This document shows, one piece after another, positions 1 through 51,024 of a stretch of DNA of 51,024 nt (position 1 is its first letter; each line of letters begins with the position of its first letter). The notes under the pieces were generated by a model that saw nothing but the letters and a program-made list of their open reading frames with translations, had not been told where the DNA came from and did no database searches. Position numbers and translations under genes: made by a program. The DNA is from a bacterium (GTDB lineage Bacteria; Sumerlaeota; Sumerlaeia; SLMS01; JAHLLQ01): assembly GCA_020444065.1 (NCBI GenBank), contig JAHLLQ010000013.1:1-51024 (forward strand), in the 5' to 3' direction.

Positions 1-628
1 CAGCCTGCACCGAGGTCGGGCGTCGTGTCCAGATGTGGTTCGTGGGACGCATACGAAACGCTGATGGCACGTTCCTGAGTTGCGCCTCGCAATTCCAGTC
101 CGGGGGCTTGAGATCCGGATCCAGCCAGTTTGCCCCTCGCCTCAGCCACTCTTGCCGGAATTCTCGTGCGGACTCGAGTGTATCGTCTTCATTCCCGAAT
201 ACGGCTCCACAGCACGAGCAGAAACCGAAGCTCGGCGACCGCTGATCCTCGCCCCATGGCATATCCTCCTGAACGAGGCCGCAAATGCGACATGCGAGTC
301 GCTCATCGCTTCTAAGTTGACTTAGATAAGAACGCGCCAGATGCTCGATGTACTCGGCATGATAGCGTACCGTATCCCAATTAGGGTTGCTCTCAAAATC
401 CGCAATCATCTCCAGGTTGTTCGTTTGCCGCACAACCTCAGAAACCCAGCTCTCTGATGCTCCCTCTACCTGATACTGAAGCATCCGAATCTGAGGAGTG
501 ACTCTTCTGATCTCATTCGGCGACTGCTTGAGTTTCGTCGCCAAATAGAGCATCTGCTGTACTTGGCGCATGTCTCTCTCTATAATGGTCAGTGCTTTCC
601 AGAGAAACTCGGCGACAGGACACTTCAT
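1..628 (-). CDS. Zinc-ribbon protein, CPCC-like family (3' end beyond left edge)
   Basis: An open minus-strand frame runs from an ATG at 628, directly after an in-frame TGA, to the window edge without a stop (209 codons visible). The first ~110 residues look helical and charged and I do not recognise them. At about residues 117-140 there are two cysteine pairs, CRIC and CSCC, separated by ~20 residues, so a zinc ribbon is likely. After it comes an E-F-R-x-x-W-L-R-x-G-A-N-W-L-D-P stretch and then P-P-D-W-N...QLRNVPSAF. This layout is familiar from small bacterial CPCC-type proteins that often sit beside toxin genes. It is the last gene seen in a minus-strand series downstream of an RHS toxin, so a role as accessory or immunity protein is possible but inferred. 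The only Shine-Dalgarno candidate (GGAG) is ~12 bases from the ATG, which is rather far. A second ATG lies 19 codons in. Confidence 0.7.
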   Translation of the reverse strand, partial: MKCPVAEFLWKALTIIERDMRQVQQMLYLATKLKQSPNEIRRVTPQIRMLQYQVEGASESWVSEVVRQTNNLEMIADFESNPNWDTVRYHAEYIEHLARSYLSQLRSDERLACRICGLVQEDMPWGEDQRSPSFGFCSCCGAVFGNEDDTLESAREFRQEWLRRGANWLDPDLKPPDWNCEAQLRNVPSAFRMRPTNHIWTRRPTSVQA

Positions 629-854
629 TCATCGAACGTCATCTCCATCTGACGGGGAGACTCCAATTTCCTCGATACCCGCCCGCAGTTGTGAGGGCGA
701 AGGCAAGTACCGCCGCCGAACGAAACGATGCGAGCAAGCCGTGCCGTGCTTGGCTATCCTCGAAATGCCCAACGCGTATAGGAGACATCCCGGCCGATGT
801 CCGGCACAAGAAAAGAGTATCCGGCCCACTCCAATGGCTGCGGCGGAAACGCAC

Positions 855-1568
855 TCACTGTAATGTCGGGTCCCATTGTCCCCAAATCTCCTCAATACGA
901 TCGCCCCGCCGAGGGGCGGGATCAACTGCGAACAGTGGAAAGGAATTCACTAGGATTCTGCACCTGCCACCGACACCTTCCCAGATCATCACATAGTCGC
1001 ACTTCTCTGAATTCTGGCTAACACACTGATAAACGAATGTCCTTCCCAAGGGTGGGGGGTCTTCAAGGCGAAGCGCATTTGAATCTGGCAAGAAGTACTT
1101 GAGACAATCTTCGACAAGATAGGGATTGTCGCCCACGTGCATATTTAAGGGCCATTCTGGGTCACTATCTATTGCTTCTTCAATGATACCGAACACGCCA
1201 GTTCGAGGGTCGAATTCGAAGCGATATCCCTTGGTCTGCTTTGCCAGTTGCTCCGCGCACTCTTGCAGGCTGTCTGCGTGGATTGAGATATGATCGAACC
1301 TGACGACACCTGACGTGCCCTGATCCTCTTGAAGCACCTCAAAGTAGCCCTTTCCGATAAACGTTCGCACCTCTAAGACAACATCGCCTGTGCTTCCAGT
1401 CTCTCTCATGTTCCAGACGATCCCCCCCGCTATGTCAGCAATGCTGGCATGTACAAAATCAAGGGCAATTAGCATACTGCCTTCATCGGACTGAGCGCTA
1501 GCACAGAAGGCAGAAATCAATACAAGACAGAGTATTGCTTTCGACCGGCTGCTTCGGTGATTCTTCAT
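855..1568 (-). CDS. Secreted hypothetical protein with STN-like region
   Basis: This encodes 237 residues. The start is MKNHRSSRSKAILCLVLIS, a basic N-terminus plus hydrophobic stretch ending near AQS, which is a typical Sec signal peptide, so the product is probably exported. The ATG follows AAGGA with about 9 bases of spacing. Residues ~30-150 contain two copies of a pattern like LIALDFVHASIADI and ISIHADSLQECAEQLAKQT followed by YRFEFD..GVFGI. This weakly resembles the secretin/TonB short N-terminal (STN) fold, in which a small amphipathic domain folds in the periplasm. The C-terminal part has no motif I can name. The gene starts 15 bases after the stop of the upstream gene on the same strand, so the two are probably co-transcribed. 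Function unknown. Confidence 0.7.
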   Translation of the reverse strand: MKNHRSSRSKAILCLVLISAFCASAQSDEGSMLIALDFVHASIADIAGGIVWNMRETGSTGDVVLEVRTFIGKGYFEVLQEDQGTSGVVRFDHISIHADSLQECAEQLAKQTKGYRFEFDPRTGVFGIIEEAIDSDPEWPLNMHVGDNPYLVEDCLKYFLPDSNALRLEDPPPLGRTFVYQCVSQNSEKCDYVMIWEGVGGRCRILVNSFPLFAVDPAPRRGDRIEEIWGQWDPTLQ

Positions 1569-1583
1569 TTGTTCTTGTCCTTT

Positions 1584-1955
1584 CTACCCTAGACCGATAT
1601 CATGCCTCACGATTTCGATCTTCTCAGTGACAATCCGGTCATCAATCGTAAGGTACTGGGTCGTGTCGCCTCTGTACGTGATGAGGAGTGGATAATCGAT
1701 GTCGTTTTGATAATTCTCAAATAGCCACACATCTGAAATGACATCTCCTACTGAATGGGAATCCAACCAACCTTCAATCCCCCTCTCGCAATGAAGGAAA
1801 TCAGCATGCTCATCCGCAATAACTACGGCGATTCCGTGAATAGTCGGATCTTCCTCGATTGGGACATCGTCGTTGTTGACGTGCTCCTGGAGTTTAGTTT
1901 CAGAACCTACTTGCACCGTGATATATATTGTCGACCCAAGTGTGCTGGTTATCAC
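1584..1955 (-). CDS. Small soluble hypothetical protein
   Basis: This encodes 123 residues from a GTG start. The frame is open only 11 codons further upstream before a TGA, and GGGGAG lies ~12 bases before the GTG, so the start is fairly well bounded. The protein is acidic, has no signal peptide or membrane segment, and reads as alternating strands (for example SVGDVISDVWLFENYQND and YPLLITYRGDT). I do not recognise a family. It lies in the tail of the toxin/immunity gene series, 15 bases ahead of the secreted 237-residue protein. It could be an additional immunity-type protein or the remnant C-terminus of a larger protein. Nothing in the sequence decides between these. Confidence 0.55.
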   Translation of the reverse strand: MITSTLGSTIYITVQVGSETKLQEHVNNDDVPIEEDPTIHGIAVVIADEHADFLHCERGIEGWLDSHSVGDVISDVWLFENYQNDIDYPLLITYRGDTTQYLTIDDRIVTEKIEIVRHDIGLG

Positions 1956-2056
1956 TTCACTGATGCCCTCCCCAAATCCTAATACTCAACCCGGACCGAG
2001 TCCAGGGAGTCAGGTCACAAGCCCTTAGTGCTGGAAGCCAGCCTGATAGGCATCTC

Positions 2057-2551
2057 CTAATTCCCCTCCGCCGCCATGTGGCCTGCCGTGCTTTCAAGAA
2101 GCCAATGCGTCCCTGTCCTTCGCAGCTGCAGCGTGCTCACTTCGTCCGGCGTCAGTTTCCCCGATTCCTCCAGTTCCCGAATCGAGTCCGGCAGCCGACC
2201 ATGGTCCAGGGCGAACTCCTGAATCGCGAGAACTGTCAGCACACGCTCCCTCGGCCACAGAGAATCGGCGTCATTGGCCGCACTCCAGTTCTTTTCCCAA
2301 TTCGGGTCAGACTTCATAGCCTCCAACTGCTTGGTCAGATCCGAGATCAATGCTTCGCGGTTCTCTCGCGAAGAATTCTCCAGAATGTAGCTATGTGGCT
2401 GCGGGTGGTTCATACGAACGAACCAGTACGAGACTACGCCCGCCGCGATGACCAAGAGCATGCACGTCGCAATCACAGCAACCCGCGGCAGCCGCGAGGG
2501 CCGCAACGCTCCTTCTGTTTCGCTTGGCGTGTCGTTCTGTTCTTGGCTCAA
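2057..2551 (-). CDS. Single-pass membrane protein, unknown function
   Basis: This encodes 164 residues from a TTG start preceded by GGGGGAG at ~5 bases, a strong ribosome site that decides the start. The first ~23 residues are polar. Residues ~24-46 (VAVIATCMLLVIAAGVVSYW) form one transmembrane helix. The remaining ~118 residues are probably extracytoplasmic and mostly helical. A segment RVLTVLAIQEFALDHGRLPD...ELEESGKL is reminiscent of the region after the N-terminal helix in pseudopilin-like proteins, where a peptide precedes a 'grLPdsl.eL' motif, but no prepilin peptidase site is seen. The gene is 83 bases downstream of the immunity gene in the same direction, so it may belong to the toxin operon. 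Function unknown. Confidence 0.65.
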   Translation of the reverse strand: MSQEQNDTPSETEGALRPSRLPRVAVIATCMLLVIAAGVVSYWFVRMNHPQPHSYILENSSRENREALISDLTKQLEAMKSDPNWEKNWSAANDADSLWPRERVLTVLAIQEFALDHGRLPDSIRELEESGKLTPDEVSTLQLRRTGTHWLLESTAGHMAAEGN

Positions 2552-2634
2552 GACAACTCCCCCGCTTCTCTCGCCACCAGGATGCCGACTTCATACCGAT
2601 GTGTCGACCGGTAATGTCTGTGGGGGGGCGGGGG

Positions 2635-3120
2635 CTAGGACTGCGCCGACAGGAGCACATCCAGACGGATCTGCAATGCGACGTACCCGTAAAGGCCCTC
2701 TTCTGCGAAATCGTTCGGATCGATTTCATCGACAGGAACCACAATCTCCTTCACGGACTCCACAGTATCATCGTCGCAGAAATCGATGAACGCCTTGGTT
2801 CTATCATCGTTGTACCGAATGAACCCAGGCATCGGCCAGTCTTCACGATTCCAATCGGGAAGCCTCCCGATGATCGGCCAGACCTCCTTCTTCAGACCGA
2901 GATCACCGAATTGAGTTAACAAGATTGCCCCTTCCGGACCAGGCGGAATTCCGAGTGACTGCAACTCCTGAAGCGTCGAACAGCGCGGCCCAAAGAAGTA
3001 CCCGAACGCAGGTCCTTTCCCACTGATCCGAGCAATCACCCCGCGCGCAAATCCCCCGTTCCGCAGCGGCACGGCGCAGCAATTTCCTTCTAGATCACTC
3101 AACTGCCGGTTTGTCTTCAA
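2635..3120 (-). CDS. Imm26-like immunity protein for the RHS toxin
   Basis: I place the start at a TTG (3120-3118) that shares two bases with the TGA stop of the RHS gene. AGGA lies 7-8 bases upstream. This gives 161 residues; a GTG at 3153 would add 11 more, overlapping the toxin tail. The N-terminus EGNCCAVPLRNGGFARGVIA followed by a GYFFG motif matches the general pattern of the Imm26 family ('G.vfaiPL..G.ya.g.v....G..fG'), proteins encoded next to polymorphic toxins that neutralise them. The middle contains GLKKEVWPIIGRLPDWNRED and the C-terminus is acidic, as expected for a partner of a basic nuclease. There is no signal peptide, so it should act in the cytoplasm. The overlap with the toxin stop suggests translational coupling. 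The family match is by eye; that it pairs with this toxin is inferred from position. Confidence 0.75.
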   Translation of the reverse strand: MKTNRQLSDLEGNCCAVPLRNGGFARGVIARISGKGPAFGYFFGPRCSTLQELQSLGIPPGPEGAILLTQFGDLGLKKEVWPIIGRLPDWNREDWPMPGFIRYNDDRTKAFIDFCDDDTVESVKEIVVPVDEIDPNDFAEEGLYGYVALQIRLDVLLSAQS

Positions 3121-3440
3121 TCTAGTTTCCTGCCAGCCTCCAGGTAATCGCACCGATTGGGATTCCTGGGCGAAATCGGCTGGTTCTTGTTTAGTCCACC
3201 ATTCTCGAATCTGGCCTCGGGGTGTTCATCATGGATAATTTGCTCGCGTCCTCTTTGGGCTGCGTATTCGTCTGTCGTTCGATCCACCTCGAACTTGAAT
3301 TCCTCAGTCTCCGGTTTACGCGCATGATCGCCTTTTCGACTTTTGAGGTTGTTCGTTCGTCCGGTTCTGACGACCTCACCAGTTTCCGGATCTTTGAGGA
3401 AATAAGTGCCCCCTTTTGGCTCTTGGGGAGGTGTCGGTGC
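3117..3440 (-). other. GIY-YIG (URI-like) nuclease toxin tail of the RHS protein
   Basis: The last ~105 residues read GGTYFLKDPETGEVVRTGRT, then NNLKSRKGDHAR, RGREQIIHDEHPE and finally KNQPISPRNPNRCDYLEAGR. This is the order of the GIY-YIG fold: a first strand with the Tyr, a G-R-T turn, the L-x-x-R helix with the catalytic Arg, then a helix with the metal-binding Glu. The 'N..I.SPRNP....YLEAG' ending is the one commonly seen in GIY-YIG toxin tails of RHS and filamentous toxins (Tox-URI type). Nuclease activity is predicted from family knowledge, not shown. Confidence 0.82.
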
Positions 3441-6400
3441 CGAACACGGATTCACATTATGGCTCAGCACGCCGAGATCTGACACAAGGTAGCTGTGCTC
3501 AGTCTCAACCTCTATGTTGTAAACACGAGGTAATCCGTCAAGCGGAACCACGGATACGATCGAGACAGATCCCGTACTGGTTCGAAGTCGTCCGCCGACA
3601 CGCAGATCTTCCGCCGGGATCCAGTTATCTTCATCCTCTGAGTAGAGCCGATGAGTTGACGTAAGAACGAGGGGCTCATCTGCGCCCTGCAGTTCTATGC
3701 TCAGAATATGCGTACTCAGCCGTGTGACTGTCGCCAAGACCACACGGCCTGGCGAATCCTCGATTTCCGGACAGGGTTCGATCGAGACAACCCAGGCGGG
3801 TCCGAAGATATCCAGTTCTGGGAATTCGAGCGTGATTTCCTTGCCCACTTCGGGCGCGGTTTCCGCGAACCACTCAGGTGACCGAAGGAGTTCGACCTCG
3901 AGCGTATCCCATCCGCCGTCGGGGTTAGGCATGTAGAGCGTAACAACTTGCCAATCCCCGTTGACTTCCGTCTCGTAGTCTTCTCCGTCTCCAATCGTTA
4001 GGACCCGATCCCCGACCTCCAGCTCTTCAATCGCAACCGGTCCGTCTGCTTGTTGGACGAGGGTGCCGGCGACGAAGCAGCCGGCGGGAGGCAGGTCATT
4101 GCCAGCCTTGATTGTGTCGTCGAGAGCCTTACCTCCATCCGTAATGCTATCGGCAGCGTCGGCGACCTCATCGGCGCTTCGAACGATTCGATTGGCATCC
4201 GAAACTTCATCGACTGCTCTTGCTGTGTTCTTGGCCGTGCGGAAAATCCCGACTGCCTCGAACGGCGCGGCAATCGCCTTCAGAGCAAAGCCTGCTGCGC
4301 CCGCGATGTCTGAGGCGCGTCCGACCTCACCTGCGACCCCCGAAACGATTTCTGTTTTCGTCATCCGATCATGGTTGACTGAGATCTCTGCGGATTCCTC
4401 TCCCAGCGAGAGAGTATCCGCAGCGAAGTGAGCACCGCCATAAACTGCGGCCCCGACCGTGTAGATCGCGAGGTCGGATTCCAGGCTATTGACGAAGCCG
4501 TCCGCACTTGCCAGGATCCTAGCTCCGCACGCTGCTGCCCAACCGCGCAACCCCCACGGGTCCACGTAGCTCCACGGGTTGTTGCCTGTGTACGTGTAGC
4601 CGTTGCCGAGGTTGAGGGGGTCGCCCCAGATGCCGATGGGGTCGCGGGTGATGAAGCGGCCGGTTTCTGGGTCGTAGTAACGGTGCCGGTAGTAGTAGAG
4701 GCCGGACTCGGTGTCGTAGCGGCGGCCGGTGAAGAAGTACGGATTCCCGTAGCTGGCTGTCGTCGGGCTGTGGGAACTGTCAAGGACCGTGGGTTCGCCG
4801 AAGGCGTCGTACCCGTAACGCTCGACGACCGCGCCGGACGAATCGAGCAGCGTGACGACGTTGCCTTGATCGTCCTGGTGGTAGTAGTACCAACCCTGAT
4901 GTGCACCAGTAAGACGGTGCATGGCAAGCAAATCGTCGATGCCGTCGGAATAGACGAACTCAATCTGAGGCGTACCGGCCGACGATTGCTCCTGGATGCA
5001 TTCCCACCCGTCGTACACGTACCGCGTGGTGGTTTCGTCCGTCGTCTTGGCGATCCGCCGGCCGAGGGCATCGTATCGGTAAGTCGTGACGGGGCCCGCG
5101 CGGTCTTCGTAGGTGACCAGGCGATTCCGATAGTCAAACGTCAGCGTGTCGGATGTTACGAATTGCCCGCTCTGGAACGTGCCGCGGCGGGTCAGGTTTC
5201 CTGTCGCATCGTGCTCGCGCCGATCCGTGGTTTCATCGTAGGTTTGGGTCTGCTGATTGAAAACGGAATGAGTGATCTCCGTGTATTGGTTGACCACGTC
5301 ATCGGTCGGCGAGGAGCGGTCGTAGTCCTTGTCCCACTGCGTTCCACTCGCGACGCTCTCTCGATTGCCTGCCGGATCGTAGTCGATCGTGATCCCGTCC
5401 ACGCCCGTCAGTCGCGACAGCGAATCGTACGTGAAGCTCTTCGCAACGACCGAGTTCGAACTGGCGTCCAGTTCCTCCCAAAGACTCCGATTATCGAGCG
5501 CGTCCCATTCGAATTGATGCCTGGCGAAGGTGCCTTGCGAGGGGGAGCCTTCCAGAAGATGGATGGACGTGCTCCGACCCAGCGAATCGTACTCGAAGGC
5601 GGCACGGGCCATCGGCCATTCGCCTACTGTTACGTCAAAGGATCGCGATCCAAGGCGATAACCCGTCCCGATATAGCTGTTGATCGCTATCGAGTGCTGG
5701 TAGTCATCCAGGAATTTCGTCCCGCGCCCAAGAGCATCCATCATGCGAGTGATGTATAGGCTGCCGGGATAGCTGATCCCCTTCCGCCTTCCCATGCTGT
5801 CCGCATCAAAGGCCAGCGTATCGGAGAGGGACAGGATGCTGTCGATTTGTGTCTCTGAGAGAAGGTTGCTTGCCGAGTCGAATGCCCGCGTGACGACTGA
5901 ATCGTTGTCCTCGGCGCGAAGAAGACGTCCCAGGCCGTCGTAGTAGTAATTCTCGGAGGTCGTCTGGTTCGAGACACCCGTGCCAACGGATATCGTCCGC
6001 CCCGTAAGGCGCCCCAGATCATCGTACACATTGGTAATCGTCGATCCGTTCGGATCGGTAATGACCCACGGCTCGCTGAAGTCCGTGTAGGACGTCAGGT
6101 CGTACTCGCTGCCATCGGCGTGCTCGGTTGCGATGGGACGATTCAGAACATCGTAGACGTATTCCGTGGCGTTTCCATTGGGATCCGTCTGGGAGATAAG
6201 CCGAGAGTAGATGTCCCAATCAAGAGCGGTCGTATTTTCTCCGATTTTCGTGCCGTTGGCATCGTACATGTATCGGGCTGTCGACAGCTTGCGGCCGAGC
6301 AGATCATACTGGTGGCGTGTGACCTGCCCGAGGGGGTCGATTCCCATTACAATGTGATCGAACGAATCGTAGTAGAGTTCCCAGGTACGTTCGTTTGAGC

Positions 6401-9400
6401 CAGAGGGATCCTCGGTCACTCTGGTGAGGCGATCGAGGTCATCGTATCTGTACACCGTCGTCAGGGTTTCCGCCGTGCTGCTAGGGACGATGTTCACCAG
6501 GGTACTGGTCGTCACATTTGAGTTGGCGTCGTACAGATAGGCCTGCGTGTTCCCGATGGGGTCTTCCCATCCGGCATAGCGATGTGCCGAGTCGTAATGG
6601 TAGTCCCAGGTCTTGCCGGCATCATTGGTGGTCGAGATCAGCGCTCCGTTCGGGGAGTAGGCGAACTGGGTCGAGTTGAGGCTGTCGGAATAGGGGATCT
6701 CGCTGAAGAGAAGGTCGCCATTCGGCAACGTCCCGTCCTCGTACTTGCCTGTGGCCGGGTCAAAGACGAGCGAGGTGCCGCTCTTGTACGCGTTGTACTT
6801 GAACAGCTCTTCCTCGACCTTCGTCGTGCGACCCATCACGTCGTACTCGAAGTGCGTACGAGCGAGCGGGTGAATGCCAACATCGACCAGTGAGGTCAGT
6901 TGCCCAAGATATTCGACTTCCTCGACGCGGTATGAGTTCCAGGTTGAAGTCGTCGCGAGATCCTGCTCGTAGGTCAGACTTACGAGATTCCCCAGCGGAT
7001 CGGTGATCGAAGCGAGGCGATCGAGGTCGTCATACTCATAGGTCGTTGTGCGACTATTCGCCTCACCGGGGTTTTGGATGATGTACTCGAGGTTGCCATT
7101 CGCCGTGTACGTGTATTCCAGCAATGACTCGATGTTCGATCCCACACCCCGCCGAATTCGATAAGGCATGTCGCGCTGATCGTACTTGATAGTGACGTTG
7201 TTGTGCGCCTGGATCTCAGGGGATGGGACTCCATTGAGCACACCCGTCCTGTGGAAGGCATTCAGATTCCCATTCCGATCGTATCCAAAGACATCGACAA
7301 CCTGCTCGCCCGAACCCACCGTCAGTGTGGCCGTCGTAACTCGATCGTGTTCCCACTCGTATTCGATGGTCTGGATCTTCGGGTTCGAAGAGTTGTATTC
7401 GGCCTCGTAGGCGGGATGAGTAGATGGAAGATTCCAGACCTCGACCAGGTCTCCATTGTCATCGACTGTCAGGTACTCCTTTTCGATGCGTTTGATCTGC
7501 CCTGGCCGGCGATAGAAGTACTTCGTCACGCGTTGCGACTGGTCGGGACGAACAATGGTCTTCCTCAGAACATCCCCCCGAATGCTGTTCGTGTACTGGA
7601 CGAGATTGCCTTTGGGGTCCTCGACGTGGTTCACGAACCCATTGCTGTCGTACTCCAAGTGCCAGTTCAGATTCTGTCCCAGACCATCAAAGGAATCCGA
7701 TGGGGCATCGGCAAGATCATCGAGATCGTCGTCTGTGCTATCGATATAGACATCCGCAAGGACACGCTTGCCACAGGCCGTCGAATATTCAAAGAGATCG
7801 TACCGATAGTGACCATCTGCATCCGGCGGCCAAATATGGACTTCACGATCGCCCATTTCCAGCTTGAGATAGAAATGCTCGCTGCCGTCCGGATAGGAAG
7901 CATGTTTCAGGGTCCCATCCGCGTGATACTCGAAGTCAGTGACATTTCCCTGCTCATCGGCGATCTGAGTAACGTGATCACAGCAGTCCGAAAGCGTGTA
8001 TTCCTTGCGGATTGGCTCAGCCGAAGAACCAAATACGGGAAGATCGATCACTTCGATGATCTTATTTCCGGCCAGGTCGTAGCTTCGTACATACTGTGTT
8101 GCGTTTCCCTCCGGGTACGTGACCTTCTTCAACTCGCCTTCGCCCGTCCACTCGAACTCGGTCACATAGTCCGTCGTACACGAGGGGAGTTCCGCGTTCT
8201 CGTACGAGTCATCAGAGTCGCACGACTCCGTCTTCCGGACGCAGTTCCCCATCACATTGTATTCGTAGGTTTTCTTGAACCCTCGCCGATCTTTGAGTTC
8301 CGTGGTGATGTGTGTGTCATTGTAGTCGGACGGCGTTGCGTTCACGATCGGAAGACCTACCTCGACTTCCTCTCCCTGCCAGATTTGCTTCTGGATCCTC
8401 CCTGCTTCGCCGGGTTGATACGTGTTGTACAACAGCGTCGGGCTGACGAGTCCTCCATCGATGATTTCGCTGATGCTCGAGATGCCGCAGACCGCATTCC
8501 AACTGTGGTATCCATACCGAATGCCGATCGAGATCGGATCTAAATCCGGCCCGAGCTCGACTTCTCGTGTGACCGATTTTAATTGGCATTTTGAGGAGCT
8601 ATCGGCGAAGTAGTAGTCGTAGTTGATAACTTCCGACGTCAGCTTGTTTGTGACAGACTTGATCAGCCCCCCCCATGGCTCATTGGGATCCATGGGGATC
8701 TGACGGGGATAGTAGTCGACGGTAATTCCAGCGCCGTTCGCGAAGCTGGCAGCGGCGAATCTGTAGAGAGTTTCCCAGCTATCATCATGCGTCGTTGATG
8801 GCGAATAGGCCCAATCCAATTGCAGGTCGGATCCCTTGGGTGATTCAATGGTCCGAACGACGTAGGTTCTCTTGGTTAGAGTCAGATTCTGTTGAACAGG
8901 GTCACCCGGTCCTGTGAGAAAGTTCGTGGAGACTTCTTCGGACTCCTCTACATAACCCCACTTCCCACCGTTTGGGAATTCCAACGTGTACTTGCTGACT
9001 GAGGCGCCCCAAGGAGGAAAACCATCTGGGAAACTCAGTTCCGGCCAATCGGCGTCCGGAGACGGGTCCAGGTGGATATCTGTGTAAGGAATCCGGTATC
9101 CATAGTGTCCATCTGCACCCCCCGTCATGTAGCAATAGAGTTCGTTCCCTTTACCATCGGAAATTACGAAAACTGATGGATAGTTCAGCGCGATTGAGCC
9201 TCCGAGATTGAAAACGTACTCGTATTCGATCATGCGGAGATTATAGGAATGATCCCACTGCCAGCCCATGTTCGAGTCGGTCCTGATTCTTCTCTGGCTC
9301 CGGTGGAACCGCGACCAAACAACAGACAGGTCCTCGTCCCCTGGAACGATCGTATCGATTTCGGGGAGATAGAACTCCTGGTTATGCAACCAGACTGGAT

Positions 9401-11177
9401 CAATGTGCTCGTCTGAATCGCCCTCCGAGACGATACTGACACTGGCCTCACCAGGATACGCTGGTGGAGTTCCCGGGAGCATCTTCTCGCCGTAGGACTT
9501 GTTCGATCCCGCGAATTGAGTTTTTCCGTAAACACCCTCTGGATTCACTCCATCGAACGTGTAGTTCTCGAAATTGATCGTAAACGAGACGCTATACTGA
9601 CCTGTGGCGGGATGTCGCTGGTCGTTGATGTCAGTTCCCCCGCTTCCGTACAGGATCCCATCCCATGCCGCCATGATTGCGCCGCCACCGGCATGGCATG
9701 CGTCCACGTAGCTTGGCTGCGGATGACCCGCAAGTTCCATCTGGTAAATACGTTTATAACTGGAGCTCGAAAGGTCCGTAATGATGAGTTCTGCGGCGAA
9801 GTCGGTACCGACCCCGAGATCATGATTAAGAACGATCGCAGAAGGCGGAGAGTACGTCGCCCCCACAGGGATGGAGATGGTCTCTAGTTCATCTTCTGAC
9901 GTACCGAGTGGATACGGAGGAAGTATCCAATCGTCAAGTTCCACGATATGGACTGTACCTGTTGCCTCAGCCCAATGCGCGGCCCCCTGATAGGTGGCGC
10001 CGGAATTGACGGTGCCCAGGTCGAGGACTCCTTGATTATACTGCTGCACCTCTTCTGCATCGAGTCCGGAACTGAATTCGTACGTTCCGGGTTCCGTGAT
10101 TTCGTGATCGGTGGTGTACTCCTTTGCATAAAGGACTTCGGGGCTGGAGCTTTGTGAGTTGCACCTCACCTCATCGCCCGGATCAGAGTTGCAGCCCAGT
10201 ATCTTTCTTTCACCAATCGTGATAGGATAATTGAGATAGTGAATATAGCCGTCGGAAAAGGGAGGTGATTGTCCCAGTTCAGCAGAGAGGGGATAGCCTG
10301 GTACAACGACGCTGGCCAGATCGCCATTCTGCAGAACGTATTCTTCGTAGAAATCAGGCTCACTGAACCAGAACGTCCTCTGACCTTGAGCATATCCCTT
10401 CTGGTGTTTCATACTCACAGAAATCGTCACACTATTGTCGGTCGGGTCCCGAAAGAGGACTGCTTCGGCGTGCTCATCTGTAATGCTGCTGTTCTCGCCC
10501 GAAACCGTCCATCTCCACTCTAGCTTGGTTCCCAAATCACAGTCGGGATCCTTATATGCGCCAACAGAAACGGGATCCCCACGATAGCGAATGCAGTCTT
10601 CCAGTCCGTAGACATGTATCGTTGCGTGACAGAAATTGTCGTATTCAATAATGGACTTGGGATCTCCCTCATCCTCGAGTTGATCGGCCCTTGAGCTGTC
10701 CGCGACCTCGAAAGGCATGGTCTCCAACACGAGGCTCTTGCCTGACACCGTGCTGGCGACGATCTGCAACGTGACCAACGTGTTGGGGCTGATCTTGTCA
10801 GCCTCGTAGTCCCACCACACGATCTCGTTGAAGCATCCATCTTCTTGGAAGAATGGATTGGACGGCTTTATGGCGAGTGTGGCCAACTGATATGCCGGCT
10901 GGCCCTCGACATCGGTCTGGTAGTAAACTGAAACGTGGACGCCCTCGCAGGATGGCGAGCGCAGCTTTATGCCAAGAGACTCATAGCCATCCCATATTCC
11001 AAGGCTCTCTACCTCGCCATAGGCTCCTTCCTCAAAGAACCCCAACTGAATGGCTCTGCTCGGCATGGCTGGCAAGATGCTGAAGATAACCAAAGGAATG
11101 AGAAGCCAAAGGCCCAGTGAGAAGCTGTTGCGAATAAACAAATCGTCAGAGTTGGAGTTCCGAATGCGGCGAGGCAT
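3117..11177 (-). CDS. RHS-repeat polymorphic toxin with Hint domain and GIY-YIG tail
   Basis: This encodes 2686 residues. Residues ~18-42 are a signal peptide or anchor (LGLWLLIPLVIFSILPAM). Residues ~45-610 are unassigned extracellular, probably beta-rich segments. From ~615 the RHS/YD shell begins, with many repeats such as YEYDDLDRLASITDPLGN and YRYDDLDRLTRVTEDPSG. It ends in the RHS-associated core RYYDPETGRFITRDPIG...NPWSYVDPWGL at about 2165-2210. P-x4-D-P-W-G-L is the known self-cleavage motif. A helical Ala/Asp-rich pretoxin linker (2211-2365), a Hint domain (~2366-2574) and a GIY-YIG-like nuclease (~2587-2686) follow. In known RHS toxins the shell encloses the toxic tail and releases it by autoproteolysis. 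The target is probably nucleic acid of rival cells. The Imm26-like gene overlaps the stop. No strong Shine-Dalgarno was found next to the ATG (AGGA at ~-17), so the start is slightly uncertain. No delivery system (VgrG, T6SS) is seen here; a Sec-type signal suggests export by another route. Confidence 0.93.
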   Translation of the reverse strand: MPRRIRNSNSDDLFIRNSFSLGLWLLIPLVIFSILPAMPSRAIQLGFFEEGAYGEVESLGIWDGYESLGIKLRSPSCEGVHVSVYYQTDVEGQPAYQLATLAIKPSNPFFQEDGCFNEIVWWDYEADKISPNTLVTLQIVASTVSGKSLVLETMPFEVADSSRADQLEDEGDPKSIIEYDNFCHATIHVYGLEDCIRYRGDPVSVGAYKDPDCDLGTKLEWRWTVSGENSSITDEHAEAVLFRDPTDNSVTISVSMKHQKGYAQGQRTFWFSEPDFYEEYVLQNGDLASVVVPGYPLSAELGQSPPFSDGYIHYLNYPITIGERKILGCNSDPGDEVRCNSQSSSPEVLYAKEYTTDHEITEPGTYEFSSGLDAEEVQQYNQGVLDLGTVNSGATYQGAAHWAEATGTVHIVELDDWILPPYPLGTSEDELETISIPVGATYSPPSAIVLNHDLGVGTDFAAELIITDLSSSSYKRIYQMELAGHPQPSYVDACHAGGGAIMAAWDGILYGSGGTDINDQRHPATGQYSVSFTINFENYTFDGVNPEGVYGKTQFAGSNKSYGEKMLPGTPPAYPGEASVSIVSEGDSDEHIDPVWLHNQEFYLPEIDTIVPGDEDLSVVWSRFHRSQRRIRTDSNMGWQWDHSYNLRMIEYEYVFNLGGSIALNYPSVFVISDGKGNELYCYMTGGADGHYGYRIPYTDIHLDPSPDADWPELSFPDGFPPWGASVSKYTLEFPNGGKWGYVEESEEVSTNFLTGPGDPVQQNLTLTKRTYVVRTIESPKGSDLQLDWAYSPSTTHDDSWETLYRFAAASFANGAGITVDYYPRQIPMDPNEPWGGLIKSVTNKLTSEVINYDYYFADSSSKCQLKSVTREVELGPDLDPISIGIRYGYHSWNAVCGISSISEIIDGGLVSPTLLYNTYQPGEAGRIQKQIWQGEEVEVGLPIVNATPSDYNDTHITTELKDRRGFKKTYEYNVMGNCVRKTESCDSDDSYENAELPSCTTDYVTEFEWTGEGELKKVTYPEGNATQYVRSYDLAGNKIIEVIDLPVFGSSAEPIRKEYTLSDCCDHVTQIADEQGNVTDFEYHADGTLKHASYPDGSEHFYLKLEMGDREVHIWPPDADGHYRYDLFEYSTACGKRVLADVYIDSTDDDLDDLADAPSDSFDGLGQNLNWHLEYDSNGFVNHVEDPKGNLVQYTNSIRGDVLRKTIVRPDQSQRVTKYFYRRPGQIKRIEKEYLTVDDNGDLVEVWNLPSTHPAYEAEYNSSNPKIQTIEYEWEHDRVTTATLTVGSGEQVVDVFGYDRNGNLNAFHRTGVLNGVPSPEIQAHNNVTIKYDQRDMPYRIRRGVGSNIESLLEYTYTANGNLEYIIQNPGEANSRTTTYEYDDLDRLASITDPLGNLVSLTYEQDLATTSTWNSYRVEEVEYLGQLTSLVDVGIHPLARTHFEYDVMGRTTKVEEELFKYNAYKSGTSLVFDPATGKYEDGTLPNGDLLFSEIPYSDSLNSTQFAYSPNGALISTTNDAGKTWDYHYDSAHRYAGWEDPIGNTQAYLYDANSNVTTSTLVNIVPSSTAETLTTVYRYDDLDRLTRVTEDPSGSNERTWELYYDSFDHIVMGIDPLGQVTRHQYDLLGRKLSTARYMYDANGTKIGENTTALDWDIYSRLISQTDPNGNATEYVYDVLNRPIATEHADGSEYDLTSYTDFSEPWVITDPNGSTITNVYDDLGRLTGRTISVGTGVSNQTTSENYYYDGLGRLLRAEDNDSVVTRAFDSASNLLSETQIDSILSLSDTLAFDADSMGRRKGISYPGSLYITRMMDALGRGTKFLDDYQHSIAINSYIGTGYRLGSRSFDVTVGEWPMARAAFEYDSLGRSTSIHLLEGSPSQGTFARHQFEWDALDNRSLWEELDASSNSVVAKSFTYDSLSRLTGVDGITIDYDPAGNRESVASGTQWDKDYDRSSPTDDVVNQYTEITHSVFNQQTQTYDETTDRREHDATGNLTRRGTFQSGQFVTSDTLTFDYRNRLVTYEDRAGPVTTYRYDALGRRIAKTTDETTTRYVYDGWECIQEQSSAGTPQIEFVYSDGIDDLLAMHRLTGAHQGWYYYHQDDQGNVVTLLDSSGAVVERYGYDAFGEPTVLDSSHSPTTASYGNPYFFTGRRYDTESGLYYYRHRYYDPETGRFITRDPIGIWGDPLNLGNGYTYTGNNPWSYVDPWGLRGWAAACGARILASADGFVNSLESDLAIYTVGAAVYGGAHFAADTLSLGEESAEISVNHDRMTKTEIVSGVAGEVGRASDIAGAAGFALKAIAAPFEAVGIFRTAKNTARAVDEVSDANRIVRSADEVADAADSITDGGKALDDTIKAGNDLPPAGCFVAGTLVQQADGPVAIEELEVGDRVLTIGDGEDYETEVNGDWQVVTLYMPNPDGGWDTLEVELLRSPEWFAETAPEVGKEITLEFPELDIFGPAWVVSIEPCPEIEDSPGRVVLATVTRLSTHILSIELQGADEPLVLTSTHRLYSEDEDNWIPAEDLRVGGRLRTSTGSVSIVSVVPLDGLPRVYNIEVETEHSYLVSDLGVLSHNVNPCSAPTPPQEPKGGTYFLKDPETGEVVRTGRTNNLKSRKGDHARKPETEEFKFEVDRTTDEYAAQRGREQIIHDEHPEARFENGGLNKNQPISPRNPNRCDYLEAGRKLD
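3450..4081 (-). other. Hint (intein/Hedgehog-type) domain of the RHS toxin
   Basis: This is the segment of the RHS gene that begins CFVAGTLVQQADGPVAIEEL and closes with YNIEVETEHSYLVSDLGVL-SHN. The first Cys, the G-T-x-V block, the T-x-x-H block (LVLTSTHRLY) and the terminal His-Asn are the hallmark Hint features. In polymorphic toxins such domains sit just before the toxin and cleave the peptide bond to free it. All key residues (Cys1, the T-x-x-H histidine, the last H-N) are present, so it should be active. Residue boundaries are approximate. Confidence 0.88.
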
Positions 11178-11302
11178 GATCGAGGAAGTTCCTTTCAGAG
11201 GCGTCTATGGTTGACGTGGGAGAGCCTATGGCTGCGTAAGAGGGAAGGAAGAGCAAAGCCGCACTGGCCGCCGTGCCCTCCCCCGCTGAGTGGATGTCCC
11301 GC

Positions 11303-13630
11303 CTACTGAGCCGTATCGATTCGAGAGTCGATCCAAGCCGGGAGTTCCGGGATGGCGATCGTCGTCAGATCGAGGTCGTCGATCGTGCGGCGGCGATAGA
11401 GTTGGCCATCGCGCAGAACGTAGTTGGACTTCAGCCGGTTGACCATGGCACCGGTTGGTACTTCCTGATTGACTATCCGTGTCTTCGTGACAGGAACGAT
11501 CGTCATCGTGGCATCGTCTATGATGAAGTCCGTGTAAGTTTCTTCGATTTCGGTGGTTTCATATTCCGGAATCGACTCATACGCCTCCGCGGGGATTACG
11601 TTACCGCTCTCGAGGGAAACGAGAATCCAAGGGGCCTTTGCGAGTTCCCGCTCCGCGGCCTCCAGAAAGGCCTGCACTTCCCAGTCTTCCTTCGAGATCA
11701 TCTTCTCTTCAGGAAGCTGGTACTCGTAGACAAGTTGTGCAGAGCTATTCTCCTCCTGCATTTTCTGCTCGACCCACTGCACGAGCTTGGCCATGTCCAC
11801 GACAGCAGCGTCGCCCGTCAGGCGATTGGCATGGTGGAAACTCCAGGGAAGATCGACGGTCGGATCATCGAAGGAAGAGACGAAACCGGAACGGGTGGAG
11901 CGGGAAGACGTACCACCGAAAGGGGTGGCGTGCGACGAAAGCTGTGTCGTGTTGCCCGCGGAGTCCATCACCCACATGGCCGTCACACTCGCGTTGTTCT
12001 CATCCTGATTGACAAAGAACTTCGCGCGGTTTGCCTGGGCTGTTGGTGTTGAATAGGAATCCGACCCAATGCTGATCGCACCGTTATAGACTTCGAACCT
12101 CTCGACCGGATTTACGACGCCGACGCCGAGTTCTCCCGGGACACTCACCATGTGAGATGTTCCGCCGAGTCGGATTTCATAGTTGGCGGTCGATGTGACA
12201 TTGGTCCCAAGCGCGATCGCATTAGAGTGAGCAGCATCGGCGTTATGACCGAGGGCGATCGAATCACCCGCTGTCGAGAGAGCATTGTTGCCGATCGAAA
12301 TGCTCCTGTCATGCTCAGCTCTGGCTCCAGATCCAATAGCGACAGAGGCATTTGAGTCGGTCTGACCGGCATCTGCCGTTCGACCGATTGCCACACAACT
12401 ACTCTTCGCCTTTGCGGAACTGCCGAGTGCGGTACCATACGAGCCGCTAGTGAGCGCTCCATACCCAACTGCAGTAGCTTGCGTCCCAGTGGCATTGGCC
12501 CCCTTTCCCAATGCTGTGCTCATCTCACCACCATTCGCGCCGTGCCCAACTGCCGTGCTGCTGTCCAAGGCGGCGGTTGCACCGTTTCCAAGTGCCGTTG
12601 CGAACGCGCCGGATGCACTGGCGCTGTTGCCAATCTTGAAAGATGAACTGCCAGATCCAGGAGAGAGAAGCGCGCCGGAAAATGTAACCGCACCAGTCGC
12701 GGTGTCTGCTGCGTCAGACCGGAGGAACTGCGTACTATCCAGGCTGTCCAGGTAGTCAGCGTTGAGGTTTGAACCTTGTCCCGCGTCGACATTGTTGAAG
12801 ACGACACCATCGCCCCAGGTCATCGAATCGAGAACTGTTCCGAGAGCTACGGTGACAGTTGCCCCAGCCGCTCCGGAGAACGCTGTCAGGCCTGAGTGTG
12901 TCCCGGCATTTGCTGCGGAGAAGACCACCTCGCGTGTATCGATCGTCTCATCGGCGGAAATGGCAGAGTTGCCGTTCGCGCTGCTCGTCAGTGCAAGACG
13001 GGAACCTCGGATCGATAGCCTTCCTCCAGTGGGTACGGATGACGAATTCACAATGCCACCTACACCTTGGAGATCGCAGTCCGAAAGCACCGTTGAACCG
13101 GCCGCGGCCCAAGTGACCGCATCTCCTCCAGCGCTCTCAACCACGCAGTTGTGAACCCTCAGATCGACATCAAGCCCACCTGTTGCGTTGATGCTATTAA
13201 TATCCACGGGGACACCGCCGGAAGTGCCGTCATGTTCAATGCGAAGCGCTTCGATGACATTGACATCGCCGACGGATCCAGCAGGCAAAGCAATCGTGAG
13301 GGTTGAGGTCGTGCCGGATGAGGAAAGCACAACGGCGCCAGCCTCGGCGCCGACAATGCTGAGGTTCCGGCGATCAATCGTCACGCCTTCCTCGTAAGTT
13401 CCAGGGTATACCAAGATCAGAGTCGGGGTCGTCAGTGCCGATGGCAAGTCATCGATTGCCGCCTGGATCGAGCCGTAGTGGTATGGCGCAAGGTACTGTG
13501 CAGAGTCCTTGGAAACACGGATCACTCCGGAATCGGGCGGCGAGTCCGCAGCAGCCACGCCGAGAAGGAAAGAGATGCAGAATGCAAGAAGACTCAAGCG
13601 GGCCGGACGAGTAAGTGCAAAGGCTGCCAT
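11303..13630 (-). CDS. Secreted beta-helix / YadA-head-like fibre protein
   Basis: This encodes 775 residues. The ATG follows GGGGAG at ~9 bases. A signal peptide (LSLLAFCISFLLGVAAADS) ends near residue 28. Residues ~40-280 look like a pectin-lyase-type right-handed helix: YGSIQAAIDDLPSA, then VYPGTYEEGVTI and LSIVGAEAG. At ~285-320 comes a tail-fibre-type motif (LNADYLDSLDSTQFLRSDAA, then DTATGAVTFSG). At ~325-480 there are about a dozen YadA-head-like turns of 14-16 residues (for example SGAFATALGNGATAALDSS and GTQATAVGYGALTSG), whose pattern is known from left-handed trimeric beta-rolls. Residues ~490-600 resemble a tail-fibre distal region (GELGVGVVNPVERFEVYNG). The last 150 residues have no S74 chaperone motif. 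It is probably a trimeric surface fibre; the trimer is inferred. There is no YadA membrane anchor, so attachment is unclear. It lies 125 bases before the RHS gene in the same direction. Confidence 0.85.
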   Translation of the reverse strand: MAAFALTRPARLSLLAFCISFLLGVAAADSPPDSGVIRVSKDSAQYLAPYHYGSIQAAIDDLPSALTTPTLILVYPGTYEEGVTIDRRNLSIVGAEAGAVVLSSSGTTSTLTIALPAGSVGDVNVIEALRIEHDGTSGGVPVDINSINATGGLDVDLRVHNCVVESAGGDAVTWAAAGSTVLSDCDLQGVGGIVNSSSVPTGGRLSIRGSRLALTSSANGNSAISADETIDTREVVFSAANAGTHSGLTAFSGAAGATVTVALGTVLDSMTWGDGVVFNNVDAGQGSNLNADYLDSLDSTQFLRSDAADTATGAVTFSGALLSPGSGSSSFKIGNSASASGAFATALGNGATAALDSSTAVGHGANGGEMSTALGKGANATGTQATAVGYGALTSGSYGTALGSSAKAKSSCVAIGRTADAGQTDSNASVAIGSGARAEHDRSISIGNNALSTAGDSIALGHNADAAHSNAIALGTNVTSTANYEIRLGGTSHMVSVPGELGVGVVNPVERFEVYNGAISIGSDSYSTPTAQANRAKFFVNQDENNASVTAMWVMDSAGNTTQLSSHATPFGGTSSRSTRSGFVSSFDDPTVDLPWSFHHANRLTGDAAVVDMAKLVQWVEQKMQEENSSAQLVYEYQLPEEKMISKEDWEVQAFLEAAERELAKAPWILVSLESGNVIPAEAYESIPEYETTEIEETYTDFIIDDATMTIVPVTKTRIVNQEVPTGAMVNRLKSNYVLRDGQLYRRRTIDDLDLTTIAIPELPAWIDSRIDTAQ

Positions 13631-14031
13631 AGAAGTACTCCCCTCAATGAGTGCTTTGTAGTTATTGATTACACATATGACTTAGCACCTCTTCGGACGG
13701 TGGCAAGTACAATTCTCGGTGGCGCCAAAATGGCATAACTCTAGTTCTATCAAGGCTCTCAGACCCCAGAGTGCATTGGTATGAGTCGGAGCAATCAACA
13801 GGGAAGACTTGGCAAAGGCCTTTATTATCAGTGCCATCCAGCAAACTTCCGATCTCTAACGTTTGCGTTTCTTGAGTTCGCCTCAGATTTGCGAATTAAG
13901 CGATTATAACTTGGCGCTAAGGAGGGCTCGGGCTCTTCTAGGAACCATTTGCATTCCCACATAGGTGCGTGCTTCGATCCTGCGTCGTCTGCCAAGAGAG
14001 GGCAGAATCACTTGGTTACGGAGAACACCGT
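13631..14031. other. Divergent intergenic region (fibre gene / gnd)
   Basis: This is 400 bases between the minus-strand fibre gene and the plus-strand gnd. It must carry promoters for both directions. It is locally AT-rich (for example TTGCGAATTAAGCGATTATA near 13892-13911), but I cannot place a -35/-10 pair with proper spacing. No gene or RNA is recognised. The gnd frame is open upstream to 13969, but that extension lacks a ribosome site and conserved sequence. Confidence 0.5.
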
Positions 14032-15489
14032 ATGGCTGCCACCGCGGATTTTGGGCTTATTGGACTTGGAGTCATGGGCGAGAACCTCGTCCTGAACGTT
14101 GAGGACAAGGGATTCTGCGCCGCCGTCTACAATCGCACGACAGAGAAGGTTGACCGCTTCATCAATGGTCGAGGGAAGGGCAAAAGCTTCATCGGCACCC
14201 ACACGATCGAGGAGTTCGTCGCCTCGATTAAGCGTCCACGCAAGATCATGATGCTGGTCAAGGCGGGACGCCCCGTCGATGCCGTGATCGAGCAGTTGCT
14301 GCCTTACGTCGAGGAAGGGGATATCGTTATCGATGGTGGCAACTCGTACTGGCCCGATTCCACGCGGCGCACGAAGGAACTGCGCGAGAAGGGAATTCTC
14401 TTCGTCGGCACAGGTGTCAGCGGCGGCGAAGAAGGCGCGCTCCACGGTCCTTCACTTATGCCCGGCGGCGACGAACGCGCCTGGAAGGAGATCAAGCCCA
14501 TCTTCCAGGCGATTGCGGCGAAGGTGAACGATAAAGAGGTCGCTTGCGACTGGGTTGGTGACGAAGGCGCTGGCCATTTCGTCAAGATGGTTCACAACGG
14601 GATCGAGTACGGCGATATTCAGATCATCTGCGAAGCCTACCAGTTGATGCGCGAACTCCTCGGCATGGATCCCGAGGAAATCGGCGAAGTCTTTGCCGAA
14701 TGGAACAAGGGCGAACTGGACAGCTATCTGATCGAGATCACCTCGCACATCCTTCAACGCAAAGATGATAAAACCGGCAAGCCGATGGTGGATCTGATTC
14801 TGGACGCGGCAGGCCAGAAGGGAACGGGTCGCTGGACTGTCATCGATGGCATGGACCTCGGCCAGCCGATTACTCTCATCGCCGAGGCCGTCTTCGCGCG
14901 AAATCTATCTGCCATGAAGGAAACGCGCGTCCGCGCAAGCAAACACCTCCCGGCGCCGACGATTTCTTCGCGGCCCGATCGCGCGGAGTTCATCAAGGCG
15001 CTGGCCGATGCACTTCTCGCCAGCAAGATCGTCTCGTATGCGCAAGGCTACCAGATGATCGAGGCCGCCGGCACAGAGTTCGGCTGGAAGTTGAACAAGG
15101 GCGGTATCGCGCTGATGTGGCGCGCGGGCTGCATCATTCGTTCCGCATTCCTTGGCGATATTCGGAACGCTTTCGCTGAGGATCCGCAGTTGGAGAATCT
15201 CATTCTCGCGCCGTTCTTCCGCGATCGGATTCTGAAGGCCGAAGCGGGTTGGCGCCGGGTTGTTTCGACAGCGGCTCTCAACGGCATTCCTACGCCATCG
15301 CTCTCCAGCGCTCTCGCATACTACGACGGCTTCCGGAGCGCTCGGCTGCCTGCCAATCTCCTCCAGGCCATGCGCGACTACTTCGGCGCCCACACCTACG
15401 AACGAATCGACCGTCCCCGTGGCGAATTCTTCCACACCGACTGGGTCGGCCTTGGCGGAAACACAACGTCATCGAGCTACAACGCGTAG
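14032..15489 (+). CDS. gnd: 6-phosphogluconate dehydrogenase, decarboxylating
   Basis: This encodes 485 residues and converts 6-phosphogluconate to ribulose 5-phosphate and CO2 in the oxidative pentose phosphate pathway (cytoplasm). The ATG at 14032 has GGAG 8 bases upstream and begins MAATADFGLIGLGVMGENL, with the GxGxxG nucleotide-binding loop at residues 9-14. Further family blocks are VIDGGNSYWPDSTRR, GTGVSGGEEGALHGPSLMPG, and HFVKMVHNGIEYGDIQ, which holds the catalytic Lys and substrate-binding Asn. GQKGTGRWTVIDGMDLGQP and a C-terminal FHTDWVGLGG complete the set. The length matches the long NADP-type enzyme (468-485 residues). No zwf or pgl is next to it. The following lut operon starts 163 bases later, so gnd is probably transcribed alone or with partial read-through. 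Confidence 0.97.
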   Translation: MAATADFGLIGLGVMGENLVLNVEDKGFCAAVYNRTTEKVDRFINGRGKGKSFIGTHTIEEFVASIKRPRKIMMLVKAGRPVDAVIEQLLPYVEEGDIVIDGGNSYWPDSTRRTKELREKGILFVGTGVSGGEEGALHGPSLMPGGDERAWKEIKPIFQAIAAKVNDKEVACDWVGDEGAGHFVKMVHNGIEYGDIQIICEAYQLMRELLGMDPEEIGEVFAEWNKGELDSYLIEITSHILQRKDDKTGKPMVDLILDAAGQKGTGRWTVIDGMDLGQPITLIAEAVFARNLSAMKETRVRASKHLPAPTISSRPDRAEFIKALADALLASKIVSYAQGYQMIEAAGTEFGWKLNKGGIALMWRAGCIIRSAFLGDIRNAFAEDPQLENLILAPFFRDRILKAEAGWRRVVSTAALNGIPTPSLSSALAYYDGFRSARLPANLLQAMRDYFGAHTYERIDRPRGEFFHTDWVGLGGNTTSSSYNA

Positions 15490-15652
15490 GGCATTGAAGT
15501 AAGGGCAGGTTGGGCAGCACAATTGGGAGTCCATTTAGCATCGAGGGCTTCTTCCTTGACCGTGCTCCCTGACGCGCGCGAAACACGCCATAGACGAACT
15601 GGCATTCACGCACATTCTCACCGAGTGGCTATTCCTCTTCAGGAGAGCCCAA

Positions 15653-16456
15653 TTGAATCCCAATTCACAGAACACAAGGGCGATTCCGCCGACCACTGCT
15701 CCCGTGCATCTGATGCTGACCTGCTTGTGCGATGCCTTCTACCCTGCCGTGGGCATCGCCTCGGTCAATTGCCTGGAAGCGATTGGATTCGGGGTGATCT
15801 TTGATGATCGCCAGACGTGCTGTGGGCAGCCGGCGTTCAACAGCGGAGATCGCGAGAGCGCACGCGCCGTCGCACGGCACTGGCTGCATGTGTTCCGGGA
15901 TGCGGAGGCGATTGTCACACCTTCGGGTTCTTGCGCAGCGATGATCCGTTCGGGGTTCCCATTGCTCTTCAAAGGCGAACCGGAAGCTGCGGAAGTCGCA
16001 CGTATGGCGGGCAGGACGTGGGAGATTGTCGAGTTTCTCAGCAACGCAATGGGTTCCACTCCCTGGGCGGGGCGCTACGAGAAGAAGATCGCGCTTCACC
16101 AATCCTGCCACCTAAGGGAACTCGGTTCACGAGACATTCCCCGCGCTTTTCTGCAGAAATTGGAAGGGATCGAACTGGTGCCGTTCCGGGCATCCGAACA
16201 GTGTTGCGGCTTCGGTGGGGTCTTCGCCGTCAATTTTCCATGGATCAGTCGCGAAATCGGTGATGACAAGCTGGCAGCCGTGCGGGATTCGGGAGCAGAG
16301 GAACTGGTCAGCACAGATATGGGATGTGTGATGCACCTGGCTGGTTTGCAGAAACGGCACGCAAAAGAAACCGGGACTCAGCCGCTTCCGATTCGCCATG
16401 TCGTTGAGGTGCTCGACGAGGCACGCACCTGCGATGGAAAGGGCGCGGGATCATGA
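15653..16456 (+). CDS. lutA: Lactate utilization protein A (CCG-type Fe-S oxidoreductase)
   Basis: This encodes 267 residues from a TTG start behind GGAG (7-base spacing). It is a subunit of the LutABC complex, which oxidises L-lactate to pyruvate in the cytoplasm. Two CCG-type cysteine-rich domains are visible: CLCDAFYPAVGIASVNCLEA...DRQTCCGQPAFNSG (~20-65) and HQSCHLRELG...EQCCGFGGVFAVNFP (~147-200). A last cysteine is in STDMGC. These domains usually bind an unusual Fe-S cluster. The N-terminal ~18 residues are an extra polar extension compared with typical LutA. The stop overlaps the lutB start as ATGA, so translation is coupled. Confidence 0.93.
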   Translation: MNPNSQNTRAIPPTTAPVHLMLTCLCDAFYPAVGIASVNCLEAIGFGVIFDDRQTCCGQPAFNSGDRESARAVARHWLHVFRDAEAIVTPSGSCAAMIRSGFPLLFKGEPEAAEVARMAGRTWEIVEFLSNAMGSTPWAGRYEKKIALHQSCHLRELGSRDIPRAFLQKLEGIELVPFRASEQCCGFGGVFAVNFPWISREIGDDKLAAVRDSGAEELVSTDMGCVMHLAGLQKRHAKETGTQPLPIRHVVEVLDEARTCDGKGAGS

Positions 16457-17865
16457 AGCCGCCTGTCCATATCGACATTGAGGCCATCGGGTGCGCCAAG
16501 CCTGCCGAAGTTCGCCAAAGCGTTCGCAGCGCCGCAGAGAACAAGATCACATCCCGAGAGAAGCGACTGTTCCAACTCAGGCGCAATGATTCGCACGCTC
16601 TGCGGGAGTTGGCCGCCTCCGTGCGCCGACACGCGATCGAAAACCTGGATCACTATCTGGAGAAGGCGGAGCGCAAGCTCACAGAGAACGGTGTGCAGGT
16701 TCACTGGGCGGAGGACGCGGAGGAAGCCCGGACGATTTTCCTGGAGATCTGCGAGCGCACTCGTCCGACGACAATCACAAAAGGCAAGAGCATGGTGACC
16801 GAGGAAATCGGTCTGAACCACTTCCTGGAGGATGCCGGATACTCGCCGCTCGAGACAGACCTCGGAGAATTCGTGATCCAGATTGCAGGCGACGTACCCA
16901 GCCACATCGTCACGCCAATCATCCACATCAACGGTCGCGAAGTCGCCAAGCTGTTCGAGAAGGAAGGCCTGGGCGAACCGACAGAGGATCCCGAGGAACT
17001 AACGATGCAGGCGCGGCGCTATCTGCGCACGCACTTCAGCAAAGTCGATCTTGGAATCACCGGAGCGAACTTCGTCGTCGCCGAAACGGGGCGCTTCATC
17101 ACCGTCGAGAATGAGGGCAACGTTCGCTTATCCTCGAATGCTCCCAGAGTCCACGTGGCCATAACGGGCATCGAGAAGGTCATTGCTTCCGAAGCGCACG
17201 CCGCTGTGTTGCTCAAGATGCTCGCCAGCTCCTCGACCGGCCAGGATCTGACCGTGTACACGCAATTCATCGCGGGACCTCGGCGCGCGGAAGATCTCGA
17301 CGGACCGGAAGAGGTTCATCTGATTCTGCTCGATAACGGCCGGACAAATCTTCTCGGGGGACAGTACCAGGATATGCTTCGCTGCATTCGATGTGGCGCA
17401 TGTCTCAATGTCTGTCCAGTCTACAGAACGGTCACAGGACATGGGTACGGCAGCGTCTATCCTGGGCCGATGGGTGCGATCCTGTCGCCCCTACTTGGCG
17501 GCGAGAAAGGTCGTGCGCAATACTCCTACCTGCCAAAGGCAAGCAGCCTGTGCGGGGCATGCGAGGAGGTTTGCCCTGTCGGAATTCCGATTCCCAGAAT
17601 GCTGCTGGCGTTGAGAGATGAGTTCTACGGTACCGATGTTCCCTCCCCCGGCGGAGCGCCTCCGTTTGGTCCGTGGGCTGCGCTCTCAAAACGCCCGCCT
17701 CTCTGGAAGGCGGCAATGGCCAGCGCCCGCACGTTCGGGTGGGGGCCCGCGAAGCTCGCCCACCTGACTGCCCTGAAGAACTGGCTTGGCGAGCGCGAAC
17801 TTCCGGAGTGGCCGAAGAAGAGTTTCCGCCAGCTTTGGAAAGAGCGAAAAGGAGGAAGCCGATGA
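16453..17865 (+). CDS. lutB: Lactate utilization protein B (LUD + 4Fe-4S ferredoxin domain)
   Basis: This encodes 470 residues. The N-terminal LUD domain (~70-300) has the typical TITKGKSMVTEEIGLNHFL and GITGANFVVAETGRFITVEN blocks. Two 4Fe-4S motifs follow: CIRCGACLNVCPVY near residue 312 and LCGACEEVCPVGIP near 364. In the family this subunit passes electrons from lactate oxidation. The C-terminal ~100 residues match the usual LutB tail in length. The start overlaps the lutA stop (ATGA), and the stop overlaps the lutC start (ATGA), so three genes form one coupled operon. No lactate permease or regulator gene is visible next to it. Confidence 0.95.
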   Translation: MKPPVHIDIEAIGCAKPAEVRQSVRSAAENKITSREKRLFQLRRNDSHALRELAASVRRHAIENLDHYLEKAERKLTENGVQVHWAEDAEEARTIFLEICERTRPTTITKGKSMVTEEIGLNHFLEDAGYSPLETDLGEFVIQIAGDVPSHIVTPIIHINGREVAKLFEKEGLGEPTEDPEELTMQARRYLRTHFSKVDLGITGANFVVAETGRFITVENEGNVRLSSNAPRVHVAITGIEKVIASEAHAAVLLKMLASSSTGQDLTVYTQFIAGPRRAEDLDGPEEVHLILLDNGRTNLLGGQYQDMLRCIRCGACLNVCPVYRTVTGHGYGSVYPGPMGAILSPLLGGEKGRAQYSYLPKASSLCGACEEVCPVGIPIPRMLLALRDEFYGTDVPSPGGAPPFGPWAALSKRPPLWKAAMASARTFGWGPAKLAHLTALKNWLGERELPEWPKKSFRQLWKERKGGSR

Positions 17866-18533
17866 GCACCTCCCGCGATCGGATACTGGGGCGAATTAGG
17901 GACGCGCTGGCTTCACAAAAAGAGCATCATGCGGAAGTGCCGGAGGTGAATGATGCTGTGCTCCGGCAACTTCCCAAGGACCTCTCTCCCGCTGAACGTC
18001 GAGCCGAGTTTGAAGGACGCATCCAGGAACTGGGAGACTCCTACGTCTGCGTTGATGGCTGGTCGGCCGCGCGCGATTGGCTGCTGGACTTCCTTCGCAA
18101 GTCATCCGCCACGCCGGTTCTTGCCTGTGCAGACAATAAGGCCATTGAGATGTTGGAGTGGAAGACTCCCATCGAGGATGCCATCACGTTGCTGACGGCT
18201 GCGGATACAGCCGAGAGATCCTTCGCATGCACTCATGGAATCACAATGGCCGAGGCGGGAGTCGCTGAGACCGGAACGATCGTTGTGGCGAGCGGCGCGG
18301 GCAAACTGCGTCTGGCCAGCCTCGCTCCTGAGGTCCATATCGTTCTGCTGCCTGAATCCCGCTTGGTGAGCGACATCGCCGACGTCATTGCCAATCATCC
18401 CGGCCCCGAACACGCTGTCACGACCTGGATCACGGGAAGCAGTCGAACAGCCGACATCGATGGGATACTGATCCACGGGGCGCATGGACCTCGGGAGTTG
18501 ATCGTCATTCTGGTTCGGGAGGAAGCAGTGTGA
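17862..18533 (+). CDS. lutC: Lactate utilization protein C (LUD domain)
   Basis: This encodes 223 residues. The ATG at 17862 overlaps the lutB stop and has GGAGG 6 bases upstream. The open frame runs further upstream into lutB but is not needed. The N-terminus STSRDRILGRIRDAL is the normal LutC beginning. Conserved LUD blocks are GITMAEAGVAETGTIVVASG (~125-145) and a C-terminal WITGSSRTADIDGILIHGAH, close to the family's 'GPSrTaDIe..lv.GvHGP'. It is the third component of the L-lactate oxidation complex. It is slightly shorter than Bacillus LutC (~240). Confidence 0.95.
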   Translation: MSTSRDRILGRIRDALASQKEHHAEVPEVNDAVLRQLPKDLSPAERRAEFEGRIQELGDSYVCVDGWSAARDWLLDFLRKSSATPVLACADNKAIEMLEWKTPIEDAITLLTAADTAERSFACTHGITMAEAGVAETGTIVVASGAGKLRLASLAPEVHIVLLPESRLVSDIADVIANHPGPEHAVTTWITGSSRTADIDGILIHGAHGPRELIVILVREEAV

Positions 18534-18714
18534 GTGCATCGTTCGAAGCCGATAGGAGTCTTGCCAGGGCGTTGAAGCCACCGTCACGCACCCAAGACGC
18601 GGGATCCTGTTCTTTTTGCTAGCCTTACACACCTCCCCCTCGCATTGTGACAAACATGCAGCCCTCAACTGCGCGGGAAACTGGGGGCAAATCACCGGTG
18701 GGAGGTGACAGCAA
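18534..18714 (+). other. Intergenic region after lutC
   Basis: This is 181 bases with no gene. GTTCTTTTTGC near 18608 is T-rich but has no convincing stem before it, so no terminator is called. The end carries GGGAGGTGA (18700-18708), an unusually complete ribosome site 6 bases before the GTG start of the next gene. Confidence 0.5.
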
Positions 18715-21060
18715 GTGGATAGGATTACGTCGCGGAAACCGATTTCGCTTCTGGCAGGCATCTGCCTGGCCCTGGCAACACTCGCCTCCGCTGCCACCAT
18801 GACAGTCAGTTGGTCCGGCGGCGCGCAGCAGGGAGTCCTCATTGACACCGCCGCCGGTACTGCTTCCTCCGCTCCCGCGGCCGATCCCTTCTCTGTTCCC
18901 CTCGTCTACCAGCCCGGCAGTTGGCCGCCGGTCAGCCACGTCCTCTCCCTGATCGGCAGTAACGGCGTCTCCGCCGCCCCGGTCACGCTCCATGTGACGG
19001 CCTACTTCGACGCCGGAGAGTACATTGCCACAACCAGTTCGCCGAATGGCTCCAATCTGATCATCCCCGCTGATCCCCATATTCACGTCGCCGTCACCGA
19101 ATTCGATCTCCCTGGAGGTGAAGACCCGGGCTGGATCGGTCTCGATCTCACTATCTCGACAGACCTCCTGGACGGCACCGCCCTCGTGAATCCTTACGGA
19201 GACAACTCTACCGTCTGGTTCAACTACTTCCCTATCGCCCCGTCTGCCGATCCCGAGGGACGCATCGCCATCGATTACAACACATCTCACGAAATCACCG
19301 ACTTGGGCCAGGACCAGGGGACCGACGACTACTGGTACAAACTCACGCGCACTGAACTGAATCCCGAGTTCTCCTCGGGTGCTGCCATCCCAGAGGACGG
19401 GCTTTACGTCAGCGTGCCCGAAGCTGGTGAAGAGGTCAGCTTCGAGGCCTTCGACATCGACATCACGCCGACGACGACCACAACCGATTCCGAGGGTCGG
19501 TTTGGAGCCGTTCTCCGCGTCAAACCCGAGGTTTTCTACGGCTTCTCTTCCTCCCGCGGCCTGGTCGAGCGGGGTCCCGCATCGGCTCGCGGCAGCTTCA
19601 GTTGGGCTAAAGTCCGCATGGCGATTCGATACAAGGAAATCGTTCGGGAGCGCAAGATCACCGGTAATTTCTGCGAAGTCGTCGAACTGAACGGTGGAGC
19701 GCGGTGGTGGACACCGGGCATCCCGGCTGTGACGCTCGTGAAGGGGGACATTTTGGCCCCTGGGTCCATCGTCGAACTCGACGCCAGCGCCGGCGACAAG
19801 ACGAGTATCGTGCTGCGGTTCGTCAGCGGCCAGCAACTCGCCGCGTTCCAGGACCTCGCCACCAATGCCTGCCTCACCAAGGTCTTCGAGATCGGTCAGA
19901 CCGGCATCACAGATTTAAGCGATGTCCGCGGTGGATTCCTTGGCAGTTTTGCCACTTACCTGTGCGAGCAATACGCTGGACTTCCCAACACACCCGAGGA
20001 ATACGCCCGAGCCACTGCCAAGTTCGCCGTCAAGAAGGTCGCTTCCAACATCATCCCAGGTTCGGGGGCAGTTGCTTTCGTCGTGCGCTACACGGTTTCT
20101 ACTGCCGCCGGCGCCGGCACGGATGCTGTGATTGATCACGTTGTGAACGGTTCGCGTACCAGCGGGAACAATTGGGCCGAGTTCGATACATACTACGATG
20201 GCTCAACCCGCCTCGTCACCTCCGGCGGTTCCTTCACGTATAGTCCGGATGGGGGGACGCCGATCCAGGTTCCTGCCGGCGAATGGCGGGAAATCGGCCC
20301 CGATGGCAATCCTTCTCGATCTTGGATCGCGACGCCTGCTGACATCGACACCGAGGGACCGGACGTTGACCTGACGTACACCATCTTCGGCGACAATCCG
20401 AGCATTGGACTGTGTGAGATCGCAGGCCGAGACATCAGTGGCCTCGATCCGACCGGTCCAACCGTCCTCTGGAACGGCAACGATGTTTCCTCTGCACTTG
20501 TGGACCTCGGCGGAGGCCAATGGAAGGTGGATGATCTCTTCGGCGCGGGGTACCTGGATACTGTGGAGGTACATCTCTCCGATGCGCTGGGGCACGAAAC
20601 TGTCCGGACCTGGACCAGCACCGCGGCCCCTCCGGCGCCAACTGTCACATCAGCGATCGGTAACGAAACGGGCTGGTGGGCGACCGTTGCGTACGAGTTG
20701 CCGGCGGTGGCCGCAGAGGAACATCTCGGCTACTACCAGGTCCGCCAGGCCGGTGCCGGCGGCACAACCACAGACGGCCCGTGGCTTTCCGTAGGAAGGA
20801 TCAATGAGGTCCGCCTGCCGTTGTTATCAACGTATACACCGGGAAAGCAGTACCGGTGGCAAATCCGCGTCGTGGGGAAGACCGGCCTCATTGGCCCGTC
20901 GGCAAGCGGCTCGGACACGTTTGTCGGTTACGCCCGCGCCACGTCCTACGCCGAACACCTGATTGGTCGTCTTGAGTTTCCCGATCCGGAGAACTTCTGG
21001 ATCAACCGCAACTGGGACACGATCATCGACGTCGGCGATCTGGTCAAGAGCCCAAGGTAG
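18715..21060 (+). CDS. Secreted modular protein with half-dockerin C-terminus
   Basis: This encodes 781 residues from a GTG start preceded by GGAGGTGA at 6 bases. The signal peptide is SLLAGICLALATLASAATM (cut near residue 27). The first ~500 residues are unassigned: an exported beta-rich part followed by a region (~340-480) with helical stretches. From ~490 there are Ig/FN3-like segments (for example SFTYSPDGGTPIQVPAGEWR; PTVLWNGNDVSSALVDLGGG; YTPGKQYRWQIRVVGKTGL). The last 40 residues read HLIGRLEFPDPENFWINRNW then DTIIDVGDLVKSPR. This is one helix plus a single degenerate EF-hand loop, the same layout as in two other proteins of this window. Probably a surface or secreted structural protein; enzymatic motifs are not seen. 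Confidence 0.85.
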   Translation: MDRITSRKPISLLAGICLALATLASAATMTVSWSGGAQQGVLIDTAAGTASSAPAADPFSVPLVYQPGSWPPVSHVLSLIGSNGVSAAPVTLHVTAYFDAGEYIATTSSPNGSNLIIPADPHIHVAVTEFDLPGGEDPGWIGLDLTISTDLLDGTALVNPYGDNSTVWFNYFPIAPSADPEGRIAIDYNTSHEITDLGQDQGTDDYWYKLTRTELNPEFSSGAAIPEDGLYVSVPEAGEEVSFEAFDIDITPTTTTTDSEGRFGAVLRVKPEVFYGFSSSRGLVERGPASARGSFSWAKVRMAIRYKEIVRERKITGNFCEVVELNGGARWWTPGIPAVTLVKGDILAPGSIVELDASAGDKTSIVLRFVSGQQLAAFQDLATNACLTKVFEIGQTGITDLSDVRGGFLGSFATYLCEQYAGLPNTPEEYARATAKFAVKKVASNIIPGSGAVAFVVRYTVSTAAGAGTDAVIDHVVNGSRTSGNNWAEFDTYYDGSTRLVTSGGSFTYSPDGGTPIQVPAGEWREIGPDGNPSRSWIATPADIDTEGPDVDLTYTIFGDNPSIGLCEIAGRDISGLDPTGPTVLWNGNDVSSALVDLGGGQWKVDDLFGAGYLDTVEVHLSDALGHETVRTWTSTAAPPAPTVTSAIGNETGWWATVAYELPAVAAEEHLGYYQVRQAGAGGTTTDGPWLSVGRINEVRLPLLSTYTPGKQYRWQIRVVGKTGLIGPSASGSDTFVGYARATSYAEHLIGRLEFPDPENFWINRNWDTIIDVGDLVKSPR

Positions 21061-21231
21061 AAACCTTCGCACCTCCCTAACAGCCCTGACAATCCCGCGG
21101 ATAGGACACCCATCGATTCCCCAGATGGGCCCAGAGAAAACGTGCAGTTGAATGGGCTGCCACAGTTTCTGCTCCCAAATGGTGCTCAAACCATGGGCGA
21201 CAATGTCTCTCTTCGGCCAGAAACCGGAAGG

Positions 21232-21261
21232 AAAGCGAAAGCCCCCGGACTGGCCGGGGGC
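21232..21261 (-). terminator. Intrinsic terminator (minus strand)
   Basis: On the minus strand GCCCCCGG-CCAGT-CCGGGGGC forms a perfect 8-bp stem with a 5-base loop, followed by TTTCGCTTT. It sits ~30 bases beyond the CCA of the tRNA-Ser fragment, where the terminator of a tRNA transcript would be. It may also stop antisense transcription entering the 781-residue gene. Confidence 0.75.
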
Positions 21262-21291
21262 GCATAGAGGGCTTGATTTTCCAAGATTTAG

Positions 21292-21312
21292 TGGCGGAGA
21301 GAGGGGGATTCG
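21292..21312 (-). pseudogene. tRNA-Ser 3' fragment (possible att site)
   Basis: Read on the minus strand this is CGAATCCCCC-TCTCTCC-G-CCA. It comprises the end of a T-loop, the 3' side of a T-stem, a 7-base acceptor strand, the discriminator G typical of tRNA-Ser and an encoded CCA. The bases just 5' (GTCCCGAC) cannot pair as the other T-stem half, so the gene is cut inside the T-loop. That is a usual breakpoint for integration into tRNA genes. Serine identity is inferred from the acceptor sequence and G73. Confidence 0.5.
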
Positions 21313-21409
21313 GTCGGGACAGGCCAGAAAACACAGATAATGCTGGAATCATGGGACTTCCGGAATCGCAAACTTCTCAGAATTCTCAATATTCACATCT
21401 GTTCCAGCG

Positions 21410-21433
21410 AATTCTGGCACAAATTCTGGCACA
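21410..21433 (+). repeat. Perfect tandem 12-base repeat AATTCTGGCACA x2
   Basis: Two adjacent exact copies lie 98 bases from the tRNA fragment. An 11-base piece (GAATTCTGGCA) recurs at 24182-24192, just after the 845-residue gene. Directly repeated short motifs next to a tRNA fragment resemble integrase arm-type binding sites, but this is inference. Confidence 0.55.
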
Positions 21434-21607
21434 GATGAATGATGATGGATGAAGTGCGTTTCCGAATAGCATCACGGAGGGCTCGCGCTCTCGTCGCCTC
21501 CGCCGCGTGCCAATCTCCCTTCTCTTCAGCTTGCCTCTCCACGTCCCGCGCGATAGAAGCGCTCCCGATGGGAATCACTTGGGAAGCGAGAGGAAGCAAA
21601 AATCACG

Positions 21608-24145
21608 ATGCAGAGGCACCCCGGCAGAACACGAATCAGTATCACCACGGCCGTCCTGATACCCCTGGCGGTCCTTCCCGCCCAGGCCTGGCACTCCCAC
21701 ACGCCCTTTCCAACGGGCTCCACGATCAACGCGGTCTGGGCACCTGCGGTCGACCACGTCTACGCCGGTGGCGAGGGGGGCACGCTCTTGCGCTGGGATG
21801 GGTCCGGGTGGGAATGGGTGAACACCGCCACCAACATGACCATCTACGATATTCACGGCACCTCCGAGACAGACATCTGGGCCGTCGGCGGCAATTTTGA
21901 CGCTGATCTCTCCGACCGCTCGCTGATCCTGCATTATGACGGCAACTCCTGGGTACACCACACAGCTCCGACCGACACGTTCGGCCAGACCTTCCCCATC
22001 GAGAGCGTCCATGCCATCGCCTACGACGACGTCTGGGCAACTGGCGCCAGCTATGCCTTCATCTATCATTGGGACGGGCAGTCCTGGACCATGTCCATCC
22101 CTCCTGTCTCTGTCGAAGGGAACTTCAACGATGTGTGGGCGGCAGGGCCGGACAACGTCTTCTTCGCCGGGACCCACGGGCAGATCCTCCACCTGGACCA
22201 TGGCGTCTGGAGGCTCGAGCAGAAACTCCAGGAGGGCGACTTCACCACCAACATCCTCACCCAGGTCTGGGGCCTCGATCTCAACACCGTGTACGCAGGG
22301 GGCAACTGGGGGCAGGTTTACCGGCGCGAAGCCAACGGGACCTGGACCGATATGGAATTCCCTTCCGATATCTCCAGCGACAACACGGTCAACTTCCTGG
22401 GGGGCACTTCCCCCACCAACATCTACATCGTCGGGAATCATGGCGTGCGCACGTTTGATGGTGACGCGTCACTCGTCCGGCACGACCTGACCGCATCTAT
22501 CCGCAGCCAGTGGTTCTGCGCCACAACTGTTGGCGACCGCCTCTATATGGGCGGCCGCGCCGGCGTCGTGCACGAATACATCCCCGAAGGGCCGGGCAGT
22601 GGAACCCTGTCGCCCATGACCGTCGGCCAGAGCATCTATACGGTCGCCCAACCCCGCCTCGAACCCACGGGTCCCGATCAGTTCCTCATCTACGGCCACA
22701 CGTACAACCAGAACCAGTGGCCGCTCTGGTACTTCGACGGCACACTCCCCCACCAGTTCCCATCCATCCCCTCCGCCATGGCGAACAATACATGGATCAA
22801 GGGTGCAGTCGCCAACGGGCCAGATGACATCATCGTGAGCTGGGCGGGGATAAGCGGCTCCGGTCTCAGCAGGTGGAACGGGTCCCAGTGGGGCGACGCC
22901 GGCAACGAGGGCTCGGACCGCCCGTACTACGCCGAAGCTCTCTGGAAGGCCCCCTCCGGCAACGTCTACGCCGCCACGCAGCAGTCGGTGCATTACATGG
23001 ATACCGCGGGCAACTGGCACACGATCCTCCCGTCCCTGACACTCGGCAACGAGGTGAACATCCTGAAACTGGGCGGCCGTTCCGATTCGGAGGTCTACAT
23101 GATCACGCGGAACTGGGAGTCCGAAGAGTACGGAATCTACCACTACATCGGCTCCGGCTGGACGGCCGAGTCCGTCCCGGATCCCTCGGCCGAGATTTCG
23201 ATCATCGCCACCTGTGGCTCCGGGGCCTACGCGTTTGGCCCGAACGGCCTGGCCCTGATGCGCAATGGCAGCAGCTGGACCCAGCACGCCGCCATCACAC
23301 CCCGCAACGGCGACGATTTCTGGGACGCCGTCTCGGACGGCGGAAACGCCCTCTTCGTCTCTCAGCAGACAAACCCGGGATACGTCGGCGGCGGTAGAGG
23401 CATCCTCTGGCGGTTTGAAGGCACTCAGGCTGCCCGGGTCATCGACCTCGCTTCAAGCCCACTCCAGGCGCTCTGCCGCACAGACGAAGGAAACATCTGG
23501 GGAATCGACGGCCAGGACACCATCATCTCAAGCGGCCTCACCCCGGATAACTTCCATTTTGCCAGACTGGACCTCTCCCAGACCGGCTGGCAGAAACTCG
23601 GCAACACCGGAATCGAAGTCTGGTCCAATGGCACATCGACATCACGGCCGGCCGTCGCGGCCTGGACACGCAGCGGCGCCCCAACCCTGTTCGACGAATA
23701 CCAGGCCGACCCGCACATCATCCCCGGCAACCAGCAGTGGTTTATTCACTACGACGTGACGAACCAGGGCGCCGCGCTCCCCCCCTCGGCCTACCGCTTC
23801 TTCCCCAACGCCCCGGGCTACGACATGTCCAGGGCCAAACTCTATGGTAGAGAAGCGTCCAGGACCGACCCGGATACGTTCACGTGGAACATGTTCCCCA
23901 CGACATGGGACGCAGCGATGCAGGCTCTCGTGGTCGAAACGCCGAGCCGAGTGCAGTGCTGGACCTTCGCGGTCCCGCCCGGCGCATACGAGGAACTGGC
24001 CAACGACATCCTGCACGACGACGTCACAACCGAGGACGATACGAACACCGACGGCATCGTGGACGTGGCGGACGTCATCAGAGAGGTCATGCCGTTGGGA
24101 CCTTCGCCTTCGATCGGCTCAATGAGGAGAACCATCATCAACTGA
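21608..24145 (+). CDS. Secreted beta-propeller-like protein with half-dockerin tail
   Basis: This encodes 845 residues. The signal peptide is ITTAVLIPLAVLPAQAWHS (cut near 28). Residues ~35-740 contain many repeats of the type '(N/D)(D)(V/I)(W/Y)(A/V)xG' followed by 'hhxxWDGxxW'. Examples are VDHVYAGGEGGTLLRWDGSG, TDIWAVGG, DDVWATGAS, DNVFFAGT, NTVYAGGN and TNIYIVGN. Such repeats typically build beta-propellers, so one or two propellers are likely. At ~808-828 there is one EF-hand-like loop DDTNTDGIVDVADVIREV, then a short tail. There is no catalytic motif. The ribosome site (GAGGAAG) is 10-13 bases from the ATG, somewhat far. It lies immediately right of the tRNA-Ser fragment and is oriented like the 781-residue gene. 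Confidence 0.85.
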   Translation: MQRHPGRTRISITTAVLIPLAVLPAQAWHSHTPFPTGSTINAVWAPAVDHVYAGGEGGTLLRWDGSGWEWVNTATNMTIYDIHGTSETDIWAVGGNFDADLSDRSLILHYDGNSWVHHTAPTDTFGQTFPIESVHAIAYDDVWATGASYAFIYHWDGQSWTMSIPPVSVEGNFNDVWAAGPDNVFFAGTHGQILHLDHGVWRLEQKLQEGDFTTNILTQVWGLDLNTVYAGGNWGQVYRREANGTWTDMEFPSDISSDNTVNFLGGTSPTNIYIVGNHGVRTFDGDASLVRHDLTASIRSQWFCATTVGDRLYMGGRAGVVHEYIPEGPGSGTLSPMTVGQSIYTVAQPRLEPTGPDQFLIYGHTYNQNQWPLWYFDGTLPHQFPSIPSAMANNTWIKGAVANGPDDIIVSWAGISGSGLSRWNGSQWGDAGNEGSDRPYYAEALWKAPSGNVYAATQQSVHYMDTAGNWHTILPSLTLGNEVNILKLGGRSDSEVYMITRNWESEEYGIYHYIGSGWTAESVPDPSAEISIIATCGSGAYAFGPNGLALMRNGSSWTQHAAITPRNGDDFWDAVSDGGNALFVSQQTNPGYVGGGRGILWRFEGTQAARVIDLASSPLQALCRTDEGNIWGIDGQDTIISSGLTPDNFHFARLDLSQTGWQKLGNTGIEVWSNGTSTSRPAVAAWTRSGAPTLFDEYQADPHIIPGNQQWFIHYDVTNQGAALPPSAYRFFPNAPGYDMSRAKLYGREASRTDPDTFTWNMFPTTWDAAMQALVVETPSRVQCWTFAVPPGAYEELANDILHDDVTTEDDTNTDGIVDVADVIREVMPLGPSPSIGSMRRTIIN

Positions 24146-24181
24146 CCTGCCCCCAAGATCGGTACGAGAACCTGGTTCGCG

Positions 24182-24192
24182 GAATTCTGGCA
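24182..24192 (+). repeat. GAATTCTGGCA, second copy flanking the 845-residue gene
   Basis: Exact 11-base match to 21409-21419. The two copies bracket the 845-residue gene. Outside the 11 bases similarity is weak (TTCCAGC versus GTTCGCG before it). Confidence 0.4.
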
Positions 24193-24352
24193 GAGTTGTG
24201 GTGATGCTTGACCCGATCAAATCCAATCACCCCCTGCGAAAGTTCGGGCGCACCTGCTTTGTGAGATTCTCGCTATCGGCAAGGTACCGAGTATCGAGCG
24301 CGGGGCACTTGTGTCTGCGTCCTATAGCCGAATCAACTTCGATGAGAACCGT

Positions 24353-24383
24353 TGAGCCCTTCCGTTACGCGCGGAAGGGCTCA
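24353..24383. terminator. Convergent transcription terminator hairpin
   Basis: TGAGCCCTTCCG and CGGAAGGGCTCA form a perfect 12-bp stem with a 7-base loop (TTACGCG). It lies between the converging 845- and 2571-residue genes. No long T-run follows on either side, so efficiency is uncertain, but position and stem strength fit a shared terminator. Confidence 0.75.
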
Positions 24384-24401
24384 TCGTCTTCTACGGAACT
24401 A

Positions 24402-27400
24402 TCAAGGCGAACTGGTATCGATCGGAAGGACTTCGTATCCAACCATGCCGATCGACCAGTAATAGAGCGCCAAGGCATCCTGTTCATCCAGCACACCATC
24501 GGCGTTGCAGTCCAGGTTCTCGCTGTACCCCAAGGGGGCTCCATAGGCGAGCGCGCGGATGTAGCTCAGGGCATCCGCCATATTGGTCATGCCATCGCCG
24601 TTGAAGTCGCCGAAGCTGGGCCGCGAGTTGGGATCAGTGGGATCCGTCTCGTATCCGATCTCAAGTGCATCGCCGAATCCATCTCCGTCTGAATCCAGAG
24701 ATCCGACCGGCAGAGAGACGGCCGTGATGTCGCGGTCCTCATCCGTCGTAACCAGAATGGGATTGTCGGTAGAACTGACCCCATCGGGCAGATCGCCGTC
24801 CCAACGAATGAAGCGATAATCGGCGTCCATCATCGCGTGCAGCTCAACGCTCTCGTTGAAATCATACTCCGTCTTCTGAGGCGAGAACTGTACCGTACCG
24901 TGTTCGTTGGTTGCCGTGAGAGTATACTGCTCGGGTCCGAACGACGCCGTGACATCCTTTGCGCTGTCCATGATGAGATGGAGCGGATTGTCATTGATTT
25001 GACCAGACGGCACATCGCCCAGCCATTTGATGAACTTGAAGCCAGGATCTGCCTTTGGTGTCAGTCGCGCCGTGCTGCCCGGCTCGAATGTCGCCTGTTC
25101 CGGATCAACGCCGATCGCTCCATTAGTTGCGTGTGTGGTGAGCGCATACCAACTCGACGGCGTCGGCGAGGGAACGGGTGAAGGCGTCGGTGTTGGTGTC
25201 GGGGCCGGTGTCTCGAGCGACTCTGTCCAGAGTTGGTACGCCATGTTCATCGGCTGTCCGGCATCGGGATGTCCGACTGGCCACGCGAGCTGAGTCGGTC
25301 CCGCTGCATCGTCCCATGCCACGGTCGGATCGCCGGAGACGGGCGGCGTATTCGCCCATCCCCACAAGTAGTCCAGCATTGCCGTGTCGGTTGTGTAGGC
25401 AGCCTGGATCGAGATGAAGTAAGCAGTCCCTGGCTCCAGGGAGAACGGGTTGGACAAGTTGGCTTGATACTCGTACTCGTGCTCGTAGGAGCCCGGCGCA
25501 TCCCACAGCTCAATCGCACCTGCCCACGTCTCGGTGTACGAACGACAGAACGCCTCCTGCAATATCGCGCCGGGTTGCGGGAACGGCGAGTCGATGCTCT
25601 CATAGAGCCGGATCGCGAAGTAGACTGGGCGGTCGGGGGGCCAATCGGCATTGCCTGTCAAACCAACCAGCGATGCAGGCGACTCCGTTTCGGCGTTCGA
25701 GTCTGTGTGCCAGCCGGGGTACGAGCCCCACCAGCGAATTGCTTGCACGGGTTCGCTCGCAAGCCCATCGAAGGGATCCGCAACACAAACGCTGACAGCT
25801 CCTTCGTCGTATCGGTACGAAAGCGTATCGAATCCATTATCAAGGTCCGGTGGACGATCGGCGAGGTTCTCGCTCGGCGTCGCGGATGGCGAAGGAGTTG
25901 GCGAGGGCGAAGGAGAAGGCGATGGGGACGGAGTCGGCTCGAGCTCCTGATAGCATTCGAAAGCCATCGTCATCGGTTCTCCGGCCAGGCGATGTCCCGT
26001 CGGCCACAACAGTTCCTCAATGCCTGCGCCAACCGTATATTGCAGGGCCGCATCGGAAACCTCTTCCTCGCTGTTCCACCAACCCCATGGATAGGTTGGC
26101 ACCACTTCATTCGTCACACCTTGGATGACGATGTAGTACGGATCGCTTGTTGGGGGGGTGACGGGGGATGCGGGAGAGCACTCATAGTGGAAGACATGAT
26201 GGTAAAGCCCCGGATCGTTCCACTTCTCGACGGACTGGCTCCAGGTTTCGCTGAACGTACTGATTGTTTCGTCGTGCAAGAGCGTTCCCGGTCCGGGTGG
26301 GAAAGCGCCGTCATTGTCGTAAATCGAGAAGTGAATGGCGACAAGAGCATCTGTCGGTGGCGCTGCAACAGAGCCGTTCGTGTCCTCCTGCCAGCTATCG
26401 TAGCAGCCCCAGAAGCTGAGGTCCGTGATTGGCTGCGCCGAACGGCTGTTGGACTTCAGGACGACCGGCAGATACACGCGTTGCTCGGGCAGGAAGCGTT
26501 GATACAACCCGCGGACTCCGGTGCTCTGCCAAGATTCGGTCGGGAATCCGTCAATGAAGTTCGGACTCAGAACAAGCGTCATATTCACCGGTGTTGGCGA
26601 TGGGCTCGGCGAAGGCGTTGGACTGGGCGTCGGTGTCAGCGATGGAGTCGGAGACGGCGTCGGCGATTCCGTCGGCGTCGGACTGGGTGTATCTGAGGGC
26701 GTCGGCGATGGGCTGGGGGTTGGGGACGGAGTCGGTGTCGGCGTCGCCGGCTCCGGCGGCCACAGATTGAACGCCATATTCATCGGCAGGAACTGCAACC
26801 GATGACCGGCACCCCAGTTGTTCGTGAACACTTGCCACATATCATCCAGAAGCGATGCATCACCGCTCGTGTCTTCTGCAGCGAACCATCCCCACGGGTA
26901 GGAGAGCGACATCCCCGGCCCATAAACCGCCTGGATACTCAGGTAGTACTTGTTCCCGGCGGCCTGCGCCCAAGGCGCAGACAGGTTGCACTGGAAATCA
27001 TACACGTGGGTGTATTGTCCGCCGCTGTACCAGAGTGCAACGCCCTGAGCATAGTTCATCTCGTAGGTGGTGCACAACTCTGTTCCAAGTAACGTATCGG
27101 GCCGACCATCGCCATCCAGCGTCGAAGCGTAATAGCGAATCAGGAAGTGATCCGGCAATTCGGTCGGGTACGACGGCTGGGCGGAACTGCTCGATCCGTA
27201 TCCATTGAACGCGCCCCACCAACGAATCTTCGTGATGTCCGATCCATCCGGACACATCCAATCGTCGAACACGGTATAGGAATTCGACCCCGAATCGTCC
27301 TTCCACGAATCGATCGCGTAGCCGTCTGTCATGTTCGGTGTCAGCTCGATCTTTGGGCCCCACGTTGGAATCGGAGTCGGCGTGGGAGATGGAGTCGGAG

Positions 27401-30400
27401 AAGGATCCGGCCCGGCAAGGAATCGGAAAGCCATGTCCATTGACTGGGGATACAGCCGATGCCCCAAAGGCCATGACAACTCCTGCCACCCCAGGTCCGC
27501 ATCGTATAGCTGTGCGTCCGAGTTCCAGTGGCTTTCCGTGTTCCACCATCCCCAGACCCTGAGTGCCGAAACATCTTGGTTGGCCCGAATGCTGAGGAAG
27601 TACTTCTCGCCTTCGAATTGCTGCCACGGGAAATCAAGAGTCGCCGTGTACATGAAGACGTGCTCGTAAACCGGATTAGCGGGGGCACCGATGTTGACAT
27701 CGGAGTACCAGTCGGAACTGTAGCCGACAACTTCCTCTTCCCACACCAGTGGGCCAAGCGTCGGCGGCGTTCCTTCCGTGTAGTTATACCACGAGAGATA
27801 GAACTTCAGCGGACGATCGGAGGCCGGTTCGCTCAGCGGGCCGGCCGTGCCCGTTTCGTATCCTTGATATCCGCCCCACCACTGAATCGTGTAGATTGTT
27901 TTGCCATCGGGGCACTGCCAATCGTCGATGACGCCGTAGAAGCCGGTATCATCTTGCGTCGACCATGTGCCGTTTCCATCCACGAGATTCGGAAGCTGCT
28001 CGGTCTTCGCACTTGCACAGAAGCCCGTATCCGGATCGCTCAACGACCCAACGAAACTGCCCTCGGCATCGGAGGCTGCTTGTACCCAGTACGCGTACAG
28101 TTGCCCCGGCGTCGCCGTGGTATCGTTGAAATAGACTTCGCTGATCCAGTCAGAGATCGCCGTGGGAGGATCGGCCTCTGTAGGAGCGCGGTAGACTCGG
28201 TAGTATGGGTTTCCGCCAAGTTCGCTCCAGGTGATGGCAACGTGATCGGTGTAAGTGCCGTCGGACGCGGCAACATCCGTCGGCGCAGAAAGCGCCCGCC
28301 AGCCGGTGTCCGAATCACTCCAGTCGCTCGGGCGTCCGCCGCTCGAACTGATCGCAGCAATCACCCAATAGGTGAAGTTCGTCCCCGCCGTCGCATCGTG
28401 AAGAGCCGTCTGCCCCACCTGCCAGCCGGTCACAGGGGAACGCTCCCCGGGCGTTGCCGATGGATTATCCGAGTAGTAGACCCGGTAATATGAAGCGCCC
28501 TCCACGGCATCCCATTGAATGTGAACGCCATCCGCCTCTCCCTGCGAACAGTCCACGTTCCGCGGCGGAGACAACAGCCGCCAACCGGAATCGACGTTGC
28601 TGAAAGCACTCGGTGCGGTGCCGCTCACGTCGACCGCAGCCTGAACCTTGTAGTAGTAGTCACGGCCGCCAATCAGGTAGGGATCCCAGAAGATCGTACT
28701 CGTTCTCCAACTCGTGACGGCGCTGTACGTGCCGCCCGCACTTTCCGAACGATAGACGCAATAGAAGCCCGCTCCATCGACGGCATTCCAGGAAACGTGA
28801 ATCGATGTGTCACTCGTTCCATCTTCGGCCGTCAGCCCTGTCGGCGCCGGAGTCAGGCGCCAACCGGTCGCCATCTCGCTGTAGTCCGTTCCGTGATAGC
28901 CGGAAGAATTGAAGGCGGCCTTCACCCAGTAGTACTGGTTGCCGGCAGTCGCGGTGATGCTGTCCGTGAAGGAAGTTCCGGTCTGCCAGCCGCTCAACGG
29001 CAAACGCCCGCCCGTCGGCGAATTCGACCAATAGACACTGTAGTAGTTCGCGTCGGGCACGGCATCCCATTGGACCTCAACGTCGGAGGAAGTCCCCTGC
29101 GAGGCAGTGACGTTAGATGGGATGGCCAAGCCGCGCCAGCCGCGATCCTGCCCACTCATGCCGCTCTCCCGCATGCCGGAAGTATTGAGCGCCTTGCTCA
29201 CGCGGTAGTAGTAATTGTGCCCGCGCACGGCCGTCGTGTCGTCGTACCTGTTCGCCACGACCCATCCGGAAATAGGCGAGAAATTCACGTCCGGTTCATC
29301 GCTTCGATATACCTGGAAAGCGTAATTCGGCTCGCTGTGCCATGAGACCCGAACGAAGTCGGAGTACGTTCCCTCGGATCCCATCACATCGTCCGGCCAA
29401 TCGCAGATGGTATAACCGAAGTCCGCATCACTCAACGCGGAGGGGTACCCGCCGTCACTCGCAATGGCGCCTTGCACGCGGTAGTAATAGCCAACACCGT
29501 CCTCGATCGTGTCGTCCGACCAGTACAGTGACTGGATCCAACCGCTGACTGGAAGATAGCCGTTAACTGGTTCGTAGCTCTGTGAGCGATACACGCGGTA
29601 GTAGTTCAAGTACGTCGCACGATCCCATTCCACTTGGATCCGGAATCGCGATTCACCTCGTGCGGCGGTCACATGCGTTGGAGTAGGTGGAGCACGCCAT
29701 CCGGTGACCTTGCTGCTCAGTTCACTCCCCTGGTAACCTCCCGGTCCTGCAGCCGCTTCGATCCAATAGTCATACCTCGTCCCTGGAACGGCACCCGTAT
29801 CATTCCACGCCGTTTCGGCCATCCAGGAACTGACGGGGGCAGACTCCCCACCTTCCTCGGCACGGTGCACACGATAGCTTGTCGCTCCGGTGGAAGATCC
29901 CCAATCCACGTGCACACTGTCGGAGTAGAGTCCTGCGCTTGCCCAGACGTAAGATGGAGGATCGACCGGATCGTCTATGTAGGGCCACAGGCGAATCGAA
30001 ATATCGTCGACGTAGATGTTCCCCGAATGATGCGAGTCGCTGTCGCTGTGAAACCACAATGCGACCCAAACCTGGTCCTTGTTCATCAGGTTTCCGTAGC
30101 CGGGAACCTCGTCCAGCGGCAACACACCGCGCCACCACTTGCTGGGATCGCTGCGGTAACAGTTGCCCTCGAAATTCACGCCGTCGGTCGAAGCCGCAAT
30201 CGCGAAATAGTCGTCTGTGAAATCGCCGTATGTGGACTTGAAGGCCACAGCAACGGAGCCATCGGTATGCCCGCGAGTAGAGAAAGGCCCATAAATGTAG
30301 TAGCCATCCGTGCCTGCTGGATAACCCGTCGTGTTATCCCCCGCCGGTGAACAGCGCACCGAGTACGACGGATCGCCTCCCGGAGGAGCCCAACTCAGGG

Positions 30401-32117
30401 CCGGAGTGTGTGGATTGGTCGTTGTGCGGAACCACTCTGAAGGGACGCCCGTCGTCACATTGTTCCAGAGCTCCGGGTATGCTTCGAAATCCTCCGACCA
30501 GACGCAGTCGTACGGATCGGCCTCGGGCCGTATCCAAAGCAACCACTCCTCATCGCCCGGGATGTTGTCCCAGTTCAGCCACTTGCCGCCGTAGGCATAA
30601 GTCTCCCAGTTCATGTTTACGTGAATCTTGTGCGCGCCATCGGCATCGCTGTATCCCTTGATCGTCACCCAGTGCCCCGTCCAAGGCGAATCCTCCTCGA
30701 TGTAGAAGCAATAGGCCGAGGGACGCCCAAGATCGACCAGCTTCACAATGCTGCTCCAGCGGACGGGCTGAACATCGTGCGCTTTGAAGAAGACAGAGTT
30801 CCCGTACTTGTTGTCTGAGCAGACTTTCTCGATCCCACCATCCACATCGTCCCACTCGATTCCCAACCATTCCGGCCAGGTTCCGAGAGTCGGCGAGTAA
30901 TCCACCGCTTGCATGATGTGATAAACAAGTTCCTCCTCATGCCCTTGCATAGCCGGCTTCGGCTCGCCGTCATTGTAGTAATCCAAGCTGGTGCGCATGG
31001 CCTCGCCGCAATCCACCAGGTTACCGTACCCATGCATATCCCAATACCCCAAGACCTGCGCCATCGCGGCCGGTCCACAGGAATTCTGTCCGTAGTGGCT
31101 TTGGAAGTAATACGGAACGCCGGAAATCTCGGCGCTTCCTCGCTCGCTGCGTTCAATGGTGCTGTACTTCGCAGGACTGCCCGTCAGTTCGAAGGACTCC
31201 CAGATCGTTTCCGACGGAACGGAAGTTTTCTCTCCCGACATGGGACGCATCGCGGGCTGGATACTCGAACGAAGCGAAGTGCGATCCAGCAATGTCCCAC
31301 TGAACGGCTCGACAAGACGCCCAGCAATACCGCGCGCGGCGCTCTCCTTGCCGCCGACCTCGTACAGGTACGTCAGTGGGCCAAGAAAGTACGTACGCTG
31401 GATGGCGTGTTCGTCGATATTCTTCAGTCCCGCCGCCTCTCGAACAAGACGCTCCTGTCGCAGGTGCGGAGCCGTTCCCTTCTCCATGGAAATGAGCGGG
31501 TACAAGTCTCTGCGCGCCGAGACTACAACGGTGCCAACGCAGTCGGAGAACGTCGTGGCCTGCCCGGCGCGGGCCAGCTCTGTTTCGCGCTCCAGGCGAA
31601 CATTTCTCTCCGCCTGCAGTTGCTGCACGGCGTCTTGGCGCGAGCGCTCGGCGTTTTCGAGTACGTCGCGGGGGATCTTCGTCGATACATGCCGATCCGG
31701 AATCGCAATGGCTTCGGCCATGTCTTCCCTTTCCTCGGCCTCGCTATCTATCGCCACCTCGGGTGCTGCAGGTTCGAGCGCCCTTTGATCCAATGCAGAT
31801 AACTCGAGATCGGAAAGCCGCGACTCCGCTTTGGCCATCCTGAGAATCAGTTCGGCTTCCGATTGCGGAGCTCCCGGCGCGACGGCGAACTGCACCGCGT
31901 AAGCCTGAACCGATTCGTCCAGGCCATAGTATGGCGTCACCGCAATCTGACGCGCGTCGGGCCATTGTTGGGTGGCGAAATACTGTGCGGTCTTTTCCGC
32001 TAGTTCCTGCGAAACGGCCTTGCTGTCCCCGGTTTGTGCGAACGCCGCGGACATCACCAGTTGAAGTCCACAGAGCATAACCAATGCGTACCGCCAACGC
32101 ACCAATGACGAATGCAT
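24402..32117 (-). CDS. Giant secreted C39-like protease with FN3, linker repeats and dockerin
   Basis: This encodes 2571 residues. I chose the ATG at 32117 because GGGAGG lies 8 bases upstream and a signal peptide ([19 protein letters not shown]) follows at once; an upstream ATG at 32174 lacks both. Residues ~330-560 are a C39-like papain-fold domain: [20 protein letters not shown] with the nucleophile Cys (~346) and GHWVTIKGY with the His (~480). After a jelly-roll-like part come seven FN3-like repeats (~714-1369; for example YYRVYRS, SGW, YYYRVQAA, DxGWR). Four ~170-residue modules with an I-x-W-W-G signature, ending M-x-MAF, follow (~1375-2300), separated by P-T-P-S-P linkers. Then come two InlB-B-like repeats ([14 protein letters not shown]), a TSP3-type loop and a full type I dockerin ([16 protein letters not shown]...[17 protein letters not shown]). 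It is probably secreted or surface-bound and degrades or binds protein. No cohesin partner is visible here. Confidence 0.9.
25160..27410 (-). repeat. Short-period coding repeats encoding Pro/Thr/Ser linkers
   Basis: Within the 2571-residue gene, four tracts at about 25160-25215, 25885-25940, 26585-26745 and 27360-27410 are built of 6-base units such as GGCGTC/GGTGTC and GGCGAT on the plus strand. They encode (P-T/S-P)n linkers between modules. The longest encodes ~50 linker residues. Such tracts can change length by slippage or recombination without breaking the frame. Confidence 0.8.
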
Positions 32118-33008
32118 GACACTCTCCCTCCCGTCGGAAAGAGCGGCGGGATATTCTGCGAGATGTTTATTCACGTGAGTGTCGTTTACAAGACGGGGCG
32201 ACGAGGATCAATCGGTTTTACGCAGGACCTCGACAACGATCTCCCGACACCGAATTTCGAGCGTCAAATGCCCCCCCCTCGCCCAATTCGGACCCCGCAG
32301 CTCAGATCCCCTCAGGAACCCGCAATTAAGGTCACGAACATGCTACTGATCCGGTGAGAAAGTGCCCAGGTGGAGGTCACCGATTCGACCCCGGTGCCCC
32401 GCTCCATGAAGATTCCTAAAGCAACACGATTTGCGCACCGCCAGAGGACGCGTCTTGGGCTTCCCCCGCCCACCCCAGATACCCAGCCCCGCATATGCCC
32501 CACGAAGGGAGGCAAGCGGCGGGAAGTCCATATGCAACTGTTCCGGTCGTGCACCGAAGCGCGTGATTGGAAGCGGCTGGAAGTGGAAATGGAATCCCCG
32601 GCGCATGCACTGCGCCGCTCCAGTCTTGGTATCACACAGTCATACAGGATCATAGCCCATCCCAAATGTGGTGCGCGCCGAGAATAGGGTGTTTGAAGTT
32701 ATTGCGACTTCTCCTTCCTGCTCCGAGAACCTGAGACGACTTCCCGATTCAATCGCCGCCACGAGGCTCGGCGTTGGCATGAACAATAGATTTCGAATCG
32801 CCTGCTCCAAGAGGAGCCACTCGATTTACACGACTGGCGTGCAGTTTCGACGGCGGTCTTGGCAAACCCAGGGCCGCCGTCCGTGCTATCTCGTCAGTAC
32901 ACGGTGTCAATCGTTGCCATGATGCCTCACACTCCCACGGGTGCACCCGGAAGAAGGGATCGATCATTTCTCGGGCCCGGCGAGGAAGAGCCCGGCATGC
33001 CTCCGCGT
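32118..33008. other. 891-base region without a credible gene
   Basis: The frames here lack ribosome sites, signals and conserved motifs. The only structured element is a tRNA-Gly-like 3' half at 32364-32406. The region upstream of 32117 must contain the promoter of the 2571-residue gene, which I cannot place. The remainder may be decayed coding sequence. Confidence 0.5.
32364..32406 (+). pseudogene. tRNA-Gly-like 3' half remnant
   Basis: Reading GCCCAGGTGGAGGTC, then ACCGA-TTCGACC-CCGGT, then GCCCCGC-T-CCA, this matches the layout of bacterial tRNA-Gly(GCC) from the anticodon to the CCA. It has a variable GGTC, a T-arm with four of five pairs (A53 opposite C61 is a mismatch), an acceptor 3' strand, U73 and CCA. 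The expected 5' acceptor strand GCGGGGC is absent about 70 bases upstream and no D-arm is seen, so it is not a working tRNA. Confidence 0.45.
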
Positions 33009-36000
33009 TCACCGAATCAGCCAGATCGAGGCGTTGACCGAGTTCGGCCCGCCTGGGTTCGTCAGGATGCCAACCAATGAGTTTGTATCGCCCGTTTCGC
33101 TCAGGTCGCCAACTGATCCATTATCATCCAGCAATTCCAGTGTGAATGTTCGATTCGAATCCCACTGGGCACCACTGTCGTATGGCGGAGTTGGACCGAC
33201 GAAGCTCGAGTAGGCAATCCCATCATCGAGGTAGTACCCTTGGCCAATGGATTCGCTGGGTCGCGACTGCAACATGATCTTCACGGAATTGGTGCCCGGA
33301 GGCGAGACGACTCCGCGGCCGGACAATGTGAATGAGACGACGCCGACGGGGAATCCCTTCGTTCCTACCGGATAGGGCTCTCGTGCAGCCGAGGTCCGAA
33401 CGTTCGAGAGAACGGTCCCTGGCGCGGAGACGATCGTCAGATACTCGCCCGCGGAAGCGCCTTCGCGCGCACCGTTGCGGAGCGACACGACGTTCTGTTG
33501 TTCAGAATCCGGAATGCCGTCTCCATTGCCATCACCAGAGGGCTGGACGGTTGAGCCGGGTGCCGAAGGCGCAAGGTCCTCAGTCTCCGACTGCACACCG
33601 TCACTGTCTCCGTCACCGACCGTTGTCTTGCCGGTGATGGAGTCTCCCAAACGGCTCACGTTGATTCGATACTCCTGAATGTCCAGGAGAGGATCGCCCA
33701 GGCTGGATTGCTCCACGCGGAGGATCACACGCGGCGCGCCCATGTAGTAGTCGAGCGTCTGCCAGTAGATGGCTCCTGATGCGGAGTCGACGATCATGCC
33801 GGGTGGACCATCCACCAGGGACCAGACAACGGGATTCGTCGGAGAGACAAACGTGTTCACCAATTCTGGAGAATAGGCGTAGAGGTCACCGGGCACAACG
33901 TCCGTCGGCGGATCCGAGATAATCTCAAATAGCGAGAGACTCTGGTAGACGTTTGAAACTGTCAGATCCCAGGAGAGTGTGGAGCGGCTGCCGACCAGAT
34001 CGATGGCGGCGATGATCACTTCGTGCGTCCCCACATCGCTTTCGCTTGTGGACCAGAAGACAATTCCTTCCTGAGAAACGGCAAACCCGGGAGGACCATC
34101 GATCAGTTGGAATGAAACAGCACTTCCTTCCGGATCGTAGGCGGTCGCTGTCCAATCAAAGTCCGTTCCCGCAGCAACAACGGTCGTTGGTGAACCCGTA
34201 AAGACTGGAGGTTGATTCGCACCAGCAATCACGCCGGTCCTCGCGACATCGTATGCCAGAATTGGAGCAGGAACGAAGTACTCCTCCACGGCCCGGGATC
34301 GGGAGCCCTTGCGCTTGGCTCTTTCCGCCTGCAGAAGTTGCTGAACTTCCTCGCTTGGTCCAAGCAGTGTCTTTCCGATTTCCCGCGAACGCACAAGTTC
34401 CACGACCTGGTCAGTCGTTGCCATGGGTTCGCGAACGGTCAGCGTTCCTCCGCGTGATTTCGCGTCCAGCATGTCCAGCACGATCTGCCGATCATCGGTT
34501 CGAACGCCGCGCAGATGCACGAGGCTGTCTGCAAGATCCTGAATCGCATTCAACCCTTCCGCCCGGGCCGCAGCACTTGTTGTGGCAGTCAGGATCGGAG
34601 TCACAGTAACCTGGTATTCCGAATTGGGATCCGTATTCTCAAGGAGCGCGCTTGTGTATTCCTTCGCCACGACCTGATCGAATTTGTACGAACCCGAGCC
34701 CGGCTGGTCGGTGTAGCTGAGGTTGTAGAATTCAAGATCCGGATCCTTGACCGCGTACCAACTGACGAAAAGTTGGTCGCCAAAGCTCACGACATCTATG
34801 TTCTGTACCGCAATTGGAGCTTCGGAACTTGGGATGTAGATGGGCGTTTCCGCCACAACGGTCACGGGTGCATTGCGGCTGTCATCGATCACGGCGAATG
34901 GCCAATACCATCCGGGCGAAAGGGGTGAATTGGCCAGATCAAAGACAGCCATGCCCGATCCGTCGACTTCTGCGATGTCCGCTATCAGGCGAATGCCCTG
35001 CGATGCTTCGCGATCGGCACCTGCGAACAGATCGATCCTCGCTTCACCGTCGGGATCGAAAGCACTCCATCGGAACGCCAGGTCGCTGCCATTCACAACG
35101 ACCTCCTCAAAAGCGAAGGTCGGCTCTGTGTTTCTTGATAGCACCTCGATTGCGTACTGGCCGAGTGTTTCCGGATACAGGATGGTCGCTCTGTAAGTGC
35201 CGGTTTCCTCGGCGATCATGAAGTAGGATGCATCTCGCACAGACGGATTCTCAAACCAGACACCAAAGACATCAGGCGATGGAGGATCGGACGGCAGATT
35301 CGCCGGCGTGATTGTCTTTCCGGACGGGCTGGTTAGCGTGAACTCAGGATTGCCGGCGGGATCTTCGTAGGTGAGCCGAACAACAGTGCCCTCGAGAGAG
35401 GCTGTCGTAGGCAAGTCAATGGCAGTGCCTGCTCCACGCGGGGTCTGACGGAACTTGCCTTCATTCGCGTAGGCTTTGAAGCTCTGATCGAAATCGCGCA
35501 AGACACTGACGTAGGACGTAGTCGGGTTTCCATTCTTGTCGCGGTGCAGTTCATCGGATACAGGCACGGGCTGCCAATACGGGACTTCCCAATCTGCGAC
35601 GCGCGTACCTCGGCTGACATCGAAGCCTACGTTCCCATTGCTGTCGAATGTCACTGTCACATGGGCCGTGTAGACAAGAAGCGGCAAAGATGCTGTCGCC
35701 CAGGCTTTGAACTTTGGATTCTTCTCGGGATCGATTTCCAACCCCGCGCCAACACTTCCAAACGTCAGACCACCGAACACGGGAACATCGTCAGGTATCC
35801 CGAGGCGAACCTTGGCGGATGCGCGCGCATAACCACCCGGGGCGACAAAACCATCGAACTCACCGGCGATGATGCCGTAGTAGATGACCTTGCCACTAAA
35901 GGAGAATCCTTGGGCGTCCGGGGGACCACCCCAGGTGATCTTGGCGGAGGCAGAACCGATCTCGAAGATCACGACGGTCACGGTACCATCGATGCCTAGG

Positions 36001-39000
36001 CTGATTTCGTTGACGGTGATCCCTGCAGTGGCCGTGACAGCAGCTACGTCGAGAATCGGGATTTCCGGACCAGCCGTCGCCTCAATCTCTCCTCGGAGTG
36101 TGACGGGCGGAATCCATGTGATCTGTCTTGGTCCGTCTTTCGTTTCAAGGATCTCCGTTACGCGACTTTGGCTGAGATTGTAAAGGGATCCAGTAATACT
36201 CTGCATGAAGGCGCCGGTCGAGCCGATTGGACGGCCCGGCTCAGGGAAGCCAAGTCCGACGGTGAGGCTATCGATGATGCCGCCAAGGATTTCAAATCCC
36301 GCGCTGAGCTCAAAGCCCCTCGGAATTCCAAATGTCGTCGAGCCCGTGAAGAATTTCGGCGGACCGCTCTCATAGCCAAAGCAAAGCTCTGCGAGGCTGA
36401 AGCCGGTACCGCCGATCGCTCCATCGCCTCCGAGACAGAAGTTGATGGCCTCCAATTCCACCTTCGGTAATCTCGGCGAACGATCCTTGATAGTCACTTC
36501 GGCGCCGAATCCGCCAGAGTTGTCTTCAGATACAAGATTCTCGGGGAAAGCCAGTTCACCGCCAATGACCAATCCGTCGGGAGAACCCAGATCCCCAGAT
36601 GTGTAAATCACGAACTTCAGCCCGGCGATGTCGAAGCCTCCGCCTCCAATCTCAAACCGCGTACCGTCCAAGCGAAGCTTCTTTAAAGGAATCGTGAACC
36701 CGTCGAGATTGGAAACGTAGATGGTGTCTGCATACAGACTATCGCCGTAGAAAGCAGCCGATTCGTCTAGGACAAGCTTGATGCCATTGACCGTCAGGTC
36801 GCCTTCGCTGGCGAATATGCCGGGATTATCTTCGAGATTAGACGCGATGATGTCACTGATCGCAATCGTGCCATTGCTGACAGTCTGCAACTCCACTTCG
36901 TCCAAGGAAATGGTGTTCTGCGCAAAGGACGGCTCCGCGAACGAGCACCTGTAATTGAGGTAATTCGTGAAGCGCGATTCGAAGTAGCCGTCGCCGAAGA
37001 TGAACTCGCCGGAATTGTCGACTTCTACACCATCGAAGTAGAAGTTCACATTGGTTTCGAAGGTTGTGTTCGGATTAAATGGAACGGGAATGGTGAATGC
37101 CGGAGACGCGACATCAAGAGTGTAGCCTCCCCATGCTGGATACGCAACGCCATCGAGCCCGATCGAGAAGCCGTCATAGTCGATTGGAGCGTAGGAATCC
37201 TCTGCCGTGTTCCCTTGCAAAACGAGGCTTTCCAGATAAATCGGTGGCGTGGAGCCCTGAACCACCTGACCTGGAATCGAAATCGAACTCGAGGTGATCG
37301 TGGCTGACGCAGGAGAGAACCGCGGAGTCTGGTCGGCAGCCAGGCAACCACCCTGGAAGATCAGCGAGGATGATGGATCGAAGTCGAGAATGCCGCTGCC
37401 GAGGCGGAGACCAGTGAAACCTAACGCCCCCAGATCCGGCGTTGCGAATAGCCCCGTAGCTGAGAGAAACGATTTGAAATTGCCTCCAATTTCATCCGTC
37501 CTGACGCGATAGTTGCACACTCGGAGAGGAATTGTCGAGACGGTCAGTTCAAATGGTGTGTCCGTTCGGGATTCCAAAACGTATCCATCGAATGTCCATG
37601 GATTCGTCGCCAACTCCAGCGGATCGTACTCATGATGGAGCACGGATGGAAGAGTCCAGGTCGCATTGCCTGCCAGGGTTTCTGCATTCTCATCGAAGAT
37701 TAGAGGAGATTCATCAGGGACAAGAAGCCGACCGAGTAGATGGTTCGAGAAGCCGCGGATAAGAATCGTCCCACGCAATTCGTAGACGCCGGGGGTTCCG
37801 CTGACTTCGCGGCGACTTCCTCCGGACACATCGACCTGAGTCGCCCCGAGGAGCAGAATCGGCTGAACTCGCTCAACAATCGGTGGCGAGTTTGTCAGCA
37901 CAGCGATGTTTCCCGCGCTGTCGCGGACATTGTACAATCCACTGACGCCCACTTGAATCGTTCCGGCACCATCGAGACCAGAGACCACATAGGAACGGAA
38001 TCCATCGAAGGCTCCGCTTTGGAAAGACAACTCTCCGCCTCGGTTAACATAGAAGTTGCTATCCGTCAACCCGACCAGTTGCTCTGTGGTCTCGAACGAT
38101 GCGCGATAAGTATCGGCCGTCATCGGATCCGGTCCGTTGTAGGGCGAGAAGGTTATCGAGGGTGGAGAATTATCGATTGTTATGTCTGTCTGGAAGTAGG
38201 TGGAGTGTGGAAGCGCATTGTTCGGGTTCCCGAGAGCGTCCTGGAACGCTCCCTGGTCGACCTGCATACGTATTTCCCCGTCTCCTGCAATGCCGCTGGC
38301 GAGCACTCGATATGCACTGGTCCCGAAGATCGCTGAGACCGAGACTGTGTTGATGCTGACACCGGTATCCAGTTCGAAACGCACTTTGCTCGCATCGGCG
38401 ATCACAGTTGGTTCGTTGAGCAGGACTTCGAACGAAGTCTGATCGGCGTTCGTCGGATCTGCTGCTGTTGTCGTGACCTCCATGATGGAGGGGTTAATCG
38501 TATCGAGGGTTATTTGGGGACTCGTGCTGTCGATGTTCCCGTTTCCTGCTCGATCATGAACCCTGGAGCCGGCGATGCGAATCGCCACGGAAGATCCGAT
38601 GCCGCGACCGGTGTCGGAAATCGGAATAGTCGCGCGATACACACTTTGACTGAATGAGGCAAGCGACGCAGGACCGGTAGAGACGCCGAAGGCGATGATG
38701 ATCAGATCGCTTGTATCGAAATCGGTCACGTCTTCGCCGAAATCAATGTCGAAGACAGCATCTTGATCCGCGCTGATCAGATCTGGTCCATGGATAGTGA
38801 ATTCAGGAGTCGGACGAGTTGCATCGATTTCCCAGGTCGCGAAGACCTCCGCTGTCAGCAGCGGCTGCCAGTTGTAGTAACGGGATCCGAGCGAGTTCAC
38901 GATCGAATCCGTGTTCGTCAGCATGAGCTGGTATTGGCCATCTTCCAGGGGAATACCGCCGCCCGGTGCGAAGTACCACGTCGTTCCACTCGAATCGCCG

Positions 39001-42000
39001 CCTGCGCGCACCAATTGACTCTCCGCAAAGGTCGTAGGGACTGCTACACCATCTCTGAGGACTTCGAGGTTTGAGATCGAGACGTCCACAACAGGCCTCC
39101 AGAATCTGAAGGTCATGTCGAAGGGATGCGCCTGTCGGAGCCCGAAATCAGCATCGCCAATGTACCCATCGTTCGGATTGAATCGAGAGGGAGGAATACG
39201 ATCCACGTGAATTGGATCGCTGATGAACTCCGGCACTCGATGGTAGACAATATCGCGAACATCGTATTGCGAAAGCTTCAAACTGATATCGCCATCCGTG
39301 GTGAAGAGCTGACCCCCGAGGCCGGATAGGTTGTTGAGATCATAGCGAATGACTTGCGGAGAGAGTTGCTCCAGTCCAACGGTCTCGGGAAAGACGTAAT
39401 TCGGATTCTGAGTGGATTCGGAGCTTCCGCCTGAAGGAATTACCGGTTCGCTGAATGTGACCGTGAACGAAATCGACTCTGCATTCGTCGGCGATGAGAC
39501 GTTTGGAACGCAAGAGAGCACGAACGGTGCTGTCTGATCGATGTACATGGTTGCCGAAGGGCTCTCCAGATTCGTGAGCCCAGTTGCATCCGTGGCAGCG
39601 CCTTCCTTGATTTTGAACTGGAAGAGATCGTAGTCAGGTAGCCGCCAACCGCTTCCACCCACGCCGGTGAAGCGAAGCAGATAGCGACTTCCATCGAAAT
39701 TCGTAAACGACACGTTCGAGTAGTATGCGCCGTCCCCCTCCCAAATGAAGTCCGACGAGCTGTCGAAACCACTGACTTCCTCGCTGAACTGAACGTAGAA
39801 ATCCAATGTTGTCGACACGAGCGGTCCAGTCGTCGCGATAGAAGATTCAACGGTGACGACAGGACGAATGTTGTCCAAATCCCAACCGAGCCACTCCCGG
39901 TCGGAATATCCGGTTGCGATCGGATTCCCTGCTGGGTCGCGAATGGTTCTGTTCGACAACCGAAAGTCATATCTCCCCTGCATGTCGATGCCATCGAAAA
40001 AGTTCACGAGCTGATAGCGGCCGGGGGAAGGGACAAGGACCTCGCCATTGGGCGAGATGAATTCCTCTACCCCATTGATCAGTAGGGTGAAGTCCTGCGG
40101 TGTGATATCCTCGACGACTTGTTCGGAGAGCCGCATCGTTATCGTCGTGGGATTCGTCGTGATGGAAGGTCGCGTTCCGGGAAGAGCGCCAGGCAACGGA
40201 TCGAAGGCGAACTTCGGCGGGTCGGAATCGATCGTGAAGAACCGGTGGATTGGATTCTGACCATACAAGGCATTCCCGACTTCATCCGTGGCCCCCGCCG
40301 ATCTGACGCCGAGGTGAAACCACCCATTGCAATCGTAGCAGTAGTCCGGCCAGTTACACGCACCGCCGCAATATTCGCCGACACCTTCCAATGTCAGCAG
40401 ATAGAGCGTGGAACGAAGTTGAGTCACACTCATACTGCTGTAGGTCGAGTACTCTGCATTGAGGATGATGTCATCCTTGCCGAATCCGATTACAGGTTCG
40501 GAAAGCTCGATAAAGACGGAAGCCGTGGGACCACTGATAAGGGTGGCCCCGGTAGCCGATCGCATACTCAAGACAGTCGGCGCCGTCTGATCCAGTTCGC
40601 CGAGCACCGTGAGAGGATACTCGACAAGCGGATTGAATGCACGATCCGTCACATTCCCGCCTGGGACGCCAATTGAGATCGTTCCATTGCCGGACACGGA
40701 TCGGACAGCAATATACCCGGTGTCGCCTTGAGCCGGATCGTCCAGCCCGACAGATACATTGGAATACGATACGCCGTCGCCAACGACGTTGACCCAGGAG
40801 GGGGTATCGAATCGATGGATGGGTTCGCTGAATTGGACATTGAAGCGCAACGTCGAGTCGTTTGTCGGCGAACCGCCGGCGAGTTCGATGGAATCAATCG
40901 TCGGTGCTGTCGAATCTATCGTCAGCACAACGGACGAGACGATATCGCTGTTCGTGAGTCCGACCTGGTCAATCAATGTACCTGCCGGAACACGGAAACC
41001 AAGTGTACCATCGCCGACCACATTTGTTAGTGACACCTGATAGGAGGCTGTCGGGGGCGTCTCGGGGATGCTCGTCACAACGATAGAATCGTAGGTGGAG
41101 TCTGTCAGAATCTCCAGATCGGCTGCTGAGTTCAATCCCGTGACGGGTTCACTGATCGTGAAATAGAAATCCACATTCGGACCAGATGCGAACTCCTGGC
41201 TTGAGGTGCTCGCCAGATAGGGAGCCGTGTTATCGACGACAACCGGCGGGTTGGAGAGAGCATAGTTAGAGTTCCCAGCCGGATCGCTTGCGTAGACCTG
41301 GATTTGCGCGCTGCCGTCGCCAGTGACACCCAAAAGCGAGACAAGGCTGAGGGTGGGCGAGGTCTCAGTGACGTCGACACTGCTGTACGACAAACTGCCG
41401 CCCGATGTATAAACGGCGAGGTTCGTGTTCAGCACAAATGGAGCGACGGATTCGGAAGTCTGAACGGAGAAGTCGATTTGCGGTCCCCTCGTAGGAAAGG
41501 GAGTGTCGATGGTGATGTCGACGCTTGGGGCAATCGAATCCACGGTCCATGAGCCACTTGAGGATCCAGCGTTGCCGTTGCCCTGATCATCGGCGACGGT
41601 TCCGGGAAGAAGAATCACCTCGTAATCGCCATCTCCGACATCGCTTTCCTGGAAAATCGAAGCGATCGTCCACGTTCTTCGATCCACGGAGGCAGTAATC
41701 GCGCTCTCGGCGCCGGACGAGACAATCGGCGTTTCGGAACCGTCGTGCTTCAACCGCAGCGATGCCAGTACGAGTCCGGAGACGGACTCATCAAAGCGGA
41801 GAATCACTGAATAGGGCATCGCATTTCTGGGAGAACTGACAGAGTCAAACGCGCCCTCAGGGCCGACGTTGTCGAATGTGAGGTCGCCAGTTTCATAGAC
41901 ACCATCTTCTGTCGACGTGCCACCCAGAGGAGCATTGGCACTCAGGGACAAGATGGAATTATCATCTGTGAGACGGACACGGAAGCTTCCAGCCGAAGAA

Positions 42001-43454
42001 GGGGGAAGTCCGATATGGACAACGTAGTCCGTTGCGGAATTCGTGGTAACTCCGGTCGCTGTTGGGGTCGAATTCCCATCGAGTCGCAACACCGTGAAGT
42101 CCGTGAGGTCCACACCCGACACGCCTTCATTGAATGTGAAAGTGACGTCCATGGAAGCGCCCGAGAAGGGTGAGGCGCCCACAGGAACGGCGGACTCGGC
42201 GACCGGATATTGCGTCTGAATCAAACCATATACAGGCTTCTCGTCGTGGAAGCCTGGAGAGAAGCTGCTCACGGTTTCGCTTCCGGAAGAATCATCCGCG
42301 TAATTGCCGTCGCCGCCGCACCCGTTTGCAAACAGGGTTGCAGATGGATCGATGAAAATGGCTCCACCCTTGCCCTGACCGTCGGCGGTGTATCGCAGGC
42401 CGTTTGATCGCCCAGCGCCTCCGGTGCCTCCTCGTCGGGCGGAGTTCGCAAAGAAGTGGCAGTCTTTCAGTGTAACGACGCTGTTGCGCACGAAGAGGGC
42501 GCCGCCCAGGCCCCCTCCCCCACCGCCGATTCCATAGTTGCTCGTTCCTCCCCAGCTTCCACCGACTCCAGACCCGACTGCACCGCCACCGCCACCGCCA
42601 CCAAATCCACCCGCGCCGCCTGTTCCGGAAATCGATCCGCCGCCGCCACCACCAAAGCCACCGTCCGCTCCGTGGCAGTCTGCTGTCGCTCCTCCGCCGC
42701 CTGATCCAAAAGAACCGGATTCGGGAGGACAACCGGCGAGGCCACCGTTGATTCCACGTGTCGGATAAGGGTCTGTATCAAAGCGGCTGTCGCCACCGTT
42801 GCCTACTTCCGATCGGGTTGGAGAACCGCCGTCTCCGACAGTTCCACCACCGCCACCGGCACCGGGAATGCCACCGCCCTCAAGGAATCCTCCCTGTCCG
42901 CCCTGAGCGATATTCCCACGGAAGGATAGATTCTCCAAGATCAGTTCGCCCGAGAGAGCGTCGACATAGATTCCGCCGCCGAGGCCAGCGCCGCCGCCGC
43001 CGCTGCCCATCTGGGCACTTCCGCCATTCCCTCCTCGTGCAAACCCGTCGGCGATGGAGAGATTCCGAACAGCAGACGCACCACCACCGACAAACGTGAA
43101 CACCGGAAACTGGTAATTCCCGGATACCGTCAGGCCGAGACTGCCGCCATCGATCTCAATCCCCCAAGTGATCTCTGGAAGAGCCGATTGGAGAATAATG
43201 CTCCCACCAGAAGGCAGTGCTCCGTCGAATTGGATCTTGTCTCCATCGCCGGATGCATTCAGTGCATCGCGCAGAGAAACGCCGCCTGTTGTCAGACCGT
43301 CATCTTCGTCAACCAGCGTATCTACGACAAAAATCTCCGCCGCGAACGCGGCGGAGCAGAGAGACAAGCACATGACTACGAAAAGGAACTGAAGGACCGT
43401 CCAAAGACATCTGGGCCCGGTGCCCCCTCGGGAAACCGTTCGTCGACCAGTCAT
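33009..43454 (-). CDS. Giant secreted beta-helix / Ig-repeat protein, choice-of-anchor-like C-terminus
   Basis: This encodes 3481 residues. The ATG at 43454 follows GAGGG by ~8 bases. The signal peptide is VLQFLFVVMCLSLCSAAFA (~20-39). At ~42-100 there is a CSLREA-like start (FVVDTLVDEDDGLTTGGVSL, then RDAL), then a Gly-rich parallel beta-helix to ~430 with runs such as GGGGGGSISGTGGAGGFGGG. Residues ~450-1885 are about 14 Ig-like repeats sharing 'FtV.FSEPV.gfd...' and 'G.G.i...V' (for example SFTVTFSEPVIPSGG). The ~1890-2620 part is a beta-rich region without recognised family. Near 2860-2970 is an FN3-like unit and at ~3075-3175 a putative-Ig unit (FQLIDGPPGFAVSQEGIVFW). The end, ~3285-3481, has DGNGDGIPDSEQQNVVSL, YLTIVSAPG and GILTNPGGPN, matching choice-of-anchor U-type domains. 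There is no catalytic motif; likely a surface adhesin or structural protein. Confidence 0.88.
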   Translation of the reverse strand: MTGRRTVSRGGTGPRCLWTVLQFLFVVMCLSLCSAAFAAEIFVVDTLVDEDDGLTTGGVSLRDALNASGDGDKIQFDGALPSGGSIILQSALPEITWGIEIDGGSLGLTVSGNYQFPVFTFVGGGASAVRNLSIADGFARGGNGGSAQMGSGGGGAGLGGGIYVDALSGELILENLSFRGNIAQGGQGGFLEGGGIPGAGGGGGTVGDGGSPTRSEVGNGGDSRFDTDPYPTRGINGGLAGCPPESGSFGSGGGGATADCHGADGGFGGGGGGSISGTGGAGGFGGGGGGGAVGSGVGGSWGGTSNYGIGGGGGGLGGALFVRNSVVTLKDCHFFANSARRGGTGGAGRSNGLRYTADGQGKGGAIFIDPSATLFANGCGGDGNYADDSSGSETVSSFSPGFHDEKPVYGLIQTQYPVAESAVPVGASPFSGASMDVTFTFNEGVSGVDLTDFTVLRLDGNSTPTATGVTTNSATDYVVHIGLPPSSAGSFRVRLTDDNSILSLSANAPLGGTSTEDGVYETGDLTFDNVGPEGAFDSVSSPRNAMPYSVILRFDESVSGLVLASLRLKHDGSETPIVSSGAESAITASVDRRTWTIASIFQESDVGDGDYEVILLPGTVADDQGNGNAGSSSGSWTVDSIAPSVDITIDTPFPTRGPQIDFSVQTSESVAPFVLNTNLAVYTSGGSLSYSSVDVTETSPTLSLVSLLGVTGDGSAQIQVYASDPAGNSNYALSNPPVVVDNTAPYLASTSSQEFASGPNVDFYFTISEPVTGLNSAADLEILTDSTYDSIVVTSIPETPPTASYQVSLTNVVGDGTLGFRVPAGTLIDQVGLTNSDIVSSVVLTIDSTAPTIDSIELAGGSPTNDSTLRFNVQFSEPIHRFDTPSWVNVVGDGVSYSNVSVGLDDPAQGDTGYIAVRSVSGNGTISIGVPGGNVTDRAFNPLVEYPLTVLGELDQTAPTVLSMRSATGATLISGPTASVFIELSEPVIGFGKDDIILNAEYSTYSSMSVTQLRSTLYLLTLEGVGEYCGGACNWPDYCYDCNGWFHLGVRSAGATDEVGNALYGQNPIHRFFTIDSDPPKFAFDPLPGALPGTRPSITTNPTTITMRLSEQVVEDITPQDFTLLINGVEEFISPNGEVLVPSPGRYQLVNFFDGIDMQGRYDFRLSNRTIRDPAGNPIATGYSDREWLGWDLDNIRPVVTVESSIATTGPLVSTTLDFYVQFSEEVSGFDSSSDFIWEGDGAYYSNVSFTNFDGSRYLLRFTGVGGSGWRLPDYDLFQFKIKEGAATDATGLTNLESPSATMYIDQTAPFVLSCVPNVSSPTNAESISFTVTFSEPVIPSGGSSESTQNPNYVFPETVGLEQLSPQVIRYDLNNLSGLGGQLFTTDGDISLKLSQYDVRDIVYHRVPEFISDPIHVDRIPPSRFNPNDGYIGDADFGLRQAHPFDMTFRFWRPVVDVSISNLEVLRDGVAVPTTFAESQLVRAGGDSSGTTWYFAPGGGIPLEDGQYQLMLTNTDSIVNSLGSRYYNWQPLLTAEVFATWEIDATRPTPEFTIHGPDLISADQDAVFDIDFGEDVTDFDTSDLIIIAFGVSTGPASLASFSQSVYRATIPISDTGRGIGSSVAIRIAGSRVHDRAGNGNIDSTSPQITLDTINPSIMEVTTTAADPTNADQTSFEVLLNEPTVIADASKVRFELDTGVSINTVSVSAIFGTSAYRVLASGIAGDGEIRMQVDQGAFQDALGNPNNALPHSTYFQTDITIDNSPPSITFSPYNGPDPMTADTYRASFETTEQLVGLTDSNFYVNRGGELSFQSGAFDGFRSYVVSGLDGAGTIQVGVSGLYNVRDSAGNIAVLTNSPPIVERVQPILLLGATQVDVSGGSRREVSGTPGVYELRGTILIRGFSNHLLGRLLVPDESPLIFDENAETLAGNATWTLPSVLHHEYDPLELATNPWTFDGYVLESRTDTPFELTVSTIPLRVCNYRVRTDEIGGNFKSFLSATGLFATPDLGALGFTGLRLGSGILDFDPSSSLIFQGGCLAADQTPRFSPASATITSSSISIPGQVVQGSTPPIYLESLVLQGNTAEDSYAPIDYDGFSIGLDGVAYPAWGGYTLDVASPAFTIPVPFNPNTTFETNVNFYFDGVEVDNSGEFIFGDGYFESRFTNYLNYRCSFAEPSFAQNTISLDEVELQTVSNGTIAISDIIASNLEDNPGIFASEGDLTVNGIKLVLDESAAFYGDSLYADTIYVSNLDGFTIPLKKLRLDGTRFEIGGGGFDIAGLKFVIYTSGDLGSPDGLVIGGELAFPENLVSEDNSGGFGAEVTIKDRSPRLPKVELEAINFCLGGDGAIGGTGFSLAELCFGYESGPPKFFTGSTTFGIPRGFELSAGFEILGGIIDSLTVGLGFPEPGRPIGSTGAFMQSITGSLYNLSQSRVTEILETKDGPRQITWIPPVTLRGEIEATAGPEIPILDVAAVTATAGITVNEISLGIDGTVTVVIFEIGSASAKITWGGPPDAQGFSFSGKVIYYGIIAGEFDGFVAPGGYARASAKVRLGIPDDVPVFGGLTFGSVGAGLEIDPEKNPKFKAWATASLPLLVYTAHVTVTFDSNGNVGFDVSRGTRVADWEVPYWQPVPVSDELHRDKNGNPTTSYVSVLRDFDQSFKAYANEGKFRQTPRGAGTAIDLPTTASLEGTVVRLTYEDPAGNPEFTLTSPSGKTITPANLPSDPPSPDVFGVWFENPSVRDASYFMIAEETGTYRATILYPETLGQYAIEVLSRNTEPTFAFEEVVVNGSDLAFRWSAFDPDGEARIDLFAGADREASQGIRLIADIAEVDGSGMAVFDLANSPLSPGWYWPFAVIDDSRNAPVTVVAETPIYIPSSEAPIAVQNIDVVSFGDQLFVSWYAVKDPDLEFYNLSYTDQPGSGSYKFDQVVAKEYTSALLENTDPNSEYQVTVTPILTATTSAAARAEGLNAIQDLADSLVHLRGVRTDDRQIVLDMLDAKSRGGTLTVREPMATTDQVVELVRSREIGKTLLGPSEEVQQLLQAERAKRKGSRSRAVEEYFVPAPILAYDVARTGVIAGANQPPVFTGSPTTVVAAGTDFDWTATAYDPEGSAVSFQLIDGPPGFAVSQEGIVFWSTSESDVGTHEVIIAAIDLVGSRSTLSWDLTVSNVYQSLSLFEIISDPPTDVVPGDLYAYSPELVNTFVSPTNPVVWSLVDGPPGMIVDSASGAIYWQTLDYYMGAPRVILRVEQSSLGDPLLDIQEYRINVSRLGDSITGKTTVGDGDSDGVQSETEDLAPSAPGSTVQPSGDGNGDGIPDSEQQNVVSLRNGAREGASAGEYLTIVSAPGTVLSNVRTSAAREPYPVGTKGFPVGVVSFTLSGRGVVSPPGTNSVKIMLQSRPSESIGQGYYLDDGIAYSSFVGPTPPYDSGAQWDSNRTFTLELLDDNGSVGDLSETGDTNSLVGILTNPGGPNSVNASIWLIR

Positions 43455-43833
43455 GTTGGAGCCCTCGAATCTTATCGAATGGAGTTCGAAACCACGCGCC
43501 GCTGCGAAGCAGAGGGCCCCAGTTGTGTGATTGAGTGCTCACCTGGTGCATTAGGGGATGCGATATCTGCGATAGAGCATGAAGTGGGCCCAGAGAGATT
43601 CAGCAGGTGTTCTGCAATCAGGCTCACCCGATCTCGATCCGTCGTATTCGGTCCTATTTGAGTATTGAATTCAATGTCTCTGCCTCTGTCCTCGCCAGAG
43701 GGTCAGGAGTTGCAAGAACCTGCAAGTCCACCACGTCTCAGCGTGGTGCCAGCATGTCCGGGTGTGCTGCGGGTCGCTGAAACCACAATGCTCTGGCGAT
43801 AGACTCAATAATACCAATGGCGAAGAACTCGCC

Positions 43834-43876
43834 CATTAACCCGCAGGTTCGTGATTCGAGTCCACGTGGGGAGGCA
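43834..43876 (+). pseudogene. tRNA-Asn-like 3' half remnant
   Basis: CATTAACCCGCAGG-TTCGTGATTCGAGTCCACG-TGGGGAGGCA resembles the anticodon loop to 3' end of tRNA-Asn (usual TGTTAACC...GGTTCGAGTCC...GCCA). The T-arm CGTGA-TTCGAGT-CCACG has four good pairs and one A-C. The matching 5' acceptor CTCCCCA is missing, and the 5' anticodon stem (CTCGC) does not pair with CCCGC. The encoded end is GCA, not CCA. Directly after it comes ATTTTT and then a terminator hairpin, as behind real tRNA genes. Isotype is a guess. Confidence 0.4.
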
Positions 43877-43893
43877 ATTTTTAACGACAATAC

Positions 43894-43927
43894 GAACCAG
43901 CCTCTTCGCAAGCTGGTTCTTTCTCTT
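43894..43927 (+). terminator. Intrinsic terminator after the tRNA-like remnant
   Basis: GAACCAGC-CTCTTCGCAA-GCTGGTTC gives a perfect 8-bp stem with a 10-base loop, followed by TTTCTCTT. It lies 17 bases after the tRNA-like 3' end on the plus strand, supporting a former transcription unit there. Confidence 0.7.
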
Positions 43928-44023
43928 GCAGGCTCGCCGGCGTCCAGTAGGGAGAGCCGGCTCCCCAATGCCTCACTGCCGAAGTTGCATGGAGAAGTGT
44001 CGACCCGGCCTGCAGCCCCCCAG

Positions 44024-44070
44024 AACGGTACCAGGGGGGTGCGAGGGCGGTCGCAGAAGTCCCCACCCGG
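44024..44070 (+). repeat. Imperfect ~47-base repeat, copy 1
   Basis: This begins with AACGGTACCAGGGG, identical over 14 bases to 50766-50779. Similarity then continues as GTCGCAGAAGTCCCCACC against GGGCAAAAAAGTCGCCACC. The two copies are direct repeats that bracket the 2187-residue gene. Confidence 0.55.
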
Positions 44071-44124
44071 CCGTGAGGACGAAGGGGCAATTTCAATGTC
44101 TGGAGGCACCGACAGCTCCAGGGC

Positions 44125-47100
44125 CTACGGTGCCAGGAGATCGCCTACGTCGAACGCACCGTCGCCGTTGACATCAATCGGTTCCGTTGACTCTTCCGAG
44201 CCCACCAGGCGTGTCAGAATCGCGGCCCAGAGCTCCGGAACGTCGCCAACCGGGTTATCCACCTGGTTAGTGACGATGGGGTCTTCGAAGTCGAAGATGA
44301 TGGTCGCGACGTTGGAGATCGTGACGGTGAGATCCTCCGCCAGGTCTGGTTTCGGCTTCATGGCAAAGACAAGGAAGCCTTCGCCGCGGTGGGTCTCATC
44401 ATTGGGGGGCAGGAAGCCTGCCTCGGGATCCAGAGGGGGTTCCTCGGTTATGGGATCGAGCGTGCGGAACGTGAACGACACGCGCCCCGTTGTCTCATCG
44501 ATGCTGCCGTTGATGTTGAGGAGCCAGTCGGCGCCCACTTCGGCGCGGTAGTCGGCGATCGTGATGTACTCATCGATGGCAGCGGGAGCGTCCTCGAAGG
44601 CCATCTGCTCGGAACCCCAGCCAAGGCTGCGAATCTCAAAGGTTGTCCAGTCGAGGCTCTCGGAGACGTCATCGATCACGAAGACATCCTGTGCCGGCGC
44701 TGCCGCCTCGGCCTTGTTCTCGAAGAGGATGGTGTAGATGACTTCGTCGCCTCGATCCACAACATGGGAGACGCCCCAGCCGAGCGGGCTGTGTTTCTCG
44801 TTGGGATCCTTTGAGACGAATTCATTCAGTGAGTAATTGTCACGTTCATTGAGAGGTTGAGGCGGTTTCCTGGGCCGCGGCTTCTTGTATGAGGGCTTGC
44901 AGTTGTCACCGCAGCACGAGCTGTCGGGTCTTGGGATTGCCCTATTGAAGCGCATGATGTCGGCGCGGGTTGTGGCTCGCGCCACGTTCTCTGTGTTTTG
45001 AACGTCTGACGTGAGGGATGCCGGGATGAAGGCGGCGCTGGTCCAGACGCCATTCGAGCCCGCGGTAGCATAGCGCAGTCGCGTGTCGGCCGTTGTCTCC
45101 AGATCGGCGTCTTCGTCCTCGGACCAGACGAGCAGCGCGGTGGACCCGAGGCTGGCAATGGCGGGGGCGTTGCACCAGCCCGAGCTGCTGACAATGGCGG
45201 GAGCCGTCCAGCGCGCTCCGTCCCAGGACGAGGAAAGAACCCGGGCCTCCGTATCCGAAAGAGTCTGGACCCAGGTCACGAGGATCCGACTACCGAGCCT
45301 GAGGACGCACGGTTGGTCGTTGCGCCCCCCTGGGCTGGCGATGGGGGACGGGTCCTCCCACGCCCCCGCGACACGGCGTGCGAACACGATGTCGCACGCC
45401 TGGACGGCAGCATCGACCTCACTGACCGAGGAGCCCGACGTCAAGCCCGCCGCGGAGCCTTGCGACCAGACGGCGAACAGGTCGTCATTGGGGTCCAGCG
45501 TGGCGGCACAGTCGCGGTTGAAGTGCCGCTGCGCCTGCACCGCTTCGGGAGCGCTCCAGCCCGTCCCGTCATCGACCGAGAAGACAACTTGGTTACCGAG
45601 ACCGTTGTTGTAGTCTCCCGTGTCCTTGGTCCAGACAAGGTACACCTCGTTGGCCGAGGCGTTGCGAACGACGGCCGGTGCACCATCGTCGTAGAGATCA
45701 GATGGCACCGTGGAGAGCACCGGCGAGCCTTCGTAAACGCCCCCCGTGCCCGTGAGCGGGCTGACGATCACTTCCATGGACTCGCTGACGAGAATGTCCC
45801 CGTCAATGCTGGTCCGTGAGATGTGAATCGTGTCGTTGGTAATCCAGCGTTCATCGCCGAGGCGGACTTCACCGCGGCGGCACGCCTCGCCCCACTGCTT
45901 GCTAATTTTGCGCTTGAGGAAGCCAGCGCCGATGGATGCTTCGCCTGAGAGTGTGATACACGCCCCGTCCACTTTGAAGCCCTCGTTGGGGTTCCACTGG
46001 TACGACCCGGTGATATTGAGGTCGCCCTGCCCCTTGCTGAATCCGAGGTGATCTTCGATAACAACACGGCCGCCGCCGACACAGTCGATTCCGACGAAAC
46101 CGGAGTCGGGCCATCCCATGAAATCGCGTTGCCAGCCGAGGCTTCCCTTCACCTGCAATGCAACGGGAAGCGAGAACTTCGCGGTGCCCACGGGAATCCC
46201 AGCCACAATAACAGGGACGGGACGGGCGAAATTGGCCTCAAGCCCGCCTGACGCGTTCAGGCGCATCGTCCAGGGCATGTATCGGCAGGGCTTGCAGGAG
46301 AGGCGGTAGGAGGATTGCATTTGTCCAGCCACAGTCCCGGTCAGCGAGTCGCCGAGCGTGATCGACAGGTTGGCTCCTCCAGACTTCTTGTATTCGCCAC
46401 AGGAGACCGTGTCCTCACAGAGCTCCCACCCGACTTCGGCTTCGTAGCTCTTGCCAAAGACCTCCTGGAGTTTATTGGGGATCTCGATCTTTGTCGCGAA
46501 GTTGAAGCTATCGCAGACAGCGAGGGAGCGGTCTGCTTTCGGTACCGGCGGGACGTACCACGCGCCTGCGGTGGCAGGATCCAGCGTGGTCAGGTACAGG
46601 TCGGTATCATCGGCCGCCCCGTTGGCCCGCTGCATCCAGATCACCATCCAGGAGCCGTCCTGCGCTCGCACGATCTGCGGCGAGAGGTCGTCATTGGCGT
46701 CAGAAGTCAAGGCCACGGGGATGGTCCATTCGAACGCGCTACCCGTATACTTGCCGGCGGACCAGGCCAGCGTATTAACTTGGTTGGCATCCATGATTTC
46801 CCATGCGGCGAGCAATCCCGGTTCCCCGGCACCGAACAGGTCGGGGTCATAGACCACGTCGGGGTTGGCGCCTGTCTCGGCCGCGATGGCCGTCGAACCC
46901 TGCCATGCGTTGTCGGTCCAGGCCAGCGACCAGAGCTCTCCACTGTTTTCCCAAGTCATGTAGACGGAGCCGCCGGCCCCTGAAACGAGGGACGGGGAAT
47001 GGCCGAGAAGCACGCCGTCTGGTCCGATGGGGTTGGGGTTGTCTTCGTAGATGGGGATGTCGAGCCCGAGCACATCCTGCTGAGAGGCAACGGTGACGAT

Positions 47101-50100
47101 CCACTTCTGGTCGAGGAAGTACTCGTTCACAAAGATTTCGTACGTGCCGTCTGCAATGTTGGCGAAGTAGAAGTCGCCGGAGTTGTTTGTCCGAACGGTG
47201 CGAGGGTTTGTATCGGGTGCGGCAATGTCATAGAGTTTGACGGCAGCGGTCGGTTGGGGTCGGCCCCACGGCAAGAGGGTGAGGCGACCTGACACGGCGG
47301 CGTGAGCGGCTCCTGCTGCTTCATGGACCAGAAGGTCGACGAGGTGGCTGACGGACCAGCCCGGGTTCGTCGAAGCGGATCCCATGAGGACAAGGCGTTC
47401 CGCCGCTCCGGCAAGGGCGTTGAGGTGTTCTACGGTGGTGCCGCCCAAGGCGGCTTTGATGGCCGGCCAGGAGGAATCCCAGGTGGCGGTATCGATGTCG
47501 GCGGGCCGCAGCGTGTCCTTCTGGGAATCCCAGTCGATGACCGTGTCATCCGGCGCCTTCTCTTCCAGGTTGAATGTGAAAGCTCCCATCTCACTGCTGA
47601 CGGTGTAGTAGACTACGACGTGTCCCTGGAAGCCCGGTGGCAGCTTTCCAGGAGAAGACGGGGGACCCAGTGTGAAGATCTGGAGGCTCTCCGGATCCCC
47701 TTCATCTTCGAGGGAGGCGCGCGCCATGATCTGATCCGGGAAGTTCAGGACCAGAAGCCGGCTCGGCACATCAGCGTCCCCCCTGTTCCCGTAGTAGACG
47801 TCGAGCATCTGGACGCGGAAGGGACGATAGACGCCGATGTCGAAGCGGCGATTGAACGAAGCCCAGAACTCGCCGCCTTGTCCTGCTTCCACTTCGAAAC
47901 TATCCTGGAGAACCAGTTCATCGGTGTCTGGCCAAACTGCCGCGACATCCGTCATGCCAACGGGCAATCCGCTCAGGTCCATCGGCACAACCAGTTCTGT
48001 TGGTGTGACATCGGACGGTGTGAAGGTCCGGAGTGATCCTCCGGCGGGAGAGCGGAGTTCCACGGTCATGCCGGACTCGAAGCCAGCTCCATCGAGGCGT
48101 TGTGTGAACAGCCCGCCGTTGCCTGCCGAGGCGGTTTCCATGCCGGTGAACGCACGCCAGGTGGAACGGATCTCGAACTCATAAGACCCGGCCTCGCCGG
48201 CGGGGTCGTTGTACGTGACAGCGAAGTAGTAGATGCCGGGTCCGGGAGAAGGGATTAGAATCTCGTGCCCGCCGTTGCGGGCGGTTCCGGTCCGGTCGTA
48301 GAGCCCGGCAGTCGGGAGTTCCCCGTCGCGTTCCGTCAACTTCCACGTTCCGGCGCCTCCCGTGGGGTTCAGGCGGGCCAGCACGTTCGGTGCTTCGTCG
48401 CCGTTGAAGACAAGGGCGTAGATCCGGGTTCCCGAGACGGTTCCGGTCGTGGGCTGGTCCAGCGAGATGGGCATCTGGTCACTCGATCCGGCCAGGTCCG
48501 GCGATGTGGCCCACGGGACGAACGTGATATTGTCGCTGACCGGGTCGCCGAGCCCGCCCGGGTTGAGCGTGGCGTGGTATGGCCCCGTCGGATCGCCCCA
48601 CCAGTGGTTCCGTGCGATGACCTTGCCGGGCACCTCCGCGCCAACCGCGCGCGCGGTGTTCTCGACACCGAACGTGCCGTTACCGGAAATCCGGTTGGCG
48701 ACCAGCACGGGCGGTGGAACGGTGCTTGTCCCAAGAGCGTACCACGTGCTGATGCCCGCCCCGGCGTTGTTGGTAATGTCGCAGCCCGTGATCACGCGGG
48801 GGCCAATCGTGTAGATGCCATCCTGACCGTTGCCGGAAATCAGACATTCCTCCAGGACGACGGTGTGCTCGTAACCGCCGAGTTCGAGTCCGTAGTTGGC
48901 GTTGTTCGTGAAGGAGCAGCGCGTGAACCTCGCGTCCGCGTTGCTTACGCCGACTCCCTTGCCATCCTGGTTGCCGTTGAATGTGCAGTCGCGAGCTGTA
49001 AGGGACCCTCCGGCGGCAACACTGACAGCCGCATCATAATTGCCACCGTCAAACGTGCAGTGCTCCATGTCGACGCGACCGAGGAACCCGCCGGAGCCAT
49101 TAACGGTCAGGTAGAGGGCCTGGCCCGGAGTTCCCCGCGAATCCGTGAAGCGAATGGGGTTGTCCGCCGTGCCCCGGAGTCGCAACAGGGCTTCCCCGCC
49201 GGTGCTGGACCCCTGGACCGTGATCCCCGTGCCCTGCCCGCTCTCGAAGTGCACTCCTGCCTCGATGTTGGCCGTCAGGCCCCTCGACACGTAACCCCAC
49301 ATGATAACGATCGGATATCCCGGATCCGGGATCGTGACTTCCGTCCCGGGCGGGAAGTTTGGCGAGTATCCCCCGTCCAGCATGATCTTGTCGGGGTTGT
49401 TTCCCGTCAACACCAGCCCGTCCATGAGGGGGAGATCCGAGAAGAAATACGGGGCGTGAATGGGGTAGTCCCCGCAGTTGGCAAACGTCGTGTTAAGAAG
49501 CAGGGGGCGGGCATACGCGTAGCTGCTGTCCGGCGCGTAGTAGAACCCCCCGTCCGGGCAGTCGGAGATCACCGTGTTGCGAAGTTCCGCGTCCTGGGTC
49601 TGGCACTGGATGCCCTTGGAATACTCGAGCCGGCAGTGGTCAAGGCGCACCGTCGACCCGCCGCTGAACTGGATGATCGGCCAGTCCCCGGCAGCTGGGC
49701 TTTCCTGGCCGGACGTGAAGACGACCGGGTCCGACGCTGTTCCCTCCACGATCAGGGCGCCGCCGGTCGGGACCTGGAGGCCAAGGCCTCCGGTCGGCGT
49801 GAATTGGATCTGCGCCCCGTCCTCGACGCGCACAGTTGTACCGGCGGCGGCCCGCAGTTGGTGCATCCGCCAAGGAACGGCGCCGGAGATTGTAACGTCG
49901 CGCGGGGCGTCCCAGCCCGGGTAGACCCTCACGCCGTCGAAGCCGTTACCCGTCAGCGTGGCATCGCCGATCACCGGGGTGTCACCGAGATTCGTGACGT
50001 TGATGGCGGCGTCGCCACATCCGTGGATGTTCAGTCCCTCGAACCGGGGCATCGACGCATTCTGCTGGGCGCGGATCTCAATGCCGTAGCGCGGGCAGTC

Positions 50101-50688
50101 CATGATCTCGACGTTCTGGAGTTCGACGTCGATGGCCTGAGTGCTGTTGCCGTCGGTGATGACGAATCCGTCTTGGACGCCATGGCGCAGCAGGCAGTCT
50201 TCCAAGACGACGTCAGGCGAAGCCACGGTAACAATGCCACCATTGCGGTAGTCCACTGCAGAGCTCTGATTGTTCGCATTACCGTACTCCACAATCGTGT
50301 GGACCAGTTCAGCCGCTCCGCCAGGGGCCACGTAGACCCCTTGCCAGCCGCCCGAGGTCGGCGTGTCAGAATCGTGCGTAAACAGAACCGGGAGATCCAA
50401 GGTCCCTTGCGTGACGAGATTGCCGCCACTGCTGACGCGGATCACTCCGCCATCTGCCACCCGGACCTCGACGCCCGGCTCGATGGACAGCGTTGCGCCC
50501 CCGGCTACCGTAACCGTGGTCGCCATGACAATCGTGCCGGTCGTGTACCACGTCGTATCCTCCGTGATGACCTCCGCTGAGAGAGGAGCCATCGTGGTCA
50601 GGAGCAGCAGTGCCAGCGCCCCTAGGTGGAGTGGCAGCAAGAGAGAGCTGCTCCTCGCGGTATTCTCGCTGCGTCGTTTCTTCTCCAT
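44125..50688 (-). CDS. Giant secreted beta-helix / BNR-like protein with half-dockerin tail
   Basis: This encodes 2187 residues. The ATG is preceded by AGGAAGGGA at ~7 bases. The signal peptide is LHLGALALLLLTTMAPLSA (~20-38). Residues ~40-710 form a right-handed parallel beta-helix of the periplasmic-copper-binding / Ig-helix style (ATTVTVAGGATLSIEPGVEV; VVLEDCLLRHGVQDG; TLTGNGFDGVRV). Around 736-836 is a pre-peptidase-C-like domain, at ~840-935 an IPT-like fold, and at ~1133-1199 a carboxypeptidase-regulatory-like domain (RTNNSGDFYFANIADGTYEI). Residues ~1215-1900 have BNR-like units of the type 'W..aPA.V....nDd.SPQIVRA'. At ~1950-2140 there is a DUF11-like conserved unit starting SKDPNEKHSPLGWG and YTILFENKAEAAAPAQDVFV. 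The last ~19 residues are a single EF-hand loop, DVNGDGAFDVGDLLAP. Surface or secreted; no clear active site. Confidence 0.88.
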   Translation of the reverse strand: MEKKRRSENTARSSSLLLPLHLGALALLLLTTMAPLSAEVITEDTTWYTTGTIVMATTVTVAGGATLSIEPGVEVRVADGGVIRVSSGGNLVTQGTLDLPVLFTHDSDTPTSGGWQGVYVAPGGAAELVHTIVEYGNANNQSSAVDYRNGGIVTVASPDVVLEDCLLRHGVQDGFVITDGNSTQAIDVELQNVEIMDCPRYGIEIRAQQNASMPRFEGLNIHGCGDAAINVTNLGDTPVIGDATLTGNGFDGVRVYPGWDAPRDVTISGAVPWRMHQLRAAAGTTVRVEDGAQIQFTPTGGLGLQVPTGGALIVEGTASDPVVFTSGQESPAAGDWPIIQFSGGSTVRLDHCRLEYSKGIQCQTQDAELRNTVISDCPDGGFYYAPDSSYAYARPLLLNTTFANCGDYPIHAPYFFSDLPLMDGLVLTGNNPDKIMLDGGYSPNFPPGTEVTIPDPGYPIVIMWGYVSRGLTANIEAGVHFESGQGTGITVQGSSTGGEALLRLRGTADNPIRFTDSRGTPGQALYLTVNGSGGFLGRVDMEHCTFDGGNYDAAVSVAAGGSLTARDCTFNGNQDGKGVGVSNADARFTRCSFTNNANYGLELGGYEHTVVLEECLISGNGQDGIYTIGPRVITGCDITNNAGAGISTWYALGTSTVPPPVLVANRISGNGTFGVENTARAVGAEVPGKVIARNHWWGDPTGPYHATLNPGGLGDPVSDNITFVPWATSPDLAGSSDQMPISLDQPTTGTVSGTRIYALVFNGDEAPNVLARLNPTGGAGTWKLTERDGELPTAGLYDRTGTARNGGHEILIPSPGPGIYYFAVTYNDPAGEAGSYEFEIRSTWRAFTGMETASAGNGGLFTQRLDGAGFESGMTVELRSPAGGSLRTFTPSDVTPTELVVPMDLSGLPVGMTDVAAVWPDTDELVLQDSFEVEAGQGGEFWASFNRRFDIGVYRPFRVQMLDVYYGNRGDADVPSRLLVLNFPDQIMARASLEDEGDPESLQIFTLGPPSSPGKLPPGFQGHVVVYYTVSSEMGAFTFNLEEKAPDDTVIDWDSQKDTLRPADIDTATWDSSWPAIKAALGGTTVEHLNALAGAAERLVLMGSASTNPGWSVSHLVDLLVHEAAGAAHAAVSGRLTLLPWGRPQPTAAVKLYDIAAPDTNPRTVRTNNSGDFYFANIADGTYEIFVNEYFLDQKWIVTVASQQDVLGLDIPIYEDNPNPIGPDGVLLGHSPSLVSGAGGSVYMTWENSGELWSLAWTDNAWQGSTAIAAETGANPDVVYDPDLFGAGEPGLLAAWEIMDANQVNTLAWSAGKYTGSAFEWTIPVALTSDANDDLSPQIVRAQDGSWMVIWMQRANGAADDTDLYLTTLDPATAGAWYVPPVPKADRSLAVCDSFNFATKIEIPNKLQEVFGKSYEAEVGWELCEDTVSCGEYKKSGGANLSITLGDSLTGTVAGQMQSSYRLSCKPCRYMPWTMRLNASGGLEANFARPVPVIVAGIPVGTAKFSLPVALQVKGSLGWQRDFMGWPDSGFVGIDCVGGGRVVIEDHLGFSKGQGDLNITGSYQWNPNEGFKVDGACITLSGEASIGAGFLKRKISKQWGEACRRGEVRLGDERWITNDTIHISRTSIDGDILVSESMEVIVSPLTGTGGVYEGSPVLSTVPSDLYDDGAPAVVRNASANEVYLVWTKDTGDYNNGLGNQVVFSVDDGTGWSAPEAVQAQRHFNRDCAATLDPNDDLFAVWSQGSAAGLTSGSSVSEVDAAVQACDIVFARRVAGAWEDPSPIASPGGRNDQPCVLRLGSRILVTWVQTLSDTEARVLSSSWDGARWTAPAIVSSSGWCNAPAIASLGSTALLVWSEDEDADLETTADTRLRYATAGSNGVWTSAAFIPASLTSDVQNTENVARATTRADIMRFNRAIPRPDSSCCGDNCKPSYKKPRPRKPPQPLNERDNYSLNEFVSKDPNEKHSPLGWGVSHVVDRGDEVIYTILFENKAEAAAPAQDVFVIDDVSESLDWTTFEIRSLGWGSEQMAFEDAPAAIDEYITIADYRAEVGADWLLNINGSIDETTGRVSFTFRTLDPITEEPPLDPEAGFLPPNDETHRGEGFLVFAMKPKPDLAEDLTVTISNVATIIFDFEDPIVTNQVDNPVGDVPELWAAILTRLVGSEESTEPIDVNGDGAFDVGDLLAP

Positions 50689-50765
50689 CTCGAGTCCCTT
50701 CCTGTATCCTCGTACTTCATGGGTACTTCAGTGTTCGAGGCCGTTGCATGCAAATGACAGCTCCA

Positions 50766-50813
50766 AACGGTACCAGGGGCGGGGTCGAGAGGGGCAAAAA
50801 AGTCGCCACCAGG
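50766..50813 (+). repeat. Imperfect ~47-base repeat, copy 2
   Basis: Same orientation as 44024-44070. The first 14 bases, containing the GGTACC palindrome, are identical; the rest is roughly two thirds alike. It lies 78 bases upstream of the start of the 2187-residue gene. Confidence 0.55.
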
Positions 50814-50852
50814 TTGCTGAGACTTGCTCGATGCTGCGGGGGGTGTCGAGCA

Positions 50853-51024
50853 CTACCTCGCAGTTCCTGGCCTCGCGGAGTGCTTAGCCGTGGGAGATCG
50901 AACCCTCGACGGCTTGGACATCAAATTCATTGGTTCTTTCCTCCTCGGGGTGTTTCGCGGCGGCTGCGAATCCGCGAGATTGCCCACGCAAGGATCGGAT
51001 GGGGCTACGAGCGGGTCCATGTGA
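50853..51024 (-). other. Undecided short open frames at the right edge
   Basis: Two minus-strand frames are open from the edge. One ends at 50884 (TAA), and its last residues read KHPEEERTNEFDVQAVEGS, plausibly the C-terminus of a cut gene. The other contains an ATG at 50930 behind GAGGAGGAAAG and stops at 50853 (25 residues, rich in Arg/Ser). With so little sequence I cannot tell which, if either, is real. Otherwise the 50689-50852 stretch holds only the repeat copy and the upstream region of the 2187-residue gene. Confidence 0.3.

What the first reader, a model, noticed from the sequence alone, without database searches (positions are those of the whole stretch)
2635..11177. Complete RHS-Hint-GIY-YIG toxin with an overlapping Imm26-like immunity gene
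Seen directly: RHS core with PxxxxDPxGL, a Hint domain with Cys1/TxxH/HN, a GIY-YIG-like tail, and a small gene whose TTG start shares bases with the toxin stop. Known: each of these is a hallmark of polymorphic toxin systems, and RHS shells cage toxins. Unusual: two independent self-cleavage devices (RHS core and Hint) are stacked in one protein, which also has a long (~570-residue) non-RHS N-terminus and a Sec-like signal rather than a PAAR or T6SS trafficking domain. The delivery route is therefore open.
Basis: partly seen in the sequence, partly recalled or inferred. Interest (0 to 1): 0.8.

Follow-up and report, generated by a model that had tools for sequence, protein, structure and literature searches.

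The report
Secreted RHS nuclease toxin with Imm26
This is a large, probably exported bacterial weapon protein that carries a small DNA- or RNA-cutting domain at its end, followed at once by the gene for its antidote; the same toxin-antidote pair occurs in many bacterial phyla, so it is a well-preserved example of a known kind.

Summary
Window 3117-11177 (-) is one intact 2,686-residue protein: Sec-like signal, about 550 residues without a Pfam match, RHS shell with the self-cleavage motif P2201WSYVDPWGL2210, a Hint domain (C2367, TSTH, SHN2574) and a 112-residue tail. The tail belongs to the GIY-YIG (URI) nuclease superfamily: weak single-sequence scores, but three same-fold Pfam models recur among relatives, and the top nine solved structures matching its AlphaFold2 model are all UvrC GIY-YIG domains. 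The next gene (2635-3120, TTG start in a TTGA overlap) matches Imm26 above Pfam's cut-off. In all 14 evaluable relatives of the tail, from at least five phyla, the next gene is an Imm26 homologue. Zhang et al. 2012 already lists Tox-URI1 with Imm26, HINT, RHS and Sec/T2SS. 'Two stacked self-cleavage devices' is not unusual: 9 of 10 tested Planctomycetota Hint relatives carry an RHS core upstream, and one has RHS-Hint-tail of this family. The genome has no T6SS sheath gene; delivery into a target remains unknown. One small oddity: nearly all close tails have Arg where GIY-YIG nucleases have the YIG tyrosine. New member of a known kind.

The parts
11049..11177 (-). Sec-like signal sequence, toxin residues 1-43 (hydrophobic segment 19-37, AxA-like SRA end)
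   Evidence: single strong hydrophobic segment in the whole protein; no signal-peptide predictor was available
9393..11048 (-). N-terminal region, residues 44-595, no known domain
   Evidence: no Pfam match for residues 1-594 up to E 10; no homologue in 39 other genomes of the phylum
4548..9392 (-). RHS/YD shell, residues 596-2210, with DUF6531 at 597-651 and RHS core 2123-2210
4548..4577 (-). PxxxxDPxGL self-cleavage motif P2201-L2210, predicted catalytic Asp2206, predicted cut after Leu2210
   Evidence: catalytic role by comparison with P. laumondii Rhs1 D1338 (PMC8636562)
4080..4547 (-). linker between RHS core and Hint, residues 2211-2366
3456..4079 (-). Hint domain, residues 2367-2574 (Cys2367, TSTH 2506-2509, SHN 2572-2574), predicted cut after Asn2574
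   Evidence: PT-HINT E 1.5e-12, Hint_2 E 3.6e-8, intein_Cterm
3120..3455 (-). GIY-YIG/URI-type nuclease toxin tail, residues 2575-2686
   Evidence: relatives
2635..3120 (-). Imm26 immunity gene, 161 aa, TTG start overlapping the toxin stop (TTGA)
   Evidence: PF15428 E 3.8e-7; linkage conserved

Best explanation
A polymorphic toxin of the Sec-exported RHS-Hint class with a GIY-YIG (URI-fold) nuclease warhead and its cognate Imm26 antidote. Inferred course: the protein is exported through Sec, its RHS shell encloses the C-terminal region, the RHS aspartyl site cuts after Leu2210 and the Hint domain cuts after Asn2574, releasing a 112-residue nuclease that acts on nucleic acid in a competitor. 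Imm26, made by translational coupling from the toxin's 3' end, stays in the cytoplasm and neutralises the nuclease in the producer and its kin. Shown here: domain anatomy, intact motifs, predicted nuclease fold and conserved toxin-immunity linkage. Inferred: export, both cleavages, nuclease activity, neutralisation and the target. Passage across the outer membrane and into the target is unknown.
For: Domains and motifs. Tail family: T5orf172, GIY-YIG or MUG113 (all GIY-YIG-fold models) hit up to half of the members, best E 3.1e-4; the only PDB profile hit is UvrC's GIY-YIG domain (E 0.67); AF2 model pLDDT 87, order b-b-a-b-a, Foldseek top nine all UvrC GIY-YIG, best probability 0.99, E 0.043. 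Partner: Imm26 over the cut-off; next gene is Imm26-like in 14 of 14 evaluable tail relatives, 10 of 10 tested pass Pfam's cut-off. Literature: Tox-URI1 with Imm26, HINT, RHS, T2SS (PMC3482391). Contig belongs to the genome's lineage (6PGD 70-75% identical in same-order genomes).
Against: Single-sequence GIY-YIG scores are below curated cut-offs. Foldseek E-values are above 0.001 and TM about 0.5. The YIG-position tyrosine is Arg here. No delivery device was identified and the N-terminal 550 residues have no relatives in the phylum. Tail and Imm26 identities do not correlate significantly over 11 pairs (r 0.20, p 0.15).
Confidence: 0.85

Rival explanations
1. The RHS protein is mainly a surface or adhesive/developmental protein and the tail is a recently acquired, possibly inactive cassette.
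For: The contig carries other giant surface-type proteins; the YIG tyrosine is replaced by Arg; a broken relative of the tail and an Imm26 gene away from it occur in a same-family genome.
Against: Both cleavage motifs, the reading frame, the remaining conserved tail residues and the immunity gene are all intact; the Arg is shared by almost all close relatives, each with an antidote.
Confidence: 0.08
2. T6SS or other contractile-injection cargo that has lost its PAAR domain.
For: Most studied RHS toxins are T6SS effectors (PMC8636562).
Against: No TssC/VipB homologue in a genome 97% complete; signal-like N-terminus; HINT was never found with T6SS in the 2012 survey.
Confidence: 0.04
3. The tail is a nuclease of another chemistry on a GIY-YIG-like scaffold (for instance an RNase using Arg in place of the YIG tyrosine).
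For: Arg or Lys at the YIG position in all 14 close tails, Tyr in the more distant Vibrio, Hoeflea and Inordinaticella tails.
Against: The other active-site positions (Y, R, H, RxxE, N) are kept; no activity data.
Confidence: 0.15

Closest known systems
Tox-URI1 polymorphic toxins with Imm26 (Zhang et al. 2012, PMC3482391)
   Same: URI/GIY-YIG fold, Y, R, RxxE and N positions, Imm26 partner, association with HINT, RHS and the Sec/T2SS route
   Different: YxG is RxG in this tail and its close relatives; the host lineage could not be named here
Planctomycetota RHS-Hint-tail protein, locus L075
   Same: RHS core, the same Hint subtype (37% identity over 2-209) and a tail of the same family
   Different: tail of the Vibrio-like subgroup with YVG; the downstream ORF did not reach Pfam Imm26
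Nonomuraea harbinensis RHS-Hint-tail with Imm26, locus L018
   Same: RHS repeats, PT-HINT directly before a tail 48-49% identical, then Imm26
   Different: Actinomycetota; has SpvB; no PxxxxDPxGL found
T6SS Rhs effectors such as P. laumondii Rhs1/Tre23 (PMC8636562)
   Same: RHS shell with DPxGL self-cleavage and polymorphic C-terminus
   Different: PAAR/EagR-dependent, no Hint, no signal peptide
Bacterial teneurin-like proteins (PMC13018210)
   Same: Sec-exported YD-shell toxin with no evident delivery machine
   Different: teneurin superfold, 96% with a TIP domain; Hint was not seen in the passages read

Membership tests
RHS polymorphic toxins | YD repeats and RHS-associated core ending in PxxxxDPxGL | tested here: met
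RHS polymorphic toxins | variable C-terminal toxin with adjacent immunity gene | tested here: met
   the same tail rides on different N-terminal parts
RHS polymorphic toxins | autoproteolysis at the DPxGL site | not testable with these tools
   motif intact only
PT-HINT (pretoxin Hint) | Cys1, TxxH block and C-terminal HN directly before the toxin | tested here: met
Tox-URI1 / GIY-YIG nuclease toxins | GIY-YIG (URI) fold | tested here: met
   AF2 model and Foldseek: UvrC domains first; family-wide Pfam hits; no hit over the cut-off for this sequence
Tox-URI1 / GIY-YIG nuclease toxins | motif Y, YxG, R, [RK]xxE, N | tested here: inconclusive
   Y2592, R2614, R2642xxE2645 and N2672 kept, but YxG is R2604-T-G; the sister subgroup has YxG
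Tox-URI1 / GIY-YIG nuclease toxins | nuclease activity | not testable with these tools
   needs a bench assay
Imm26 (PF15428) | profile match above gathering score | tested here: met
   30.8 vs 23.3 bits
Imm26 (PF15428) | adjacent to a Tox-URI1-type toxin | tested here: met
T6SS Rhs effector | PAAR/VgrG domain and T6SS genes | tested here: not met
   no PAAR in the protein; no VipB/TssC in the genome
TcdB/TcaC-type (Tc toxin B/C) | SpvB/TcdB domains | tested here: not met
Two-partner (CdiA, T5SS) toxins | TPS secretion domain and filamentous hemagglutinin repeats | tested here: not met

The most novel reading that the evidence does not exclude
The tail and its close relatives form a GIY-YIG subfamily in which the YIG tyrosine has been replaced by arginine (lysine in one), implying an altered active site or substrate, released by a two-step RHS-then-Hint cleavage from a Sec-exported shell that needs no injection machine.
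Probability: 0.15. Interest if true: 0.5.

Novelty: new member of a known kind. Interest (0 to 1): 0.25.

Why it matters
It is a complete, intact example of a toxin-antidote cassette that moves between phyla and scaffolds. It could serve to test how Sec-exported RHS-Hint toxins leave the cell and in what order the two self-cleavages happen. It adds no new class.

Tried and rejected
Single-sequence scan of genome contigs for the tail gave nothing; the alignment scan worked. No tail relatives in phage records or viral contigs. Hit L006 in a same-class genome (E 0.008) has stops and lies among unrelated ORFs: rejected. Coevolution test by distance correlation was not significant. Foldseek of the Imm26 model gave no convincing match. 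The first RHS-core regex on Planctomycetota loci was too strict; profile search replaced it. Promoter and terminator scans were near shuffle expectation. Considered and rejected: PAAR-less T6SS effector, Tc-type toxin, CdiA-type toxin.

Full report
Observation. The 2,686-residue ORF at 3117-11177 (-) is intact. Pfam and NCBIfam give RHS repeats, DUF6531 (597-651), RHS-associated core (2123-2210), PT-HINT and an intein C-terminal region, all above curated cut-offs. The motif PxxxxDPxGL is P2201-L2210, Hint runs from Cys2367 to Asn2574, and the tail is 2575-2686. Residue +1 after the HN is Val, so C-terminal cleavage rather than splicing is expected (inference from intein chemistry). The next gene, 2635-3120, starts with TTG inside a TTGA overlap with the toxin stop, has an AGGA 7 nt upstream, and matches Imm26.

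The tail. Alone it scores weakly against T5orf172 and GIY-YIG. An alignment scan of 84,980 genomes gave 15 loci with 34-60% identical tails in Planctomycetota, Myxococcota, Acidobacteriota (Holophagae), Actinomycetota and Alpha-, Beta- and Gammaproteobacteria (phyla inferred from record titles); further relatives came from plasmid records of Methylosinus and Vibrio. Seven of 14 aligned members match T5orf172, six GIY-YIG (best E 4.6e-4) and four MUG113 (best E 3.1e-4). A profile of the family finds only the UvrC GIY-YIG domain in the PDB, weakly (E 0.67). The AlphaFold2 model (pLDDT 87) has strand-strand-helix-strand-helix order, and its nine best PDB matches are all UvrC GIY-YIG domains (best probability 0.99, E 0.043). 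Conserved positions are Y2592, G2606, R2607, R2614, H2618, R2642-G-x-E2645-Q and N2672. The second tyrosine of the GIY-YIG motif is Arg in 13 of the 14 close tails and Lys in one (L017); Vibrio, Hoeflea and Inordinaticella tails keep Tyr.

The partner. In all 14 loci where the DNA continues past an intact tail, the next gene is Imm26-like: 11 of 11 close loci start within -14 to +6 nt of the toxin stop with 34-53% identity to the window's protein, and the ten proteins tested against Pfam, including the three of the Vibrio-like group, all exceed the Imm26 cut-off. Tail and partner identities do not correlate significantly in 11 pairs (r 0.20, p 0.15), so coevolution is not demonstrated. The Imm26 model is confident (pLDDT 90) and mostly beta, whereas the 2012 table calls Imm26 mostly alpha.

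How unusual is the architecture? The same Hint type was found in 24 of 199 Planctomycetota genomes; of ten such proteins examined, nine have an RHS core above cut-off upstream of the Hint, and one (L075) continues into a tail of this family. Nonomuraea L018 is RHS repeats-PT-HINT-tail followed by Imm26. Zhang et al. 2012 state that HINT occurs with all stalk types including RHS, that HINT goes with T2SS but never T6SS, and list Tox-URI1 with Imm26, HINT, RHS and T2SS (PMC3482391).

Setting. The contig's 6-phosphogluconate dehydrogenase is 70-75% identical to same-order genomes, so the contig belongs to the lineage. RHS cores occur in 25 of 40 genomes of the phylum, but this Hint, this N-terminal region and an intact tail occur only here; a same-family genome has a broken tail fragment and an Imm26 gene on another contig. 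That fits horizontal gain and loss of the cassette. No T6SS sheath homologue and seven secretins were found.

Mechanism. Sec export, shell assembly, cut after Leu2210 by Asp2206 as in Rhs1 D1338 (PMC8636562), Hint cut after Asn2574, release of a nuclease, and protection by Imm26 are inferred from anatomy and known families; none was measured. How the toxin enters a target is unknown, as for other Sec-exported YD-shell toxins (PMC13018210).

Verdict. Confirmed observation, largely correct identification, ordinary novelty: a new member of a known kind.

Noticed in passing
L028 2370-8555 (own genome, contig C1 1256369-1262554): A second Sec-signal RHS protein (2061 aa) with RDPIG...RDPWGL core and DUF6531 but no Hint; its end holds an HEHSHVPQ stretch and it is followed at once by a small lipoprotein-like gene.
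   Followed up: partly
11303-13630: Directly upstream on the same strand lies a 775-aa secreted-looking protein with YadA-head repeats but no YadA anchor match; it might be a surface partner of the toxin.
   Followed up: partly
24402-32174, 33009-43454, 44125-50688: Three further giant surface-type proteins (fn3, peptidase C39-like, dockerin and DUF7901; Big_12; beta-helix and DUF7619) on the same strand of the contig.
   Followed up: partly
L005 1534-1752 and L064 1480-1794: A same-family genome (G019) has a decayed fragment of this tail on one contig and an Imm26 gene on another, without its toxin upstream.
   Followed up: partly
2635-3120: The Imm26 model is mostly beta-stranded, while the 2012 table describes Imm26 as mostly alpha.
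   Followed up: no
L094 and L095 (Planctomycetota): The same Hint type is followed there by other GIY-YIG-type tails (Tox-URI2-like, sub-threshold, and GIY-YIG at its cut-off).
   Followed up: partly
13969-18533: Housekeeping stretch: 6-phosphogluconate dehydrogenase, then a lactate-utilisation-like CCG/LUD/4Fe-4S pair.
   Followed up: partly
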